From contig NZ_LNNH01000028.1 of assembly GCF_001542915.1 (NCBI RefSeq), positions 1 through 64,000 of the forward strand: a DNA stretch of 64,000 nucleotides, in the 5' to 3' direction. Positions 1 to 64,000 of this stretch are shown piece after piece. This stretch comes from Peribacillus simplex. GTDB lineage: Bacteria > Bacillota > Bacilli > Bacillales > DSM-1321. The notes under the pieces are model-generated. The model saw only the letters and a list, made by a program, of their open reading frames with translations. It was not told the DNA's origin and did no database searches. Numbering within the stretch: the first letter of the stretch is position 1; every line of letters begins with the position of its first letter. The position numbers and the translations under genes are program-made.

Positions 1-148
1 CTGAGTACATATCTTTCACCAAGTCATAAATGAAAGTGAAGTCAATGGCAGCCTCCATTTTACGAACCAAATGGTTCGGTGGCACCAGTTGATCTAAAGT
101 CATCATTTCAAGTTGATCTCGCTGAATAGAATCATGTTTAGAAAGCAT
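1..148 (-). CDS. IS1182-type transposase, N-terminal part, cut by window edge
   Basis: The minus-strand reading frame runs off the left edge after 49 codons. It begins MLSKHDSIQRDQ and continues through LDQLVPPNHLVRK and IDFTFIYDLVKDMYS, the typical start of IS1182-family DDE transposases, where the opening residues precede the catalytic core. The catalytic residues lie outside the window. The start codon at 148 is chosen because GAGGTG lies six bases upstream; an in-frame ATG at 154 would overlap that ribosome site. No frameshift is visible in the part present. Whether the element is intact cannot be judged from here. Confidence 0.8.
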   Translation of the reverse strand, partial: MLSKHDSIQRDQLEMMTLDQLVPPNHLVRKMEAAIDFTFIYDLVKDMYS

Positions 149-232
149 CCTCATCACCTCAAGTTTTAATCCTTCAATTTTAAAACAAAAATGACTCCAG
201 TCAAAAGTGTTCTATCTAAAAGGTAAGACCAA

Positions 233-355
233 GTTGATTGGAGCGGGTGTTCGAGACTCCTGCGGGAAAAGCGCGTCTAGGGGAGACCCCGCAGGCAAAG
301 CCGAGGAGGCTCCCCGACCGCCCGCGGAAAGCGAGTGCCTGGAGTGGAAATCAAC
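233..355. repeat. GC-rich dispersed intergenic repeat of Bacillaceae type
   Basis: A 123-bp block bounded by the inverted ends GTTGATT (233-239) and AATCAAC (349-355). Inside are further self-complementary GC-rich words such as GACTCCTGCGGG, CCCCGCAGG and GAGGAGGCTCC, so the whole element can fold extensively. It is much richer in GC than its flanks. The sequence resembles a repeat I recall from many Bacillus-group intergenic regions, but its identity and copy number here are not computed. Open frames across it on both strands are side effects of composition. Confidence 0.7.
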
Positions 356-380
356 GTCTAAATTGTACAGGCCATAAAAA

Positions 381-412
381 TAGACAAACTCGATTTTCAT
401 CGAGTTTGTCTA
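381..412. repeat. Perfect 14-bp hairpin related to a terminator-like repeat
   Basis: Arms 381-394 and 399-412 are perfect complements around a 4-nt loop. Read on the minus strand, 399-417 contains GTAGACAAACTCGAT preceded by CAGACT, nearly the same as the left arm of the terminator at 4536. It may lie at the end of the neighbouring insertion sequence. Confidence 0.6.
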
Positions 413-420
413 CAGTCTGG

Positions 421-445
421 CAGGGAGCACACTCCCTGTTTTTTT
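421..445 (+). terminator. Rho-independent terminator
   Basis: CAGGGAG and CTCCCTG form a 7-bp stem with a 4-nt loop, followed directly by seven T. No plus-strand gene ends just before it within the window, so it may insulate downstream genes from transcription coming out of the insertion sequence, or belong to it. Confidence 0.75.
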
Positions 446-693
446 GTCCGTTCCAAGATCGTAAGGATCCATCCTTAATGATGAAAAGGTCCGGCACGAA
501 AATTTTTATTAAATATTTTTGAGCTGTATTACATAAAATAAATACAAATCTTCCTATAATAGGTTCTTCACATCACTAAAAGGAAGTTTTGAATAGGTAT
601 TGATCACATTGGAGGCTGATCATCCTTTTACACGTCGAGGGAGCTCTTCCGACGTTTCAGCTAAGAATATTGAGCAGGGAAGGATTGATAGAG

Positions 694-1119
694 GTGACGA
701 CAAACATCAAATGGACAGGTGAATTGGCTTTTACCGGATTCACCCCTTCAGGACATGAAATAAAAATGGATGCTGCTGAAGATGTAGGTGGACAAAATAG
801 CGGAGCGCGGCCAACGGAACTACTATTACAAGCCCTGGCAGGCTGTACAGGAATTGATATAGTCATGATTTTGAAAAAAATGAGATTGGAACCGCTTACT
901 TTCCGAATGGAAATGGAAGGGACGAGGGCGGAGGAACATCCTAAACGCTTTACGCATTATCATATCCACTATTTACTGGAAGGGGAGCTTCCGGAGGATA
1001 AAGTAGTACGCGCCATCCGATTATCGAAGGATACGTACTGTTCTGTGTATCACTCCTTAAATGCAAGCATTGAAGTGAGTTATTCGATCAATGGTGTCAA
1101 AGGGCGGCAAAAAATATAG
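694..1119 (+). CDS. OsmC/Ohr-family peroxide-detoxification-like protein
   Basis: A small cytoplasmic protein of about 141 residues. It opens with TTNIKWTGELAFTG, then has SGHEIKMDA, GARPTELLLQALAGCTGIDIV with the first conserved cysteine of the family, and a later YCSVYHSL segment with the second. In OsmC/Ohr proteins this cysteine pair reduces hydroperoxides; many members, including this subgroup, have no proven substrate. The GTG at 694 is preferred because AGGGAAGG lies about ten bases upstream. A TTG at 670 would add eight residues but has no good ribosome site. The gene stands alone and ends in its own terminator. Confidence 0.85.
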   Translation: MTTNIKWTGELAFTGFTPSGHEIKMDAAEDVGGQNSGARPTELLLQALAGCTGIDIVMILKKMRLEPLTFRMEMEGTRAEEHPKRFTHYHIHYLLEGELPEDKVVRAIRLSKDTYCSVYHSLNASIEVSYSINGVKGRQKI

Positions 1120-1131
1120 TACCTCTCCATG

Positions 1132-1162
1132 GCCCTTGAGTTTCCGTTTCGAGGGCTTTTTA
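1132..1162 (+). terminator. Rho-independent terminator after the OsmC gene
   Basis: GCCCTTG pairs with CGAGGGC (one G-T wobble) and is followed by five T. Confidence 0.8.
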
Positions 1163-1270
1163 ATTGTGAGTTGGAGACATTATTGGATGCAAGTTGATAA
1201 ATTCTTTCGTTTTCCCTTTGAACTTGTTAATATGGAAGTATTGATAAGTCAAATCAGAGGAGTGATGGAT

Positions 1271-1528
1271 ATGAGTGTACATAAGGACATTACGTTACAT
1301 GCCCAAAAGCAAAACGAGCAATTCACTGAATTTTCGCTGTTGGACCAAAAAAGGGAAGAATATATTCAAGAAGCTGTAGAGTTATGTAAGGCCGATATGG
1401 ATTTTTCAACAGATTCAATCAATCAGATCACCATGCAAATCAATGCCCTTGCAAACGAAAGATTTATACCCGCTCGTAAAATGGTTACCACGGAAATGGT
1501 CCGTACATACGTGGGGACATTAGCATAA
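1271..1528 (+). CDS. DUF2533 (YpbS-like) small protein
   Basis: An 85-residue helical cytoplasmic protein that looks like Bacillus YpbS of the DUF2533 family, whose function is not known. Visible family features are the LLDQKREEYIQEAVELC segment, TDSINQITMQIN, and the end TTEMVRTYVG. The ATG at 1271 has GAGGAG eight bases upstream; the in-frame ATG at 1265 is too close to that site. The open frame continues further upstream, but that part shows no family similarity. It is monocistronic, with terminators before and after it. The family assignment is from memory of the pattern and not a search. Confidence 0.75.
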   Translation: MSVHKDITLHAQKQNEQFTEFSLLDQKREEYIQEAVELCKADMDFSTDSINQITMQINALANERFIPARKMVTTEMVRTYVGTLA

Positions 1529-1577
1529 ACGACAGCCTTCAGGTGCAACATTGACTTGAAAAATGGCTGAAGACAGT

Positions 1578-1605
1578 ACACTCATGATAAATGGGTGTTT
1601 TTTAT
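1578..1605 (+). terminator. Rho-independent terminator after the DUF2533 gene
   Basis: ACACTCA pairs with TGGGTGT (one wobble) and is followed by six T. It also separates this gene from the convergent ykuK-like gene. Confidence 0.8.
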
Positions 1606-1651
1606 TTCTGAACTAGTTCGATAATGGATTCAATATGGATCGCAATCATTT

Positions 1652-2194
1652 TTACTCTTGCTTTGTATATCGGTTGGCATAGCTTGAGGCAACGAACGCA
1701 TTAGGTTTTATTTTCGGTTCCACTCCCATGGATTCCATCCTAGCGATCATTTCATTTACGAACTCACTTGTTTTGTTCCGTTTTCCAATGCCAATATCAA
1801 TGTGGCCCTCCATAGTAAAGGTGGCTCCTTGATAGACGGCAGGGAGAACAATGTCGATTAACTGATTTTTTCTTTCTTCCGTAAATAGGGAAACGATTTC
1901 CTCCGTTAATGACAATTCATAGGAAATGCGTTCATGTAAATGCGTCATCCTTCGAGGAACCATCACTTTCCTGATACAACCCCAAACCCCATTCCCTACC
2001 TGCCGAATCACGATGCCGGTGATGAAAACTGTATGTTGTTTATGTACCTGGGAATCGGTGCCGACCATTAATTGATAGTTACCGGCTGGATTTACATTCA
2101 TGAACTCCACAATATGGTTGAAGACGACTTCAAATGACATGTTTTTTTCCTGGATATTTTGAAACGGGATTTTATATATTGGAGATTGTCTCAT
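1652..2194 (-). CDS. ykuK: YkuK-like RNase H-fold protein (DUF458)
   Basis: A protein of about 180 residues matching the YkuK/DUF458 family, predicted to have a ribonuclease H-like fold but with no established activity. Signature segments are NMSFEVVFNHIVEF, the acidic LMVGTDSQVHKQHTVFITGI strand that would carry an RNase H-type Asp, HLHERISYELSLT, and DIGIGKRNKTSEFVNEM near the end. The ATG at 2194 is chosen because related proteins start shortly before the NMSFE segment; the open frame reaches up to 2263 without similarity there. The ribosome site is weak. The gene is convergent with DUF2533 and divergent from the beta-amylase gene. Confidence 0.82.
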   Translation of the reverse strand: MRQSPIYKIPFQNIQEKNMSFEVVFNHIVEFMNVNPAGNYQLMVGTDSQVHKQHTVFITGIVIRQVGNGVWGCIRKVMVPRRMTHLHERISYELSLTEEIVSLFTEERKNQLIDIVLPAVYQGATFTMEGHIDIGIGKRNKTSEFVNEMIARMESMGVEPKIKPNAFVASSYANRYTKQE

Positions 2195-2324
2195 AAAGCA
2201 GCACCCAACCCTTTCTCCGCCATTAATCTGGAATGTTCCATTTACCCGTGCACCCCATAACACATCATATGAATGAGGGACTTGTTTCGTGCTGGGATAA
2301 TTCCCCCATAAAACGGAAAATCGA

Positions 2325-2353
2325 TTGATATATTTTACCAGTTAAAATATACT
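2325..2353 (+). promoter_or_regulatory. Sigma-A promoter with embedded palindromic operator for beta-amylase
   Basis: TTGATA (2325-2330) and TATACT (2348-2353) are separated by exactly 17 bp. A perfect inverted repeat with 9-bp arms TATATTTTA (2329-2337) and TAAAATATA (2343-2351) fills the spacer and overlaps both boxes, an arrangement expected for a repressor site. The transcript would start about 80 bases before the beta-amylase start. The operator role is inferred; the arms are AT-only and could be partly chance. Confidence 0.6.
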
Positions 2354-2439
2354 TTTGGTACGAGATGCTCTTTGGTATGGGCCTGACCATTTCTTTATAG
2401 CTGTTGAATCCATTATAGATGAGGGAGGGATGATTTGTT

Positions 2440-4053
2440 TTGGAAAAATTGTCTTTAGGCGTGTTTAATTTTATGATTTACGTTCCTTTATCAAGTGATT
2501 CAGTTGGAATTGCAGAGGTAAAACCGGATTACAGGTTATATGTCATGGCTCCATTAGGTGAAATAACGGATTGGGACGCATTTAAAGCCAAGTTAATGCA
2601 GTTGAAGGAAAATGGCGTATATGCCATAACGACAGATATTTGGTGGGGATTGGTCGAGAGCAAAAAGGATAACCAGTTTGATTGGTCTTATTATAAAAGG
2701 TATGGCGCGGCAGTGGAATCCTCCGGTTTAAAATGGGTGCCCATCTTATCCACACATCAATGTGGCGGGAATGTGGGTGATGAATGCAGCTATCCCATCC
2801 CAAGCTGGCTCTGGAATAAAGACTCTGCCGAAAACATGTCATTCAAGAGCGAAAGCGGTTATTGGAATAAAGAAGTGCTAGCCCCTTGGTGGGAAGGGAC
2901 CGCAACGCAATACGATGAATTGTACTGCTCCTTTGCAAAGAATTTCGCAGATAAAAAAGATTTGATTGCAAAAATATATTTAAGTGCAGGACCAGCTGGC
3001 GAACTAAGATATCCCTCCTACCAGAATGCAGATGGTTGGGACTTTTCAGAAAGAGGGAAGCTTCAAGCTTATACAGAAGGTGCGAAAAGGGATTTCAGGC
3101 TTTCGATGCAATCAAAATATATATCGATAAAAAAACTCAATGCAGCTTGGGGAAAAAGATATAAGAACTGGGATGAGATTCAGCCTCCAGGTAACGGGGA
3201 TTCATTTTTCATGAAAGGCGGTGAAATCGACACCGTCTTTGGAAAAGATTTTATGCAGTGGTATCAGGGTTCTCTGGAAAAACATCTTTCAAGAATCTCG
3301 AAATTGGCCCATAAACATTTTGATGAAGTCTTCGATGTTCCCATTGGTGCTAAAATCTCAGGTGTCCATTGGAAAATGAATGATCCGATCATGCCGCATT
3401 CAGCAGAGTATAGTGCCGGGTACTATAACTATTCCCAACTTCTTGATCAATTCAAGGAATCAAAAATGGCCCTTACCTTTACATGCTTGGAGATGGGGGA
3501 CACCGACGCGCAAACGGCACCATACTATAGCTCACCAAAGACGTTGGTTGCCCAAATTGCCACATTGGCCAAAGAAAAGGGTATTTCGCTAAATGGCGAA
3601 AACGCGCTGCCCATCAGCAATGAAGGCGGATTTGATAATGTAGCGGAAATGGTTTACAACTTCGGTTTTGACGGTTTCACTTTCCTGAGGATGTCCTATT
3701 TATTCGATGACACAGGACAACCAACAGCTGAGTTACCAATGCTGGCGAATAAATTGCCAAGCAAATCGATTCCGGTTACATTCACGGTTGAAAATGTCCC
3801 TGCCGCACATGGTGTATACTTAATTGGTGACCGGGGAGAAATCGGCAGGTGGAATCCAGTCGATTATGAATACAAGCTCACTCAACGTGAAAAGGGCAGC
3901 TGGAGCGGAACTTTCCGTTTAGCGGCGGATCGATATTATCAATTCAAGTTCGTCATGAAAGATGAAAATGGTAAGATTACTTGGCAACAAGGTCCGAATG
4001 AAAGTCTTACAACCCCAGCCACCGGCAAAGGAGCTTATACATTCTTCTGGTAA
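2440..4053 (+). CDS. GH14 beta-amylase with C-terminal starch-binding domain
   Basis: Releases beta-maltose from the non-reducing ends of starch. Residues 30-440 form the GH14 barrel: YAITTDIWWG near 61, STHQCGGNVGDEC near 104, the catalytic acid Glu188 in AGELRYPS, GAKISGVHW near 303, and the catalytic base Glu387 in LNGENAL. The last 100 residues are a CBM20-type starch-binding domain (VTFTVENVPA, GVYLIGDRGEIGRW). The start is TTG at 2440 behind GAGGGAGGGATG. The N-terminus is odd: only about 27 residues precede the catalytic domain, with no basic n-region and a broken hydrophobic stretch, so a normal signal peptide is not obvious although the enzyme is usually secreted. It is monocistronic, under the promoter at 2325. 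Confidence 0.93.
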   Translation: MEKLSLGVFNFMIYVPLSSDSVGIAEVKPDYRLYVMAPLGEITDWDAFKAKLMQLKENGVYAITTDIWWGLVESKKDNQFDWSYYKRYGAAVESSGLKWVPILSTHQCGGNVGDECSYPIPSWLWNKDSAENMSFKSESGYWNKEVLAPWWEGTATQYDELYCSFAKNFADKKDLIAKIYLSAGPAGELRYPSYQNADGWDFSERGKLQAYTEGAKRDFRLSMQSKYISIKKLNAAWGKRYKNWDEIQPPGNGDSFFMKGGEIDTVFGKDFMQWYQGSLEKHLSRISKLAHKHFDEVFDVPIGAKISGVHWKMNDPIMPHSAEYSAGYYNYSQLLDQFKESKMALTFTCLEMGDTDAQTAPYYSSPKTLVAQIATLAKEKGISLNGENALPISNEGGFDNVAEMVYNFGFDGFTFLRMSYLFDDTGQPTAELPMLANKLPSKSIPVTFTVENVPAAHGVYLIGDRGEIGRWNPVDYEYKLTQREKGSWSGTFRLAADRYYQFKFVMKDENGKITWQQGPNESLTTPATGKGAYTFFW

Positions 4054-4167
4054 GTCGTATGCCTGCAGAGGGGGACGTAATCTAAATGTAATCGTTTGTC
4101 ATTGGAATGCTCTTGATGTTAGGCGTTTCTCCATATACACTTTAAATACGATTGAGGAGTGGATAAT

Positions 4168-4488
4168 TTGAAAGAAATAACGATGGATCAATTAATATTT
4201 AAAGAGCATTTATCGATGATCGAACAATTTTCATTGAAGGATTTTATGTTTAAGTGGCTCGGCAGCCCAGATGAAGGATTGGATCACTTACTGCCGCTTA
4301 CGTACACATTCCAAGACTTTGCAAAAATGGAAACGACAGCGGAAACCAATCTAAACATCAACGGCGATGAAACGTTCAAATATGTCACCATTACCAAAGA
4401 TAATCAAATAGTTATGGGCGGCTTATGCAGAAACCAAGAATTGACCTTTCGGATTTTGTCCCTGGATGAACGTTTAGGGAGCTGCTAA
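4168..4488 (+). CDS. Hypothetical protein, 106 residues
   Basis: I do not recognise this protein. It is acidic and soluble, with no signal peptide or membrane segment, and contains SLKDFMFKWLGSPDEGLDHLLPLTYTF followed by a strand-rich half (FKYVTITKDNQIVMGG, LTFRILSL) that could be a small alpha/beta domain. The start is taken as TTG at 4168, eight bases after GAGGAG; the GTG at 4159 would overlap that ribosome site. It follows the beta-amylase gene by about 115 bases with no terminator between, so co-transcription is possible. Its own terminator follows at 4536. Confidence 0.6.
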   Translation: MKEITMDQLIFKEHLSMIEQFSLKDFMFKWLGSPDEGLDHLLPLTYTFQDFAKMETTAETNLNINGDETFKYVTITKDNQIVMGGLCRNQELTFRILSLDERLGSC

Positions 4489-4535
4489 AGAGCTGTTCGT
4501 GAATAAATAATATAAGGCAATGCTTTAATTGCCTC

Positions 4536-4590
4536 AGACCGTAGACAAACTCGATAATGATGGAGATTGTCAACGGTCTTTTTGGTTTTT
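4536..4590 (+). terminator. Terminator carrying the AGACCGTAGACAAAC repeat
   Basis: AGACCGTAGACAA (4536 on) pairs with TTGTCAACGGTCT (ending 4579) with one mismatch, followed by a T-rich tract. The left arm is shared with the hairpin at 381-417 and is similar to the terminator at 24675. Confidence 0.75.
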
Positions 4591-5066
4591 ATAGGAACTG
4601 TTGGAAATTCAGCTAAAGAAGATTATGTAAAGATATTGGGGCTAATATGGTTTGCGCCTATGATACATTGGGGGAAATAGGATTAAAGGAAACGAATTAC
4701 TTGGGCTGGCGTTGTATGGGACACGTGTTCATGTGGGCAATAGTAGTGGGCAAGCTGGCACGTTTAAAACAAGCGAAGGCGATACTAATTGTAGAAACAT
4801 TAAAGGTTAGCTTGGGGGCGACGAGAAAACATGATCCAGAGCGATTAGCATCTGTCGCTGAAAAAATGGACACGACCTATTGCTAAGGTCTTCAATTTAT
4901 GTGGTGCGGCTCTTGCTCACAAATTAGTCGTAATTAGGAAGGTAATGTGTTAATCAAAGTTTAAAAATAAAAGAATATTTACAAAATAAATCCAAATATG
5001 GAATTGCCCTAGTGTATGATAAGGGTTGAAGCAAATTAATTAAAATGCTTGAAAGGGGATAGGGAA
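4591..5066 (+). other. Gene-poor gap with a doubtful 79-codon frame
   Basis: An open frame at 4647-4886 has no ribosome site and a protein with no recognisable family. It is rich in short hydrophobic runs between charged ones, as in decayed sequence. It may be the eroded end of a former gene. Just before 5067 an AAAGGGGAT ribosome site serves the DinB gene. Confidence 0.4.
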
Positions 5067-5528
5067 ATGGGAAGGAAGTTGGCTGAATCGCTAAAAACGC
5101 TTTTGAATGAAACGTTTGAGGGACCGGGAAACGGAGGAAGCTATTATACTGATTCAAAACCGAATACAGGCATTTTTGGCACTCTTGAAGGGCTGAACGC
5201 GGAAGATGCATCTCTTTCCATTCACGGATCGACAATAGCCGCTCACGCTGACCACACCCGTTATTACTTATGGGTGGTCCGGACGATGATCAGTGGTGTG
5301 GAATTTGAAAAGGATTGGGATGCCAGCTGGACCATTTCTCAAGTCGATGAGACAAAATGGGCCGAAATCAAGGAAGGCCTACAGTCTGAATACCACTCAC
5401 TTTTAGCCAAAATCGATACAATCGATTTGGAGGAATGGCTGACGAATGTAAATGCGATCATCGCTCATTCCGCTTATCATCTTGGAGCCTTAAGACAAAT
5501 GATAAAAGAACTCGAAAGTGAAAAATAA
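5067..5528 (+). CDS. DinB-like four-helix protein
   Basis: A 153-residue cytoplasmic protein of the DinB/YfiT-like superfamily, four-helix bundles that hold a divalent metal with three histidines. Candidate metal ligands are His in TIAAHADHTRYYLW and the pair in IIAHSAYHLGALRQM near the end. Many family members are thiol-dependent transferases, while others are damage-inducible proteins of unknown role; the substrate cannot be told from sequence. The ATG at 5067 lies seven bases after AAAGGGGAT; an upstream TTG at 5049 overlaps that site. It is a single gene with a strong terminator. A second, unrelated-looking DinB gene lies at 60611. Confidence 0.8.
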   Translation: MGRKLAESLKTLLNETFEGPGNGGSYYTDSKPNTGIFGTLEGLNAEDASLSIHGSTIAAHADHTRYYLWVVRTMISGVEFEKDWDASWTISQVDETKWAEIKEGLQSEYHSLLAKIDTIDLEEWLTNVNAIIAHSAYHLGALRQMIKELESEK

Positions 5529-5550
5529 AGATTAAAAGTGAATTTAACTG

Positions 5551-5582
5551 AAACCCAGCAATAAATGCTGGGTTTCTATTTA
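5551..5582 (+). terminator. Rho-independent terminator after the DinB gene
   Basis: AAACCCAGCA and TGCTGGGTTT form a perfect 10-bp stem with a 5-nt loop, followed by a T-rich stretch. Confidence 0.85.
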
Positions 5583-5779
5583 TTGCTTTTTCCTGAAGGG
5601 GGATTCGTAGACGGGAAAGGTAAAGCAAACGGCAGTCCATTGGCAGACGAATATGCCTTGTGAATTCTTGCTGAAATGTGTCAGGTTATCTCGGAATCTA
5701 AGACTTTATAAAAGGGTTCAAGTCGTAATTGGAGAAATAGTAAGTATCATGACGTTTTTGGGCAGAGAATGATGTCTGC

Positions 5780-7840
5780 ATGAAGATCGAAGGAATAGGA
5801 GGGTTTTTAATTAAAAAGAAGCTTTTGGCATTTTTATGTATAGTTTGTTATGCATTCATTTGGGAAGCATCAGGGACTTACAATGTTTTTGCTGAACAAA
5901 AAACCTATATCATTGCGGTAGAGAGTGCTCTTCCCCCATTTTCATTCAAAAATGAAGCCAATGAACCAAGTGGCATCAATATTGATCTGATGGAGAAAAT
6001 AGCGAAAAATAACGGCACTGTTTTCGAATATCTTCCAATGGAAATGCAAGAAGCGGAAAAACGGTTAATGAACGGTTCCGTCGATGCCATCGTCGGGAGT
6101 ACCTATAGTATCGAAAAAGATAATCAGCTAGATTTCACCCAGCCTTATTTTACCATGTCCCAATCAATCATCATCCCAAGCAATAGGAAAAAGGATATCC
6201 ATACGTTAACGGACTTACGCGATGCCCATGTTGTCCTTGACCCCACAACACCTGTAATCAGCACTTTTCTCAATATGAGGAATACAAACTTAACGACTGT
6301 TTCGAATCAATACTCCGGAATGTTAACGTTAATGAATGACCGAGCAGATGCTTTCATAGGCAACAAATGGACGGCGGAATATTATTTAAAAAAACTCCGC
6401 CAGGGGGAAAACTACATCATTCTTGATGAGGTCATTGAACCTGCGGATTATACGATTGCTGTTAAGCAAGGAAATCAAACGCTTCTATTCATGATGGACA
6501 ATGCCCTCACTGAACTTAAAGCCAATCGTCAATTAAATGGGATCATCGATAAATGGCTCATGCCGCAATCCGATCAAAAAATCGCCAGACTGGAGCAATT
6601 CATTTTCTGGCTGACCATGATTTTAACCGCCGGAGCCATTATTCTTTTCATTATTTACATATGGAATCAAAAGCTAAAAAAATCCGTCCTTGCCCAGACT
6701 CGGACATTGCACCTATTGAATGAGGATTTAGAGAAACAACGGCAAAAACTGGACAATAGTAAAGCTTTCAAAGAACAAATCTTAAACAACATCAATACAG
6801 GCATCATCACCTTCGATCACGATTTCCTGATTACAAGCTGCAATGAAAAAGCATCAGAGATCCTGAACATTTCCAAGGAAATGATTCTGAATATTCCAAA
6901 TCATACTCAGCTATTGAAGATGTTCGAAGCTACCCATCCAGAACAAAGAGAAAAAGTGGGCACAGGTTCCTTTCGGATCCGGGTTTTGCATGGACGGCAT
7001 GAACAGAAGGAGATTTCCTATTCGATGCATAAGATGTACAGTACGGAAAAGATACATACCGGGTACTTACTGTCCATGAATGATGAAACGGAGAAGAAAA
7101 CGTTGGAGAAAAAATTGGTCACACAGGAAAAGCTGCACGCACTTGGTCAACTGGTTGCCGGGGTTGCCCATGAAATTAGAAACCCGTTAACATCGATAAA
7201 AACATTCATTGATTTACTTCCAAGCAAATACGATAAGCCTCAATTCCGGCAAGTTCTAATGGAGCACTTGCCCACTGAAGTCAACCGTCTCAATGCAATC
7301 GTTACCGATTTAATTGAATATGCACGTCCACGACCGCCGAATATAACGAATTGCCCTGCTCATGAACTTATTTCATTACTTGCTTTCCATAAGGTGACAA
7401 TGGCAAAAAAGCAAATACATTTTGAACAGGCAATAGATGAGGACCTTATCTTTTATATAGATTTACAGCAGATTCACCAAGTTATCCTTAATCTGGTATT
7501 GAATTCGATTCAGGCTGTGGAGGAAAGAGAGGTAAAAACGATTACCATTTCCATTGATAGAGAAAACGAGAAAACCGGGCGGATTACCATATCGGATTCA
7601 GGCATTGGCATCAAACAGGATGAGCAGAACCACATTTTTGAACCTTTTTACACAAATAAAGATAAGGGAGTCGGCTTGGGCCTAACGTTATCGTATAGGC
7701 TAATCAAAGAAAACAATGGAGATATCCAAGTTAAAAGCCATCCTGATTGTGGAACGACATTCATCATTTTGCTGCCTTTATATACGAATGAACTCAAGAA
7801 GGAGGAGAAATCTGATGTTACATGTATTAGTGATCGATGA
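5780..7840 (+). CDS. Sensor histidine kinase with periplasmic-binding-type sensor domain
   Basis: Membrane kinase of about 680 residues. Order: signal/anchor segment (KKKLLAFLCIVCYAFIW), an extracytoplasmic SBP_bac_3-type ligand domain (about 41-262; TYIIAVESALPPFSF, PSGINIDLMEKIA), one membrane segment (about 273-296), a PAS-like region (335-435), and a transmitter with phospho-acceptor His464 in GVAHEIRNPLTS. The ATPase shows NSIQAVEE, DSGIGI and GVGLGLTLSY. The ligand domain suggests it senses a small amino- or carboxylate-type solute directly. The gene overlaps the response-regulator gene by 26 bases. The ATG at 5780 has no ribosome site, while AGGAGGG at 5797-5803 sits six bases before an in-frame ATT at 5810, which may be the true start and would give MKKKLLAFL. 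Confidence 0.93.
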   Translation: MKIEGIGGFLIKKKLLAFLCIVCYAFIWEASGTYNVFAEQKTYIIAVESALPPFSFKNEANEPSGINIDLMEKIAKNNGTVFEYLPMEMQEAEKRLMNGSVDAIVGSTYSIEKDNQLDFTQPYFTMSQSIIIPSNRKKDIHTLTDLRDAHVVLDPTTPVISTFLNMRNTNLTTVSNQYSGMLTLMNDRADAFIGNKWTAEYYLKKLRQGENYIILDEVIEPADYTIAVKQGNQTLLFMMDNALTELKANRQLNGIIDKWLMPQSDQKIARLEQFIFWLTMILTAGAIILFIIYIWNQKLKKSVLAQTRTLHLLNEDLEKQRQKLDNSKAFKEQILNNINTGIITFDHDFLITSCNEKASEILNISKEMILNIPNHTQLLKMFEATHPEQREKVGTGSFRIRVLHGRHEQKEISYSMHKMYSTEKIHTGYLLSMNDETEKKTLEKKLVTQEKLHALGQLVAGVAHEIRNPLTSIKTFIDLLPSKYDKPQFRQVLMEHLPTEVNRLNAIVTDLIEYARPRPPNITNCPAHELISLLAFHKVTMAKKQIHFEQAIDEDLIFYIDLQQIHQVILNLVLNSIQAVEEREVKTITISIDRENEKTGRITISDSGIGIKQDEQNHIFEPFYTNKDKGVGLGLTLSYRLIKENNGDIQVKSHPDCGTTFIILLPLYTNELKKEEKSDVTCISDR

Positions 7841-9188
7841 TGAACCCGCCATTTGCAACGCGCTTAGCTTTGCGTTGGAAGACTCCTATCAAGTCACGAC
7901 AACGACAGACCCGGATGAAGGCCTTCGGAAGATTGAAAATCAAACATTTGATATCGTTTTGCTTGATTTGAGGATAGGCAATAAAAGCGGGCTTGATATC
8001 CTTCTGAAAATCAAACAACTCGCTCCTAACGTGGCAGTCATCATGATGACTGCCTATTCATCCATCGATACTTCCATCGAGGCCATAAAAAAAGGAGCCT
8101 ATTATTATATTGAGAAGCCTCTAAATATAAAAGAACTTTCGATGCTTATGATGAGGGCAGCCGAATTCAATCAGATGACGAATCAATTGGAGACACTTCA
8201 TGAAGAATTGGAGAAACAAAGGGGAATGGGGAATTTTCTTGGTAATAGCAGGGCGATGCAGCGCATTTTTTCCATGATCGATAGAGTGAAAGATATTGAT
8301 TCCAGTGTGCTTATTACAGGTGAAAGCGGAACGGGCAAAGAGCTTGTAGCCAGGAACATCCATACGCTGGGAAGAAGGAAAAATAAGCCCATGCAGATCG
8401 TCAATTGCGCGGCTATTCCCGACATGCTGCTGGAATCTGAATTGTTCGGGTATGAAAAGGGAGCTTTTTCAGGTGCCACCCAGAGGAAGGATGGGAAGTT
8501 CGTTGCCGCTAATGGAGGCATTCTATTTCTTGATGAAATTAGTGAAATGCCCTTGCCCCTCCAAGCCAAATTATTACGGGTGCTGCAGGAACGGGAAGTG
8601 ACTCCCCTCGGTTCCAATACGAAACGATCATTGGATGTCCGCATAATCAGTGCGGCCAATAAAAATCTGGAGCAAATGGTGATGGACGGGGAGTTCCGGG
8701 AGGATTTGTTTTTCAGGCTGAATGTCATTCCCATTTCCATGCCGCCGCTTCGGGAAAGAAAAGAAGATTTGCCGATCCTGATGGATTATTATATGAAAAA
8801 ACACGCAAGGGACATGAACAGGGAAGAGAAGACATTTTCGGCGGCCGCACGGCAGATCCTGCTCGATTATCATTATCCCGGGAATGTCCGCGAGCTTGGG
8901 AACATGATCGAATATGCGGTAGCCCTATCAAATTCTACATGTATGGAGGATACAGACCTGCCACAATATGTTCAAGAACAAAAGTTCGTCTTTCAGCCGG
9001 ATGTGTTGGAGGATGATCGAAACAGTTTTCGCGTTCCACTTGGCATGTCCATGAAAGACATAGAGGAAAAAGTCATTACGGCCACTCTGCAATATTGTAA
9101 GAACCATCGGCAAAAAACCGCGCAAGTCCTAAAAATATCGGAAAGAAGCCTGCGTGATAAAATTAAACTCATTTCCCAAAAAGAATAA
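7815..9188 (+). CDS. NtrC-type sigma-54 response regulator
   Basis: A 457-residue partner of the preceding kinase. The receiver domain (1-120) has the acidic pair Asp9-Asp10, phospho-acceptor Asp51 in LLDLRIG, Thr79 and Lys101. The AAA+ domain (about 141-370) has Walker A GESGTGKE (169-176), the sigma-54 contact loop GAFSGA (216-221, Ser in place of the usual Thr), Walker B GGILFLDEI and the R-finger region FREDLFFRLN. A Fis-type helix-turn-helix ends the protein (KTAQVLKISERSLRDKI). It should bind an upstream enhancer and drive sigma-54 (SigL) polymerase. The well-formed -24/-12 promoter at 9300, right after this gene, is its obvious target. B. subtilis SigL activators I know of lack a receiver domain, so this architecture is unusual for the group. 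Confidence 0.95.
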   Translation: MLHVLVIDDEPAICNALSFALEDSYQVTTTTDPDEGLRKIENQTFDIVLLDLRIGNKSGLDILLKIKQLAPNVAVIMMTAYSSIDTSIEAIKKGAYYYIEKPLNIKELSMLMMRAAEFNQMTNQLETLHEELEKQRGMGNFLGNSRAMQRIFSMIDRVKDIDSSVLITGESGTGKELVARNIHTLGRRKNKPMQIVNCAAIPDMLLESELFGYEKGAFSGATQRKDGKFVAANGGILFLDEISEMPLPLQAKLLRVLQEREVTPLGSNTKRSLDVRIISAANKNLEQMVMDGEFREDLFFRLNVIPISMPPLRERKEDLPILMDYYMKKHARDMNREEKTFSAAARQILLDYHYPGNVRELGNMIEYAVALSNSTCMEDTDLPQYVQEQKFVFQPDVLEDDRNSFRVPLGMSMKDIEEKVITATLQYCKNHRQKTAQVLKISERSLRDKIKLISQKE

Positions 9189-9199
9189 ACTAAAGGCTG

Positions 9200-9241
9200 A
9201 ACCGGCAAATTTTTCTGGGGATTCGGAAAATATTGCCGGTT
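9200..9241. promoter_or_regulatory. Long inverted repeat: terminator or enhancer site
   Basis: AACCGGCAA (9200-9208) and TTGCCGGTT (9233-9241) are perfect complements, and pairing continues inward through the ATTTTTC / GGAAAAT flanks with one offset. The T tract after it is short. It lies 60-100 bp upstream of the -24 element, where an NtrC-type activator usually binds. It could end the regulator transcript, act as enhancer, or do both. Confidence 0.55.
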
Positions 9242-9299
9242 TCCTATAGATTTGCATCGATACATCGGCAAAATTTCCATGATGAAGCGATTACTTCAC

Positions 9300-9317
9300 T
9301 TGGCATGTTACTTGCAT
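9300..9317 (+). promoter_or_regulatory. Sigma-54 (-24/-12) promoter of the TAXI-ABC-GlcDF operon
   Basis: TTGGCATGTTACTTGCAT places GG at 9302-9303 and GC at 9314-9315, exactly 12 bases apart, as in the TGGCACN5TTGCW consensus. Transcription is expected near 9327, leaving an 18-base leader that carries the GAGAGGAG ribosome site of the next gene. It lies directly downstream of the sigma-54 activator gene. Confidence 0.85.
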
Positions 9318-9344
9318 CTAAATAGAGTAAGAGAGGAGATCACT

Positions 9345-10349
9345 ATGAAAAATGGAACACTCTTTCTACCATTCATTTTGCTATTTTGTTTCATAACGGG
9401 ATGTTCTTTCATGAATGAGCAGCAGGAAATCTCTCAACCTGCTTCTGCCCTGAGACAGGGACAACCAGATTCAAGCGGACAGGATTTGTCGAATCGGATG
9501 CTAATCATAGCAACCGGGGACATGTCAGGTGTTTATTTTACCGTAGGCCAGAGACTGTCTGCGTTGTACGAAAGATATAACGGAGCCGTGTCGGGGACAC
9601 AGGTCACACAAGCTTCCATCGAAAATACGGAGCTAGTCAGCCAGCACAGGGCCGAAATCGGCTTTACGACAGTGGACGTACTAGAGTTGCCTTCTACGAA
9701 CAAATCAAGATTACGAGCATTGACGACCCTCTATTCCAACTATGTTCAAATTGTTACCACAAAACGTCATGATATTGATTCCTTGGATGATTTAGCTGGA
9801 AAAAGGGTTAGTGTGGGTACAAGCGGCAGCGGCACTAGACTAATTGCAGAACGAATCCTTTTGGAAACGGATTTACAGCCTGAACAATTGAATTTATCTT
9901 ATCTTTCTTTTACCCAAGCTGCCGAAGCGCTGCAAAATGGTTCCATTGATGCGGCTTTCTTCTCTTCAGGCATCCCGAATTATGAAATCGCTTACACATC
10001 CAAGCAAACCGAGCTCTCAATCATTCCGATACCGAAAGACATTATTGACCGTTTGCAGAAGCAATACGGAGTGTACGCTCAAAATGAAATCCCGGTTGAT
10101 ACATACAAGGGAATGCAGAAAGAGGTCCAAACGATTTCCATCAAAAATGTCTTGGTCACTTACGATGAAATGTCCGATCGGCATGCTTACAATCTTGTGA
10201 AAACATTATATGAGCATCTGCCGGAGCTGCAGGATACACATCCCGCCGCTTCTGACATTTCATTGAATGACGCAGCAGGGCCAGTTCCGCTCGATTTTCA
10301 TTCTGGTGCCATGAAATATTTTACCGAACATGGATTGATGAAAAAATGA
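9345..10349 (+). CDS. TAXI-family solute-binding lipoprotein
   Basis: An extracellular receptor of 334 residues anchored by lipid: signal peptide with lipobox FITGC at about residue 20, then a Ser/Gln-rich linker. The mature domain opens with MLIIATGDMSGVYFTVGQRLS and has GKRVSVGTSGSGTRLIAERIL and NGSIDAAFFSSG, the fold and motifs of TAXI proteins that feed TRAP transporters with carboxylates such as glutamate or 2-oxo acids. No TRAP membrane subunits (DctQ/DctM or fused) follow; an ABC importer does. It may be a co-receptor, or part of the sensing system by touching the kinase sensor domain. It is the first gene of the sigma-54 operon, starting at ATG 9345 behind GAGAGGAG. Confidence 0.9.
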   Translation: MKNGTLFLPFILLFCFITGCSFMNEQQEISQPASALRQGQPDSSGQDLSNRMLIIATGDMSGVYFTVGQRLSALYERYNGAVSGTQVTQASIENTELVSQHRAEIGFTTVDVLELPSTNKSRLRALTTLYSNYVQIVTTKRHDIDSLDDLAGKRVSVGTSGSGTRLIAERILLETDLQPEQLNLSYLSFTQAAEALQNGSIDAAFFSSGIPNYEIAYTSKQTELSIIPIPKDIIDRLQKQYGVYAQNEIPVDTYKGMQKEVQTISIKNVLVTYDEMSDRHAYNLVKTLYEHLPELQDTHPAASDISLNDAAGPVPLDFHSGAMKYFTEHGLMKK

Positions 10350-10368
10350 AAAAATGGAGGAAATGAGT

Positions 10369-11469
10369 ATGAAGAAAATAATGAGTTTACTATCCATCAT
10401 CATCTTGGTTGCGCTTGCAGGTTGCGGAAACCCGACTCCACAAAAACCGGGCGAATCCGTACAAACTAATTCAGGAGAAAAAGGAGAGAAAAAAATAACG
10501 ATTGCCGGGAATGGAGGAGTCATCGAAAGTGCCATTCGTGATGTCATCGCTCCTAAGTTCAAAGAAGAAACGGGAATAACCGTCAATTATATTTCCGGCT
10601 TATCGGGAGAAATCCTATCGAAAGTGGAATTACAGAAAAACGCGCCACAAATCGATATCGCCTTTTTTGTACCAGTGGACGTAATCCGGGCAAAGGAGAA
10701 GGAGCTGATCGAACCGGTTGATGAGTCCAATGTGCCGAATATGAAATCGGTGGATCCGCGTTTCATTCCGGCGGAGAAGGCAGCTGCTCCCGTATTCGGG
10801 TTAGTCATTGCACCGGCGTATAATACGGAAACCTTCAAAAAGGAGAAGTTGAAACCGATTGAATCGTGGAATGATTTGGTCTCACCGGATTACGAGGGGA
10901 AAACGGCCTTTGCGGATATTACGAATGACTGGGGCTTCAATACCCTTAATGGTTTAGCGATTTCAAATGGAGGAAGTACGGAAAACATCGAACCAGGGCT
11001 TGAAAAGGCAAAAGACCTTGCTGGCTATTCCAATACGTTTTATAAAAATTCAACACAAATGATGCCTGCGATCCAGCAAGGGGCCGCGGATATAACGGTC
11101 ATGGGCAGTTATTCAATAGGTGAACTGGCCGTATCCGGAATTCCCATCAAAATGGCTGTACCGAAAGAAGGCGTACCGCTGCAGGCTTTCAGCGCCGGGT
11201 TAGTGAAGAATACACCCAACAGTAAAGAGGCCCTAGAGTTCATTAATTATTTAGTCAGTAAAGAGGCCCAACAACTCATTTCCGAAAAAGGATTTTATCC
11301 GACGGTGGAAGGGATGAAGATACCGGAGAAATACGAAGAATCAATCGGACTCAAGGAAAGTGACAAAACATTCAAACCTGATTTCGCCAAGTTCGCTGAA
11401 ATTCGTGCTGAGGTGTCGGACAGATGGGCAAAAGAGGTTACTCCTGAATTAGGAACAAAACTTAAATAA
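10369..11469 (+). CDS. ABC importer solute-binding lipoprotein (iron/thiamine/polyamine type)
   Basis: A 366-residue lipoprotein with lipobox LAGC at about residue 20 and a class-II periplasmic-binding fold: KITIAGNGGVIESAIRDVIAPKFKEETGI, APQIDIAFFVPVDV, ESWNDLVSPDYEGKTAFADIT, and the C-terminal SKEALEFINYLVSKEAQQ. This layout is common to extracellular binding proteins of the iron(III), thiamine, 2-aminoethylphosphonate and polyamine-type importers, so the ligand cannot be fixed. The ATG at 10369 follows GGAGG by seven bases; ATGs at 10354 and 10363 are less well placed. It is tightly spaced after the TAXI gene and before the ATPase gene. Confidence 0.9.
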   Translation: MKKIMSLLSIIILVALAGCGNPTPQKPGESVQTNSGEKGEKKITIAGNGGVIESAIRDVIAPKFKEETGITVNYISGLSGEILSKVELQKNAPQIDIAFFVPVDVIRAKEKELIEPVDESNVPNMKSVDPRFIPAEKAAAPVFGLVIAPAYNTETFKKEKLKPIESWNDLVSPDYEGKTAFADITNDWGFNTLNGLAISNGGSTENIEPGLEKAKDLAGYSNTFYKNSTQMMPAIQQGAADITVMGSYSIGELAVSGIPIKMAVPKEGVPLQAFSAGLVKNTPNSKEALEFINYLVSKEAQQLISEKGFYPTVEGMKIPEKYEESIGLKESDKTFKPDFAKFAEIRAEVSDRWAKEVTPELGTKLK

Positions 11470-11486
11470 AAAGGGGTGGAGGTAAC

Positions 11487-12305
11487 ATGGAAGTAGTGAA
11501 AACAGAGGCAGGAACCAACAGGATGTCTATGAAGTCCATTCACCGTTTCGAGTCAACCAAAAATGACGTGGAGATAAAAGGGGCATTCAAGCAGTTTGGC
11601 ACGAATGTTGTTCTGAATGGAATCGATCTCGAGGTGAAGCAAGGGGAGTTACTAACCCTTCTTGGCCCTTCAGGATGCGGCAAGTCCACCACCTTGAACC
11701 TCATCGCAGGATTCCTCGATGCGGATCGGGGCGAGGTCCATATCAAGGGCAATAATGTTACAAAGGTTCCCCCTTATAAAAGAGATTTAGGGATGGTTTT
11801 TCAAACGTATTCGCTTTTTCCCCATATGACAGTCTATGAAAATCTAAGTTTCGGGTTGAAACTGCGTAAAGTCGGAAAGTCCGAGCAAGAAAAGAAAATA
11901 AGCCAAGCGCTTGAATTGGTGAAAATGTCCGGGCTTGAGAATCGTTATCCGAGGGAGTTATCTGGGGGACAGCGCCAGCGTGTTGCCATTTCACGGGCAC
12001 TTGTCGTGGAGCCAGAGCTGCTTCTGCTGGATGAGCCCCTTTCAAACCTTGATGCCAAATTAAGGCATGAATTGAGGGCTGAGATCAAGCGACTGCAAAA
12101 GGAGATTGGCGTGACGACCATATTTGTCACCCATGACCAAGAGGAAGCCCTTTCCATGTCGGATCGAGTAGTGGTCATGAATGCAGGGAAAATTGAACAA
12201 ATCAGTACGCCGACTGACATATACAATCATCCCAAGACTGAATTCGTGTTTCAGTTCATCGGAAAATCGAATTGTTTTGAAGGGAACGTGTCAGCGGTGG
12301 ATTAA
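11487..12305 (+). CDS. ABC importer ATPase, nucleotide-binding part (cut short by an in-frame stop)
   Basis: Energises the importer encoded around it. All nucleotide-binding parts are present: Walker A GPSGCGKST, Q-loop MVFQTYSLFPHM, signature LSGGQRQRVAISRAL, Walker B LLLLDEPLSNLD and the switch TIFVTHDQ. The frame stops with TAA at 12303-12305 after NVSAVD, where relatives of the PotA/FbpC type continue into a TOBE domain. The same frame resumes without a shift and encodes that TOBE domain up to 12650, so one codon separates a 272-residue protein from the normal length of about 387. The short product may still work as an ATPase. ATG 11487 has GGTGGAGGT upstream. Confidence 0.92.
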   Translation: MEVVKTEAGTNRMSMKSIHRFESTKNDVEIKGAFKQFGTNVVLNGIDLEVKQGELLTLLGPSGCGKSTTLNLIAGFLDADRGEVHIKGNNVTKVPPYKRDLGMVFQTYSLFPHMTVYENLSFGLKLRKVGKSEQEKKISQALELVKMSGLENRYPRELSGGQRQRVAISRALVVEPELLLLDEPLSNLDAKLRHELRAEIKRLQKEIGVTTIFVTHDQEEALSMSDRVVVMNAGKIEQISTPTDIYNHPKTEFVFQFIGKSNCFEGNVSAVD

Positions 12306-12362
12306 CGGAAAATCACAGTCAAGTTAGGTTCTGACTTCGCTCATGTAGACGCTGGTAATATC

Positions 12363-12650
12363 ATGGGCGATGACGGTGATTTGAAACCGGGGGATGCGGT
12401 CAGGATATATATCAGGCCAGAAAAAATGGAGATCATCTCTGCGGAGGGAACATCATCTTCTCCGCCGTTGGATTTCCATCGTGCTCAAATCAGCCAAATC
12501 AATTACCTTGGTACGTCTTGGGAGGTCCATGTACTGCTACAAGGAAAGAGCATTCAAGTATTAACGGCCGCTTTCGATTCTTCATGGCAAAATGGAAGTG
12601 AGGTGTTTATCGGATGGAGCCCATCAGAAGTTATGCTAGTCAAGAAATAG
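12363..12650 (+). pseudogene. Detached TOBE domain of the ABC ATPase
   Basis: In the same reading frame as the ATPase gene and separated only by its TAA at 12303. It reads GDAVRIYIRPEKMEII, then a second beta motif with INYLGTSWEVHVLLQG and a final VFIGWSPSEVMLVKK, which is the usual regulatory and contact domain at the end of importer ATPases. The codons between (RKITVKLGSDFAHVD) also fit the family. An internal ATG at 12363 exists but has no ribosome site, so separate translation is doubtful. This is most simply a nonsense mutation in one gene, or a base-calling error. Confidence 0.8.
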
Positions 12651-13558
12651 AAACTAAGATGAATCCGCTTGAGCCGCAACAGGAACCTAAGTTCAAAAAA
12701 AGGAAAGTATGGGTGCCGGGTTTGCTGCTCTTAACGCCCATTCTGCTATTTATATTCGGTTTCTTCGTCATACCGATGTTATACATCTTATATTTAAGCT
12801 TCATTTCCACCGATAATCTTGGGGCGGAGGATGCGGTATATAGCTTGAAAAACTATACCCAATTATTTACCGATAGCTACTATCTATCCTCTTTATGGCT
12901 GACGGTAAAAATCAGTTTATATTCCGTATTGGTCGCTTTATTCCTAGGGTACCCTGTCGCTTTGACAATGGCAAGAAGTTCAGCGCGAATCAGGGGGTAC
13001 ATCACCCTCTTGATCGTCTCTCCGCTTTTGGTGAGTATCGTTGTGCGCAATTTTGGCTGGTACCTGCTGCTGCTGCCGAACGGAACGATCAATCAAACCT
13101 TGATGGCGCTCGGAATCATCAATGCGCCATTGAAACTTCTATTTTCGGAAATCGGAGTGGTGATCGGGCTCTCCAATGCCTACCTGCCGTTCATGATCCT
13201 ATCGATCGTTGCCAGCCTTTATAATATCGACCCTTCCCTGGACAAGGCGGGAGCCATACTAGGTGCAAGCCCTTTCAGAAGGTTCTTTTCGATAACCTTG
13301 CCGCTAAGCATACCAGGCATCGTATCGGGCTGCATACTTGTGTTCAGCTTATCGATGAGTGCGTATGTCACACCGGCACTCATGGGCGGAGCGAATGTGC
13401 CAGTCATGCCCGTTGTCATATACGACCAGATTAATAATCTGCTTCACTGGACATTCGGATCTGCCCTTTCTTATATTCTATTGGCAACGACGGTCCTTTC
13501 AGTGACCATTTTTACGAGAGTGTTTGAAAAAGGGAAATTCAAGGAGGTATTCCGATAA
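12614..13558 (+). CDS. ABC importer permease, PotB type
   Basis: First membrane subunit, about 314 residues with six predicted helices. The first is PGLLLLTPILLFIFGFFVIPMLYILYLSF near residue 35. The EAA loop that docks the ATPase is DKAGAILGASPFRRFFSITLPLSIPGI near residue 210. The start at 12614 is inside the end of the TOBE frame and has AGTGAGGTG eight bases upstream; ATG 12659 is an alternative with a poorer site. The protein resembles PotB/CysT-like permeases of the spermidine, iron and molybdate group. It overlaps the next permease gene at TAATG. Confidence 0.92.
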   Translation: MEPIRSYASQEIETKMNPLEPQQEPKFKKRKVWVPGLLLLTPILLFIFGFFVIPMLYILYLSFISTDNLGAEDAVYSLKNYTQLFTDSYYLSSLWLTVKISLYSVLVALFLGYPVALTMARSSARIRGYITLLIVSPLLVSIVVRNFGWYLLLLPNGTINQTLMALGIINAPLKLLFSEIGVVIGLSNAYLPFMILSIVASLYNIDPSLDKAGAILGASPFRRFFSITLPLSIPGIVSGCILVFSLSMSAYVTPALMGGANVPVMPVVIYDQINNLLHWTFGSALSYILLATTVLSVTIFTRVFEKGKFKEVFR

Positions 13559-14364
13559 TGAAAACGTTTGGCGGCCTTCGGATTGCAGTAGCCGTGTTAG
13601 CAATCATCTATATCTTGATTCCGCTGATTGTCGTTATCCCGGCATCTTTTACTAGCGCGAATTATCCTAGTTTTCCAGCTGATGGTTTTTCGCTGCAATG
13701 GTATACAAAAATACTGGAGCGTCCTGAATTTCTCGAAGCATTTTTGAACAGTGCAAAGTTTGCTGCGCTTGCGGCCCTTTTCTCGGTCATATTCGGGACC
13801 TTGGCAGCTCTTGGCATCGCAAAATATGAGATTCCGGGTAAATCCTATATTACAGCCCTTTTAACTTCTCCATTGAGTGTTCCGCAATTGGTTTTGGGGA
13901 TAGCCCTTTTAATGTACTTTACACCCATGATGCTGGCCGGGACGTCTACTGGTTTTTTAATTGCCCATATCGTCATTTGCATCCCCTATGTCATGCGGCT
14001 CGTGTTGACGGGTTTAAGCGGATTTGATTACAATCTTGAACGTGCTGCAGCCATACTGGGGGCCAACCCTTTGACTGTATTCCTGAAAGTGACGCTGCCG
14101 CTGATCGGATCTGCGGCCATATCGGGAGGTTTATTCGCCTTTTTGACATCGTTTGATAATGTGACGGTTTCCCTCTTTATGGTATCACCTGAAATGCGAA
14201 CGCTGCCGATCGAGATTTTTTCGCAAATGCAGGATGCCTATAATCCAATCGTCGCAAGCGTATCAAGCGTAGTCATTTTCATATCTGTGCTGCTGATCAT
14301 CATACTCGAAAAAATTCAAGGTGTCGGGAAGGTTTTCGGCGGTTCACATCATACAAACGGATAA
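13558..14364 (+). CDS. ABC importer permease, PotC type
   Basis: Second membrane subunit, 268 residues and about six helices, starting MKTFGGLRIAVAVLAIIYILIPLIVVIPASF. A large external loop with YPSFPADGFSLQWY follows, typical of PotC-like permeases. Its EAA loop is ERAAAILGANPLTVFLKVTLPLIGSA near residue 165. The ATG overlaps the stop of the previous gene (TAATG), giving translational coupling. With the binding protein and ATPase it makes a complete importer. Confidence 0.92.
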   Translation: MKTFGGLRIAVAVLAIIYILIPLIVVIPASFTSANYPSFPADGFSLQWYTKILERPEFLEAFLNSAKFAALAALFSVIFGTLAALGIAKYEIPGKSYITALLTSPLSVPQLVLGIALLMYFTPMMLAGTSTGFLIAHIVICIPYVMRLVLTGLSGFDYNLERAAAILGANPLTVFLKVTLPLIGSAAISGGLFAFLTSFDNVTVSLFMVSPEMRTLPIEIFSQMQDAYNPIVASVSSVVIFISVLLIIILEKIQGVGKVFGGSHHTNG

Positions 14365-14395
14365 CCGCTATGAACCTAGAAAGGAAGTGAAGCAC

Positions 14396-15802
14396 ATGGA
14401 GCAAGACGCCCTTGCTGCTCTTAGTCAGATCATTCCTGGGGATCGGATGTTCCTTGATTTGGCGGAGCGTTATTGTTATAGCTATGATGCTTCTTTTGGG
14501 GAGTATTTACCTGAAATTGTCATACAGCCTAAAAACGCGAAAGAAATCAGTGAGTTAGTGAAAATGGCCAATCTACACAAAATCCCCGTTTACCCTAGAG
14601 GATCGGGTACCTCTCTAAGTGGCGGCCCCTTACCTGTAAAGGGCGGGATGGTTCTTGATCTTACCCTTTTGCGAGATAAATTGTTTATTGACAGGGAAAA
14701 TATGCTCGCGATTGTGTCTCCAGGCGTGATTACGGCCACCATCCATCAAAAAGCCGACGAAGCGGGTTTGTTTTATCCACCTGACCCAAGCAGTTCCAAT
14801 GTGGCCACAATAGGCGGGAATCTATTGGAAAATTCGAGCGGACCAAAAGGGTTGAAGTATGGGACGACTAAAGAATATGTAATCGGATTGGAAGTGGTCA
14901 CGCCTACAGGGGAAATCATCCGTACCGGCGGAAAGACCGTGAAAAATGTTACCGGCTATGACTTGACCCGGTTAATTGTGGGTTCAGAGGGCACCTTGGG
15001 AATTGTGACGGAGGCGATCATCCGCTTGATTCCAAAACCGCAAAGCCAAAAAACATTCGTGGCCCATTTCAATCATTTCATTGACTCGGGCCATGCGATA
15101 ACAAGCATCTTATCGTCAGGAATCCTCCCTTCGGCCTTGGAATTAATGGATAATGCATGTATCCGTGCTGTCGAGAACTATCGCCCTTCAGGCTTGCCGC
15201 TACAAGCAGAGGCCATCTTGATCATCGAAGTCGATGGTCATCCGTTGGCAATTGAAGAAGAAATAAATAAATGCGCGGATATTTGCAAAGATAACGGGGC
15301 TTCCTACGTCAAGATTGCGGAAACGGAGGAGGAACGCCAAACCATTTGGAGTGCGCGTAAATGGGTATCCCCGGCCATTACTCAAATGGGGCCGACGAAA
15401 ATTTCGGAGGATGCCACGGTCCCGCGCAATCAAATTCCGGCAATGATGGAGAGATTACAGCAAATCCGCGATAAATATGAATTGAACTTGGTTGTTTTCG
15501 GTCATGCCGGTGATGGAAACTTACACCCGAACATCATTACCGATAAACGAAATAAAGCGGAAATGAAAAAAGTGGAGCTTGCCGTTAGTGAAATTTTTGA
15601 AGCAGCGATCGAACTGGGCGGAACGCTTTCCGGGGAACACGGAATCGGTACGTTGAAGTCACCCTATATGGAAATGGAATTAGGGGCAAATGGGGTAAAT
15701 ATGATGAAAAAAATCAAGGAAGCGTGGGATCCGAATAATATCTTGAACCCTGGTAAGATCTTTGCTGAAAAAGGTCAAACAAAGGTCGTGTTGCTCACAT
15801 GA
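14396..15802 (+). CDS. glcD: Glycolate oxidase FAD subunit (GlcD/YsfC type)
   Basis: A 468-residue flavoprotein of the FAD-linked oxidase family that oxidises glycolate, D-lactate or other 2-hydroxy acids. The FAD-binding domain (about 35-215) shows PRGSGTSLSGGPLPV, VSPGVITATIHQKADEAGL, FYPPDPSS, and TGGKTVKNVTGYDLT. The C-terminal substrate domain has VFGHAGDGNLHPNI and LSGEHGIGTLKSPYM, with conserved histidines. No GlcE-like third subunit is present; as in the B. subtilis YsfC-YsfD pair, only D and F subunits occur. ATG 14396 has AAGGAAGTG upstream. It overlaps the next gene by four bases (ATGA). Confidence 0.93.
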   Translation: MEQDALAALSQIIPGDRMFLDLAERYCYSYDASFGEYLPEIVIQPKNAKEISELVKMANLHKIPVYPRGSGTSLSGGPLPVKGGMVLDLTLLRDKLFIDRENMLAIVSPGVITATIHQKADEAGLFYPPDPSSSNVATIGGNLLENSSGPKGLKYGTTKEYVIGLEVVTPTGEIIRTGGKTVKNVTGYDLTRLIVGSEGTLGIVTEAIIRLIPKPQSQKTFVAHFNHFIDSGHAITSILSSGILPSALELMDNACIRAVENYRPSGLPLQAEAILIIEVDGHPLAIEEEINKCADICKDNGASYVKIAETEEERQTIWSARKWVSPAITQMGPTKISEDATVPRNQIPAMMERLQQIRDKYELNLVVFGHAGDGNLHPNIITDKRNKAEMKKVELAVSEIFEAAIELGGTLSGEHGIGTLKSPYMEMELGANGVNMMKKIKEAWDPNNILNPGKIFAEKGQTKVVLLT

Positions 15803-17124
15803 AGGCAGCTGCCACATCCAACCATGCAAATAGAGCGGTTGAACAATTGCACGCGAATGCTCATGACTGGACAAATCAATGCGTTAAATGCGGGTATTGC
15901 TTGCCAGCATGCCCCACCTACGAATCAATGGGCGTGGAATCCGCTTCACCACGGGGCCGAATCAACCTAGTCAAACTGGCTGCCGAGGGGAAAATAGATC
16001 TTCAAAAGGATTTAACGGAACCGATCGAGCTTTGTTTAGGTTGCCGCGCCTGTGAAACCGCCTGTCCTGTCGGTGTTCCTTACGGGCATATATTGGAGGC
16101 GGCAAAGGAAGCGATCGGAAATCGCCCGCCCAGCAGCGATAACATGACGAAGATGAAGAAACTGGCATTGGTTCACCTCTTTCCCTACCCTCGGCGAATG
16201 AATCTGCTCGGTAGCGGGGCCATGCTTTATCAAAAATCAGGGTTATCCAATCTTGTTCGTCAATCGAATCTGCTCTACAGGTTTTCACCGGTTCTTGCCC
16301 ATTTAGAACAAGCGCTTCCAGCCATCGAATCTCCCGCGAAACGGATCAGGGCGGGTACGCTGATACCTTCCAAAGGGGCAACCCGAATGAGAGTGGCATT
16401 CTACACAGGCTGCATCATGGATTCGCTGATGTCACGAATCAACCGTCTTACCATCGAGCTGCTTACCCTTGTGGGATGTGAGGTCATACTTCCGGAAAAT
16501 CAAAGCTGCTGCGGTGCCCTCCATTCCCATCAAGGCGAAGCGAAGCAAGCGAAAGCTCTGGCGAAAAGGAACATCCAGGCTTTCATGCAGATGGATGCAG
16601 AGGTAATCGTCAGTAATGCCGGGGGCTGCGGTGCATCACTTCGGGAATATGAACAGCTCTTGGCTGATGATTGCGAGTGGTCAGGGGCAGCAAAAGATTT
16701 CTCCAAGAAATCAAAAGATATCAGCCAAATTCTTCATCAGTTAGGGCCGCTCCCTTTTACTGAAGAATATCATGGCATCGTTACTTTCCAAGATTCCTGC
16801 CACTTGCGCAATGTCCAGAAGGTGCAAACGGAGCCGCGTTTATTATTGCAAGCGATACCAGGTATCACTTACGTGGAAATGGCGGGATTTGACCGTTGCT
16901 GTGCATCGGGAGGCATATACAACCTTCTCCATTTTGAGGAATCGATGAAAATCCTGGATGGAAAAATGAACGACCTTAAAGAAACAAGGGCCACTACAGT
17001 CATAACGGTTAATCCTGGCTGCCAAATGCAAATGAGCATTGGCATCCAAAGGGATGGGGCGGCTAACTCTATTAAAAGCTTGCATCTCGTTGAAATTCTT
17101 GCCAAGGCCTGTGGCTTGAATTGA
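15799..17124 (+). CDS. glcF: Glycolate oxidase iron-sulfur subunit (GlcF/YsfD type)
   Basis: A 441-residue electron-transfer subunit for the preceding flavoprotein. Two 4Fe-4S motifs lie in the first 100 residues: CVKCGYCLPACP and CLGCRACETACPVGV. The two cysteine-rich CCG domains follow, with CCGALHSHQGE (about 235) and DRCCASGGIYNL near the end, plus TGCIMDSLMS and DSCHLRN. Electrons would pass on to the membrane quinone pool. It is the last gene of the sigma-54 operon, starting at the ATGA overlap. No clear terminator follows. Confidence 0.94.
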   Translation: MKAAATSNHANRAVEQLHANAHDWTNQCVKCGYCLPACPTYESMGVESASPRGRINLVKLAAEGKIDLQKDLTEPIELCLGCRACETACPVGVPYGHILEAAKEAIGNRPPSSDNMTKMKKLALVHLFPYPRRMNLLGSGAMLYQKSGLSNLVRQSNLLYRFSPVLAHLEQALPAIESPAKRIRAGTLIPSKGATRMRVAFYTGCIMDSLMSRINRLTIELLTLVGCEVILPENQSCCGALHSHQGEAKQAKALAKRNIQAFMQMDAEVIVSNAGGCGASLREYEQLLADDCEWSGAAKDFSKKSKDISQILHQLGPLPFTEEYHGIVTFQDSCHLRNVQKVQTEPRLLLQAIPGITYVEMAGFDRCCASGGIYNLLHFEESMKILDGKMNDLKETRATTVITVNPGCQMQMSIGIQRDGAANSIKSLHLVEILAKACGLN

Positions 17125-17337
17125 CAGATTAACGCCAAGGTTGTTTGAGGATGATGGCAGGCGTAGATAAAGCATGCGAATGGCAGTTTGCTACGAAATT
17201 TAACTATATTAAAATATGGAAAAGGGTATAATGAGTAAGGGAATGATGGATGTAAAGTAGAGGATTTATGTAGATTGGAATTACATGCCGTTCACTATCC
17301 AGATATTTACACAAAGACAGAAGGAGAAATGATTCAC

Positions 17338-17784
17338 TTGACTAATAAAGAAACGAAAATGAACGAGTTACCTGAAAACTATGAGGAATTAAAAAAGTCC
17401 GCCAATCGCAAATCCAATTGGAGGGAACGTTTGGATGCGATAGAAGAGTTAGGACAAGCGAAAAACCAACAAACCATCGATATATTAACCCATATCATGA
17501 ACAGTGATTCTGTCTATAAAGTTCAGGAGGCATCCTACCGGCAACTAAAAAGATTAGGAGAAGACGTTCAATTGCCATCCAGAAAAAAAGGGGAATTGGT
17601 TAAAGGGTTAACGAAAATCCTATTAAGGATAAAGAAGAGTTTGCCGGAAGACCATACGTATGAGGAATTCAAGGAAAAACTTCAAAAGATGCGGATGGAT
17701 ATATACGATACCTATGAGGGGGAAAAGGGCGCAGACTTCGATGAATGGCTAGAGAGCACATGGTCTTCCTTATCGAAAAGATAA
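17338..17784 (+). CDS. HEAT-repeat-like small protein
   Basis: A 148-residue charged helical protein, with no signal or membrane segment. The part SNWRERLDAIEELGQAKNQQTIDILTHIMNSDSVYKVQEASYRQLKRLGE is a HEAT-type helical repeat pair, as used for protein docking; the rest (ILLRIKKSLPEDHTYEEFKEKLQKMR) is also helical. Function unknown. TTG 17338 is the preferred start, eleven bases after AAGGAG, because ATG 17329 lies only two bases from that site; a start at a later ATG is also possible. It stands alone with its own terminator. Confidence 0.7.
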   Translation: MTNKETKMNELPENYEELKKSANRKSNWRERLDAIEELGQAKNQQTIDILTHIMNSDSVYKVQEASYRQLKRLGEDVQLPSRKKGELVKGLTKILLRIKKSLPEDHTYEEFKEKLQKMRMDIYDTYEGEKGADFDEWLESTWSSLSKR

Positions 17785-17810
17785 CCTTCCGTACAAGCGG
17801 GAATCAACAA

Positions 17811-17836
17811 AGGAGCAAAATTTTTGCTCCTTTTTG
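17811..17836 (+). terminator. Rho-independent terminator
   Basis: GGAGCAA and TTGCTCC form a stem around an AT loop, followed by five T. It ends the HEAT-repeat gene. Confidence 0.85.
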
Positions 17837-17953
17837 CTATGTGCCGAATAAAAGCCAAGGAGCTTTACATCTGGGTTTCTTTTAGATAAGGGTATTATTC
17901 TGACCAATTTTCGCAAAATATACAAAGGCCAAAAAAAACGGAAGGTGATTGAC

Positions 17954-18094
17954 ATGAAGGAAATATCCCAAAAGAGATTTTGTGAAACGTGCAAGAAGGA
18001 GACCATTCATACGGTAACGGAAGATGCATTGGAAATAGAATATTCCTGTAACGAGTGTAAGGCGCACCAAGAGATTTACAAATCTTTTTTTTAA
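17954..18094 (+). CDS. Tiny zinc-ribbon-like protein (46 residues)
   Basis: A 46-codon gene with a good start: GAAGGTGATT lies eight to ten bases before ATG 17954. The product is one four-cysteine unit, CETCKKET near residue 10 and CNECKAHQE near residue 32, spaced 19 residues apart with alternating strand-like residues between, the pattern of a small zinc ribbon. Such proteins may bind nucleic acid or partners; none is evident nearby. It ends just before a shared terminator with the convergent permease gene. Confidence 0.7.
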   Translation: MKEISQKRFCETCKKETIHTVTEDALEIEYSCNECKAHQEIYKSFF

Positions 18095-18184
18095 AAATGA
18101 TTGAAGAACACTTTGGTCAAAGGCAGCTACTTTAACTTACGATCTGATAAAAGGGAAGTAAGTTTATATTGTAATACCTTTTAC

Positions 18185-18221
18185 AAAAAAGCAATCACAC
18201 AATGTGTGGATTGCTTTTTTG
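18185..18221. terminator. Bidirectional terminator
   Basis: AAAAAAGCAATCACAC pairs with GTGTGGATTGCTTTTTT with one bulge. A run of A precedes and a run of T follows, so it can stop the zinc-ribbon gene on the plus strand and the permease gene on the minus strand. Confidence 0.85.
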
Positions 18222-18241
18222 TATCTACTTGTATTTTATCG

Positions 18242-19465
18242 TTATACAGCTTGTTTAGGATAATGAACTTGTTTAGGTAGAGCAGTTGGCCTCAAAGCCG
18301 CGAATAGGATAACAAAAACGAATACACTAACACCTAGAATTAAATAGGTTTTAGAAAAGCCTATCGTATCGTACCAATGACCAAGTATTGGCGAAAGAAT
18401 GGCTTGACCCACTTGAGACACGAAATAATATCCTACAATATACATCGTAGCCGAGAACTTAGCATTGAAATTAGCATCGATAAATTTTAAGATAGCAATC
18501 AACATAATCGGAAGTTCGAAAGAATGTAACATTTTCATTGTAGAAATGCCAATCGGTTCCACCGCTAATCCCGATCCAGTAATACGAATTGCCATGAGTA
18601 ACCCTGCCAGGACCAAACTTTTCTTGGCGCCGATTTTATTAACGATAAACGGGGCAATAAACATCATGCCTGCTTCTAAAAAGATTTGTATAGAATTTAG
18701 ATAACCAAACATTTGATTTCCTTGTCCGCTGGTAGAGAATAAGGAAGCATAATAAACGGGAAATTGTTGATCATAGACAGAATAAATACAAGCCACGCCT
18801 AGAACATACACCATAAATATCCAAAAAGTTTTGTTCTTTAATAAAGCTAATGTATCTGTTAATTTAATTGAATCCGTTTTCTTTTGTTCTTCTTCTGAAA
18901 TTTGAACGTTCATTAATAGAAGAAAGAGAATAAGGAAGATACTACATGCCGATGCAACCCAAAAGCTGATATGAGGATTGATGTTAAACAGTTTCCCCGA
19001 AAAGAAGGCTGCAGCTGCAGCACCTAATGATCCCCACATCCTTACTTGTCCGTACTCGAAATGATATTTTCTGCCGGTGCGTTCGGCGTATGATTCAATA
19101 GCTCCAAACGATGCTAGTAATGTGGCACTGAGATAAACACTTCCGGTAATGGCGCCTAAAATAGGATTGTAATGTAATAGAGGACTATAAATATAAATGA
19201 AAAACGGACCAATTAGCATTATCAAAAATGTTATAACCCACAACAAATGTTTCCTCAATCCAATTTTATCGGAAATGAAACCGTATAGTGGTTGGAAACA
19301 AAGGGTGGCGATAGCATTAATGGAAAAAATCGTACCTACTTGGGCGCCACTTAGCTCTAATGTTTGTCCTAACCATATAGCAAATAAAGACATGGCAGAT
19401 GTAGAAGCAAAAAAATAAAAAAAAGTAAAGCCGCTTAAAGACCAATAATTTAAATTCTTTTTCAT
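18242..19465 (-). CDS. LacY/CscB-like oligosaccharide:H+ symporter
   Basis: A 407-residue major-facilitator permease with twelve predicted helices, of the oligosaccharide:proton symporter group that includes LacY, RafB and the sucrose carrier CscB. It opens MKKNLNYWSLSGFTFFYFFASTSAMSLFAIWL and keeps the family segments GQVRMWGSLGAAAAAFFSG, FGYLNSIQIFLEAGMMFIAP and MYIVGYYFVSQVGQAIL. It would import intact, non-phosphorylated sugar, so the nearby GH32 would act on sucrose or a similar fructoside itself. The gene has its own regulatory region: a 16-bp operator at 19615 and a cre-like site at 19554. It reads in the same direction as the LacI gene upstream of it. Confidence 0.92.
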   Translation of the reverse strand: MKKNLNYWSLSGFTFFYFFASTSAMSLFAIWLGQTLELSGAQVGTIFSINAIATLCFQPLYGFISDKIGLRKHLLWVITFLIMLIGPFFIYIYSPLLHYNPILGAITGSVYLSATLLASFGAIESYAERTGRKYHFEYGQVRMWGSLGAAAAAFFSGKLFNINPHISFWVASACSIFLILFLLLMNVQISEEEQKKTDSIKLTDTLALLKNKTFWIFMVYVLGVACIYSVYDQQFPVYYASLFSTSGQGNQMFGYLNSIQIFLEAGMMFIAPFIVNKIGAKKSLVLAGLLMAIRITGSGLAVEPIGISTMKMLHSFELPIMLIAILKFIDANFNAKFSATMYIVGYYFVSQVGQAILSPILGHWYDTIGFSKTYLILGVSVFVFVILFAALRPTALPKQVHYPKQAV

Positions 19466-19553
19466 GTTCTCAATCCCTTATATGTATTTTTTTCCATGTG
19501 ATTTTCAAAACTACACTTTCCCAATAACGTAATAGTTAGAAAATTACACAAGG

Positions 19554-19568
19554 TTGAAGCGCTTTCTT
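19554..19568 (-). promoter_or_regulatory. cre-like catabolite control site
   Basis: TTGAAGCGCTTTCT matches about 11 of 14 positions of the CcpA-box consensus TGWAANCGNTNWCA and holds the near-palindrome GAAGCGCTTTC. It lies about 90 bp upstream of the permease start, suggesting glucose repression. Confidence 0.5.
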
Positions 19569-19614
19569 TTTTGATGAAGGAAGTATAAGGTCCATTGAAA
19601 CAAAATAAAGGGCA

Positions 19615-19630
19615 TCCGAAACGTTTCGGA
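19615..19630. promoter_or_regulatory. LacI-family operator 1 (permease gene)
   Basis: TCCGAAACGTTTCGGA is a perfect 16-bp palindrome with the central CG typical of LacI-family sites. Identical to the site at 22504 and one base from the site at 20680. It lies between the regulator and permease genes. Confidence 0.85.
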
Positions 19631-19659
19631 AAATATATAAAACTAAAAACTATTCATTT

Positions 19660-20670
19660 TTAGTTTTTAGTAGTACTGTCTCTAATAATCAAATTCGTAT
19701 CTACATAACGGCACAAATCCGTTGGATCCTCTTCTAGCATTTTAATGAGTAAGTCTGCAGCTTCAGAACCAATTTTGTACACTTCTTGTCCAATCGTGGT
19801 TAATGGGGGCAGACAGTAGGAAGCAAGGGTAATATTATCGTATCCAACTATGGAAATGTCATCTGGTACTGTCTTGCCTAATTTATGGCAGGCTTTTAAT
19901 GCTCCAAGTGCCATGACATCACTGGCGCAAAATAAAGCATCCATGTCTTTATTTTCTTCTAAGAGCTTATAAGTAACGCTTTCCGATGTTGCTTCTTCAA
20001 AGGCACCATCTACAATCCATTCCTTGTTGACGGGAAGGTTGTACTCCGTAAGCTTCTCGATATATCCTTTCAATCGTTCTTCACTTACATAAGCCCCTTC
20101 ATGTCCATTGATCATCCCTATATTTTTATGACCTAGCTGGATAAGATGCTCAATGGCTTTTTTTGCACCTAATACATTGTCCGTCGTTACATATCCAACG
20201 GAATCCGTTTGTATGGGAATATCTATCAATACACAAGGAATATCACTTTCCAAGATTTCTTTTAAATATGGATCGTCTTTTCTAATACCTTGGACAATCG
20301 CTCCATCGACACGGCGTTCACGACAAAGCTGTGTATAAGTCTTTTCACGCTGTTTCGTGGTATTCGTGTTAAATAAAATCAAATCGTAACCAAGGGCTGA
20401 AGCCGTTTCATTGATTCCACAGAGCACTTCGAACGTAAAATTATCCTTTATATTTTCCTTACTCATTCCGGACACGAGTAATCCAATGGTTTTGGACTTC
20501 TTCATAACAAGCCCGCGTGCTAACGTGTTAGGGCTGTAGTTCAGCTCTTTAGCAACAGCCAGGATTTTTTGTTTGGTCTTTTCATTTACATCAAAATAAC
20601 CATTTAATGCCCGGGATACAGTAGTGACGGAAACCCCGGCAGCCTTTGCGATATCTTTAATCGTTGTCAA
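19660..20670 (-). CDS. LacI-family sugar-responsive repressor
   Basis: A 336-residue repressor. The N-terminal helix-turn-helix and hinge read TTIKDIAKAAGVSVTTVSRALNG and NYSPNTLARGL. The rest is a periplasmic-binding-like effector domain (TIGLLVSGMSKENIKDNF, RVDGAIVQGI, DALFCASDVMALGALKA, SIVGYDNITLASYCLPPLTTI). The start is TTG at 20670, behind a GGAGG that itself overlaps an operator copy, so it should repress its own synthesis. Its promoter is TTGAAT-17-TAAAAT on the minus strand (20709-20737). The regulated genes are inferred from the three operator copies: itself, the permease and the debranching-type glucosidase. The effector is probably the imported sugar or a breakdown product. Confidence 0.93.
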   Translation of the reverse strand: MTTIKDIAKAAGVSVTTVSRALNGYFDVNEKTKQKILAVAKELNYSPNTLARGLVMKKSKTIGLLVSGMSKENIKDNFTFEVLCGINETASALGYDLILFNTNTTKQREKTYTQLCRERRVDGAIVQGIRKDDPYLKEILESDIPCVLIDIPIQTDSVGYVTTDNVLGAKKAIEHLIQLGHKNIGMINGHEGAYVSEERLKGYIEKLTEYNLPVNKEWIVDGAFEEATSESVTYKLLEENKDMDALFCASDVMALGALKACHKLGKTVPDDISIVGYDNITLASYCLPPLTTIGQEVYKIGSEAADLLIKMLEEDPTDLCRYVDTNLIIRDSTTKN

Positions 20671-20679
20671 AAAAAAACC

Positions 20680-20737
20680 TCCAAAACGTTTCGGATCACT
20701 TTCACTTTATTTTAGCGCCCTTAAAATAAATATTCAA
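20680..20737 (-). promoter_or_regulatory. lacI-type gene promoter with operator 2 over the ribosome site
   Basis: On the minus strand, TTGAAT (20732-20737) and TAAAAT (20709-20714) are 17 bp apart. Operator copy 2, TCCAAAACGTTTCGGA on the plus strand (20680-20695), differs at one base from copies 1 and 3, lies just after the expected transcript start and overlaps the gene's GGAGG. This indicates autoregulation. Confidence 0.75.
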
Positions 20738-20888
20738 TCTTTTTTTATTTAGAAAATTGATAATAAAGAAATTACTCTTGTTTTTTGTTAAACAGATAGC
20801 TTAATGTATTAGTGAAACAATGGGATGCCTAATTATGTAAAAGGTATCGAGAAAATCGATGAGATAAGAGCGAAAATGGAGGTAAATC

Positions 20889-22412
20889 ATGGTGATTGAT
20901 AGGCGACATCAGGAAGCGATTGAATTGGCAGCGCAATCCATTCGTCAAAACGTTAAGAAAGTTAGCGGGGATCATTGGAGACTCAATTATCATATAAGTA
21001 CAGAGGCCTTTTGGATGAATGATCCTAATGGGTTCAGTACGTTTAAAAATGAATATCATTTATTTTATCAGCATCATCCCTATAGCGCTGAATGGGGACC
21101 TATGTTTTGGGGACATGTAAAAAGTAAGGACCTAGTTTTTTGGGAACATCTACCGATAGCGTTGGCTCCCAGTGAAGAATACGATCTGGATGGTTGCTTT
21201 TCAGGTAGTGCCATCGAAAAAGATGGTTTTCTCTATGTCTTGTATACGGGGAATGTTTGGACAGGTAATGATCAAGACACAGATTTACGGCAAACTCAGT
21301 GTCTTGCTGTAAGTGAAGATGGCATCCATTTTAATAAAATCAATCAAAATCCCGTCATGTTATCAGCGCCAAAAGGAGAGATCCACCCTCATCATTTTAG
21401 GGATCCAAAGGTGTGGAAGCATGGTGATGATTATTATTGTGTGGTCGGATCACGCACAAAGGACCATCAAGGGCAAGCGTTGTTATATCACTCAAAGGAT
21501 TTAATGGATTGGGAATTTATGAACGTTATGGCAAAGAGTGATGGGAAGTTAGGTTATATGTGGGAATGCCCGGATTTTTTTCATTTAGACGGGCATGACA
21601 TATTGATGATATCTCCACAAGGGATGGAGCCAGTGGATGATCTTTATCAGAACCTCCATCAAGCGGGATATATTCAAGGCAAGTTAGATTATGAAACTGG
21701 CTTGCTCCATTATCGTAACTTTCAACTATTGGATTATGGTTTTGATTTTTATGCTCCACAAACCATTCAAGACCTTAAAGGAAGGCGTATTATGATAGCT
21801 TGGTTGGCGATGTGGGAAAGTGAGATGCCTGAACAAAAAAACAATTGGGCAGGGGCTATGACCATTCCACGTGAGTTAACGGTTCAAGACAATAAAATCC
21901 TAGTAAATCCTATTTCAGAATTTGAAAAGCTTCGGGAAAATGCTGTTCAATATACCAATATCACGGTTGAGGGCGAACATACTTTCCATCAAATTTCAAG
22001 TGATAGTTATGAAATTGAGGTGATCATTGAGGCACAAGCATCTTTAACTTTTGGAATGAAGGTAAGAAGAAGCGAAGCATTAAATCAAGAGACTTTGCTT
22101 ATGTACGATCGAACGGAAAGCTTGCTTGAGCTTAACAGAGACCGATCAGGAAGCGGTCCTAAAGGACGTAGGGTAGCTCCAGTTAAACTATATGATAATA
22201 AACTATGTTTACGTATTTTCATTGATAAATCTTCTATAGAGGTTTTTATCAATCATGGTGAAAAAGTAATGAGTGCCAGGATTTATCCAGACCAGGCAGC
22301 CAACGGTATAAGCTTTTTTTCTGATAAAAAGATTACGTTGATAAAATTCCAAAAATGGGATTTAAATAAATCCATATCCATTGGAAGTATTGAAGGCAAC
22401 AGTAGTCGTTGA
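20889..22412 (+). CDS. GH32 sucrose/fructoside hydrolase
   Basis: A 507-residue cytoplasmic GH32 enzyme that splits sucrose or related beta-fructosides. The five-blade propeller has the nucleophile Asp in WMNDPNG (about residue 44), the stabiliser in FRDPKVW, and the acid/base Glu in WECPDFF (about 227). A C-terminal beta-sandwich includes LRIFIDKSSIEVFIN. No signal peptide is present. Because a proton symporter and not a PTS permease is encoded nearby, sucrose itself is a more likely substrate than sucrose-6-phosphate. ATG 20889 has GGAGG upstream. The gene diverges from the repressor gene and, unlike its neighbours, has no clear copy of the 16-bp operator of its own. The fructokinase often found with such enzymes is absent. 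Confidence 0.92.
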   Translation: MVIDRRHQEAIELAAQSIRQNVKKVSGDHWRLNYHISTEAFWMNDPNGFSTFKNEYHLFYQHHPYSAEWGPMFWGHVKSKDLVFWEHLPIALAPSEEYDLDGCFSGSAIEKDGFLYVLYTGNVWTGNDQDTDLRQTQCLAVSEDGIHFNKINQNPVMLSAPKGEIHPHHFRDPKVWKHGDDYYCVVGSRTKDHQGQALLYHSKDLMDWEFMNVMAKSDGKLGYMWECPDFFHLDGHDILMISPQGMEPVDDLYQNLHQAGYIQGKLDYETGLLHYRNFQLLDYGFDFYAPQTIQDLKGRRIMIAWLAMWESEMPEQKNNWAGAMTIPRELTVQDNKILVNPISEFEKLRENAVQYTNITVEGEHTFHQISSDSYEIEVIIEAQASLTFGMKVRRSEALNQETLLMYDRTESLLELNRDRSGSGPKGRRVAPVKLYDNKLCLRIFIDKSSIEVFINHGEKVMSARIYPDQAANGISFFSDKKITLIKFQKWDLNKSISIGSIEGNSSR

Positions 22413-22459
22413 AGATGGTGATGTTCTCGTGCCTGTGAATACGGTTTGTTAAAAAAACA

Positions 22460-22519
22460 TTGAATTATCAGAATCAAAGAGATAAAATGTAAAGCAAAGT
22501 TAATCCGAAACGTTTCGGA
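22460..22519 (+). promoter_or_regulatory. Promoter plus LacI-family operator 3 (glucosidase gene)
   Basis: TTGAAT (22460-22465) and TAAAAT (22483-22488) are 17 bp apart. The perfect palindrome TCCGAAACGTTTCGGA at 22504-22519 lies about ten bases past the expected start, a roadblock position. The promoter boxes are the same as those of the repressor gene. Confidence 0.85.
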
Positions 22520-22535
22520 ACGAGGGGGAGCTCAA

Positions 22536-24659
22536 GTGGAATATCGTGTAATCAAGGAAAATGATTTGTTTTTATTAACAGATGAAAGAGGCAATATCAC
22601 AGAAAACCACCAGTATGGATTAGGACTTTATGCAAAAGATACGAGATTCTTAAATAAACTCAATATTAAAATTAATGGAGAAGATCCCATTTTATTGTCT
22701 TCAAAAGCAGATGAGAATTATATGGCGACCATCTTACTTACAAATCCTCATATGGAAAATGATGAAGAAGTAGTTTTATGGAGGGAATCGATAGAAATTC
22801 AGAGAAAGCGGTTCATTAACAATGGTGTTTTATATGAGGCAATTACGTTGAAAAATTACTCCCCGAAACGTATTACATTTTCGATCACGGTTGAAGTGGA
22901 TGCTGATTTTACGGACATGTTCATTGTTCGCGGTTTCCAAACAGGAAAAGTCGGAAAACGAACTGGACAATTGGTTAAAGATAAGTCTTTGATTTTTACA
23001 TATCAAGGTTCTGATAATCTTTCCCGAGAGACTTCTATCTCCTGGGACAGAGAACCTGCTAAAGTAACGGAGACAGGTGAAATTACATTCCATTTTACAT
23101 TAGAGCATGCACAAGAAGAGGAGGTCGTGCTAACGATACGACCTCAAATCGCAGGAGAGGATGAAAGCGAAATACTCCCCATGACGGAGGCACTTCACGA
23201 ATTAAGAACATCCTACAAACAATGGGAATGCAGTACTACAAAAGTAAAAACTGACCACGAAACGCTTCAACGGTTAATTACCAGAGGATTAAGTGATATC
23301 CGTGTTTTACTTTCCGATGTGGGATATGGTCCATTTCCTGTAGCTGGCTTACCGTGGTATGGTGTTCTGTTTGGGCGCGATAGCTTAATTACAGCCTTGC
23401 AGATGCTTCCTTTCAATCCTGAGGTAGCCAAAGGAACATTAAGGACTTTGGCTGTCCATCAAGGAAAAGAAAACAATCCATGGCGTGATGAGCAACCAGG
23501 GAAAATCATGCATGAAATTCGTTATGGGGAGTTAGCCAATACAAACCAAATTCCATTTACTCCTTATTACGGTACAGTTGATGCAACCCCGTTATTTATC
23601 ATATTACTAACGGAATATGTAAAATGGACAGGTGATTTTGCGTTACTTAATGACTTACAACCTAACCTTGATGCAGCCTTTGCATGGATTAATGAATACG
23701 GTGATAGAGATGGAGATTCCTTTGTCGAATATCATCAAGAATCGAGTAAGGGAATTGCCAATCAAGGTTGGAAAGATTCCGCGGACGCTGTAGTCCATAG
23801 AAACGGGGAATTTGCAAAAAGTCCAATCGCCCTTGCAGAAGTTCAAGGTTATGTGTATCAAGCGAAAATGGGCATGGCATCATTGTATCAAGCAGTCCAT
23901 AAACAAGCGGAAGCTACATTGCTAAAAGATGAAGCAGCTCTTCTGAAGGCAAAATTTAATGAACAGTTCTGGATGGAAGATAAATCTTTTTACGCCATTG
24001 CCTTGGACCAAAACAAAGAAAAGGTAGGTACCATCACAACCAACCCAGGTCATGTTCTATTATCGGAGATGCTGGATGAAGATAAAGCAGATAAGGTAGC
24101 GACCATGCTGTTATCTGATAAAATGCATTCTGGCTATGGCATACGCACCATGGGGGAAGATGAGGCTGCTTATAATCCCATTAGTTATCATGATGGAAGC
24201 ATTTGGCCTCATGACAACAGTCTCATTATCCTTGGATTAAGTAAAACAGGGAAACAGGAAGAAGCAAATAAAGTCATGGAAGGATTAATGCAAGCGGCCC
24301 AACATTTTGAATATGATCGACTGCCTGAGTTATTTTGCGGATATTCATCTAAACTTGGTAAGCCTGTTAAATATCCAGTTGCCTGTTCGCCACATGCTTG
24401 GGCAGCTGCCAGACCATTAACATTCATCCAGTCGTTGCTTCAATTGTTTCCAAACAGCCCTTCTAAAGAGATACACTTAAACCCGTGCCTGCTGGATAAT
24501 ATGAATGAACTCAACGTGCAAGGAATTAACATTGGTACAGGAATTCTTTCTATGACTGTAAAAAGGGAAGATGGACAAATCCTTGTCTCCATCGATGAAA
24601 ATACTACAGGTTACAAAGTGGTTGCTTCTTCAGAATTACAACGAATCGATCGTTCATAA
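22536..24659 (+). CDS. Glycogen-debranching-type (amylo-alpha-1,6-glucosidase) glycoside hydrolase
   Basis: A 707-residue cytoplasmic protein. The N-terminal sandwich domain (GLGLYAKDTRFLNKLNI near 30) is of the bacterial GDE_N type. An alpha/alpha barrel follows with GLPWYGVLFGRDSLITALQML (about 265), GWKDSADAV, VQGYVYQA, SYHDGSIWPHDNSLI and ACSPHAWAA, the acidic loops expected of GH63/GH133-like enzymes. Related proteins are annotated as glycogen debranching enzymes, but no glycogen gene is nearby; the control by the sucrose-type repressor suggests a sugar conjugate of plant origin. The start is GTG 22536 behind GAGGGGGAG. It has its own promoter, operator and terminator. Confidence 0.85.
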   Translation: MEYRVIKENDLFLLTDERGNITENHQYGLGLYAKDTRFLNKLNIKINGEDPILLSSKADENYMATILLTNPHMENDEEVVLWRESIEIQRKRFINNGVLYEAITLKNYSPKRITFSITVEVDADFTDMFIVRGFQTGKVGKRTGQLVKDKSLIFTYQGSDNLSRETSISWDREPAKVTETGEITFHFTLEHAQEEEVVLTIRPQIAGEDESEILPMTEALHELRTSYKQWECSTTKVKTDHETLQRLITRGLSDIRVLLSDVGYGPFPVAGLPWYGVLFGRDSLITALQMLPFNPEVAKGTLRTLAVHQGKENNPWRDEQPGKIMHEIRYGELANTNQIPFTPYYGTVDATPLFIILLTEYVKWTGDFALLNDLQPNLDAAFAWINEYGDRDGDSFVEYHQESSKGIANQGWKDSADAVVHRNGEFAKSPIALAEVQGYVYQAKMGMASLYQAVHKQAEATLLKDEAALLKAKFNEQFWMEDKSFYAIALDQNKEKVGTITTNPGHVLLSEMLDEDKADKVATMLLSDKMHSGYGIRTMGEDEAAYNPISYHDGSIWPHDNSLIILGLSKTGKQEEANKVMEGLMQAAQHFEYDRLPELFCGYSSKLGKPVKYPVACSPHAWAAARPLTFIQSLLQLFPNSPSKEIHLNPCLLDNMNELNVQGINIGTGILSMTVKREDGQILVSIDENTTGYKVVASSELQRIDRS

Positions 24660-24674
24660 TAATAACAGCCTAAG

Positions 24675-24716
24675 ACCGCATACAAACAGAGTTTCCACTG
24701 TTTGTATGCGGTTTTT
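24675..24716 (+). terminator. Terminator of the sugar regulon
   Basis: ACCGCATACAAACAG pairs with CTGTTTGTATGCGGT around a short loop, followed by TTTT. The preceding CCTAAGACCG and the arm resemble the terminator at 4536. Confidence 0.88.
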
Positions 24717-24907
24717 GGTTACATAATTACAGAAGGATAAGAGATGTGAAGCTGCTTTGTCCAGAGGGATAGGTGTTTGTTTGTGTACGGAAGATGTAGG
24801 ATGTTTCTATTAGAATAATGGTAAAATGGAGAAGTGTTGAAGACTTGATAGTGAAAAAAGTTGTTTACAATTAACCAGGAACTAATTAAGAAAGGACGTA
24901 CAAAACT

Positions 24908-25615
24908 ATGGATTTCAATATAGTTATGCAGGAGCTAGAAGCACTCAGTAAGGAACGTACGAAAAAAATGTATATATCCAATGGTGCTCACGAGCCGCTT
25001 TTTGGCGTGGCCACTGGTGCGATGAAGCCACTTGCAAAGAAAATAAAAATAAATCAACGTTTAGCTGATGAGCTTTATGCTACAGGTAACTACGATGCGA
25101 TGTACTTTGCAGGCATTATTGCAGATCCAAAAGCCATGAATGAATCAGATTTTAATCGTTGGATGGATGGAGCGTATTTTTATATGCTTTCCGACAATGT
25201 GGTGGCCGTCACCTTATCGGAATCAGATCTTGCACAAGATATTGCAGACAAATGGATCTCAAGCGGCGATGAGCTGAGAATGTCAGCGGGCTGGAGTTGC
25301 TATTGCTGGCTTTTAGGCAATCGTCAAGACGATGAATTTTCCGAGATAAAGATTTCCAATATGCTTGATATCGTGAAAGATTTTATTCATGATTCGCCTG
25401 AACGAACGAAATCCGCTATGAATAATTTCCTATACAATGTGGGCATTTCCTATTTGCCCCTTCATGAAAAGGCAGTCGAAACCGCAAAGACGGTTGGGAC
25501 AGTAGAAGTTAAACGAGATAAGAAGAAAAACAGTTACCTACATGCTTCTGACAGTATTGAAAAAGAAATTCAAAGAGGCAGGCTTGGTTTTAAACGCAAA
25601 TATGTAAGATGTTAA
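24908..25615 (+). CDS. DNA alkylation repair HEAT protein (AlkC/AlkD-like)
   Basis: A 235-residue helical cytoplasmic protein of the DNA alkylation repair family, built from HEAT-like repeats that wrap damaged DNA and release alkylated bases. Segments of note are HEPLFGVATGAMKPLAKKIK, YDAMYFAGIIADP, NRWMDGAYFYMLSD and SAGWSCYCWLLGNR; the aromatic residues there would line the lesion pocket. The last 40 residues are basic. The catalytic residues of B. cereus AlkD cannot be aligned with certainty by eye, so it may be a non-catalytic relative. It is a single gene with AAGGACGT before ATG 24908. Confidence 0.8.
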   Translation: MDFNIVMQELEALSKERTKKMYISNGAHEPLFGVATGAMKPLAKKIKINQRLADELYATGNYDAMYFAGIIADPKAMNESDFNRWMDGAYFYMLSDNVVAVTLSESDLAQDIADKWISSGDELRMSAGWSCYCWLLGNRQDDEFSEIKISNMLDIVKDFIHDSPERTKSAMNNFLYNVGISYLPLHEKAVETAKTVGTVEVKRDKKKNSYLHASDSIEKEIQRGRLGFKRKYVRC

Positions 25616-25700
25616 AATAGCTCGGCAGCCAGGTATTGAAGCACTTTTAATCGAAGGTGTCATCAGAGGCGGCCAGGTGAAGACAGAAACACACTTCCCA

Positions 25701-25748
25701 AAATAAATGCCTGTCCCATTTCGTGAAAAGGGACAGGCATTTATTTTT
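25701..25748. terminator. Strong bidirectional terminator
   Basis: AAATAAATGCCTGTCCC pairs perfectly with GGGACAGGCATTTATTT, an exceptionally long stem, followed by TT on the plus strand. It closes the alkylation repair gene. Confidence 0.88.
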
Positions 25749-26074
25749 CTGCTGTTTTTCATCCTTGATGAATTTGAAGACGGACAAAGTTCATCATTAT
25801 GGATATTATCCCTTGAAAGGAGGTGGTTCCAAAAAATGATTGTTGAGGTTTATATTCGCTAAACATGGTGTCTGTCATAGCCATTGAATAAAGGAAACGA
25901 AACCGCAGGGACACCATTCTTTATCTGCGCCGTGAACCAGAACGAACAGTCATACCTTTGGGAATACTGCGCTCCAATTCCTGTCCATATCCTTCATGTA
26001 TGTCTGACATTTTTCTCGGTGGATGGAATTCAACATCAAATGACAGAAATTACCTAGTTAATTAACAGAAAACA
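25749..26074. other. Intergenic stretch with micro-ORFs and a hairpin
   Basis: No full gene. GAAAGGAGGTG (25815-25825), an unusually complete ribosome site, precedes an 8-codon frame MIVEVYIR (25836-25862) by about 12 bases. Just downstream ATGGTGTC and GGACACCAT are complementary over a 35-nt interval. On the minus strand 25921-26010 encodes an arginine-ending 29-residue frame (MSDIHEGYGQELERSIPK) without a good ribosome site, perhaps the tail of a lost gene. Confidence 0.45.
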
Positions 26075-26106
26075 TTGAATTATCAATTAATTATTTGTAT
26101 AATTAA
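26075..26106 (+). promoter_or_regulatory. Malonate operon promoter with palindromic operator
   Basis: TTGAAT (26075-26080) and TATAAT (26098-26103) are 17 bp apart. A perfect inverted repeat TTAATTAT-TTGT-ATAATTAA (26087-26106) covers the -10 box and is a good candidate binding site for the GntR-family product of the first gene. CGACAGTCGACAG follows near the transcript start as a direct repeat. Confidence 0.75.
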
Positions 26107-26144
26107 ACCGACAGTCGACAGTATTTCGAAAGCGAGGGAGCAGC

Positions 26145-26792
26145 ATGGGTTCAACTAAATTATTGAATAACGCATTATCCAAAGCCATTGCCGAACACAT
26201 TTCAGAACAAATCATAACCGGCATCCTCAAACCAGGAGAAAAATTGGTTGAACTCAATTATGCCCAAGAATACGGCACGAGCAGAGCACCTGTCCGTGAG
26301 GCGATATATTTACTGACCATTGAAGGATTGGTGGAAAGAATCCCCCGTAAAGGCGCCATTGTAAAAGAATATACCGAAAATGAAATATACGATTTGCTCG
26401 AAATTCGGAACATGTTAGAGAATATGGCGATGGAACGGATCAAGAAGCATGGAACAAGTCCAGAGCTGCTAATGGAAATGAGTCAGCTTCTTACAGACAT
26501 GAAGAAAACAAATGATATCCAATCGTATACGCAATTGAACCACTCCTTCCATATGTGCCTGATCAAGATGAGTAAAAGTGAAACGATCAAAGCCATGTAT
26601 TCCCGACTTGGCTGGCCGCTATTAAGGATCCAAAGTCTTTCATTTGCCAATGAAGGAAACATCGAAAAATCGATTGATGAGCATGAAACCATCCTCCAAT
26701 TGCTAAATGAACAAAATATGACGGACTTATCGATTTTGTTGCAAAAACATAATATAGATGTGATTTCCAGCATTCAAAAAAAGCTTCGATAA
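26145..26792 (+). CDS. GntR/FCD-family regulator of malonate use
   Basis: A 215-residue DNA-binding regulator. The winged helix (about 10-75) reads LKPGEKLVELNYAQEYGTSRAPVREAIYLLTIEGLVERIPRKGA, typical of GntR proteins. The C-terminal all-helical FCD domain (LLEIRNMLENMAMERI, LNHSFHMCLIKMS, SIDEHETILQLL) carries the His residues that bind a metal and carboxylate effectors. It is the first gene of the mdc operon and only 32 bases from mdcH, so probably autoregulated and responding to malonate or malonyl-CoA. It corresponds in role to MdcY/MatR-type regulators. ATG 26145 has GCGAGGGAG upstream. Confidence 0.9.
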   Translation: MGSTKLLNNALSKAIAEHISEQIITGILKPGEKLVELNYAQEYGTSRAPVREAIYLLTIEGLVERIPRKGAIVKEYTENEIYDLLEIRNMLENMAMERIKKHGTSPELLMEMSQLLTDMKKTNDIQSYTQLNHSFHMCLIKMSKSETIKAMYSRLGWPLLRIQSLSFANEGNIEKSIDEHETILQLLNEQNMTDLSILLQKHNIDVISSIQKKLR

Positions 26793-26824
26793 TAGGCACT
26801 TGAATTTGAAAGGAGGAGGGCTTT

Positions 26825-27757
26825 GTGAAGGTTGCATTTTTGTTTCCTGGACAAGGTTCCCAAAAACCCGGGCTATTTCTGGAACTTCCAGGTGGCCATG
26901 CAGTCAAGGAAGTGCTCCTTGCAGCAAGTGAAGCATTGGATGAAAACGTTTTTCTTCATCACACAAAGGAGTCACTTTCCTCGACCACTTCCGTCCAGAT
27001 TTCCCTATTGACAGCAAGTATTGCTGGTTTCAGGGCATTTGAAGCCGAAGGCGTTTTCCCCGATTTTGTCGCTGGCCATTCAGTCGGCGCTTTCAGTGCG
27101 GCTGTTGCAGCCGGCGCCATCGACTTCAAAGATGCCATAAACATCGTCAAGCTCCGAGGTGAACTTATGGAGCGGGCCTATCCACAAGGATATGGCATGG
27201 GCGTGGTTACCGGAATGACGGCAGGAATCCTGCAGTCACTTGTCAGCAAACACCATGATGAACAATACCCGGTATACATTTCGAACAAGAACGCTCCGGA
27301 TCAAATCACGTTATCAGGTGCCATTTCCGCTATTCAAAAGATTTTAAACGAAGCGAGAGAGAAAGGTGCCTGCAGTGTATCGCTGTTGAATGTACCCGTA
27401 CCCTCCCATTGTCCGCTCCTTTCAAACGTTACGGCAGAACTAGGCGAAGCCCTACATGATATCCCGTTCTATCGTCCATTAATTCCGTACGCAGGCAACC
27501 GAAGGGCCCGGCTGTTGTTCGAAGCTGAAGCCATTCGCCGGGATCTGGCTGAAGGCATCTCCTATCCTGTCCAGTGGCATGATATGTCTACCGTTTTATT
27601 CGAAAATGGAACACGATTATTCATTGAAATGCCTCCGGGCAATGTTTTGTCTCGTCTAGCCGCGAGAGCGTTACCCGATGCCAGGATCATGTCAACAACA
27701 GAAAACGGATTTGATGATTGTCTGTTCATCGTCAAGCATGAAACAGCAAAATACTAG
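26825..27757 (+). CDS. mdcH: Malonate decarboxylase epsilon subunit (malonyl-CoA:ACP transacylase)
   Basis: A 310-residue acyltransferase that loads malonyl onto the MdcC carrier to prime the decarboxylase cycle. It has the FabD/MdcH fold: VAFLFPGQGSQKPGL at the start, the active-site Ser in GHSVGAFSAAVAAG (about residue 89), and the His in VPVPSHCPLLSN (about 200). The GTG start at 26825 follows AGGAGGG. Its place in the operon, before mdcA, differs from the late position of mdcH in Klebsiella. It ends 13 bases before the mdcA start. Confidence 0.92.
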   Translation: MKVAFLFPGQGSQKPGLFLELPGGHAVKEVLLAASEALDENVFLHHTKESLSSTTSVQISLLTASIAGFRAFEAEGVFPDFVAGHSVGAFSAAVAAGAIDFKDAINIVKLRGELMERAYPQGYGMGVVTGMTAGILQSLVSKHHDEQYPVYISNKNAPDQITLSGAISAIQKILNEAREKGACSVSLLNVPVPSHCPLLSNVTAELGEALHDIPFYRPLIPYAGNRRARLLFEAEAIRRDLAEGISYPVQWHDMSTVLFENGTRLFIEMPPGNVLSRLAARALPDARIMSTTENGFDDCLFIVKHETAKY

Positions 27758-27770
27758 AGAGGGGAATGAA

Positions 27771-29435
27771 ATGATGGAATCGATGAATCAGGTAGTCAAG
27801 CAAAAACGATCATGGTCTAAAAGGCTTGAGCAAAAGAAAAAACGGATGGACAATGTGAAGGATCTCGTCAATGGGATGATGATTCCGACCGATCGGATCG
27901 TAGATGTGTTGGAAAAGCTTATCAGGCCCCATGATCGTGTAGTGCTTGAAGGGAATAATCAAAAGCAGGCCTCCTTCCTTTCCGAAGCCCTTGCCAATGT
28001 GAATGAAAAGGAATTGTTCGACCTGCACATGATTATGTCCAGCATATCCAGACCGGAGCATTTGGACCTTTTTGAACGGGGGATTGCAAAAAAAATCGAT
28101 TTTTCCTTTGCCGGCCCGCAAAGTCTCCGGATTGCTCAAATGCTTGAGGATGGGAAATTGAACATTGGTGAGCTGCATACATATGTCGAACTATATGGAC
28201 GGCTTTTCATTGATTTGATTCCTGCCGTTGCGCTGGTAGCTGCGGATAAAGCGGACCGACATGGGAATCTTTACACCGGCCCCAATACAGAAGAAACCCC
28301 CACCATCATTGAAGCGACCGCATTTCGGGATGGAATTGTCATCGTTCAGGTAAATGAACTCACAGATGAGTTGCCACGTGTCGATATACCTGCTTCTTGG
28401 ATTGATTATATTGTAGTCGCTACTACTCCCTACCAACTTGAACCATTATTCACACGTGATCCCCGGCATATTACCGATATTCAAATTTTGCAGGCGATGA
28501 TGGTCATTCGCGGCATTTATGAAAAGCATGAAGTTCAATCTTTGAATCATGGGATTGGATATAACACGGCAGCCATTGAATTGCTGCTCCCTACCTATGG
28601 GGAATCACTAGGTTTGAAGGGCAAAATATGCAAGCATTGGGCGTTGAATCCCCACCCGACACTCATTCCGGCCATTGAAAGCGGCTGGATCGACAGCATT
28701 CACTGTTTTGGGGGGGAAGTCGGTATGGAGAAATATGTGGCAGCCCGCAGAGATGTTTTTTTTACCGGCCGTGATGGCAGCCTGCGATCGAACAGGGCAC
28801 TGTCGCAGATGGCAGGGCAATATGCAGTCGACTTATTCATCGGTTCGACCCTGCAAATGGACAAGGACGGTAATTCTTCCACTGTAACACGGGGACGGCT
28901 GGCCGGTTACGGAGGCGCACCGAATATGGGACATGATCCAGGAGGGCGGAGGCATTCCACTCCGGCTTGGTTAAACATGATGACTTCCGATGATCCGCTC
29001 GCCCGCGGAAAGAAATTGGTTGTACAAGTGGTCGAAACCTTCCAATCGGGGCACAAACCTATATTCGTTGAATCATTGGATGCGATAGACGTAAAAAAAG
29101 AAACCGGCCTTGCGATAGCGCCGGTGATGATTTATGGCGATGATGTCACACATGTAGTGACGGAGGAAGGCATCGCTTATTTATACAAAGCGGACAGCAT
29201 GGAAAAAAGGAGAGAGGCCATTGCTGCGATTGCAGGGGTTACACCAGTCGGCATGATGCATGATCCCAAGAAAACCGAAAACTTGCGGCGTGAAGGATTG
29301 GTTGCCCTTCCAGAAGATTTGAACATACGAAGATCGGAGGCAAAACGTTCATTGCTTGCCGCAAAAAATATCGAGGAACTCGTTCAGTGGTCCGATGGGT
29401 TATATGAACCGCCGGATAAGTTTAAAATCTGGTAA
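27771..29435 (+). CDS. mdcA: Malonate decarboxylase alpha subunit (acyl-carrier transferase)
   Basis: A 554-residue CoA-transferase-like subunit that exchanges acetyl for malonyl on the thiol of the MdcC carrier. Recognisable segments are KDLVNGMMIPTDRIVDVLEKLI, VVLEGNNQKQASFLSEAL, SFAGPQSLRIAQMLEDGKL, HTYVELYGRLFIDLIPAVALVAAD, and CFGGEVGMEKYVAARRDVFF. The end YEPPDKFKIW is typical of MdcA. The start at 27771 has AGAGGGG six bases upstream; further upstream codons of the open frame overlap mdcH. It is full length for the family. Confidence 0.95.
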   Translation: MMESMNQVVKQKRSWSKRLEQKKKRMDNVKDLVNGMMIPTDRIVDVLEKLIRPHDRVVLEGNNQKQASFLSEALANVNEKELFDLHMIMSSISRPEHLDLFERGIAKKIDFSFAGPQSLRIAQMLEDGKLNIGELHTYVELYGRLFIDLIPAVALVAADKADRHGNLYTGPNTEETPTIIEATAFRDGIVIVQVNELTDELPRVDIPASWIDYIVVATTPYQLEPLFTRDPRHITDIQILQAMMVIRGIYEKHEVQSLNHGIGYNTAAIELLLPTYGESLGLKGKICKHWALNPHPTLIPAIESGWIDSIHCFGGEVGMEKYVAARRDVFFTGRDGSLRSNRALSQMAGQYAVDLFIGSTLQMDKDGNSSTVTRGRLAGYGGAPNMGHDPGGRRHSTPAWLNMMTSDDPLARGKKLVVQVVETFQSGHKPIFVESLDAIDVKKETGLAIAPVMIYGDDVTHVVTEEGIAYLYKADSMEKRREAIAAIAGVTPVGMMHDPKKTENLRREGLVALPEDLNIRRSEAKRSLLAAKNIEELVQWSDGLYEPPDKFKIW

Positions 29436-29450
29436 CCGGGAGGTGTCATA

Positions 29451-30308
29451 GTGAGCAAGGAAAAGGCGGCAGTGTCCAGCTGGTTAGCTGAAGCAGCGAT
29501 TCTTTCTTTAATGGAAGAAGTCGAGCTGACTCCAAAACCAGGCCTCGTCGATCTGGACAATGATGGATCACACCAAGATTTGTCCATTCACCTTATGAGA
29601 AAATCGGCTTTATCACTTCAAGAAACCTTTGCACGCATCGCCTATATAAGCCATGGAAGATCCCCTTCCCTTTCATTAAGAAGAGAAATTGCTACGATCG
29701 GCCGTGAAGGCGAAACGTGCATGTTCAAAGCGACCGGGGGCGTCAATACGCATAAAGGAGCGATTTGGGCGATGGGCCTGCTCGTTTCAGCGGCCGCGAT
29801 GGGAACGGGCAGCCATACCATTAAAGAAGTCCTTGCACTTGCTGGGGAAACGGCAAGATATCCAGACTGTCATTCTTCCATCACTGTCACCAATGGCATG
29901 ATGGCCCAAAAAAAATACGGGGTACTTGGCGCAAGAGGGGAAGCCCAGCGAGAATTCCCTCATATCAGGAACGTATCCTTGCCCATGCTGCACCGTTCTA
30001 GAGCTAACGGGTTGCCCGAAAATGAGGCGCGGCTTCATTCACTTTTAGCGTTAATTTCCGTTTTGGATGATACTTGCATTTTGCATCGGGGAGGTCGCGG
30101 GGCGCTCCTATTTGCTAAGAAGCGGTCTGCCGAAATTTTATCGACTGGGAGACTTGAAGGGCTGGATTCCCTTAATGAAGAGTTCATGCTCCATGATATC
30201 TCTCCTGGCGGAAGCGCCGACCTGCTGGCTGCTACGCTGTTCTTAGACAAGCTCGAACCAAATAGAATCGAGGCTGAGGTGCAAAATGCATTTGGCTGCA
30301 CATATTAG
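29451..30308 (+). CDS. mdcB: Triphosphoribosyl-dephospho-CoA synthase
   Basis: A 285-residue enzyme that makes the precursor of the MdcC prosthetic group from ATP and dephospho-CoA. It belongs to the CitG/MdcB family, visible in ALMEEVELTPKPGLVDLDNDGSHQD-like residues near 20-45, FKATGGVNTHKGAIWAMGLL near 90, and LLALISVLDDTCILHRGG near 195. The GTG start at 29451 follows GGGAGGTG. It sits between the mdcA and mdcC genes with gaps of under 20 bases. Confidence 0.93.
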   Translation: MSKEKAAVSSWLAEAAILSLMEEVELTPKPGLVDLDNDGSHQDLSIHLMRKSALSLQETFARIAYISHGRSPSLSLRREIATIGREGETCMFKATGGVNTHKGAIWAMGLLVSAAAMGTGSHTIKEVLALAGETARYPDCHSSITVTNGMMAQKKYGVLGARGEAQREFPHIRNVSLPMLHRSRANGLPENEARLHSLLALISVLDDTCILHRGGRGALLFAKKRSAEILSTGRLEGLDSLNEEFMLHDISPGGSADLLAATLFLDKLEPNRIEAEVQNAFGCTY

Positions 30309-30320
30309 GAGGTGCTTCAA

Positions 30321-30629
30321 TTGGAAAAGATCACATACACATTTCCTGCCACTAGAAAAATTGCCGCTTCAGCGCATGTTGGAGTAGTCGGATCGGGTGA
30401 TTTGGAAGTGATGATGGAACCGAGCGATGTCCTGCAGGCGGAAGTGATCATAAGAACGGGAATAATGGGTTACCAAGATACATGGAAAGCTGTCATTCAT
30501 CGCTTCTTCACGCAGCATGATTTCGCCGCCAAAGTGAAAATCAATGACTTTGGTGCAACGCCGGGGGTTGTCGCTATCCGCCTTGCGCAGGCACTGGAGG
30601 TGAGCTTCCATGATTCAAAAATTAACTAA
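30321..30629 (+). CDS. mdcC: Malonate decarboxylase delta subunit (acyl carrier)
   Basis: A 102-residue carrier protein that holds the phosphoribosyl-dephospho-CoA arm through a serine. With the TTG start at 30321, six bases after AGGAGGTG, the serine in VGVVGSGDLEV is residue 25, the attachment position described for Klebsiella MdcC; this agreement supports TTG 30321 over the GTG at 30312, which lies inside the ribosome site. Other family segments are SDVLQAEVIIRTGIMGY and VKINDFGATPGVVAIRLAQALE. It overlaps the fused decarboxylase gene by 20 bases. Confidence 0.93.
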   Translation: MEKITYTFPATRKIAASAHVGVVGSGDLEVMMEPSDVLQAEVIIRTGIMGYQDTWKAVIHRFFTQHDFAAKVKINDFGATPGVVAIRLAQALEVSFHDSKIN

Positions 30630-32298
30630 CAGTTTTGTGGAATGCAGTGGACGAGAGAGAGCGATGAAATTACTGGATGCTGGAACAGGTAAAGAACTTC
30701 TTGGCCCATTCGACGGAATGGAGTCACCACATCTAGAGCAACAAGGAATCGTCCCGCAAAGTGATGATGGGGTCATTGTAGTGAAAGGTACCGTTAATGG
30801 ACATGAGGCACTCGTGATTTCCATTGAAGGGAAATTTCAAGGCGGGGGCATCGGCGAGGTATCTGGTGCAAAAATCGCTGGTTCGCTCGAGCTGGCATTA
30901 AATGAGTGCGAAGCTGGAACGAAGACGGTTCCAATCCTAATTTTGGATACAGGAGGAGTGAGACTGCAGGAAGCCAATTATGGTTTGCTCTCGATTGCCG
31001 AAATTGGTTCAGCCATTGTTGCCATTCGCCGCCATGTTCCTGTCATCGCCCTCATTCCCGGAGGAATTGGCGCATTCGGCGGGATGTCGATTACAGCTGG
31101 CCTTTGCAGTGCCATCATCATGACAAGAGAAGGCCGACTTGGGTTGAATGGGCCTGAGGTGATCGAGCAGGAAGCGGGTATCCGGGAATTCGATTCGAAA
31201 GACAGGCCGTTAATTTGGGGTACGATGGGCGGTGATCAGCGTAGGTCTTCAGGTTTGGCGGATTTATTGATCGATGATGATACGGAAGCAGTTAAAGATG
31301 CCGTTCTTTCCATAATGAATGGGGACATGGTTACTGATCAAAGGTCCATTCAGGTGAAGCGGCACGGTGCATTTTTAAAGACAATCAATCCAGCAAAGCG
31401 ATTAACTCCTGAAGATGTACAGGAAACATGGAAACCATTCATTTCTGGTTCCCTGACTAAGCAAAAAGCTGACATACACGGAGAAAAATCCACCAGCCGC
31501 GGACAGACGTGGTTTGATCTGCTAACCGCCGATGCCCCGGAAATAGGCGATATTCCTTCCGTTAGGGTTTCCGATGCTTTCATTGGTACGAAAAAGGTTC
31601 GCTATATCACCGTAGTGCCTGATGCTAAAAACCGCTTTCCAAGAGTTAGGCATGGCGAGGTGGGCCTTCAGGAGGGGTGGGCGATTGCGAAACATGTTCG
31701 GGAAGCGATCGAAGCAGATCGAAATGGAGAAAAGCGAGCGATCGTAGCAATCGTCGATGTTCCCAGCCAGGCATACGGGCATCTCGAAGAATTGCTGGGC
31801 ATCCATCAATCTTGTGCAGCTGCCGTTGATGCTTATGTCACCGCCCGTTTGGAAGGTCACCCCGTCATTTCCTTCATTCCCGGTAAAGCCATATCCGGTG
31901 CTTTTCTATCACATGGGATGCAGGCACAGCGATTAATTGCCCTTCGTGATCCAGGTGTGAATGTACATGTCATGTCAAAGCAATCTGCAGCACGCATTAC
32001 GAATAGAAGCATCGACGAATTGGAGGCTGCGGCGAAAAAGGTGCCCGCAATGGCTTATGATATTGAATCATTCGAACAGCTTGGAGCCCTGCATTCATTG
32101 GTGGATGGATTGAATGCCGACGATCCTGGTGAAAATGACCGCGATGTCCTGCAAAAAGAGATCCTCATGGCAATTCAAGACATAGAGCAGGATGGATCCA
32201 GAGATTTACGTGTTCGATTAACTTCTCGATTGGCTCAATCAGGTGGACGGGCGGCATCCATTTTAGTGAGAGAAAAGCTGATGGACCAATGGAGCTAA
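30610..32298 (+). CDS. mdcD: Fused malonate decarboxylase beta-gamma subunit (MdcD-MdcE)
   Basis: A 562-residue carboxyltransferase-fold protein that removes CO2 from the malonyl-carrier. The N-terminal half (about 1-280) is MdcD-like: GTVNGHEALVISIEGKFQGGGIGEVSGAKIAGSLELAL, TGGVRLQEANYGL, GGIGAFGGMSITAGLC, GRLGLNGPEVIEQEAG. After a linker (about 285-300) the rest is MdcE-like: WFDLLTADAPEIGDIPSVRV, VPSQAYGHLEELLGIHQSCAAAVDAY, GKAISGAFLSHGMQAQRL. In Klebsiella and Pseudomonas these are two genes; here they form one frame with no stop. It overlaps mdcC and mdcG, giving a coupled operon. Confidence 0.93.
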   Translation: MIQKLTNSFVECSGRERAMKLLDAGTGKELLGPFDGMESPHLEQQGIVPQSDDGVIVVKGTVNGHEALVISIEGKFQGGGIGEVSGAKIAGSLELALNECEAGTKTVPILILDTGGVRLQEANYGLLSIAEIGSAIVAIRRHVPVIALIPGGIGAFGGMSITAGLCSAIIMTREGRLGLNGPEVIEQEAGIREFDSKDRPLIWGTMGGDQRRSSGLADLLIDDDTEAVKDAVLSIMNGDMVTDQRSIQVKRHGAFLKTINPAKRLTPEDVQETWKPFISGSLTKQKADIHGEKSTSRGQTWFDLLTADAPEIGDIPSVRVSDAFIGTKKVRYITVVPDAKNRFPRVRHGEVGLQEGWAIAKHVREAIEADRNGEKRAIVAIVDVPSQAYGHLEELLGIHQSCAAAVDAYVTARLEGHPVISFIPGKAISGAFLSHGMQAQRLIALRDPGVNVHVMSKQSAARITNRSIDELEAAAKKVPAMAYDIESFEQLGALHSLVDGLNADDPGENDRDVLQKEILMAIQDIEQDGSRDLRVRLTSRLAQSGGRAASILVREKLMDQWS

Positions 32299-32903
32299 AT
32301 CCACATGACTTGTTACGGATTAAAGGAATCGGTGATGTAATCACCCATGCCCCTATGCCACATTGGGCGGAGTCATCACTTGCGATATCCCCATACGTCG
32401 TCGTGCGCCGTTCCCGTGCACCCAATGGCCAGGTGGCGGTGGGGGTGCGCGGGTTTGAAAGAAAGGAACGATTCGCTGCATTTTTCCCCATTGAATCCGT
32501 CATGAATCGAATCTCTCCCGAGCAATTGGCACAGGAAAAAGGCTGGCGGCAGCATTCGAGCAGGATTTTTCAATGTTTGGAGCCAGTCAGTGATTTAATG
32601 GAACAGTATTCGGTTTTGTGGGGACCGACTGGGAGTGTCGGTTTCGAGCTGGCAACAGGAAGAGAAACCGTCACCTCGAAAAGCGATATCGATATGGTCA
32701 TTCGATTTTCCGAAGTCTTCACCCCTGGTGCCGCTAGGGAAATCGTAAATACGTTGATGAAACTTCCTGTTCGGATCGATGTTCAATTGGAAATGAAAGA
32801 AGGTGCCGTTTCATTGCTTGAATATGCCAGCTGTGAGGGAAAGGCACTCTTATTCCGTACAGTCGATGGTCCCCTTTTACGGCATGTCCATGAACAAACG
32901 TAA
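32289..32903 (+). CDS. mdcG: Phosphoribosyl-dephospho-CoA transferase (holo-carrier synthase)
   Basis: A 204-residue nucleotidyltransferase that attaches the prosthetic group to MdcC. The start MELNPHDLLRIKG and PHWAESSLAISPYVVVRRS fit MdcG. The nucleotidyltransferase core appears as WGPTGSVGFELATGRETVTSKSDIDMVIRF, whose two aspartates in SDID bind metal, and a third acidic position in PVRIDVQLEM. The gene overlaps the fused mdcDE gene by ten bases and is the last mdc gene proper. No terminator is evident before the transporter genes 250 bases on. Confidence 0.93.
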   Translation: MELNPHDLLRIKGIGDVITHAPMPHWAESSLAISPYVVVRRSRAPNGQVAVGVRGFERKERFAAFFPIESVMNRISPEQLAQEKGWRQHSSRIFQCLEPVSDLMEQYSVLWGPTGSVGFELATGRETVTSKSDIDMVIRFSEVFTPGAAREIVNTLMKLPVRIDVQLEMKEGAVSLLEYASCEGKALLFRTVDGPLLRHVHEQT

Positions 32904-33156
32904 AAGGTAAAGCGGTGTTCAAGTTCCTTATATCCCTATCGCTACCTTGAATGAACACGATGAGAGGAGGTGAAGCCGATAGCCCAAAATGAACTGCAAA
33001 ACGTCGGAAAGCAGGAGGTAGATGTGTAATCCGGGATACAAGGATCGTGGCTATCCATTATAGTCCGCCGTTCCCTTGCCGCTGCATGATGGAAATTTTC
33101 CAATTCGACTTTTTCCATACCGATTAATCGAATTTAATATGAAGGAGTGTTGCGCA

Positions 33157-33360
33157 ATGAAGTTGGGCCATTATTTAAGTATGATTCCCTTTCTCGGAAT
33201 GCTTTTTTCTCTCCCTTTTGTTAATCGTGTAGAACCGTTTGTACTTGGATTGCCGTTCATCATGTTTTGGATCGTTTTATGGGTGGTTCTAACATCCATA
33301 ATCATGGCGATCGTTTTTAAACTGGACCCCGCCAATCGTGAAGGCGGTGACATGGAATGA
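33157..33360 (+). CDS. DUF3311 small membrane protein (YhjC-like)
   Basis: A 67-residue protein with two membrane segments (YLSMIPFLGMLFSLPFV and LPFIMFWIVLWVVLTSIIMAIVF) and a short charged end. DUF3311 proteins are regularly encoded before sodium/solute symporters, as in the YhjC-YhjB pair of B. subtilis, and are thought to be small accessory subunits. ATG 33157 has AAGGAG nine bases upstream; the longer open frame upstream is non-coding. It overlaps the symporter gene at ATGA, which supports a joint function. Confidence 0.85.
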   Translation: MKLGHYLSMIPFLGMLFSLPFVNRVEPFVLGLPFIMFWIVLWVVLTSIIMAIVFKLDPANREGGDME

Positions 33361-34835
33361 ACGCCTCGCTCTTTGTGCTGTTTGGTTTTCTCCTACTCGT
33401 TGTATACATCGGAATAAATGCAAAAAAAGGAAAGGAAATGAATCTTGAGCAATGGGCCGTTGGCGGAAGGGGATTTGGAACGATTTTGGTTTTCCTTTTG
33501 ATGGCGGGAGAATCGTATACAACGTTCACATTTCTCGGGGCCAGTTCATGGGCATATGGAAAGGGTGGACCTGCCTTTTATATCATCGCCTATTTAAGCC
33601 TTATTTACTGCATTTTTTATTGGATGTATCCAAATGTCTGGAAATATGCAAAGGTTCATGGACTGGTGTCTCAATCGGATTTCTTTGCAAGTAAGTATAA
33701 TAGTTCCTTTTTAGGGATCATCACTGCCCTTATTGGCGTCATATCGATGATTCCCTACATTGTCCTTCAACTGAAGGGCCTTGGCATCATTGTCTCCGAA
33801 GCATCATATGGGGCCATTTCCCCTACTGCCGCGACTTGGATCGGCGTCATTTCCGTGACAGTTTATGTGATGATTTCAGGTATTCACGGATCTGCGATGA
33901 CCGCGATAATCAAAGACATATTAATATTTGGGGTGGTTCTATTTATTGGGATCTATATTCCTTTTCATTACTACGGTGGAATAGAACCGATGTTTAGAGA
34001 AATCCAGGCGACCAATCCGGATTTTCTCAAGCTGCCTGATAGCGGCCTTGGTGTGTCTTGGTTCATATCCACCGTGGTGATGACGAGCATTGGCGGGTTA
34101 ATGTGGCCGCATCTTTTTGTAGCCACGTATACGGCATCCAGCCCTAAAGCGATTCGTAAAAATGCCGTTATAACCCCACTCTATACTTTGATGCTATTAT
34201 TCGTCTTTTTTGTAGGATTTGCGGCGATCAAGCAAGTGCCTGGTTTGCAAGGAGCGGATACAGACCTCGCACTCCTGCGTGTATCCATCCAAACGTTCGA
34301 TCCTTGGTTCGTCGGGGTGATTGGCGCCGCAGGCTTATTGACGGCTTTGGTTCCTGGCTCCATGCTTTTGATGACAGCATCCGTATCATTATCCAAGAAC
34401 GTATATAAAGTGGTTTGGCCCCTAGCTACCGAAAGGCAAATTTCCACAACTTCCAAAATGCTGGTACCTGTCATTTCACTTATTTGCGTCTATTTTACAT
34501 TCAATGGAGGCAACTCCATCGTAACCCTTCTCCTTATGGCCTATAGCTTTATCACTCAATTGTTCCCGGCAGTCCTCTTTAGCCTGGCGAAGAATAATAT
34601 GGTCACGAAACAAGGAGCGGCTGCCGGCATGATGGCAGGAGTCATCACTGTTGCATACATGACGATTACAAATGCCACCATAGGCACTTTGCTTCCCTTA
34701 TTACCACAAGTAATGAAGGATTTGAATGTCGGCATCATTGCTTTGAGCATAAATATATTTTTCATGCTGGTCGTCAGTTATTTCACTAAAAAGCTACCGG
34801 TATCTTCAGACATGAAAAGTTCTCCAACCATTTAA
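33357..34835 (+). CDS. Sodium:solute symporter (SSS family), candidate malonate importer
   Basis: A 492-residue permease with about thirteen membrane helices of the sodium/solute symporter family: EQWAVGGRGFGTILVFLLMAGESYTTFTFLGASSWAYGKGG, GLVSQSDFFASKYNS, and TSIGGLMWPHLFVATYTASSPKAIRKNA are recognisable. Its closest pattern match from memory is B. subtilis YhjB and monocarboxylate-type members. Known malonate operons use MdcF, MdcL-MdcM or MatC carriers; none of these is here, so this permease is the best candidate to import malonate. That assignment is an inference from position only. Confidence 0.9.
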   Translation: MNASLFVLFGFLLLVVYIGINAKKGKEMNLEQWAVGGRGFGTILVFLLMAGESYTTFTFLGASSWAYGKGGPAFYIIAYLSLIYCIFYWMYPNVWKYAKVHGLVSQSDFFASKYNSSFLGIITALIGVISMIPYIVLQLKGLGIIVSEASYGAISPTAATWIGVISVTVYVMISGIHGSAMTAIIKDILIFGVVLFIGIYIPFHYYGGIEPMFREIQATNPDFLKLPDSGLGVSWFISTVVMTSIGGLMWPHLFVATYTASSPKAIRKNAVITPLYTLMLLFVFFVGFAAIKQVPGLQGADTDLALLRVSIQTFDPWFVGVIGAAGLLTALVPGSMLLMTASVSLSKNVYKVVWPLATERQISTTSKMLVPVISLICVYFTFNGGNSIVTLLLMAYSFITQLFPAVLFSLAKNNMVTKQGAAAGMMAGVITVAYMTITNATIGTLLPLLPQVMKDLNVGIIALSINIFFMLVVSYFTKKLPVSSDMKSSPTI

Positions 34836-34927
34836 CGGATATCACTGAACATGATGGGTATAAAGGATCCATATCCGATAAATGGAATCCAATGAAGTAC
34901 CAATCGTATACAAAGGGAGGAATTTAG

Positions 34928-36076
34928 ATGAAAAATGCCGACATGATCGAAAAAAGAATCGGACACTCACTCAAGGATGAAGCAGTGAAAGAAAGAATCA
35001 AAGAGTCATTAAGAGAGTTAACTGGATTAGTAGGCGTTTCTGGTTCTGAGCAAGAAGTCGTTAAATATATGCAGGAGAGGTTGCTGCCATTAGCGGATGA
35101 GGTAAAGGTGGATCGAAATGGGAATGTAATCGCGATAAAAAACGGCAACGGTCCAGGACCCAAAGTGATGATTTCGAGTCATTCCGATGAAGTAGGTTTT
35201 TGCGTGAAAAATATCTTACCGAATGGTTTTATCATGTTCGATAAGGTAGGAGGAGTTTCCGATCAATTATTGCTGGGAAGGAAAGTCTGGATCACGACAC
35301 GGAAATTACCAGGCATAATCGGAATCAAGGCAGGTCATATGCAAACTCCCGAGGAAAGTATGCGGGTCAAAACAACACGTGAATGTTACATAGATGTCGG
35401 GGCTTCCTCTCGGGTAGAGGTGGAAGGACTTGGAATAAGAATAGGGGACCCCATCGTATTTCAAAGCGATTTTATGGAAATGGCCGATAAAGATCTTGTT
35501 TCCACTAAATCCGTCGATAATAGAATTCACTGTGCAATCTTGATCGAGCTATTTAAAGAACTGCAAGGGGTTGAATTTGCCGGTAAGCTGTTCGGGGTCG
35601 TAACGGTCCAAGAAGAAGTCGGCCTCCAGGGTGCCGTAATGGCAGGAAATGCTATCGAACCTGATTATGCCATTGTTCTAGACACGATCCCGGCCGGTGA
35701 TACACCGGATATAGATACGGAAATATCCCTTCCCGTCTACCTCGGTGCGGGCCCAGCCTGCCCGATTGCTGATGGTGTAAGAGGTGGCATGGCTTTTAAC
35801 TATATCCATCCCAAAGTTAGGGAAATCGTTGAAGAGCAGGCAATGAAAGCAAGTATCCCCTTGCAAACCATTACTCTAATCGGGGACGGCTATACGACTG
35901 ATGCAGCAAGTTTGACATCAGCGAATAAAGGCATACCAGTGGGAGTGGTGGCAACGCCGCGAAGATACTCCCACTCTCCCGTAGAATTGGTCAATCTAAA
36001 TGATGCCCTGGGTGTGTTGAAAATCGTGACAGGAATTGTCATCGAAAACGGAATGAAGGATTTGAGCTTCATCTAA
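34928..36076 (+). CDS. M42-family metallo-aminopeptidase
   Basis: A 382-residue cytoplasmic dinuclear-metal peptidase of the M42 (glutamyl aminopeptidase, FrvX) group. Metal and catalytic motifs are SSHSDEVGF (about 77), STKSVDNRIHCAILIEL with the bridging Asp (about 195), VTVQEEVGLQGA with the Glu pair (about 222), and VLDTIPAGDTPD (about 245); the last His ligand lies in RRYSHSPVELV near the end. The N-terminus carries an extra 30-residue helical segment. It lies 92 bases after the symporter gene behind AAAGGGAGG and may be transcribed with it, although no role in malonate use is obvious. Confidence 0.9.
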   Translation: MKNADMIEKRIGHSLKDEAVKERIKESLRELTGLVGVSGSEQEVVKYMQERLLPLADEVKVDRNGNVIAIKNGNGPGPKVMISSHSDEVGFCVKNILPNGFIMFDKVGGVSDQLLLGRKVWITTRKLPGIIGIKAGHMQTPEESMRVKTTRECYIDVGASSRVEVEGLGIRIGDPIVFQSDFMEMADKDLVSTKSVDNRIHCAILIELFKELQGVEFAGKLFGVVTVQEEVGLQGAVMAGNAIEPDYAIVLDTIPAGDTPDIDTEISLPVYLGAGPACPIADGVRGGMAFNYIHPKVREIVEEQAMKASIPLQTITLIGDGYTTDAASLTSANKGIPVGVVATPRRYSHSPVELVNLNDALGVLKIVTGIVIENGMKDLSFI

Positions 36077-36150
36077 CGACCTATACTAGGTAAAGCGAGA
36101 AGAAACACTTGGTTGTTATTCGTGTTAAAGGAATATCATGACCTATCTAA

Positions 36151-36185
36151 AGGACAGCATGCTGACTCAGTGTGCTGTCCTTTTC
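36151..36185 (+). terminator. Terminator closing the malonate-symporter-peptidase run
   Basis: AGGACAGCA and TGCTGTCCT form a 9-bp stem with a 13-nt loop, followed by TTT. Confidence 0.8.
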
Positions 36186-36638
36186 ACGTTCGCGATGCGA
36201 AAGCGGGGATTCATATTTTAGGATCTGCGTGGAACAAAAGATGGTAAGATCATTTCCGATTATCGTTAACTTGCTAATTATGATTTCATTAACAAATGGT
36301 CTGTCATCTAGTCGGTGCATTCAGCATTCACCCATTCATCTGCGAAAAAGGGTTCGCCTATATCATGGTTTGCGTTGTTTGAAAGTGTAACAGCTTGGAA
36401 TTCAAGCGGAACGAACTTGTAAAAAGTGGGGAAAAACAGATGACCGATGATCATTCAGTAGCAGCCATTTGGCATCATGTTACGTTCGGTTGTGCGGAGT
36501 GGCTTGGCGCCTTGGGCAACATTACGATATGATCGATCGTAAAAAAACAGGGATGAATCACGTTCACGATTACGGATCTAATCGACATATCCTTTACAAG
36601 CTAATAATCTAGCAGGATGATATAAGGACCCTGTCGCT
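36186..36638. other. Non-coding gap with possible gene remnant
   Basis: No convincing gene. Plus-strand 36440-36532 reads MTDDHSVAAIWHHVTFGCAEWLGALGNITI, protein-like in composition but lacking a ribosome site and any known family. The rest has frequent stops in all frames. Confidence 0.4.
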
Positions 36639-36681
36639 ATGAAAAAAGCGATGGCCCACCTAGTGCATGGCTTTTTTCATT
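36639..36681. terminator. Terminator-like hairpin
   Basis: ATGAAAAAAGC and GCTTTTTTCAT pair, with inner ATG/CAT pairing as well. The stem is A/T-rich on both sides, so it can act in either direction. No gene ends right before it. Confidence 0.6.
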
Positions 36682-36829
36682 TTCAACCATTAAGGGAAGC
36701 TGTTTTCGAATAAATCATCAAATGTGAGTAATAAAAGGTTAAAATGGCATAGAAATCGAAATATACATACGAGTATGGAAATGAAATTGTGACTTTAGTC
36801 ATCAACTGACACAAAAAAGGGGAAATTAT

Positions 36830-37546
36830 ATGTTTACTAGAGAAGCCATTGCATCTTTTAATGAATTGGAATGCTCTTTATACGGTTATATCACCAAAAA
36901 TGCCCAGAAGGTGGCTTATATGAGAATTAGGGAGCTAGCGGATGAAACGCATGTTTCCACCTCTACCATTCTTCGTTTTTGCAGGAAGGTCGATTGCTCC
37001 GGTTATTCGGAATTTAAAGTGAAGCTTAAATTGTTCATGAACGAAAAACAGCCTATCAAGCTTAAAAGTACTCAGCATTCTTTATCGGAGTTTGTCGAAA
37101 GGACGTTAAAAGGAAGTTTCGAATCATATATCCAAGAAACCGCACAATTAATTGCCAAGGCAGAAAGTGTGATATTTTTGGGCATCGGCAGCTCTGGCAT
37201 CATGGCCGAATATGGGTCACGCTACGTTTCGAGCCTGGGGAAATCGTCCATTTATATTAAGGATCCTTTTTTTCCGATCCATTCGAAGTATTCCAGTAAT
37301 AGTGTGACAATTGCCTTGAGCGTGTCTGGAGAAACATCGGAAATCGTGGATCTGATCAAAGGGTTCAAAGAAGTGGGAAGCACCATTGTCAGCATAACGA
37401 ATAATAAGGTCAGCACGATTGCAAGGATTTCCGATTTGAATATAGCTTATTTCGTTACTGAGGAATACAGCGGCAAATCGAATATAACGACACAAATACC
37501 TGTCGTTTACCTTTTAGAGGCAATTGCAAAAGAACTTTACAAATGA
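36830..37546 (+). CDS. RpiR/MurR-family regulator of the beta-glucoside operon
   Basis: A 238-residue regulator with an N-terminal RpiR-type helix-turn-helix (MRIRELADETHVSTSTILRFCRKVDCSGYSEFKVKL, about 31-66) and a C-terminal SIS domain (about 105-235) with VIFLGIGSSGIMAEYGSRY and ALSVSGETSEIVDLIKGFKEVGSTIVSIT, which binds phospho-sugars. Being first in line before GH1 and PTS genes, it probably senses a 6-phospho-beta-glucoside. ATG 36830 follows AAAAGGGGAAA. Its upstream region has the palindromes CATACGAGTATG and TGACTTTAGTCA, either of which might be its operator. Confidence 0.9.
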   Translation: MFTREAIASFNELECSLYGYITKNAQKVAYMRIRELADETHVSTSTILRFCRKVDCSGYSEFKVKLKLFMNEKQPIKLKSTQHSLSEFVERTLKGSFESYIQETAQLIAKAESVIFLGIGSSGIMAEYGSRYVSSLGKSSIYIKDPFFPIHSKYSSNSVTIALSVSGETSEIVDLIKGFKEVGSTIVSITNNKVSTIARISDLNIAYFVTEEYSGKSNITTQIPVVYLLEAIAKELYK

Positions 37547-37549
37547 TTG

Positions 37550-37570
37550 GAAACACCCTGTTTCTTTTTT
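37550..37570 (+). terminator. Weak terminator or attenuator between RpiR gene and GH1 gene
   Basis: GAAACA and TGTTTC form a 6-bp stem with a 3-nt loop, followed by six T. It may reduce read-through from the regulator gene into the operon. Confidence 0.55.
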
Positions 37571-37631
37571 GTGACAGATGACAACCGGCGGCACAAAAAA
37601 CAGAAAGGAGTAATGGTATTTACCACGATGT

Positions 37632-39140
<1,509 letters not shown>

Positions 39141-39143
39141 ACG

Positions 39144-39446
39144 ATGAAAAAAATACTATTGGTATGCGCCGCGGGCATGTCCACAAGCTTGCTGGTCAAT
39201 AAAATGAATGATGCTGCCAAAGCGAAGGGCATCGACATTGATATTGTTGCCTTGCCCATATCGGAATGTTCAAAAGCCGCGGAGGAAGTCGACGTCGTCT
39301 TATTAGGTCCACAGGTCCGTTATCAAAAAGCCCAGGTGGATTCCATTGTAGCAGGAAGGGTGCCTGTAGAAGTCATAGAAATGAGAGCCTATGGAATGAT
39401 GAACGGGGGTGCGATTCTCGATCGTGCTTTAGAGCTGATTGGATAG
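39144..39446 (+). CDS. licB: PTS cellobiose-type IIB component
   Basis: A 100-residue phosphotransfer domain of the lactose/cellobiose (Lac) PTS family. The active-site Cys8 lies in the P-loop LLVCAAGMSTSLLV at the start; VDVVLLGPQVRYQ and the C-terminal IEMRAYGMMNGGAILDRAL complete the fold. It accepts phosphate from the IIA encoded further down and gives it to the incoming sugar at IIC. It begins three bases after the GH1 stop, with AAGGAGGAA upstream. Confidence 0.93.
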   Translation: MKKILLVCAAGMSTSLLVNKMNDAAKAKGIDIDIVALPISECSKAAEEVDVVLLGPQVRYQKAQVDSIVAGRVPVEVIEMRAYGMMNGGAILDRALELIG

Positions 39447-39479
39447 AACCAAAAAAAAATAGATTCTAGGGGGTATAGT

Positions 39480-40826
39480 ATGGGATTCATGGCTGGTTTT
39501 GAACGTGTAATGGAAAAAGCCCTTGTTCCTATCGCAGCTAAATTGAATTCGCAAAGACATATTGTCGCGATTCGTGATGCTTTTATTTTAGCTTTTCCAA
39601 TCACACTGGCAGGTTCATTGATTGTTCTCTTGAATTTTGCCGTGCTGGCTCCGGACGGGTTCATTGCAAAACTGCTGTTCTTGAATAAGTTATTTCCTAA
39701 TTTAGCAGATTACCAGCAGGTATTTGCACCAGTATTGAATGGTTCAACCAGCATTTTATCCATTTTCATCGTTTTTCTGATCGCCAGGAATATAGCGATT
39801 GCCATGAAGGCGGATGACCTTCTTTGCGGATTGACCGCCCTTTCGACGTTTTTCATCGTCTATCCTGCTTATACCGTCGTGGACGGAGCCAGTTTTCTTT
39901 CCACCCAATGGGTTGGCGCACAGGGCCTTTTCGTAGCCATGATCATCGGTTTGCTTGTAGGTGAGATTTTCAGCCGATTGTCCAGGTCGAAGCGCCTGCA
40001 AATCACGATGCCTGCATCGGTGCCGCCTGCCATCGCAAGAACGTTCAAGGTTCTTTTTCCCATCGTCATCATTACGGTTTTATTCTCGGTCGGTAATGCA
40101 ATCATATTAGCTATCTATCCAAATGGGATACATGAATTGATTTATGCAGCGATTCAGACCCCATTGAAAAACTTGGGGACGAATATTTTCTCATTGGTGC
40201 TCTTGGCCATCGTGTCGAATCTTCTCTGGGTATTCGGAATTCATGGTCCCAATACGATCGCGGCGATCAGAGAAGGAATGTTTGCTGAGGCAGGCCTCGA
40301 AAACCTTAACTATGTGGCCGCACATGGCTCGGCTTGGGGTGCGCCATACCCCGTCACGTGGGCTATCAATGATGCATTCGCCAACTACGGCGGGTCTGGC
40401 ATGACCTTGGGATTGATCATAGCGATTTTCATTGCATCAAGGAGACAGGATTACCGTGATATCGGGAAGCTATCCATTGCCCCGGGTATCTTTAACATCA
40501 ACGAACCGATCATTTTTGGATTGCCTGTCGTCCTTAATCCGATATTGATCTTCCCCTTCATCCTGGTACCTGCTGTAAACATCTTGATTGGTTATATCGC
40601 GATCAGCACGAAGCTGATACCGCCTATTGCCTATGCTGTGCCTTGGACGACGCCTGGTCCGCTGATTGCCTTCTTCGGTACAGGCGGGAACTGGATGGCC
40701 TTGTTTATCGGACTCATTTGCCTTGCCGTTTCAACGCTAGTCTACCTGCCGTTTGTGCTGGCCTCGAATAAGGCTGCGTCCATCCAGCAATCATCGGAAT
40801 CCAGCAATAACGACTTACCGGCATAG
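39480..40826 (+). CDS. licC: PTS cellobiose-type IIC permease
   Basis: A 448-residue membrane channel of the Lac PTS family with about ten helices. It starts with MAGFERVMEKALVPIAAKLNSQRHIVAIRDAFILAFPITLAGSL, the family hallmark. Further motifs are WVFGIHGPNTIAAIREGM (about 245) and GIFNINEPIIFGLPVVLNPILIFPF (about 340), the latter around the sugar-binding Glu and NEP motif. ATG 39480 has AGGGGG seven bases upstream. It transports and phosphorylates cellobiose or related beta-diglucosides. Confidence 0.93.
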   Translation: MGFMAGFERVMEKALVPIAAKLNSQRHIVAIRDAFILAFPITLAGSLIVLLNFAVLAPDGFIAKLLFLNKLFPNLADYQQVFAPVLNGSTSILSIFIVFLIARNIAIAMKADDLLCGLTALSTFFIVYPAYTVVDGASFLSTQWVGAQGLFVAMIIGLLVGEIFSRLSRSKRLQITMPASVPPAIARTFKVLFPIVIITVLFSVGNAIILAIYPNGIHELIYAAIQTPLKNLGTNIFSLVLLAIVSNLLWVFGIHGPNTIAAIREGMFAEAGLENLNYVAAHGSAWGAPYPVTWAINDAFANYGGSGMTLGLIIAIFIASRRQDYRDIGKLSIAPGIFNINEPIIFGLPVVLNPILIFPFILVPAVNILIGYIAISTKLIPPIAYAVPWTTPGPLIAFFGTGGNWMALFIGLICLAVSTLVYLPFVLASNKAASIQQSSESSNNDLPA

Positions 40827-40838
40827 AAAGGAGAAGGA

Positions 40839-41072
40839 ATGAACACTTATCGAATTCAAATGAATTGCGGGCAAATAGCTTATCTTAGTGACTTCTTCTC
40901 GCAATACGAAGATGAACAGATCCAGACTGTCCTTTTATCCGCCAATCGGGTCCAAGCGGTTTTCGAAGCCAAGACCCCACTCAATATCGAGGAAGCGGTG
41001 AAGCACCTTAAACAGGTTTTTCAGTTATCGAAGTTTGGCCCTGGGCTATATTTTACCATCAAAAATATGTAG
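40839..41072 (+). CDS. Small protein of unknown function in the PTS operon
   Basis: A 77-residue protein I do not recognise. It has a good ribosome site (AAAGGAGAAGG) and sits 12 bases after the IIC gene. The sequence alternates strand and helix (TYRIQMNCGQIAYLSDFFSQY, TVLLSANRVQAVFEAKTPLNIEEAVKHLKQVFQLS) and ends GPGLYFTIKNM, suggesting a small ferredoxin-like or ACT-size alpha/beta domain. No membrane segment or metal motif is seen. Its place between IIC and the kinase suggests a role in beta-glucoside use or its control. Confidence 0.7.
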   Translation: MNTYRIQMNCGQIAYLSDFFSQYEDEQIQTVLLSANRVQAVFEAKTPLNIEEAVKHLKQVFQLSKFGPGLYFTIKNM

Positions 41073-41094
41073 AGAGTTACGGGGGTGGCAGCTC

Positions 41095-41997
41095 ATGTCC
41101 AACTACTTAGCCTTTGACATAGGCGGAACAGAAATAAAATACGGCTTACTGACCGAATCCGGGGACATATTGGAAAAGGGAGCATTTCCAACGGTTCGTA
41201 ATAACGGGGAAGTCATCCTTCAAGCCATATTGGCTAAGGTTTCCCTTTTTCCGAGCTTACGAGGGGTCGCCCTCAGTGCCCCCGGATTTGTCAACAACGA
41301 AACGGGATTTATCGAAGTAGGAGGAGCCATCAAGGATTTTGATGGCTTCAACATAAAAAACTATATGGAAGAAATGACGAAGCTTCCAGTCACGGTCGAA
41401 AATGATGTGAATTGTGTCGCCCTTGCCGAGAAATGGAAAGGCAAAGCAAAGGAACATGAAAATTTCCTCTGCATGACAGTGGGCACTGGTGTTGGCGGGG
41501 CGGTTTTCATCAATGATCGGTTATACCGCGGCGTTTCATTTGGGGCCGGTGAATTTGGATACATGATCACCCATGGTATTGAAAGCGGGGCGGCTTTAAA
41601 AAATACATTGAGCTGGAATGGTTCGATTACAGGCTTAAGAGAGCGATATGCCGTACGGAAAGGACTTCAAGCAGCCGAATTGACAGGTTTGGATATATTT
41701 CAAGCCTATGAAGCTCAGGATCCCATCGCACTGGAAGAGGTTGAACGATTTTATGATAGTCTTGCCATCGGACTACATAATTTGTATTTCCTCTTTAATC
41801 CAAGCAAAATCTTGCTTGGAGGAGCTGTAAGCGTAAGGGAAGAACTGATTCCTGAGCTAAGAAGGCGGGTCGAATCGTTAAATGGATATATAAACGGAGA
41901 TTGCATCGATGCCTGTCAATTGAACAATGATGCGGGCATGATCGGTGCCCTGTATCACCATCACCAAACATACGCGCAACAAGGAAGAAGGGAATAG
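41095..41997 (+). CDS. ROK-family sugar kinase (possible beta-glucoside kinase)
   Basis: A 300-residue ASKHA-fold kinase. The phosphate-binding loop AFDIGGTEIKYGLL is at the start and the catalytic Asp is in VENDVNCVALAEKW (about 100), followed by MTVGTGVGGAVFIND. The CxCGxxGCxE zinc motif of standard ROK glucokinases is missing: the region after EFGYMITHG reads SGAALKNTLSW. In a beta-glucoside operon this fits a BglK-type kinase that phosphorylates cellobiose inside the cell, or a glucokinase for released glucose. ATG 41095 follows GGGGGTGG; the upstream codons overlap the small gene's end. Confidence 0.88.
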   Translation: MSNYLAFDIGGTEIKYGLLTESGDILEKGAFPTVRNNGEVILQAILAKVSLFPSLRGVALSAPGFVNNETGFIEVGGAIKDFDGFNIKNYMEEMTKLPVTVENDVNCVALAEKWKGKAKEHENFLCMTVGTGVGGAVFINDRLYRGVSFGAGEFGYMITHGIESGAALKNTLSWNGSITGLRERYAVRKGLQAAELTGLDIFQAYEAQDPIALEEVERFYDSLAIGLHNLYFLFNPSKILLGGAVSVREELIPELRRRVESLNGYINGDCIDACQLNNDAGMIGALYHHHQTYAQQGRRE

Positions 41998-41999
41998 CC

Positions 42000-42314
42000 A
42001 TGGAAGAAATGGAAGCGGTAGCGTTTCAGATTATCAGTAATGTAGGAACAGCAAAAAGCTTGGTAATGGAAGCCTTATATGAAGCGCGGGATGGCCGGTA
42101 TGATGCGGCCGAGGAAAAGCTGAAAGAATCTCGGACTTATATGCTAGAAGGCCACCATGCCCATGCAGCGCTTATCCAGCAGGAGGCTTCCGGACAAAAG
42201 GTGGAATTTTCATTGCTGCTAATGCATGCAGAAGATCAAATGATGAGTGCAGAGACAATTAGTGATTTAGTTGCTGAAATGATTAAAATGTATCAGGAAA
42301 TGAGACAAAAATAA
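42000..42314 (+). CDS. licA: PTS lactose/cellobiose-type IIA component
   Basis: A 104-residue all-helical phosphocarrier. The phosphorylated His is in LLLMHAEDQMMSAET (about 76); EMEAVAFQIISNVGTAKSLVMEALYEAR at the start and the HHAHAALIQQEA segment are typical of the family trimer. It takes phosphate from HPr and passes it to IIB. It begins two bases after the ROK gene stop, so is likely translated with it. Confidence 0.94.
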   Translation: MEEMEAVAFQIISNVGTAKSLVMEALYEARDGRYDAAEEKLKESRTYMLEGHHAHAALIQQEASGQKVEFSLLLMHAEDQMMSAETISDLVAEMIKMYQEMRQK

Positions 42315-42332
42315 AAATGGTGGGGTGTCGTT

Positions 42333-43661
42333 ATGAAAAAAGGGATAAAAATCGTGACAATAGGCGGGGGTTCAAGCTACACACCCGAATTGATCGAAGG
42401 CTTCATCAAACGCTATGACGAGCTTCCAGTTCGTGAAATCTGGCTTGTTGATATAAACAAAGGAAAGGACAAACTGAACATTGTAGGGAATCTTGCGAAA
42501 AGAATGGTGGAAAAGGCAGGTCTGCCCATTGACATACATCTTACCCTCAACCGGCGAGAGGCACTGAAGGATGCTGATTTTGTCACGACCCAATTCCGGG
42601 TCGGCCTCCTTGACGCAAGAGCTAAGGACGAGAGGATCCCTTTGAAATACGATGTGATCGGGCAGGAGACGAATGGGCCAGGAGGACTTTTCAAAGGACT
42701 TAGGACGATACCGGTGATCCTTGACATTTGCAAAGATATGGAGGAGCTATGTCCCGACGCCTGGCTTGTGAACTTTACCAATCCAGCTGGAATGGTTACC
42801 GAGGCTGTCTTAAGATATAGTCCGATCAAAAAGGTTGTGGGCTTATGCAACGTGCCGATCGGAATGAAAATGGGCATTGCCAAAGCGCTTGATGTTGATG
42901 ACAGCAGGGTTCAGGTCGATTTTGCCGGGTTGAATCATATGGTATTCGGTCTTGATGTTTATCTGGACGGAAAAAGCGTGAAGGACCAGGTGATAACGGC
43001 GCTTGGAAATCCGGAAAATGAAATGACGATGAAAAATATCGCTGGCTTTGCCTGGGATCGTGATTTCATTAAAGGAATCAGCCTTATCCCATGTGGTTAC
43101 CACCGTTATTATTTTAAAACAGATGAAATGCTTGCCGAGGAAAAGGAGTCTTCAGTAACAAAAGGAACGCGCGCCGAAGTGGTCCAGCAACTGGAAAAGG
43201 ACTTATTCGAATTGTATAAAGATCCAGAACTGAATGTAAAACCGCCTCAATTGGAAAAGCGGGGCGGAGCGTATTACAGCGAAGCGGCGTGCAGCCTCAT
43301 CAATTCGATTTATAATGATAAGCGGGACATTCAGCCTGTCAATACAAGGAATAATGGTGCCATTGCAAGCATCCCGGACGAGTCGGCGATTGAAATAAGC
43401 TGTGTGATCACGAAGGAGGGACCAAAACCGATTGCCATCGGAGACCTGCCAGTAGCGGTTCGTGGATTGGTCCAGCAAATTAAATCCTTCGAGAGAATGG
43501 CTGCAGAAGCGGCCGTCACTGGGGATTATCGAACAGCGTTAGTAGCGATGACGATCAATCCACTCGTGCCTTCGGACACCATTGCCAAGAAAATATTGGA
43601 TGATATGCTCGAAGCTCATAAAGAAGACTTGCCGCAGTTTTTTAATGAAGTGAGATCGTAA
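42333..43661 (+). CDS. licH: GH4 6-phospho-beta-glucosidase
   Basis: A 442-residue NAD- and metal-dependent glycosidase of family GH4. The Rossmann motif KIVTIGGGSSYTPELIEGF opens the protein; VIGQETNGPGGLFKGLRTIPVILDI, NFTNPAGMVTEAVLRYSP and VGLCNVPIGMKMG (metal Cys near residue 170) and the AGLNHMVFG His motif follow. The family works by oxidation at C3 and elimination, quite unlike GH1. The match is closest to LicH/CelF. It closes the operon and is followed by a strong terminator. Confidence 0.94.
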   Translation: MKKGIKIVTIGGGSSYTPELIEGFIKRYDELPVREIWLVDINKGKDKLNIVGNLAKRMVEKAGLPIDIHLTLNRREALKDADFVTTQFRVGLLDARAKDERIPLKYDVIGQETNGPGGLFKGLRTIPVILDICKDMEELCPDAWLVNFTNPAGMVTEAVLRYSPIKKVVGLCNVPIGMKMGIAKALDVDDSRVQVDFAGLNHMVFGLDVYLDGKSVKDQVITALGNPENEMTMKNIAGFAWDRDFIKGISLIPCGYHRYYFKTDEMLAEEKESSVTKGTRAEVVQQLEKDLFELYKDPELNVKPPQLEKRGGAYYSEAACSLINSIYNDKRDIQPVNTRNNGAIASIPDESAIEISCVITKEGPKPIAIGDLPVAVRGLVQQIKSFERMAAEAAVTGDYRTALVAMTINPLVPSDTIAKKILDDMLEAHKEDLPQFFNEVRS

Positions 43662-43685
43662 ACCGTGCACCACGGTATTCGCAAT

Positions 43686-43729
43686 GACAAACAAAAACCC
43701 TTGTTCATCAGCAAGGGTTTTTGTTTGTC
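43686..43729. terminator. Strong terminator of the beta-glucoside operon
   Basis: GACAAACAAAAACCCTTG and CAAGGGTTTTTGTTTGTC are perfect complements with an 8-nt loop. It is usable in both directions. Confidence 0.9.
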
Positions 43730-43864
43730 ACCGTCTTTGCTCACTAACCTTATTGCTTGGCATTTAAACCACTCTTCGCCTCGATAGTCCTATAAAGACA
43801 TAATAGCAAGATGGTTAACATACATAATGGAGAGTAATAACCTGTGGACATAGGAGGTAGGAGC

Positions 43865-44059
43865 ATGAAAAAAAACAATGGCTGGTATCAGTTGGAGGGA
43901 AAACCTCCTTCACCCAATAACCAGCAACTAGGCAAGACGGTACTGAAAAGTTTGTTGCTTGTAGGGCGAAATGGGCAACAGCAGGTACTGATCAAGTGCA
44001 GAAATCAATCATACCTAACAAAAAAAATGGCTGCTCTTAAACCTTCATCCAAGGGATGA
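43865..44059 (+). CDS. Small basic hypothetical protein (64 residues)
   Basis: The frame has a very good ribosome site, AGGAGGTAGG, seven bases before ATG 43865. The product is basic and soluble (MKKNNGWYQLEGKPPSP, LGKTVLKSLLLVGRNGQQQVLIKC), with no membrane segment. I do not recognise it. Nothing nearby gives a hint of its role; it starts the eroded AT-rich region. Confidence 0.55.
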   Translation: MKKNNGWYQLEGKPPSPNNQQLGKTVLKSLLLVGRNGQQQVLIKCRNQSYLTKKMAALKPSSKG

Positions 44060-44625
44060 ATGATGGACCCTCCCAAGGCTAACGTAATATGGAACTTTTG
44101 TTTATTTTGAGACGATTCATTCCATGGCCGAATATACACAACTCAGCTTTTTACAAACTCCAGGTCAGCAAGTTCCCGTCATCCCGTCATGGTGAGGGTT
44201 TCGCTTGCTGTAAGCACAAAAGGCACGCCCGATAAGTCCCGCAATGTATGGGGATTTTCCATGGAAGAGGAAATATTGATTTGGCATGCACCACATTCCC
44301 GTCTTTTCCGTGCGGGATGCCATCCGCTTTCCTGACACAGTTATGTAGTTATCTGGAATCTTCGACAGCTGTATGACTGTTGAAGAAGTTTTGTTAGAAG
44401 GTTGGGGTTAACCTCAAGAAATAAATAATACTGCCACTCAAAGTGGCACGATTGAGCAATGGGTAAATCCAAATGATAAGTATCTTTACTTCGATGAAGG
44501 AATTTTAGTAACCATACAAAACTGACACTGCGATAGGTGTTAGTTGTTCTTATTATTCCGGGGTAATGAATACCTTTTTACTAAACTTAGCCTGGGATAA
44601 CTATAAAGTTTTGGAGGGATAAATT
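44060..44625. other. Intergenic stretch with a gene remnant
   Basis: Contains no complete gene. Its 3' part carries the protein-like fragment listed at 44412. A TTTTGGAGGGATAA ribosome site at the end serves the Gfo/Idh gene. Confidence 0.5.
44412..44525 (+). pseudogene. C-terminal remnant of a small protein
   Basis: Between two in-frame stops, 37 codons read PQEINNTATQSGTIEQWVN and PNDKYLYFDEGILVTIQN. The balanced composition and ending look like the tail of a real protein, but there is no start or ribosome site. The family is not recognised. Confidence 0.4.
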
Positions 44626-45744
44626 ATGAGGGACAAATTGATAAATGTAGGGATTATAGGCGGGTCTTTGAATAATCAGTGGGCTAGTAAAACACATATT
44701 CCAGTACTTAAGGAAAGTCCTTTTTTTCAAATAATGGCGATTGGAACATCGAAAATGGAAACCGCGAAAAAAAGTGCTACGATGATTAATGCTCCTCTGG
44801 CTTTTACAAGTCATAAGGAATTAGCAAAATCTAAAGATGTTGATTTGGTAGTAGTTAGTATAAAAGTTCCTTTCCATTATGAAGCTTCTATCGCTGCCAT
44901 AAAGGAAAATAAACATCTCTACTGTGAATGGCCTTTAGGCATAGACACCATACAAGCTAAAGATTTGGCAAATTTGGCTGATCAAGCTAATATTCACCAT
45001 GCCATTGGATTGCAAGCAAGACAATCTCCAGAAGTCAATTATTTGAAACAAGCAATAAAACAAGGTGAGATTGGTAAGGTATTATCCTGCACAATGCAAG
45101 TAGCTACTCAAGGAAAAGGGAAAATAACGGACCAAAGAAGCGACTATCTATTAAAAAAAGAAAATGGCGCAAATTTACTTACTATTAATGGAGGGCACTC
45201 TCTCGATGTTCTTTGCTATATTCTGAGTGATTTTAAAGAATTATCAGCTACTATGAATGTGAATTATACAGAAGCAATCATACAAGAAACTGGTATAAAA
45301 ACACCTAAAAACACAGCTGATCAAATATTAATACACGGGACTCTCATTGATGGTATTTCGGCATCTGTTCATATTCAAGGTGGGGTTTATCCAAATTTTC
45401 ATTTAGAGATTAGAGGAGAAGAGGGTGTATTTCGATTAAAACAACATGATTCTTCAGGTCATGTACAATTTGGAAACCTCAAAATCGAAAAAATTACACA
45501 TTCTACCTTTACCACCTTTACTGAAACTGATGATGTCTATTTGGAAGAAATAAAGCTACCCTACAAAGAAAATAGTAGTCCAGCAGGATATGTTAAACAT
45601 GCCTATAATCTTTTAGCGAGAGATATATTAGAAAACAAAAGTCAAATTCCTAATTTTAATGACGCTGTTAAGTTGCATCAGTTGATAGATGCGATTCAAG
45701 ATTCTGCAGAGACAGGTAAAAAAATAGTATTAATGAATGAGTAA
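44626..45744 (+). CDS. Gfo/Idh/MocA-family NAD(P)-dependent dehydrogenase
   Basis: A 372-residue oxidoreductase. The Rossmann segment is VGIIGGSLNNQWASKTHIPVLKESP near residue 8 and the catalytic-type EWPLG (in place of the usual EKP) is near 105. The C-terminal domain has LTINGGHSLDVLCYIL, with a conserved His. The GGSLNNQWAS start and EWPLG resemble the Gal80-like branch, some of which bind NAD without clear catalysis. Codon use is more AT-rich than in the operons on either side. It is flanked by gene remnants and has no pathway partners, suggesting recent arrival. ATG 44626 has GGAGGG upstream. Confidence 0.85.
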   Translation: MRDKLINVGIIGGSLNNQWASKTHIPVLKESPFFQIMAIGTSKMETAKKSATMINAPLAFTSHKELAKSKDVDLVVVSIKVPFHYEASIAAIKENKHLYCEWPLGIDTIQAKDLANLADQANIHHAIGLQARQSPEVNYLKQAIKQGEIGKVLSCTMQVATQGKGKITDQRSDYLLKKENGANLLTINGGHSLDVLCYILSDFKELSATMNVNYTEAIIQETGIKTPKNTADQILIHGTLIDGISASVHIQGGVYPNFHLEIRGEEGVFRLKQHDSSGHVQFGNLKIEKITHSTFTTFTETDDVYLEEIKLPYKENSSPAGYVKHAYNLLARDILENKSQIPNFNDAVKLHQLIDAIQDSAETGKKIVLMNE

Positions 45745-45897
45745 CACAGCATCACAGCAAGTATACCGCAATCGGAAAAGTACATGAAAGATATAGACAT
45801 AAACCTGATTGTAGAGGCAATCGAAAACGAATTGGATGGTCAAATCGTTGATATTAAATCGGCAAACGGCGATACCGTTTCCGTATTCATTGATTAG
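45745..45897 (+). pseudogene. Truncated SHOCT/YvlB-like small protein, C-terminal part
   Basis: Directly after the stop of the Gfo/Idh gene and in the same frame, 50 codons read ASIPQSEKYMKDIDINLIVEAIENE and LDGQIVDIKSANGDTVSVFID. This matches the C-terminal half of a small protein family that ends in a DGKIVDV-type strand pair. The N-terminal half is missing. An ATG at 45784 has only a weak ribosome site. Confidence 0.55.
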
Positions 45898-45906
45898 GAT
45901 TTACTT

Positions 45907-46188
45907 ATGATGCATGTAAAGGTGAAAGTAAAGGACGTTCGGTTTTCCATCCCGGTTCCATATGTGATTTTAAACATTGGGATCTCAATTTTGACTTCAA
46001 GATTCGTTCAGCAAATGGCAAACAAATGGACAAAAGAGCCCTTCGAAAGAAAAAAACTGGACTTTACCTTTCCCCTAATAGACAAAAATATGCTAAAGCC
46101 GATCGTCGAGGAACTGAAAAATCACAAGGGACTGGTGCTGGTGGATGTCAAGGCCAAGGACGGTACAGAGGTTAAGGTTAGACTATAA
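45907..46188 (+). CDS. Small protein paired with the truncated SHOCT-like gene
   Basis: A 93-residue protein. It starts MMHVKVKVKDVRFSIPVPYVILNIGISILTSRF, an amphipathic stretch that could lie on or enter the membrane, and ends with PIVEELKNHKGLVLVDVKAKDGTEVKVRL, the same kind of two-strand ending as the truncated gene just upstream. The two look like a paralogous pair. Proteins of this type occur near cell-envelope stress genes, but the role here is unknown. The ribosome site is weak (GGATTTACTT), so it may depend on upstream translation. Confidence 0.6.
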   Translation: MMHVKVKVKDVRFSIPVPYVILNIGISILTSRFVQQMANKWTKEPFERKKLDFTFPLIDKNMLKPIVEELKNHKGLVLVDVKAKDGTEVKVRL

Positions 46189-47112
<924 letters not shown>

Positions 47113-47460
47113 TTATTTCACTCTTAGAATATCCAGTTTCTTGTTTGTAGAGATTACATCGATCGTATGGTCACCCTTAGTATAGAAAACGGATGCCCCT
47201 TCTCTTTCTCCTTTTTTCCACCCATTCGCTTTAATGGCCCATTCATAGCAAGATGGAATGCCGTTCTCTTCAGAAGCCCTTGACCAATCATAATTCTTAC
47301 CGTACTCACTTTCCTTTGTGAGCTCAGCATTTTTAGGTACAGGGAATTCGTATAAATCTTCGTTTGTTTCGTAGAGTGATAAAGTTCCGAAATAATAAAG
47401 TACGCTACCGCCAATCAAAAGTGCAATCATGGCAAGTGTCCAACCAATCTTTTTCTTCAT
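47113..47460 (-). CDS. Hypothetical membrane-anchored protein
   Basis: A 115-residue protein with a single N-terminal membrane anchor (KKKIGWTLAMIALLIGGSVLYYFG) followed by an outside domain that holds EFPVPKNAELTKESEYGKNYDWS and ends DHTIDVISTNKKLDILRVK. It may be an uncleaved anchor or a signal peptide. The domain resembles small Bacillus exported proteins of unknown role. The ATG at 47460 has AAGGGAAG about ten bases upstream. It is isolated in an AT-rich area. Confidence 0.65.
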   Translation of the reverse strand: MKKKIGWTLAMIALLIGGSVLYYFGTLSLYETNEDLYEFPVPKNAELTKESEYGKNYDWSRASEENGIPSCYEWAIKANGWKKGEREGASVFYTKGDHTIDVISTNKKLDILRVK

Positions 47461-48226
47461 TTTTCGAATGCTTCCCTTCAATCTTTTATACGCTGGGACT
47501 AAAAAGAGTTTTTTGCTGCAGAAATTCTGTATTTAAGACATATTGTTATATTAAAATATAAAAATAATGCCGAAGTGAGAAAAATCACGGGTTAACACCG
47601 TGATAAAATTATACAAATATAATAAAATTGCTGAATGCTTCATTTGTTTACCACTCAAAACTACCGCTTGCCTGTTAAAAACACATCCTCTTTTGTTTAC
47701 TGCAACGTATTATCTCCGCTTATAAAATGACATTCATGGCAGGCTATTCGATGAATCCGCTTACCGCTTGAAAGAATTACGATAGGATGGATTTCGTGAG
47801 CTAGGCCAATCGACGCCCAACCTAATCTATCTTTTCATTATTGAATTAACTCAAAAATCTGGATCATGATAATGTATGACATATTCAAGATGGAATCATT
47901 CCCATCTCATTTAGTTTTTTTGCAATTTTAATAAACTCGCTAAACTTATCCATTTCCCCCTCCATTTCCTTGAATTTGTCTGCCAATCATATACTTTTTC
48001 CTTATTTGCAAAAATACGGCCAAAGTCTGTTACGATAGGTTGACCATAGACTAGCCATGGATCAATCTCATGTATCGGTAGTTCCTTATTACACTTATGT
48101 TTCTTCACAGTAAGTGGATAGATCAAGTGAACAATTTATCATTACAATTACCAGACTTATGCATTATCTCAGTTCGGGGTCCATCCGAAATATTCTTCGC
48201 CATTTGTCATAAGGGAAACCCTTCAT
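47461..48226. other. Gap with decayed coding sequence
   Basis: About 770 bases with no intact gene. The minus strand from about 48230 to 47911 has protein-like pieces in different frames (GFPYDKWRRIFRMDPEL, then the frame listed at 47911), suggesting a frameshifted former gene. The remainder is AT-rich with many stops. Confidence 0.45.
47911..48126 (-). pseudogene. Fragment of a frameshifted gene
   Basis: A 71-codon minus-strand frame with a protein-like part (ELPIHEIDPWLVYGQPIVTDFGRIFANKEKVYDWQ) but no ribosome site at its ATG. Related-looking residues upstream lie in other frames. The family is not recognised. Confidence 0.4.
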
Positions 48227-48826
48227 TTAATCATCCTGAGTCATTGAATCCCTATAATGTACGGCAGAAAGTAATTTTAACCCTCTTAAGTGTTTGATCT
48301 GTTTATCCACTATTTCTATTGCCTCATTTGTGTTTCCTTCAAGAATGTATTCCTCTGCCTTAAGCCAGGAGAGGTATACGTTATCCTTGATTTGCTCTTT
48401 ATAAGAGTTGTAGGCGTGTTGGTTACCCTCGTGAAGGGAAATGACCGCACCATAATAGAACTTGACTTTGTTATCCTTCATTTTTGATAAGAGTTCTTTT
48501 GCCTCTTTGTACTTTTCTTGCTTAGTAAGGAGCATGACATTTGCCTGATTTTTGGCTGTTTTCTGTTTGATGCGATTCAATGTTTTTTCCGCTTCTGCTT
48601 CATTACCGTATAGGAGCTGGTAAATGAATCGATAATGCGGTATTTTTGATTTGCTTACGTAATGCTTGATTTTTTCTGCATTTTTTCCAAAAAGAACGTG
48701 ATAATAGTAAAACCTGAAAAGGTAAGCCAAAAAAAGGAACATCAAGATAAAAAGTCCCCATGATGGTGCCCCGATGAGACCCATTGTAAATGCAGCTAAA
48801 AATAAAATGATGAATGCCCAAATCAT
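48227..48826 (-). CDS. Membrane protein with TPR-like C-terminal region
   Basis: A 199-residue protein. Two membrane helices at the start (WAFIILFLAAFTMGLIG and WGLFILMFLFLAYLFRFYYY) are followed by a cytoplasmic helical region in which NEAEAEKTLNRIKQKT, QEKYKEAKELLSKMK and GNTNEAIEIVDKQIK have the spacing of tetratricopeptide-like repeats. Such proteins are often scaffold or assembly factors; no partner is evident. ATG 48826 follows GGGGGGCG; the frame continues upstream but without similarity. Confidence 0.7.
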   Translation of the reverse strand: MIWAFIILFLAAFTMGLIGAPSWGLFILMFLFLAYLFRFYYYHVLFGKNAEKIKHYVSKSKIPHYRFIYQLLYGNEAEAEKTLNRIKQKTAKNQANVMLLTKQEKYKEAKELLSKMKDNKVKFYYGAVISLHEGNQHAYNSYKEQIKDNVYLSWLKAEEYILEGNTNEAIEIVDKQIKHLRGLKLLSAVHYRDSMTQDD

Positions 48827-49013
48827 GTGATTCGCCCCCCTTGGCACTACAATACTGAATCCCGAATGGATGGATCCAACCAACATTCTTAAGACCATGG
48901 CAAAAGGTATGCAACCAGTCAATATTAATATCAAACATCTTGGTGAAAAGCTTGAAGCTATGATTGTCATCGACTCCCGACGGTATAATCCCCTGAAACC
49001 CTTGCGTCAAGAT

Positions 49014-49991
49014 TCATGTACGGATCGATTCAAGCCGGGTTTGGACGGATTCGAGCGAGTTATGTGCCTCATGGACGATTTGCTTGATCAGTTCATCGAC
49101 AGTCAATATTTCCTTAATCAGTCCGACGGATTGTCCGCACGACCAGATACCTCCATCCAAATCTCCCTCAAAGTATACTTTTTTGCTTCTTTGACCTGTA
49201 ATGAGCGGAATTAAGGCTTCTATCGTGGCTCCTTCATTTTCGAGTCGGTCCACTTCTTTACTGACAGCATTCAACGCTACCCGCGATGGGCTTCCTATAT
49301 TTCTTTGAATGACGACCGTATCCATTTCATTTGCCGATACCATCCAGTCTTTAACATGATCATGAATGGGAGCTTCTTTTGTGGCCATGAAGCGGGTTCC
49401 CATAACGATACCCTCAGCCCCCAGTGACAAGGCACTAACAAGGCCTCTGCCATCTGAAAAGCCCCCTCCCGCAATAACGGGTATGGAAACGGAATCGACG
49501 ACCCTAGGCAGCATGACAAGCGTTCCTACATCCCCCATGCCGGGGTGCCCGCCTGTTTCATTTCCAACGATAATTACGGCATCGACCCCTAATTTCTCTG
49601 CAGAAATCGCATTTTTGACACTTGCTACCTTATGGATCACGGTAAAGCCGTGCTCTTTAAGCTTTGGCATCAATCCCTCTGGACTTCTTCCGCTCGTTTC
49701 GACGATTTTCACGTCTTCGTCCACTAAAATATCAATGAAGTCAGCATTTGGCGTGGCCGTTTGACTTGGAAATAAATTGAGGTTCACGGCGAAGGGCTTT
49801 TTTGTCAAAGATTTCACTTTACGTATTTCATCACGCAGACGTTCGGGTGTCGCCTGTGTTTTCGAAGTAATGATGCCAAGTCCGCCTGCTTCGGATACGG
49901 CAGCTGCGAGCGGCGCCCGCCCAACTTGAAACATCCCCCCGCAGATTATCGGATATTCGATTTTCAACATTTCAGTGATTCGTGTTTTCAA
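49014..49991 (-). CDS. Nitronate monooxygenase / enoyl reductase-like FMN protein
   Basis: A 325-residue TIM-barrel flavoprotein of the NPD/FabK family. Segments are YPIICGGMFQVGRAPLAAAVSEAGGLGIIT at the start, HKVASVKNAISAEKLGVDAVIIVGNETGGHPG with the catalytic-region His (about 165), VIAGGGFSDGRGLVSALSLGAEGIVMGTRFMAT as FMN phosphate site, and EVDRLENEGATIE. Members oxidise nitronates or reduce enoyl-ACP; motif reading favours the nitronate monooxygenase side, but the true substrate is uncertain. The start is TTG 49991 with AAGGGGA seven bases upstream. It stands alone on the minus strand. Confidence 0.88.
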   Translation of the reverse strand: MKTRITEMLKIEYPIICGGMFQVGRAPLAAAVSEAGGLGIITSKTQATPERLRDEIRKVKSLTKKPFAVNLNLFPSQTATPNADFIDILVDEDVKIVETSGRSPEGLMPKLKEHGFTVIHKVASVKNAISAEKLGVDAVIIVGNETGGHPGMGDVGTLVMLPRVVDSVSIPVIAGGGFSDGRGLVSALSLGAEGIVMGTRFMATKEAPIHDHVKDWMVSANEMDTVVIQRNIGSPSRVALNAVSKEVDRLENEGATIEALIPLITGQRSKKVYFEGDLDGGIWSCGQSVGLIKEILTVDELIKQIVHEAHNSLESVQTRLESIRT

Positions 49992-50352
49992 TTGGCATTC
50001 CCCTTTCAATGTTTGGTTTGTTCGGCATTGCTCAGGTATACCTCATCATTTTTTAGTTGCATGTAAAGGAGTTTCTAATGGCAAGGCAAGTATCAACCTT
50101 CAAGGATTTATAAGTGACTTGTTACATAATTGCCCGTAGGCCATTCCAAGTTGGTAAAAAGCAAATCCTGCGTTTATCCCTTCATGATGGATGAATGAAA
50201 ATATGCACGGTTAAACGTGAGAAAAGATGTGGTGAAGTAATTTAATAGGATGGTATTCGAAGTTACCTTAAGTATAGTGGAATCTGTATCCGCTTACAAC
50301 GGGTTGGTGGGAGTTACAAAACATGATATTTTCAAACTCGCATGGCAAGATG
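49992..50352. other. Intergenic stretch without gene
   Basis: No open frame with a ribosome site and no recognisable family member. It should hold the promoter of the nitronate monooxygenase-like gene, but no convincing -35/-10 pair was picked by eye. Confidence 0.5.
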
Positions 50353-50380
50353 GAAAAAAGACGGAGCCTATGCCCCGCCT
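50353..50380 (-). terminator. Terminator of the acetoacetate-CoA ligase gene
   Basis: On the minus strand GGCGGGG pairs with CTCCGTC (two wobbles) and is followed by six T. It starts about ten bases after the stop codon. Confidence 0.7.
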
Positions 50381-50386
50381 TGACTT

Positions 50387-52375
50387 TCAGAATATTTTCT
50401 TCTCGTTTAATTCCTTGGCTAAATCCTTGAAATAGTGAAGTGATTCAGGGTTGCCCATGGAGTCTGCATTCACCACTTTATCAAACTCGAAACCTAACAA
50501 TCCTTTTCGGATCGGGACTTCCATTTTCTTTCCGTTCAGTGTTTTAGGTATTTGTTCGACAGCATAAATGTGATCAGGGACGAAGCGCGGCGACAATTGT
50601 CCTCTGATTTGTTCGTTGATTGCTGCTGTTAACGTTGCATCCAGGTAGCTATCAGGCTTAAGGACGACGAACAGCAGCAATGAAGAGCCACGGCCAAGCA
50701 CCTCCCTATCGATGACAAGGCTCTCCATCACTTCGTCAATCGCTTCCACGACGCGGTAAATATCGCTAGTGCCCATCCGGACTCCGGAACGGTTGATGGT
50801 CGAGTCCGATCGCCCATAAATGATGCAGCTTCCCTTTTCGTCAATTTTTATCCAATCACCATGTTTCCAAATGCCGGGATATGCATCGAAATAACTCTCG
50901 TGATATCTTGTACCCTTTGGATCATTCCAAAAATATAACGGCATCGATGGCATCGGTTTGGTAATCACCAATTCACCGACCTCATTAATCAATGACTGCC
51001 CCCTTTCATCAAACGCTTCGACGTGAACACCGAGCGCCCTGCCCTGTATTTCTCCGATTCTTACCGGTAATGTCGGAACCCCGCCAACAAATCCGGCACA
51101 AACATCGGTTCCGCCACTGGATGAACTGAGCCAGATATCCTTCTTGACATTCTGATAAACCCATTTGTATCCGTCACCCGTCAAAGGGGCTCCAGTGGAA
51201 AAAAGGGCCTTCAATTTTGATAAATCATATTTCCCCATCGGTTTGATGCCTAATTTCATGGAATTGGTAAGGAAAGGGGCGCTCGTTCCGAAGAAGGTCA
51301 TGCCGGAATCTTCAGCCAGCTCCCAAAGCACCTCTGGATTCGGAAAGGAAGGACTGCCGTCATAAAGGACGATCGTCGCTTCATTAAGCAAGCCGCCCAT
51401 CAGGAGATTCCACATCATCCAGCCTGTCGTCGTGAACCAAAATGCTGTATCCTCTGTGGACATGCCTTGATGCAGTTTAGTCGATTTGAAGTGCTCCAAT
51501 ATTATCCCGCCATGCCCTTGTACAATCGGTTTGGGCATTCCCGTCGTACCTGATGAATAGAGAATCCAAAGCGGGTGATCGAATGGAACACTTTCAAATG
51601 ACAATTCCGCCGGTTCCAGTAAGAGGTCAGCCCACGGAATGGTATCTGCTGGATTTTCTTGTATATTCTTTTTTTCTATGTAAGGAACCAGTACAGTATG
51701 CTTGACAGTGACCAACTCTTTCTTTAGCTGGGAAACGACCGTTGTTTTATCATATACTTTTCCATTGTACCGGTATCCATCAACCGCCAGTAACACAACC
51801 GGCTCAATCTGTTTGAAACGATCTATAACACTTCTTGCCCCGAAGTCAGGTGAACAGCTCGACCAGATCGCACCGATGCTTGCTACAGCCAGGAACGCGA
51901 TGACCGTCTCAGGTATATTCGGCATATAGGCCACTACCCGATCACCGGATTTCACCCCAAGTTTCCTTAGTGAATGGGCGACGGAAGCTACTTGATCTTT
52001 CAGTTCTTTCCAGCTGATCTCTTTCCGTTTGATGTGCTCGGAACGAAAAAAAATGGCCGTTTTCTCATCCTGATCATTCATTAATGCATTTTCCGCATAA
52101 TTTAGCCTGGAACCCTCGAACCACTTCGCACCAGGCATGGACTGCCCTGATAAAATCGCATCATATGTCCGATTCGCTTTTACCTTGCAATAATCCCAAA
52201 TCGTTGCCCAAAACGCTTCCAATTCATCAACAGACCATTTCCATAATTCATGATAAGCTTGAAATGATAAACCTTCCTTTTCCTTTAACCATTTCATATA
52301 GTGAGTCAATACCGTTTGCTCGATTTGTTCGTTAGTCGGTTCCCAAATGATTTGTCCATCCGTAAGCGATTTCAT
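50387..52375 (-). CDS. Acetoacetate-CoA ligase
   Basis: A 662-residue AMP-forming ligase that activates acetoacetate to acetoacetyl-CoA for entry into lipid or ketone-body metabolism. The N-terminal ACAS part (LSFQAYHELWKWSVDELEAFWATIWDY) and SMPGAKWFEGSRLNYAENAL are typical of this subgroup. The P-loop is LYSSGTTGMPKPIVQGHGG (about 285), with SSSSGGTDVCAGFVGG and YGRSDSTINRSGVRMGT later, and the catalytic Lys in KTLNGKKMEVPIRK near the end. ATG 52375 follows AAGGGAGATGA. It forms a single-gene unit. Confidence 0.92.
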   Translation of the reverse strand: MKSLTDGQIIWEPTNEQIEQTVLTHYMKWLKEKEGLSFQAYHELWKWSVDELEAFWATIWDYCKVKANRTYDAILSGQSMPGAKWFEGSRLNYAENALMNDQDEKTAIFFRSEHIKRKEISWKELKDQVASVAHSLRKLGVKSGDRVVAYMPNIPETVIAFLAVASIGAIWSSCSPDFGARSVIDRFKQIEPVVLLAVDGYRYNGKVYDKTTVVSQLKKELVTVKHTVLVPYIEKKNIQENPADTIPWADLLLEPAELSFESVPFDHPLWILYSSGTTGMPKPIVQGHGGIILEHFKSTKLHQGMSTEDTAFWFTTTGWMMWNLLMGGLLNEATIVLYDGSPSFPNPEVLWELAEDSGMTFFGTSAPFLTNSMKLGIKPMGKYDLSKLKALFSTGAPLTGDGYKWVYQNVKKDIWLSSSSGGTDVCAGFVGGVPTLPVRIGEIQGRALGVHVEAFDERGQSLINEVGELVITKPMPSMPLYFWNDPKGTRYHESYFDAYPGIWKHGDWIKIDEKGSCIIYGRSDSTINRSGVRMGTSDIYRVVEAIDEVMESLVIDREVLGRGSSLLLFVVLKPDSYLDATLTAAINEQIRGQLSPRFVPDHIYAVEQIPKTLNGKKMEVPIRKGLLGFEFDKVVNADSMGNPESLHYFKDLAKELNEKKIF

Positions 52376-52483
52376 TCGATCATCTCCCTTAGGCATCAAA
52401 TGCTTGATTGAATCATTTCACAAAAATTGGTAGTTTGATTAAATTGTAATGTATCCCCGTTGAACCGTCAATTAACAAGGATA

Positions 52484-53752
52484 TTACATAGATTCATGGG
52501 CATGAATCGGAAGGTTAAGAGAGAAACAGGTCCCTTCCCCCTGTACGCTTGAAACATATATCGTACCTTCCATGCTTTTGATTACGCTGTAAGAAACCAT
52601 CATCCCTAATCCCGTTCCTGCATTTTCTGTCGTGAAATAAGGTTCGCCTAAACGATTTATTTGCTCTTGGGACATTCCTCTTCCTTGATCTTGAATCTTA
52701 ATTTGGATGGTAGCGGCAGCATGGAGGAGATGGATGGATAGTTCTCCTTCAGACATTGATTCAATCCCGTTCTTGATGATATTGAACAGGCACTGCTGGA
52801 ATTTTTTTCTTTCTCCCACAACATAGTAAGCCTCATCGTCAAAAACGGATATTTTCAAGTCAATCCCATTCTTGCTTGCCAATGGCTTGATGCTGTTCAC
52901 GACATGATTGATTTCAGCGGATGTGCGCAACCGCTCCATTTTTTCGGGACATATGGAAGCAAACGTCAAATAATCATTGATGACGTCCGTAGCCCGATCT
53001 AATTCCTGCAGGGCAATATTCGCATACTTCACCTTGGTTTGAGGCGAAACGTCTTCCCTTAGCATTTGGAGATATCCCCGGGTCACGGTAAGCGGGTTAC
53101 GGACTTCATGTGAAATGCTTGCTGCCAGGTGGCCGACGATTTGCAGCTTTTCCGCCTTCACTAGTTTTTCAAGCACCTGGAAATTGGCCATGATCACCTC
53201 CCATAGGATGATGACGATGACGATGCCTATCACTTGGATGATGAAATACTGTTTCCATAGGCTTATCCCTATGACGAGGTCAAAGATTTGGGTCGAAACG
53301 TAGTCTGTAAGAATATGGACAAGAAAGATTAATGCTACACCGATGACGATTTTTTTACCGACTGATATTTTTTGATAGTATTTCGATATGAAAAATAGGG
53401 AAACGCCGATGAACGGGAAAGTGATGCATGCTACATAAAACCCGCTTTCCCCACCGGTTACATAACGGATGAGGAGGGTGATCACTATTAATATCATGCC
53501 TAACCTGTAGCCGCCATATAGACCGCCTAAAATAAAAGGAATCCATCGCAGATCCCAAACGAAATGCTCTTCCGTGACTACGGGGAATAACATACAGAGG
53601 ATGAGTGAAAGAATCGGAAAAATGGCCAAGAACCATCCCCTTATCGCTTTCAAACGGTACACATATTTCACTAGATAGATTACATGGGCCAAAAAGATCG
53701 GAAAAAGAATAATTAAAAAGTTAATCAGCAAATCCTTTGTCATGAGATTCAT
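52484..53752 (-). CDS. KinB-like sensor histidine kinase with 5TM-LYT domain
   Basis: A 422-residue membrane kinase. The first 200 residues hold about six membrane helices including RWIPFILGGLYGGYRLGMILIVI, the mark of the 5TMR-LYT domain seen in LytS and KinB-type kinases. HisKA follows with SISHEVRNPLTVTRGYLQML, then HATPase with NIIKNGIES, DQGRGMS and GTGLGMMVSYSVIKSM. It has no partner response regulator nearby, as usual for sporulation phosphorelay kinases. The ATG at 53752 lacks a strong ribosome site; an internal start at residue 4 is possible. Confidence 0.9.
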   Translation of the reverse strand: MNLMTKDLLINFLIILFPIFLAHVIYLVKYVYRLKAIRGWFLAIFPILSLILCMLFPVVTEEHFVWDLRWIPFILGGLYGGYRLGMILIVITLLIRYVTGGESGFYVACITFPFIGVSLFFISKYYQKISVGKKIVIGVALIFLVHILTDYVSTQIFDLVIGISLWKQYFIIQVIGIVIVIILWEVIMANFQVLEKLVKAEKLQIVGHLAASISHEVRNPLTVTRGYLQMLREDVSPQTKVKYANIALQELDRATDVINDYLTFASICPEKMERLRTSAEINHVVNSIKPLASKNGIDLKISVFDDEAYYVVGERKKFQQCLFNIIKNGIESMSEGELSIHLLHAAATIQIKIQDQGRGMSQEQINRLGEPYFTTENAGTGLGMMVSYSVIKSMEGTIYVSSVQGEGTCFSLNLPIHAHESM

Positions 53753-53923
53753 TTTTACACCGGACTTTCGATATTTTTCGAAGATTTAGAAAGGTACATA
53801 AATCATAACAAGATAGAGTGTGATAAGCTAGTAAAACTATCAGAATGAGAAGGGAACTAGGATGGGATAAAATGAAAAAGCGACGCTCGTCCCCTGATGA
53901 TCCGAAATGTGGGAATGAACAGC

Positions 53924-53958
53924 AAAAAGCACTGAAACGACCTAGTCATTCCAGTGCA
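53924..53958 (-). terminator. Terminator after the acyl-CoA dehydrogenase gene
   Basis: On the minus strand GCACTGGAA pairs with TTTCAGTGC (one mismatch), followed by TTTT. Confidence 0.7.
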
Positions 53959-53976
53959 ACGAAGCTTTCCATTTCC

Positions 53977-55119
53977 TTAATAAAGAGCAGATTTTGCGAG
54001 CATCGTAATGGTCGCATCATCCATTGGTGGATTATGAAGCCCTGCACGAACATCCCGATAGTAGCGTTGCAAGGGATTTTGCCGTTGCAAGCTTTTGGCA
54101 CCAACTACCCTCATCGCCTTATCGACGATGGAGAGCGCTTTGTTTGTGACCGATAATTTAACGGCACCCAACTGGGTCGCTAATGCTTCACGATCCTCAG
54201 GATTCCGCTCCCACTTTTCTGCGACAGAGTATAGAAAATGATGCGCCTCACTTAACTCCAGTTCCATTTCCCCGATTGTCCTTTGAACGTTGGGAAGGTC
54301 CCTTATGGGTCCTGGCAAGCTATTGGGAGAATATGTTTTGGCGAATTCCACTGCATGATTTCTCGCAGCTACTGCAATTCCTAAATAACAGGCTGGTATA
54401 TGTAATAGCCACGCTTCCGGTTTCCGTTTTTCCAAAGGGTTGCTTTTTTGCACATAATACTTTTCAGGCAAGCTCACGTCGTTTAACACCAAGTCATGAC
54501 TTCCTGTTCCCTGCATGGAAATCATATCCCAAGTTTCTTCTATTACGACACCAGCTTCGTCGCGATGAACGAAAAATGTACCTAGCCGCTCATCCTCGGG
54601 TACCCATGCTGTCACAAGAAAAATGTCCAGGACGGGGGAAAGAGTGGTAAAAGTCTTTCTGCCATTCAAAATCCATCGTTCCCCTTTTTTAGTGGCGGTC
54701 GTTTCAGGCCGGCCTCCTCGCGTCGGGCTTCCCGTCCCGGCCTCTGATGCCGCCGTATTGACGAGGGCGCCCGCTGACACTTCGTGAAACAATTGATCCA
54801 TGACCCCTTTTTCCCAGGGCTTCCTCTCCATTAAGGACAGCACCGTCCCGACGTGCCAGCCTATCCCTAAGGCGGTGGGGCCGCAATACTGCGCTATTTT
54901 TTCTTGGCAAAGGAGGAAATCATATAATGTCCCGCCATGGCCCCCAAACTCTTTTGCCAGCGTTAGCTTTGGATAGCCAAAATCCTTTAATTCTTTAATG
55001 TTTTCAAAAGGGAACCCATTTGTCGTATCGAGTGCTTCTGCTCGATCAGCAAAGGGCTGTATCCCTTCCTCTAACCTTTGTATATATTCTTGTTGCTTCC
55101 GTGATTGAAAAAAAAGCAT
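53977..55119 (-). CDS. Acyl-CoA dehydrogenase family protein
   Basis: A 380-residue flavoprotein of the acyl-CoA dehydrogenase fold. Segments are LKDFGYPKLTLAKEFGGHGGTLYDFLLCQEKIAQYCG, ALVNTAASEAGTGSPTRGG at the FAD site, GERWILNGRKTFTTLSPVLDIFLVTA, and GTGSHDLVLNDVSLPEKYYV; the C-terminal helical bundle ends with AKSLQRQNPLQRYYRDVRAGLHNPPMDDATI, typical of the DszC/flavin monooxygenase-like side of the family. It may therefore be a flavin-dependent monooxygenase and not a beta-oxidation enzyme. ATG 55119 follows GAAGGGGTG. It is a single gene. Confidence 0.85.
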   Translation of the reverse strand: MLFFQSRKQQEYIQRLEEGIQPFADRAEALDTTNGFPFENIKELKDFGYPKLTLAKEFGGHGGTLYDFLLCQEKIAQYCGPTALGIGWHVGTVLSLMERKPWEKGVMDQLFHEVSAGALVNTAASEAGTGSPTRGGRPETTATKKGERWILNGRKTFTTLSPVLDIFLVTAWVPEDERLGTFFVHRDEAGVVIEETWDMISMQGTGSHDLVLNDVSLPEKYYVQKSNPLEKRKPEAWLLHIPACYLGIAVAARNHAVEFAKTYSPNSLPGPIRDLPNVQRTIGEMELELSEAHHFLYSVAEKWERNPEDREALATQLGAVKLSVTNKALSIVDKAMRVVGAKSLQRQNPLQRYYRDVRAGLHNPPMDDATITMLAKSALY

Positions 55120-55237
55120 GGAGAACACCCCTTCTATGATAAGCAATATGCTAAACCATCCAGCAGCAACACCCTTCACCACTAGAACTCCCTTTTATAC
55201 TATCACTTTAGTGGAGATTCTGATTTGAATCTGCTTA

Positions 55238-56485
55238 TTAGGATTCAATGTCCTCATTTTTAAAATTTTTGTTGGCGTTTTTATAAGCGTTTTTTGCCTG
55301 GTCGATGTCCTTGTTTTCAATGAAGTAGGCAATCGCAGCTTGACCGATGCCATAGGTGACTCCGCCGGCGACCGCACCGGAAACGGCTAGACCGGCTACC
55401 GGAACGAAGCGGACCGCTGCCCTGACACCTTCCCTGACAAGGAGGCCGATGCCTACATTGATTCCTAATGCTGCAATGAATTCACTCGCCGATTTCGTAT
55501 TGATGTCTTTATCGGCGATGAAACCAATGACCACGATCATCAAGCCTTGAATTCCCGTCAAAATCGGAAAATCGGCAAAAGGAATCGGTTCTGCTCCAAT
55601 AATACCGGCAATGGCCGTAAAGGTCCCCACGATCGTTCGCGCAAATTTTCTCTTGACGAATTGACTCTGGATCGCTTTGGCTGTCTTCAGTTTCGCTTCA
55701 CTGGGTAAGGCCTCGATTAAATAATCCGAAAGTAAATCGATGTTCCAACGCATATCATATTCGATATTCCCGCTTTCATCAAAATCAATATAGGAACAAA
55801 TGGGAATGATGTTCAAGAGCGGAATGTCACTTTCATCAAATCGCTTCGACATCAACATCATGGCCTCTTCCATATTCTGTTTTTTCTTGGGATTGGCATC
55901 AAAAGGTGCTTGTTTATAATGCGGAGGATCCAATTCATCCACTTGGGTGACTACACAGATGACTGGGACATCGTAATGGTGCTTCTCCTTGACGAGCATA
56001 CGCAGCTTATTCAGCTCTTGTAAATCCTCTTCGATCCGCGCGTCCGCTTCCTTTGCTTTTATCAAGAAAAGAAACACATCGGGCTGTTCTTCCGTGACCG
56101 CCTTCATCAATTCTTGCAATGGGCTTTCTTCTTCGAATTCCTCTGTCGGTGCTTCACTTTCGCCTAATCCCCGGGAGTCCAACAGACGAATTTTAGGGTT
56201 GGCATCACTCGGATACCAGAGCCATTTCCCTTTACCCGTTCCTGATTTAACAGAACTGACATATTGCCGTTCCTGACCAAACATCGCATTGATCAATGAG
56301 GATTTTCCCGACCCGCGCCTGCCGACAAGGGCAATCCGCGGCTCCCTTGCATCGACCGTCATCGTTTTAAGCTTTAAAAGCTGATCCAGCATTTTGTTCT
56401 TTTTGGAATTGGAAATGGGCAGTTTGTCGACCTGGCCTTTTATGAAACTGAATATGCTGCCCATTTCATCGTGTTTTTCTACCAT
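55238..56485 (-). CDS. Era-like GTPase with C-terminal membrane domain
   Basis: A 415-residue protein. The G domain (about 45-220) has P-loop GRRGSGKSSLINAMFG, G3 motif LDSRGLGE and G4 motif VTQVDELD. The C-terminal third is hydrophobic and glycine-rich (TIVGTFTAIAGIIGAEPIPFADFPILTGIQGLMIVVIGF, VPVAGLAVSGAVAGGVTYGIGQA), like DUF697-type GTPases that associate with membranes. The function is unknown. The ATG at 56485 follows GGGGGAA; ATG 56500 overlaps that site. It precedes the acyl-CoA dehydrogenase gene by 118 bases on the same strand. Confidence 0.82.
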   Translation of the reverse strand: MVEKHDEMGSIFSFIKGQVDKLPISNSKKNKMLDQLLKLKTMTVDAREPRIALVGRRGSGKSSLINAMFGQERQYVSSVKSGTGKGKWLWYPSDANPKIRLLDSRGLGESEAPTEEFEEESPLQELMKAVTEEQPDVFLFLIKAKEADARIEEDLQELNKLRMLVKEKHHYDVPVICVVTQVDELDPPHYKQAPFDANPKKKQNMEEAMMLMSKRFDESDIPLLNIIPICSYIDFDESGNIEYDMRWNIDLLSDYLIEALPSEAKLKTAKAIQSQFVKRKFARTIVGTFTAIAGIIGAEPIPFADFPILTGIQGLMIVVIGFIADKDINTKSASEFIAALGINVGIGLLVREGVRAAVRFVPVAGLAVSGAVAGGVTYGIGQAAIAYFIENKDIDQAKNAYKNANKNFKNEDIES

Positions 56486-56598
56486 TATGCATTCCCCCAT
56501 GATATGAAGTGTTTTTAATGACTTTTACCCTTTAAAGATTCATGATAAGCATGTAATTTGAAACTTCCTTACAATCTTATGGGCACGCTTTCACTTCT

Positions 56599-57351
56599 TC
56601 ATGCACTTTCTTTTAAGAACATCACGACACTCGCCATGTATTTTTGGATTTCCTGCACTTGGAAAGCAGCCGAATCCGCAATTTGTTTATAATGGTGCTG
56701 TCCTTCGTCCGTAATTCTCAAATAACGTTTCGTTCGTTTTTCGCTTTCCCATCTTCCGACAAGAAGACCGTTCTCTTCCATTTCGTGAGATAAATCGTAT
56801 AAATATCCGTTAGAAGCAATCCACCCGAACTGATTTTTAAGCAATTCGCCAATTTCCCCCATATAAATAGGTTTCTTTGTAAAAGCGGCTTTTAATGTAA
56901 TGTACCGAACAAGATCCTTCACTGATATTATTTTCGAGAAATAAGACCGATATTCTTCAGGAAGTTCGTTTTGAACTGGGGGATTTTCACCTGATCCCCG
57001 CAAATCGAACATGAACCGGTCAATGACCTTTTTCACTTCGGAAAACCGCTCGAGGAAATTCTTTTGATACCATATATGAAGCTCTTTTCCTTTTTCGGTA
57101 ATTTGATAATAATTTCTGCCCTTATTCGTGTAAAGGGATAAATGATCGGACTCTACAAGCATATTGGATATTTTGCACAAATAGTCGTAGCTATGCACTT
57201 TCCCAGTAAACGTATTCTTCAGGTCCTGATGAATCGCCCGTGGATAATTCGCCTTTAATTTCAAGGAATGGAGTAAAAAAATCGTTAAAAATTCCCGCTG
57301 GCTTAACCCGACCGATTCTACCGTTGCTGACGGCTTTACCCCTTTTTTCAC
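56599..57351 (-). CDS. Regulator with two PadR-like winged helices
   Basis: A 250-residue protein with two separate winged-helix segments. The first (about 18-100) reads LSQREFLTIFLLHSLKLKANYPRAIHQDL, SYDYLCKISNMLVESDHL and KGRNYYQITEKGKELH. The second (about 145-230) reads KPIYMGEIGELLKNQF, GYLYDLSHEMEENGLLVGRWE and KRYLRITDEGQHHYKQI. Both have the PadR layout (helix pair, recognition helix, wing ending in LTxxG). A single polypeptide with two such units could bind DNA as a monomer. GTG 57351 is the start, with AAGGAGG upstream; the earlier open frame is non-coding. Confidence 0.78.
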   Translation of the reverse strand: MKKGVKPSATVESVGLSQREFLTIFLLHSLKLKANYPRAIHQDLKNTFTGKVHSYDYLCKISNMLVESDHLSLYTNKGRNYYQITEKGKELHIWYQKNFLERFSEVKKVIDRFMFDLRGSGENPPVQNELPEEYRSYFSKIISVKDLVRYITLKAAFTKKPIYMGEIGELLKNQFGWIASNGYLYDLSHEMEENGLLVGRWESEKRTKRYLRITDEGQHHYKQIADSAAFQVQEIQKYMASVVMFLKESA

Positions 57352-57715
57352 TGCCAAAACCTCCTTCGTATCTCTAATGACCATGCAAATAAATATTTCA
57401 TCCTTCTCCCTTATTATCCTGTGCTGCCACATAATAGTAAAGTTTTTAATGCTTAACTGCCTTGTACTATTATTCATGCTTCATTACATGGTGGGAGATG
57501 GGATATTTGATCTATTCTGACGAGGTTTTTAGTGGAATAATATGTAAAAAAGAAGAAGGGAGCAAAAATGCTTTGGGCATCGAGATTTCTTAATGCCCGT
57601 TTTCATAAGATCAAAATCCATCCATACCTTCTGGGATAAACCGGATGGAAGGTCATTACCGTTAAGCTCTTCAAGGATGGTTTGTGCCGCCTTCTCGAGA
57701 AATTCCACGCAAAAG
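57352..57715. other. Intergenic stretch with hairpin and micro-ORF
   Basis: No full gene. A plus-strand 23-codon frame at 57568-57639 (MLWASRFLNARFHKIKIHP) has GAAGGGAG upstream but no known relatives. Part of it forms a hairpin (GGGCAT / ATGCCC) followed by GTTTTC. Confidence 0.4.
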
Positions 57716-57749
57716 AAAAACGGACCCGTAAGTTGGGTCCGTTTTTTAT
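57716..57749. terminator. Terminator of the methionine aminopeptidase gene
   Basis: AAAAACGGACCC and GGGTCCGTTTTTT form a perfect stem with a 7-nt loop. A runs on one side and T runs on the other make it bidirectional. Confidence 0.88.
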
Positions 57750-57753
57750 TAAT

Positions 57754-58500
57754 TTACTGTTCAGTCAAGATGATCGGTTCATCTTTTGTGATGACGAGTG
57801 TATGTTCATATTGGGCGGATAGCTTTCCATCCGCGGTTCTCGCCGTCCAGCCGTCCTGGTCCATTTTCATATGCCAAGTTCCAGCATTCAGCATAGGCTC
57901 GATCGTGATGACCATGCCTTCTTTTAGTCGCGCCCCTTTACCAGGTTTACCATAGTGCAGGACGGTTGGGTCTTCGTGCATCGTTTTACCGATTCCATGC
58001 CCTGTGAAATCGCGGACAACGGAAAACTTTTCACCCTCGGCATATGATTGGATTGCATGCCCGATATCTCCCAGGCGATTTCCTGCCCGTGCAACTTCCA
58101 TGCCTCTATATAAAGCGTTCTTGGTTACATCCATCAAGCGCTGTGCTTCTTCTGATACCTCGCCGACAGCATATGTCCAAGCGGAATCCGCCAAACCTCC
58201 GTTCAGGTTCACAACCATATCAATCGTTACGATGTCACCCTCTTTCAGCGCTTTTTTTTGCGGGAAACCGTGGCATATTACATCATTCACCGATGCGCAT
58301 GTTGCGTATTTATATCCGTTATAGCCCTTTTGCTCCGGCGTTGCCCCATGTTCTGCAAGGTACTTGTCAACAAATTCCTCGATTTCCCAAGTTGTGATGC
58401 CTGGTTTGATCATTTTAGCAATTTCTCTATGCGTCGCAGCAAGAAGTTTGCCAGCTTCATGCATTAATTGTATTTCTCGATCACTTTTAATAGTTATCAT
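57754..58500 (-). CDS. map: Type I methionine aminopeptidase (stand-alone copy)
   Basis: A 248-residue metal enzyme that removes the starting methionine of new proteins. Metal and active-site motifs of the pita-bread fold are in CASVNDVICHGFPQ (His, about 76), VTIDMVVNLNGGLADSAWTYAVG (Asp pair), DFTGHGIGKTMHEDPTVLHYG (His), ITIEPMLN (Glu) and AQYEHTLVIT (Glu). The ribosomal map gene lies in the S10/spc region with adk and infA; the lack of such neighbours suggests this is a second copy like B. subtilis YflG/MapB. ATG 58500 has AAAGAGGATTTTG upstream. Confidence 0.94.
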   Translation of the reverse strand: MITIKSDREIQLMHEAGKLLAATHREIAKMIKPGITTWEIEEFVDKYLAEHGATPEQKGYNGYKYATCASVNDVICHGFPQKKALKEGDIVTIDMVVNLNGGLADSAWTYAVGEVSEEAQRLMDVTKNALYRGMEVARAGNRLGDIGHAIQSYAEGEKFSVVRDFTGHGIGKTMHEDPTVLHYGKPGKGARLKEGMVITIEPMLNAGTWHMKMDQDGWTARTADGKLSAQYEHTLVITKDEPIILTEQ

Positions 58501-58585
58501 CTCAAAATCCTCTTTCGTTTTGTATCTTATCTGATTGAATCTCCTTATTTATCATATGCCTTTTTTTATATAAAAAGCAACCAAA

Positions 58586-58608
58586 AACCCGGTGAAATTG
58601 ACCGGGTT
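58586..58608 (-). terminator. Terminator after the diadenylate cyclase gene
   Basis: AACCCGGT and ACCGGGTT form an 8-bp stem with a 7-nt loop. On the minus strand the stem is followed by TTTTTGG. Confidence 0.75.
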
Positions 58609-58709
58609 AACAATTTCATTTCATATCTCCCACATAAGAGCGGCAATCGAAAATCGGAACGCAAGTATCTTTGAACTTCCATTAATGTGTGATACGGGCA
58701 GGGGATTTT

Positions 58710-59330
58710 CTAATGTAGCCCATGATTATTTATGGGATACATATATCCATTTAACGCAAAGGATACTCGGCCTGTTTCCTCCGATACAACCAACACAAGG
58801 GCGTCGCTTCGTTCAGTCAATCCTAGGGCAGCCCTGTGGCGTGTTCCTAGTTTTTTGCCTTCTGTTGATCTGGCTGAAAGCGGAAGAACATTTGCAGCGG
58901 AAGCGATTTGGTTATGACTGACCAGCACCGCACCATCATGAAGCGGATTTCCAGGGAAAAAAATGGACTCCAATAAAGAGTGTGTTAATTCCGCTCCAAT
59001 CGAAATACCCGGTTGAATGTATGTTTCCAGTGCATCCTGCCGCTCAATCACAATCAACCCACCATGTCTGCGATTGGATAGATTTTGGACGCAAAGTGTT
59101 AATTCAGGATATTTGTCCGTGAAAGGAGATAAATAGCAATTTAAATAAAAAGTGGCAGCTTTCATATCAATGGAGACAAATTTTTCTTTGATTTTTTCAA
59201 AGCTCCCGAGCAAACATTCGTTTTCATTCCCCATGGCCTCCAGGTTATTCTCTAATGCCGCTATCACTTGGCGGATATCCTCTTTCAATATTTGTTTCAT
59301 GGGTGAAAAATCGCAATTTCCATCCTTCAC
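58710..59330 (-). CDS. cdaS: Sporulation-type diadenylate cyclase CdaS
   Basis: A 206-residue enzyme that makes cyclic di-AMP from two ATP. The N-terminal helical part (MKQILKEDIRQVIAALENNLEAM and FEKIKEKFVSIDMK) is the CdaS-type regulatory domain, and no membrane segment is present. The DAC domain has GGLIVIERQDALETYI, NPLHDGAVLV with the catalytic DGA, and GKKLGTRHRAALGLTERSDALVLVVSEETG with the RHR motif. Length equals CdaS of B. subtilis, active in the forespore. The start is GTG 59330 with GGGAGGGGTC upstream. It supports a spore-forming host. Confidence 0.92.
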   Translation of the reverse strand: MKDGNCDFSPMKQILKEDIRQVIAALENNLEAMGNENECLLGSFEKIKEKFVSIDMKAATFYLNCYLSPFTDKYPELTLCVQNLSNRRHGGLIVIERQDALETYIQPGISIGAELTHSLLESIFFPGNPLHDGAVLVSHNQIASAANVLPLSARSTEGKKLGTRHRAALGLTERSDALVLVVSEETGRVSFALNGYMYPINNHGLH

Positions 59331-59609
59331 AGCTAGACCCCTCCCTACTAGTATGCCTCTCTTCGCAACTGGTTTATATCCTGATCAGTTAATGTGTAAT
59401 CGATAGGTAGTATGTAGTTAATGTTTGTCTTCGAGCTGCCGATTTATTCATCCAATGATAGGCTGCCAGTCACAAGCATCTTCCCCCTGCCTTCGTTTTA
59501 CCGCCATTCGGAATGGACTCCACATTTTTTTTTTGGCATTTGGGAAAGGTAAGATAATAAATATGGAAGAGACCATGGGTGAAATCTTAAAAGAATGGGT
59601 GGGATTGAA

Positions 59610-59930
59610 ATGCCTTATGTAACGGTTTATGACCGAGGAACGTTTGAAGTTGAAATGGGTAAGAAGTTAGTTTTGGCATTGGAAGATAACGGGGTTAATA
59701 TTCTCCATCGATGTGGCGGAAAGGCCAAATGCACGACATGCAGAGTGGAGATATTGGCAGGTGATTTTGCTGAAGTGACAAATGAAGAAAAAAAATCCTT
59801 TGAGGAAAAAGGAATCGAGGATCAGCTTCGGCTATCCTGTCAAATTTACGTGAATGGAGACATCGCCATCCGTCCGATCATGACGGTTGAAAACTCGGGA
59901 CTTGCCGCGGGGCCAAGGCCTGCAGAGTGA
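59610..59930 (+). CDS. 2Fe-2S ferredoxin
   Basis: A 106-residue plant-type ferredoxin fold protein. The cluster ligands are in HRCGGKAKCTTCRVEIL (three Cys at about 35, 41 and 44) and LRLSCQIYV (fourth, about 79). The spacing C-x5-C-x2-C is that of [2Fe-2S] ferredoxins of the bacterial type without a reductase domain. It starts at ATG 59610 behind GGGTGGG. It is a stand-alone gene, convergent with the VOC gene, so its redox partner is unknown. Confidence 0.9.
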   Translation: MPYVTVYDRGTFEVEMGKKLVLALEDNGVNILHRCGGKAKCTTCRVEILAGDFAEVTNEEKKSFEEKGIEDQLRLSCQIYVNGDIAIRPIMTVENSGLAAGPRPAE

Positions 59931-59949
59931 GAACGATAATTTTGTAAAT

Positions 59950-59984
59950 CAAAACGACTAAAAATGGAATTTCTAGTCGTTTTG
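59950..59984. terminator. Terminator between convergent genes
   Basis: CAAAACGACTA and TAGTCGTTTTG form an 11-bp stem with a 13-nt AT-rich loop. It separates the ferredoxin and VOC genes and can act on both strands. Confidence 0.75.
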
Positions 59985-60000
59985 AAGATTCATCTTAGAA

Positions 60001-60378
60001 TCACTTTTTTTCCATGATTGCAAAGTAATTATCTTCATTATCGGCAAAATTGAATACTTTACCTGTAGGCATCGTAACCATGTCTCCGACTTTGATATTC
60101 TTATCTAAAAATTCTTTATATAAGGCATCAAGATTTTCCGCGAAAAACATCAACGAAGGAGTATGAAGGTTCAATTCAGGCTGCATTTTAGCGATCAATT
60201 CCTTATTGTGCAGGATAATGCTCGTTTGCGCTTCTGTTGTAGGTGCCATTTCAATCCATCTCAAAGTTCCGTTATCCTCGTCTGAAATTACCTTAAAACC
60301 CATTTTTTCCGTCCAAAACTTCATGCATTCATCCTGGTTATTAACATATAGCATAATTTGGCCTACTTTATTGATCAT
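60001..60378 (-). CDS. VOC-superfamily (glyoxalase-like) protein
   Basis: A 125-residue protein of two beta-alpha-beta-beta-beta units: KVGQIMLYVNNQDECMKFWTEKMGFKVISDED and SLMFFAENLDALYKEFLDKNIKVGDMVTMPTGKVFNFADNEDNYFAIME. The first-strand Gln/His position and the last Glu (YFAIME) are where metal ligands sit in the family, but the full set is not evident, so it may be a binding protein. The ATG at 60378 has GGAGTG upstream, and the GTG at 60387 overlaps that site. Function unknown. Confidence 0.8.
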   Translation of the reverse strand: MINKVGQIMLYVNNQDECMKFWTEKMGFKVISDEDNGTLRWIEMAPTTEAQTSIILHNKELIAKMQPELNLHTPSLMFFAENLDALYKEFLDKNIKVGDMVTMPTGKVFNFADNEDNYFAIMEKK

Positions 60379-60610
60379 ATGCTTCACTCCATTTCCTGCG
60401 TTTTTATGGCTTGCAGCGTCTTTTAGAGTTTGAATGATCTAACTCCTTTTTGATTATACCAAATATTAGATCAATTATCTGCAAGTTTCTACTTTCCCAA
60501 CTAAACTTTAAGAAATCTTCAGAAACTATTTTTTATCGGTAGAATTTGCAGGATTTTTCAATTATGCACAGAACATCTATACAGACTAATTTGCTAGGGA
60601 GTGTGAATGG

Positions 60611-61078
60611 ATGGTACTTTCGAAAGACGGTTTATTTGAGATATTGGAAGGTAACAGAAGATTGACGATGCGGGTGGTGGAAGCTTTTCCTAAAGAGGAG
60701 CTATTCCACTATACACCTGCTGATAAGCTTCGTCCCTTCGCAGAGATGATTAAAGAAATCATGAACATCGAGAGTGCCTATATTCGGGGAATTGCTCTTC
60801 ATGAATGGGAATTTCAAGATTCGTTTGCAGCCATTTCAACAAAAGAGGCCCTGATATCCGCCTGCGAAGCCGTAAGGGAGAATACACGGAGACTTTGGCA
60901 GGAAGTGACCGATGAAACACTTGAGGTAGTGGAAAAGGATCCATTCTTTGGCCCCGCTCAAAGCCATTTTGCGAGAATCCAATATGGGTTGGAGAATGAA
61001 ATCCATCATAGAGGACAAGGGTTTATTTATCTTAGGATACTAGGGATGGAACCGCCTGAATTTTTCGTCAGGGATTAA
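60611..61078 (+). CDS. DinB-family protein
   Basis: A 155-residue helical-bundle protein of the DinB superfamily. The family pattern is in PADKLRPFAEMIKEIMNIESAYIRGIALHEWEF and, near the end, EIHHRGQGFIYLRILGMEPPEF, where two metal-binding histidines lie; the first His of the usual triad is replaced or moved in this sequence (no His in the MIKEIMNIE segment), so metal binding may be altered. A possible damage- or stress-linked role is known only for some members. ATG 60611 has GGGAGTGTG upstream. It is one of several short single genes here. Confidence 0.78.
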   Translation: MVLSKDGLFEILEGNRRLTMRVVEAFPKEELFHYTPADKLRPFAEMIKEIMNIESAYIRGIALHEWEFQDSFAAISTKEALISACEAVRENTRRLWQEVTDETLEVVEKDPFFGPAQSHFARIQYGLENEIHHRGQGFIYLRILGMEPPEFFVRD

Positions 61079-61155
61079 GACGAATGTAAAACCATTTGAG
61101 AACAAACTGCCTGATTACGCTATCCATAAGTAGGAAAAATAAAGGAGTGGGACAA

Positions 61156-61569
61156 ATGTCAGTTGATGCATACCTTAATTTTAATGGAAATTGTCGTGAA
61201 GCGGTAAAGTTTTATGCCGAGGTCTTTGGAACGGAAGCAACGAACTTCATGACCTTTGGGGAAACCCCGCCGAACCCTGAATTTAAACTTCCAGAGGAAG
61301 CGAAAAATTTAGTCATGCATGCAAGAATGAATATTGGCGGCAGCAATATCATGTTTTCCGATGTTTTCCCTGGTATGCCTTTTATTGAAGGAAACAACAT
61401 CAGCCTCGCATTCGTTACGGATAATCTGGATGAAATCGAATCAATCTTCCATAACTTAAAAGAAGGCGGCACGGTCCGTATGGAGCTTCAAGAAACCTTT
61501 TGGAGTAAGTTATACGGTCAAGTAACGGACAAGTTCGGAATCAACTGGCAAGTCAACGTCGGCAGCTGA
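61156..61569 (+). CDS. PhnB-like VOC protein
   Basis: A 137-residue protein of the PhnB/VOC group: AYLNFNGNCREAVKFYAEVFGTEATNFMTFGETP, VMHARMNIGGSNIMFSDVFPG and GGTVRMELQETFWSKLYGQVTDKFGINWQVN, the last a well-kept family signature. No catalytic activity is established for these proteins. ATG 61156 has AAAGGAGTGGG upstream; the longer open frame before it is not coding. A GGATATGG / CCATATCC hairpin about 30 bases after the stop may end it. A related protein is encoded just downstream. Confidence 0.88.
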   Translation: MSVDAYLNFNGNCREAVKFYAEVFGTEATNFMTFGETPPNPEFKLPEEAKNLVMHARMNIGGSNIMFSDVFPGMPFIEGNNISLAFVTDNLDEIESIFHNLKEGGTVRMELQETFWSKLYGQVTDKFGINWQVNVGS

Positions 61570-61755
61570 TAACGGCATTACGTTAATGGCATTTCCCTGC
61601 GGATATGGGGGCTATTCCTTTCGTGGAAAGCATCTCCATATCCTCTTTGTGCTTTCAACTTCTGTACGGACGATGCCAGGTTCGATCGCCGAAGTCCCTT
61701 GATGATAAAATACAGCAAAGGTCCATGTAAACATGAAGACGAAAGGGTGAAAATG

Positions 61756-62256
61756 ATGAAAAACAAACTTCAAAAAATCACAACAAATCTATGGTTCGAT
61801 ACACAGGCAGAGGAGGCCGCGAGATTTTATACGTCCATCTTTGAAAATTCGAAGATTGGCAGGATCACACACTATGGCAATGTAGGTCGGGAAATCCATG
61901 GAATGTCAGAGGGAAAAGTGATGACGGTCGAATTTGAATTGGAAGGACAGGCATTCATCGCATTGAATGGCGGGCCGCATTTCAAATTCACAGAGGCGAT
62001 ATCCTTCATCATTCATTGCGAATCTCAAAAAGATGTCGATTATTATTGGGAAAATCTTTCACAAGGCGGAGATGAAAAAGCGCAAGCTTGCGGCTGGCTG
62101 AAAGATCAATTCGGAGTATCTTGGCAGATAATTCCTGAAAATATTACGGATATGATTAACAACACGGATCCTGAAAGATCGGCAAGAGTCATGACAGCAC
62201 TGTATCAAATGAAGAAAATTGATATAAATGCATTAAAGCGGGCCTATAACGGATAA
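61756..62256 (+). CDS. PhnB/3-demethylubiquinone methyltransferase-like VOC protein
   Basis: A 166-residue VOC protein of the group once annotated as 3-dmu-9-type. Typical segments are LQKITTNLWFDTQAEEAARFYTSIFENSKIGRITHYG, GKVMTVEFELEGQAFIALNGGPHFKFTEAISFIIHCESQKDVDYYWENLSQGGDEKAQ and CGWLKDQFGVSWQIIPE. The function is not known, and the old methyltransferase name is not supported. ATG 61756 is preferred to 61753 by its six-base spacing from AAAGGGTG. The region after it (62258-62353) reads as a broken frame (DKFISEFIEKELSLDHNQIAESYLTTIK), a possible remnant. Confidence 0.88.
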   Translation: MKNKLQKITTNLWFDTQAEEAARFYTSIFENSKIGRITHYGNVGREIHGMSEGKVMTVEFELEGQAFIALNGGPHFKFTEAISFIIHCESQKDVDYYWENLSQGGDEKAQACGWLKDQFGVSWQIIPENITDMINNTDPERSARVMTALYQMKKIDINALKRAYNG

Positions 62257-62369
62257 GATTTATTTAGATAAGTTCATAAGTGAGTTTATTGAAAAAGAGC
62301 TTTCACTTGACCATAATCAAATAGCGGAATCCTATTTAACAACCATAAAATAAACAAAGGAGTATGACC

Positions 62370-62672
62370 ATGGCATACGTATTACAAGTCGATTTTAAAA
62401 TGAATGGACCATTCGGAAATGAAATGGCTGAGGCGTTTTCTGATATAGCGAGAAGCATCAATGAAGAAGAGGGCTTCATATGGAAAATCTGGACAGAAAG
62501 TCCCGAAACAAATGAAGCAGGCGGAATCTACACTTTTGAAACGAAAGAAACGGCTGAAACATATCTGCTCATGCACACTAATAGATTAGCTGGCATTGGA
62601 ATTACAAACGTCAACGCAAAAATCTTTGCCATTAATTCAAAGCTTACTGAGCTCAATAAAGGTTCCGTATAA
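62370..62672 (+). CDS. YdhR-like monooxygenase family protein
   Basis: A 100-residue ferredoxin-like alpha/beta protein of the YdhR/ABM-type group, found as dimers and named for structural likeness to small monooxygenases. It starts AYVLQVDFKMNGPFGNEMAEAFSDIARSINEEEGFIWKIWTES and ends in INSKLTELNKGSV; GGIYTFETKETAETYLLMHTNRL is the central family stretch. The activity is unproven. ATG 62370 has AAAGGAG seven bases upstream; ATG 62364 is too close to it. It is a single gene. Confidence 0.8.
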   Translation: MAYVLQVDFKMNGPFGNEMAEAFSDIARSINEEEGFIWKIWTESPETNEAGGIYTFETKETAETYLLMHTNRLAGIGITNVNAKIFAINSKLTELNKGSV

Positions 62673-62907
62673 TCATTGATTTTAAAAAACAGAATGAATC
62701 ATGAACTAAGCCCCCTTACATGCCCTTATAAAGGAGATCTAACAATTTACGTACTGTCTCCTTTTTTTCTTTTAGTAACGACGATACTCTACCCCATTAG
62801 GATAGCCTCCTTCCTTTACCTGAATACCCTCCAAATAGAAACGAAACATGTTCAGGGCTACACTGAAATACATAATCAAAATCGCATGATAAGGAGAAAG
62901 ATGAAAA

Positions 62908-63459
62908 ATGGTCCATATAAGTGCATTTGCGATTCAACGTCGTGACGAAATGATAGAAAGAAAAATCCGCTACGACTCTTTAATCGTGGATCATCCTTGC
63001 ATCTGTTTAGCGGCAGATGAAGATGAAGTTGTGCTTTTTCACGAAGTCAACGATTCTTTCACGATGAACACCCCGGAAACCGAATTAACGATCTCGAAAG
63101 GAAGCTATACGATTGCTTATTATTGGCGGCATCGCCCCTATAATTTGTACATTTGGAGAAACAAGCAAGGACAATATGTCGGTTCATATTTCAATATGGT
63201 GAAAAACACTTCCATTCTGGACAAGTTGGTAACTTTTGAAGACCTGATCATTGATATATTGGTCCTTCCGGATGGCGATCACTTTATCTTGGATGAAGAC
63301 GAGCTCCCCGTCCCATTGGATGTGTTCGAAAATGGGTCAGTCCAACAAGCTTTGACCGATTTATTGGATTCAATGGATGATCTGCTTGCTCAAACCGTGT
63401 TACAATCAGGGCATTTCTATAAACATGAAGACCTCCTTTCCTTATTACGTCAGAGATAA
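62908..63459 (+). CDS. DUF402 family protein
   Basis: A 183-residue soluble protein of the DUF402 (FomD/YgaC-like) family; a few members are nucleoside diphosphatases. The barrel part shows ITISKGSYTIAYYWRHRPYNLYIWRNKQGQYVGSYFNMVKNT with the Tyr/Arg/Asn of the family, and VTFEDLIIDILVLPDGDHFILDEDEL with the acidic metal-binding site. ATG 62908 lies 12 bases after AAGGAG, a long gap; the ATG 62899 frame in between ends soon and is not the gene. It is convergent with the next gene. Confidence 0.82.
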   Translation: MVHISAFAIQRRDEMIERKIRYDSLIVDHPCICLAADEDEVVLFHEVNDSFTMNTPETELTISKGSYTIAYYWRHRPYNLYIWRNKQGQYVGSYFNMVKNTSILDKLVTFEDLIIDILVLPDGDHFILDEDELPVPLDVFENGSVQQALTDLLDSMDDLLAQTVLQSGHFYKHEDLLSLLRQR

Positions 63460-63461
63460 AA

Positions 63462-63486
63462 AAACCTGCCAGAAATTTGGCAGGCA
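63462..63486 (-). terminator. Terminator of the lysozyme-like gene
   Basis: CCTGCCA and TGGCAGG form a stem; on the minus strand seven T follow. Confidence 0.8.
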
Positions 63487-63525
63487 AGTCAATTGTAAAC
63501 AGGTGAATCTATTGCAAGGATATCC

Positions 63526-64000
63526 TTACTCACTGTCCGCTTGAGCTGAAATACTGTCTGCCAGCTCTTCAATGTTCTTGGTCACTTTTTCGCTGTACGT
63601 ATAATCACCGTAGCAATACGGATAGCGGAAATTGTCCTTGTCCCCGCCGCAATCATAGAGCGCAGGGTCCTTTTCCACTTGAATCATGGAGAATTGCTTG
63701 GCTAGCTCTTCCGTATGCTTCCCCCCTTTTTTTGCTATGTAATCAATATAACCAATTCCCATGTTATAGGCTTGAATGATCGTGGCAAAATCAACGTTCT
63801 TTTCATTGCCATATTCATTGATCCTTCTGAAATGCTTCACGCCATACTTTATGCTTTCGTTTGGGTCTGTAATGGTATTGGGGTCCAGTCCGGCAGATTC
63901 AGATGACTGCATGGGATCACCGCCGCGCCCACGGCTTTCTTGCTGCATCAAGGCAATCAATGTTGAAGTATGTTCTTCAAGCCCGTATTTTTTCAACTCA
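63526..64000 (-). CDS. Lysozyme-like peptidoglycan hydrolase, C-terminal part
   Basis: The frame enters from the right edge without a start, so the N-terminal part (probably signal peptide and beginning of the domain) is missing. The visible 157 residues match the lysozyme-like fold of CwlT-type muramidases: EEHTSTLIALMQQESRGRGGDPMQSSES with the catalytic Glu in QQESRGRG, TDPNESIKYGVKHFRRI, and IIQAYNMGIGYIDYI. The protein ends QADSE after a short acidic tail. An internal TTG at 63996 is not a likely start, as the domain begins further upstream. Confidence 0.85.
   Translation of the reverse strand, partial: ELKKYGLEEHTSTLIALMQQESRGRGGDPMQSSESAGLDPNTITDPNESIKYGVKHFRRINEYGNEKNVDFATIIQAYNMGIGYIDYIAKKGGKHTEELAKQFSMIQVEKDPALYDCGGDKDNFRYPYCYGDYTYSEKVTKNIEELADSISAQADSE

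Follow-up and report, generated by a model that had tools for sequence, protein, structure and literature searches.

The locus at 5780-17124 of the window (the whole stretch of DNA that was analysed, 64,000 nucleotides) is read here as a two-component, sigma-54-type operon for the uptake of a C5 dicarboxylate that lacks an amino group, with 2-oxoglutarate and 2-hydroxyglutarate as the best guesses, in which a TAXI-family solute-binding protein serves the histidine kinase and the importer is exchangeable; we give this reading a probability of about 0.48. In relatives, the same sensing genes stand beside different importers, which suggests that the TAXI protein is mainly a sensor. The linkage of the genes and the promoter are well supported; the ligand class and the role of the TAXI protein we infer.

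The kinase, the NtrC-type regulator, the −24/−12 promoter and the TAXI, ABC-importer, GlcD and GlcF genes named by an earlier sequence-only reading were all present in Pfam and NCBIfam searches and a promoter scan (Table 1), with the count of genes behind the promoter corrected from six to seven. The regulator, with its receiver, sigma-54 AAA+ and HTH domains, adjoins the histidine kinase as in NtrC-type sigma-54 two-component systems; by our own reading of the ribosome site its gene starts at 7815, so that 26 bases are shared with the kinase gene. With 260.9 bits against TIGR02122 (cut-off 84.35) and 223.6 against PF16868 (cut-off 27), the TAXI gene belongs to the TAXI family. The ABC genes score below the curated NCBIfam cut-offs of the PotABCD and 2-AEP importer families (for example PhnT2, 360.1 vs 457.7; PotB, 171.3 vs 348; PotC, 162.4 vs 326; PhnS, 65.3 vs 395.3). 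No gltS was found beside the TAXI gene among the genes at 5780-17124, so the locus is not of the TAXI-GltS transporter type.

Table 1 Features of the locus, in window coordinates
Feature	Position	Strand	Domains and basis
Sensor histidine kinase	5780..7840	+	Extracytoplasmic SBP_bac_3 (Venus-flytrap), TM, PAS, HisKA, HATPase (Pfam, NCBIfam; alignment of 12 orthologues)
NtrC-type response regulator	7815..9188	+	Receiver, sigma-54 AAA+ (GAFSGA), Fis-type HTH (HTH_8) (Pfam, NCBIfam)
Degenerate first copy of proposed operator CGGCA-N5-TGCCG	9203..9217	.	By eye; beyond reach of 1-mismatch scan
Proposed regulator operator CGGAAAATATTGCCG	9224..9238	.	1 mismatch to CGGCA-N5-TGCCG
−24/−12 sigma-54 promoter TGGCATGTTACTTGCA	9301..9316	+	Pattern scan; ahead of TAXI gene in 20/20 relatives
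TAXI-family solute-binding lipoprotein, proposed kinase receptor	9345..10349	+	Pfam, NCBIfam; ITGC lipobox by eye
ABC importer solute-binding protein	10354..11469	+	SBP_bac_8; iron/polyamine/2-AEP-like (Pfam, NCBIfam)
ABC importer ATPase, nucleotide-binding part, ending at in-frame TAA	11487..12305	+	Pfam, NCBIfam
Remainder of ATPase gene past stop	12306..12650	+	TOBE_2 domain (Pfam)
ABC importer permease 1, PotB-like	12614..13558	+	Pfam, NCBIfam
ABC importer permease 2, PotC-like	13558..14364	+	Pfam, NCBIfam
GlcD-like FAD-linked 2-hydroxyacid oxidase subunit, accessory	14396..15802	+	Pfam, NCBIfam
GlcF-like iron-sulfur subunit, accessory	15799..17124	+	Pfam, NCBIfam

The promoter proposed directly behind the regulator was borne out: its pattern matches once in the 64 kb, where 0.05 matches are expected from shuffles, and 26 times genome-wide vs 5 for the pattern read backwards. 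Sigma-54 itself is encoded in the window's genome, by two genes. Within 420 bases behind the regulator, no strict −24/−12 site was found in 10 of the 56 kinase loci scanned (L013, L093, L094, L108, L109, L110, L112, L116, L132 and L133), and L013, L110, L112 and L116 carry such a site elsewhere in the locus. The candidate operator motif CGGCA-N5-TGCCG lies behind the regulator in 43/56 loci, the window among them, with 60 matches in 7.1 kb there vs 42 in 1.16 Mb elsewhere, and it precedes the promoters of TRAP, ABC and MFS loci alike. The repeat could be the terminator of the regulator gene rather than an operator, as a T-run follows it in several loci; however, by our own reading no T-run follows it in the window or in Peribacillus loci, L004 to L010 among them.

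The order kinase-regulator-promoter-TAXI-ABC is kept in 20/20 loci of relatives, in which the presence of TAXI is by construction since the loci were picked by TAXI match. The sequence-only reading had described one module that senses, imports and oxidises its substrate. The sigma-54-type sensing and uptake part of it holds, with conserved linkage, but GlcD and GlcF lie outside the conserved core: 13 of the 20 loci have both over full length, though with interrupting frameshifts in L008, one has a remnant of GlcD and six have neither. In their place stand LhgO in L012 and an SDR in L013 to L015.

Across 397 genomes surveyed within the order, 47 kinase places were counted, of which 45 were readable (the second place of G034 was unfetched and G207 lies at a contig end; G225 is split across two contigs and G239 stops at a contig end). 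Kinase, regulator and TAXI occur together in 41 of these 45 loci with a varying importer, namely TRAP in 26, ABC in 9 and a KgtP-like MFS carrier in 3, while in the other 3 a TAXI-TRAP pair lies ahead of the kinase-regulator pair and two of these bear a second TAXI behind. Two relatives (G002 and G003) keep the kinase, regulator, promoter and ABC importer and show no TAXI match in the genome at E 1e-10. TAXI is also absent from the three GltS-linked kinase-regulator paralogues that were read and from 3/12 loci of other classes. The sequence-only reading had left the TAXI protein as co-receptor for either the kinase or the ABC importer; the kinase fits better as its partner and the importer less well, because TAXI stays with the kinase and regulator whether the importer is TRAP, ABC or MFS.

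The absence of TRAP membrane subunits, noted earlier for the locus, extends to the whole genome of the window, where TRAP_fused (TIGR02123) has no match; no TAXI-TRAP partner for the TAXI gene was found. TRAP_fused likewise has no match in the three MFS-locus genomes. A DctM search of the window's genome gave four weak places, three of them above the Pfam threshold with 29.1 bits as the highest score, and these were rejected as TRAP subunits on their best NCBIfam scores, which are to DASS-, YfcC- (two) and GntP-like carriers. In the TAXI tree, rooted on TAXI-TRAP pairs, the MFS loci are nested in the TRAP loci (99.3/100), and the ABC, MFS and part of the TRAP loci form one clade (100/100). The trees omit L008 (frameshifts), L015 (almost a duplicate of L014), L113, L120, L134 and L135 (contig ends), repeat fetches (L042, L044 to L049, L097, L139 to L144) and L099, and L116 is missing from the kinase-regulator tree (regulator frame broken).

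The dN/dS of TAXI (0.13-0.20) is close to that of the kinase (0.10-0.15) and higher than the values for the ABC binding protein (0.035-0.06) and the permeases (0.016-0.037); dS had reached saturation in L012 and in the greater part of L018. GlcF (0.09-0.17) and the TOBE part (0.12-0.16) evolve at about the pace of TAXI, and the rate argument for a tie between TAXI and the kinase is therefore unspecific. When TAXI distances were correlated with those of the kinase domains, the PAS domain ranked highest over all loci and the kinase sensor domain was not singled out. A predicted TAXI structure (mean pLDDT 60) was set aside.

In the mechanism that we propose, the membrane-anchored TAXI lipoprotein would bind the acid outside the cell, and its loaded form would dock on the flytrap domain of the kinase, which, judging from the domain families, would phosphorylate the NtrC-type regulator. 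The regulator would bind the conserved CGGCA-N5-TGCCG repeats, which lie some 60-100 bases upstream, and thereby activate the sigma-54 polymerase at 9301-9316. TAXI, the ABC importer and GlcDF would be made together; the importer would carry the acid in via its own binding protein, and GlcDF could act as oxidase on a 2-hydroxy acid. An ABC importer would have taken the place of the original TRAP permease in this lineage, and the TAXI gene would have stayed with the kinase. More generally, the sequences make it possible, at somewhat less than even odds, that a TAXI transport binding protein now works solely as receptor for a sigma-54 two-component system, with TRAP, ABC and MFS importers swapped around a fixed trio and the ligand class, operator and promoter kept.

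Instead of being a sensor, the TAXI protein might deliver ligand, as an additional binding protein, to whichever transporter is present (ABC here, MFS elsewhere). In excerpts of PMC12344293, TAXI is tied to the secondary carrier GltS, including by natural fusions, and the TAXI and ABC genes stand behind a single promoter. However, this is unlikely in view of the importer's own binding protein in 20/20 loci, the slower evolution of that protein and of the permeases, the persistence of TAXI with the kinase where the transporter is an MFS carrier, and the extra TAXI genes of L110, L112, L148 and L149, which adjoin the kinase or regulator and have no permease immediately after them. MFS carriers are not known to work with a binding protein. 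Alternatively, the kinase could sense the ligand alone via its own flytrap domain, the TAXI gene being a relic of a lost TRAP transporter. G002 and G003 manage without TAXI, and the TAXI distance relative to the regulator AAA+ is about 2.1 in ABC loci vs 1.2 in TRAP loci (calculated as ratios of means), as though constraint had been lost. Yet TAXI matches are unbroken in 20/20 loci, down to about 48% identity and under purifying selection, and the pocket residue Y45 is kept in 21/21 ABC-linked TAXI proteins. Furthermore, amino-acid binders of the flytrap domain's family use an arginine, and by our own reading of the alignment the kinase domain does not conserve it. We consider this reading quite improbable.

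The choice of ligand rests on the TAXI pocket and on neighbouring genes. Q93 and E125, two of the residues with which VcGluP holds the amino group of glutamate (PMC11574862, in excerpt), are replaced in 53/53 kinase-linked TAXI proteins of the order-level set; by alignment, the window's protein has T and N at these places, unlike the VcGluP-type glutamate site, and it keeps Y45. The ligand inference is moderate because no more than 54% of TAXI proteins have Q93, E125A costs VcGluP only 1.3-fold, and Y45, which also contacts the amino group, is kept. The neighbours found in relatives, LhgO, a KgtP-like carrier and a TAXI-like gene with KorABC and SucCD, together with GltS behind paralogous kinase-regulator pairs, point to C5 dicarboxylates; the KgtP-like carriers score 507 and 509, under the family cut-off of 550.

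The sequence-only reading had favoured glycolate or another 2-hydroxy/2-oxo acid. An operon for sensing, uptake and oxidation of glycolate (or D-lactate) would suit GlcD, whose nearest solved relatives are glycolate oxidase (319 bits) and LctD (314 bits), and which reaches 500.6 bits against TIGR00387 GlcD, though under the cut-off of 567.9. PRK11274 GlcF is also under its cut-off (226.2 vs 333), and no separate GlcE gene is present among the genes read at 5780-17124. Against such an operon stand the incomplete retention of GlcDF, its replacement by LhgO or an SDR, the TAXI ligands named in excerpts of PMC11574862 and PMC12344293 (glutamate and kin, or 2-oxoglutarate), and the C5-dicarboxylate type of the MFS and GltS carriers beside like kinase-regulator pairs. 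Glycolate is weakened to one possibility, and an improbable one, with GlcD still most like glycolate and lactate enzymes. As a D-2-hydroxyglutarate enzyme, GlcD is disfavoured by its sequence (148 bits to that dehydrogenase). No pathway is claimed from the neighbours in L099, where the CoA-transferase is under the NCBIfam cut-off. For a racemase-like neighbour, a PDB sequence search gave only chance-level matches, and its model (pLDDT 89) had Asp/Glu racemase folds as matches, with E 1.1e-8 at best, which do not settle the substrate.

Several known systems share parts of this arrangement. DctB of Bacillus subtilis is of the DctP type and not TAXI, and DctS-DctB-DctA is not known to involve sigma-54. 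As in our proposal, that system needs an accessory receptor with the kinase for C4-dicarboxylate sensing, but DctA, the transporter, itself belongs to the sensor (PMC6978683, excerpt). MifS-MifR of Pseudomonas aeruginosa, which is NtrC-type, RpoN-dependent and responds to 2-oxoglutarate, similarly drives a C5-dicarboxylate carrier; by contrast with the window and its ABC importer, the excerpted text mentions no binding protein, and the locus numbers place PA5511-PA5512, the regulator genes, apart from the carrier gene PA5530 (PMC4482717). In Bordetella pertussis, TAXI-GltS also has TAXI without TRAP membrane subunits, but TAXI is proposed there to feed GltS, and the terms 'histidine kinase' and 'two-component' are absent from the main text (PMC12344293, otherwise in excerpt). 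AgtSR-AgtABCD of P. aeruginosa likewise combines an SBP_bac_8-type ABC importer and a kinase in one cluster; however, the cluster as described in the excerpt has no TAXI gene, the tested binding proteins failed to bind the kinase domains, and the proximity of a binding-protein gene to a kinase gene does not always mean a functional link (PMC11113362). TAXI-TRAP loci of other Bacillota have the same kinase-regulator-TAXI order and, in most, the operator motif, but carry a TRAP_fused permease where the window has the ABC importer.

Like kinases, regulators, operators and TAXI proteins with three unrelated importers form a natural experiment, in which a TAXI protein serving a kinase instead of a permease becomes testable. 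For a set of Bacillota two-component systems, the analysis predicts the regulator site, the promoter and the class of ligand, and, if true, it would explain some TAXI genes without TRAP partners.

In this assembly, an in-frame TAA at 12303-12305 cuts the ABC ATPase gene, and the importer may be crippled in this strain by the interruption. The stop is absent from 22/22 compared loci, including one genome of the same species.

In the loci of the order, the importer beside the kinase, regulator and TAXI genes (the trio) is exchanged. A kinase search of 397 genomes of the order (E 1e-75) gave 47 places in 43 genomes, and 45 of the 47 were readable, one being not fetched and one stopping at a contig end. 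TAXI is accompanied by TRAP at 26 of the 45 readable places (one split over two contigs), by an ABC importer at nine and by an MFS carrier at three; the other places hold ABC without TAXI (1/45), GltS without TAXI (3/45) or a TAXI-TRAP pair upstream of the kinase-regulator pair (3/45), of which two have a second TAXI gene behind the regulator and the third is cut by a contig end. Against TRAP_fused (cut-off 321), the permeases behind TAXI in L092, L093, L095 and L108 reached 754 to 765 bits; the other TRAP permeases were assigned by similarity to one of these four or by the TRAP_fused genome search. Of the three MFS carriers, two were compared with PRK10406 (KgtP) and reached 507 and 509 bits, below the cut-off of 550; the third shares 98% identity with one of these two. 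The GltS of L117, placed after a hutG gene, scored 363 bits (cut-off 311). In L117, L137 and L138, all from the window's genus, a paralogous kinase-regulator pair with its own -24/-12 site precedes hutG and gltS, L117 being the locus whose families were scanned.

With a support of 100, the kinase-regulator tree (55 rows, unrooted, LG+G4) separates the ABC loci, with or without TAXI, from those with TRAP, MFS or GltS. The two ABC loci lacking TAXI branch nearest the TRAP side, and the MFS loci lie among the TRAP loci, with support of 99-100 for the clade and 52 for the exact sister. When rooted with TAXI-TRAP pairs that lack this kinase, the TAXI tree (59 rows) has one clade uniting the ABC and MFS loci with some of the TRAP loci (100/100), with the MFS loci nested inside TRAP (99.3/100) and weak support for the unity of the ABC group (11.1/62). 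The simplest reading is that TRAP is ancestral and was later replaced by ABC and by MFS, and that TAXI was lost in the relatives G002 and G003.

The sequence-only reading held that the window's TAXI protein lacks a TRAP partner, and this stood: a TRAP_fused search of the window's genome gave no match, and neither did that of a same-species genome or of the three MFS genomes. In all, 9 of the 20 genomes searched had a match above cut-off. In the ABC genomes G016, G004 and G005 the sole such match adjoins a different TAXI gene; other ABC genomes, G014, G020, G294 and G177 among them, have matches only far below cut-off. A DctM search of the window's genome found four weak places, whose best matches are DASS-, YfcC- and GntP-like carriers.

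From a phylum sample of 398 genomes, 12 further genomes outside the order were read. TAXI with TRAP occurs in 8/12, Liv-type ABC genes in 2/12 and a lone kinase in 1/12; two of the eight carry a further TAXI next to the kinase. In the remaining genome (L155), a TAXI-like gene (32.6 bits with PF16868, cut-off 27), KorABC and SucCD come after the same kind of kinase-regulator pair, and no transporter gene intervenes; KorABC and SucCD together would convert 2-oxoglutarate to succinate. In L156 and L158, the Liv-type importer genes lie behind the same kind of kinase-regulator pair (binding protein scanned in L156).

All genes of the window's module share one direction and may form a single transcript. 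The -24/-12 promoter was recovered with the strict pattern TGGCAYRN4TTGCW, which matches once in the window (0.05 expected) and 26 times across the genome, versus 5 for the control. The genome carries two sigma-54 genes, on G000:C25 (L050) and G000:C12 (L051), each exceeding the rpoN cut-off, and the promoter would be sigma-54-dependent. The ABC ATPase gene is intact at the position of the window's in-frame stop in 22 compared loci (20 loci, the same-species genome G018 and G014); since it is open in all of them, the break is seen in the window's assembly alone.

Features of the window and of two compared loci (domains by Pfam and NCBIfam)
Feature	Positions	Description
Beta-amylase-like gene	2440-4053	upstream; named by eye from translation
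Module	5780-17124	
Kinase		SBP_bac_3, PAS, HisKA, HATPase
Regulator		receiver, sigma-54 AAA+, HTH_8
Remaining module genes		TAXI protein; SBP_bac_8 protein; ABC ATPase; two permeases; GlcD-like and GlcF-like subunits
Proposed operator	9224-9238	degenerate copy 21 bases upstream
-24/-12 promoter	9301-9316	
In-frame TAA in ATPase gene	12303-12305	between nucleotide-binding and TOBE parts
Interval lacking racemase-like gene	14364-14396	
MFS sugar carrier and LacI-type regulator	18242-20670	downstream; named by eye from translation
Racemase-like gene, L004	15077-15763	
Second TAXI and TRAP_fused permease, L015	16479-19725	permease 726 bits; after ABC module and SDR gene

Between regulator and promoter lies the repeat CGGCA-N5-TGCCG, which the regulator may bind. 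With at most one mismatch, it has 60 matches in the 7,127 bases that follow the regulator versus 42 in 1,157,623 other bases, a ratio that overstates the case because related loci are compared and the motif was derived from these very regions. Stronger evidence comes from the fixed 5-base spacer and from the repeat's presence in other classes, where 7 of 12 loci (L148 to L151, L153, L157 and L158) have it beside the kinase, regulator or promoter. The repeat occurs in 19/21 ABC, 21/25 TRAP and 3/3 MFS loci, and was absent behind the regulator, at the same tolerance, in ABC-without-TAXI (0/2), TAXI-TRAP-kinase (0/2) and GltS (0/3) loci; in L112 it instead precedes the first TAXI promoter. Catabolite-repression-like sites lie near the promoter in 10/21 ABC, 2/2 ABC-without-TAXI, 14/25 TRAP and 3/3 MFS loci, and in none of the TAXI-TRAP-kinase (0/2) or GltS (0/3) loci nor in the window.

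The TAXI protein may contact the kinase. Against L043, L004 and L023 in turn, dN/dS was 0.143, 0.132 and 0.199 for TAXI, 0.152, 0.117 and 0.099 for the kinase, and 0.059, 0.035 and 0.040 for the ABC binding protein (permeases 0.016 to 0.037); GlcF (0.170, 0.089, 0.104) and TOBE (0.157, 0.122, 0.125) are about as fast, so TAXI's pace is not peculiar to the kinase. According to excerpts of the VcGluP study (PMC11574862), the glutamate amino group is held by contacts with three side chains, Y45, Q93 and E125, whose removal lowers affinity 213-, 990- and 1.3-fold, respectively, and Q93 is present in 54% of TAXI proteins. In our order-level alignment of kinase-linked TAXI proteins, Y45 is kept in 53/53, the Q93 position is M, T or S and the E125 position is N; among TAXI proteins from TRAP pairs lacking this kinase, Q is found in 4/6 and E in 4/6, and among those of other classes in 0/10 and 1/10. 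Since Q93 and E125 are replaced, the ligand would be an acid without an amino group. The TAXI ligands named in excerpts of PMC11574862 and PMC12344293 are either 2-oxoglutarate or glutamate and related compounds. The LhgO genes near the trio and the KorABC-SucCD set of L155 favour a C5 acid. Against a C5 acid, GlcD is most similar to glycolate oxidase and LctD, and the ABC binding protein is closest to iron and polyamine binders. Among the matches listed by a literature search, mainly outside subscription journals, there was no paper on a TAXI protein with a kinase partner or an ABC importer.

The linkage read as a module from the window alone is conserved in relatives. A TAXI query against genome contigs gave 20 loci (frameshifts in L008; L014 and L015 near copies of each other) from Peribacillus, Heyndrickxia, Siminovitchia, Cytobacillus and Bacillus; the window's genus has 36 genomes in the comparison set, its named close relatives being Peribacillus. 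Kinase, regulator, TAXI, ABC binding protein, ATPase with TOBE and both permeases keep the same order in 20/20, and a -24/-12 site always precedes TAXI (L015 has another further on). The genes behind the permeases vary. GlcD and GlcF are full length in 13/20 loci (frameshift-broken in L008), with a GlcD remnant in one and neither in six. A convergent Asp/Glu-racemase-like gene with the conserved motif LTCSAFN follows the second permease in 16/20 and is absent in L043, as in the window; according to the model, its product would have an Asp/Glu-racemase fold. An SDR gene lies behind the second permease in L013 to L015. The trio has LhgO nearby in L095, L098, L118 and L012, the last of these apparently being the same genome as L097; the scanned L012 copy, also behind the second permease, scored 584.9 bits versus a cut-off of 299, and L098 combines the racemase-like gene, LhgO, GlcD and GlcF. 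With its second TAXI and TRAP_fused permease beside the ABC module, L015 has both kinds side by side in one genome. L099 (G005:C13) holds the ABC binding protein a second time (73%) but has no permeases with it; ahead of this copy lie racemase-like, CoA-transferase, enoyl-CoA hydratase and acyl-CoA dehydrogenase genes.
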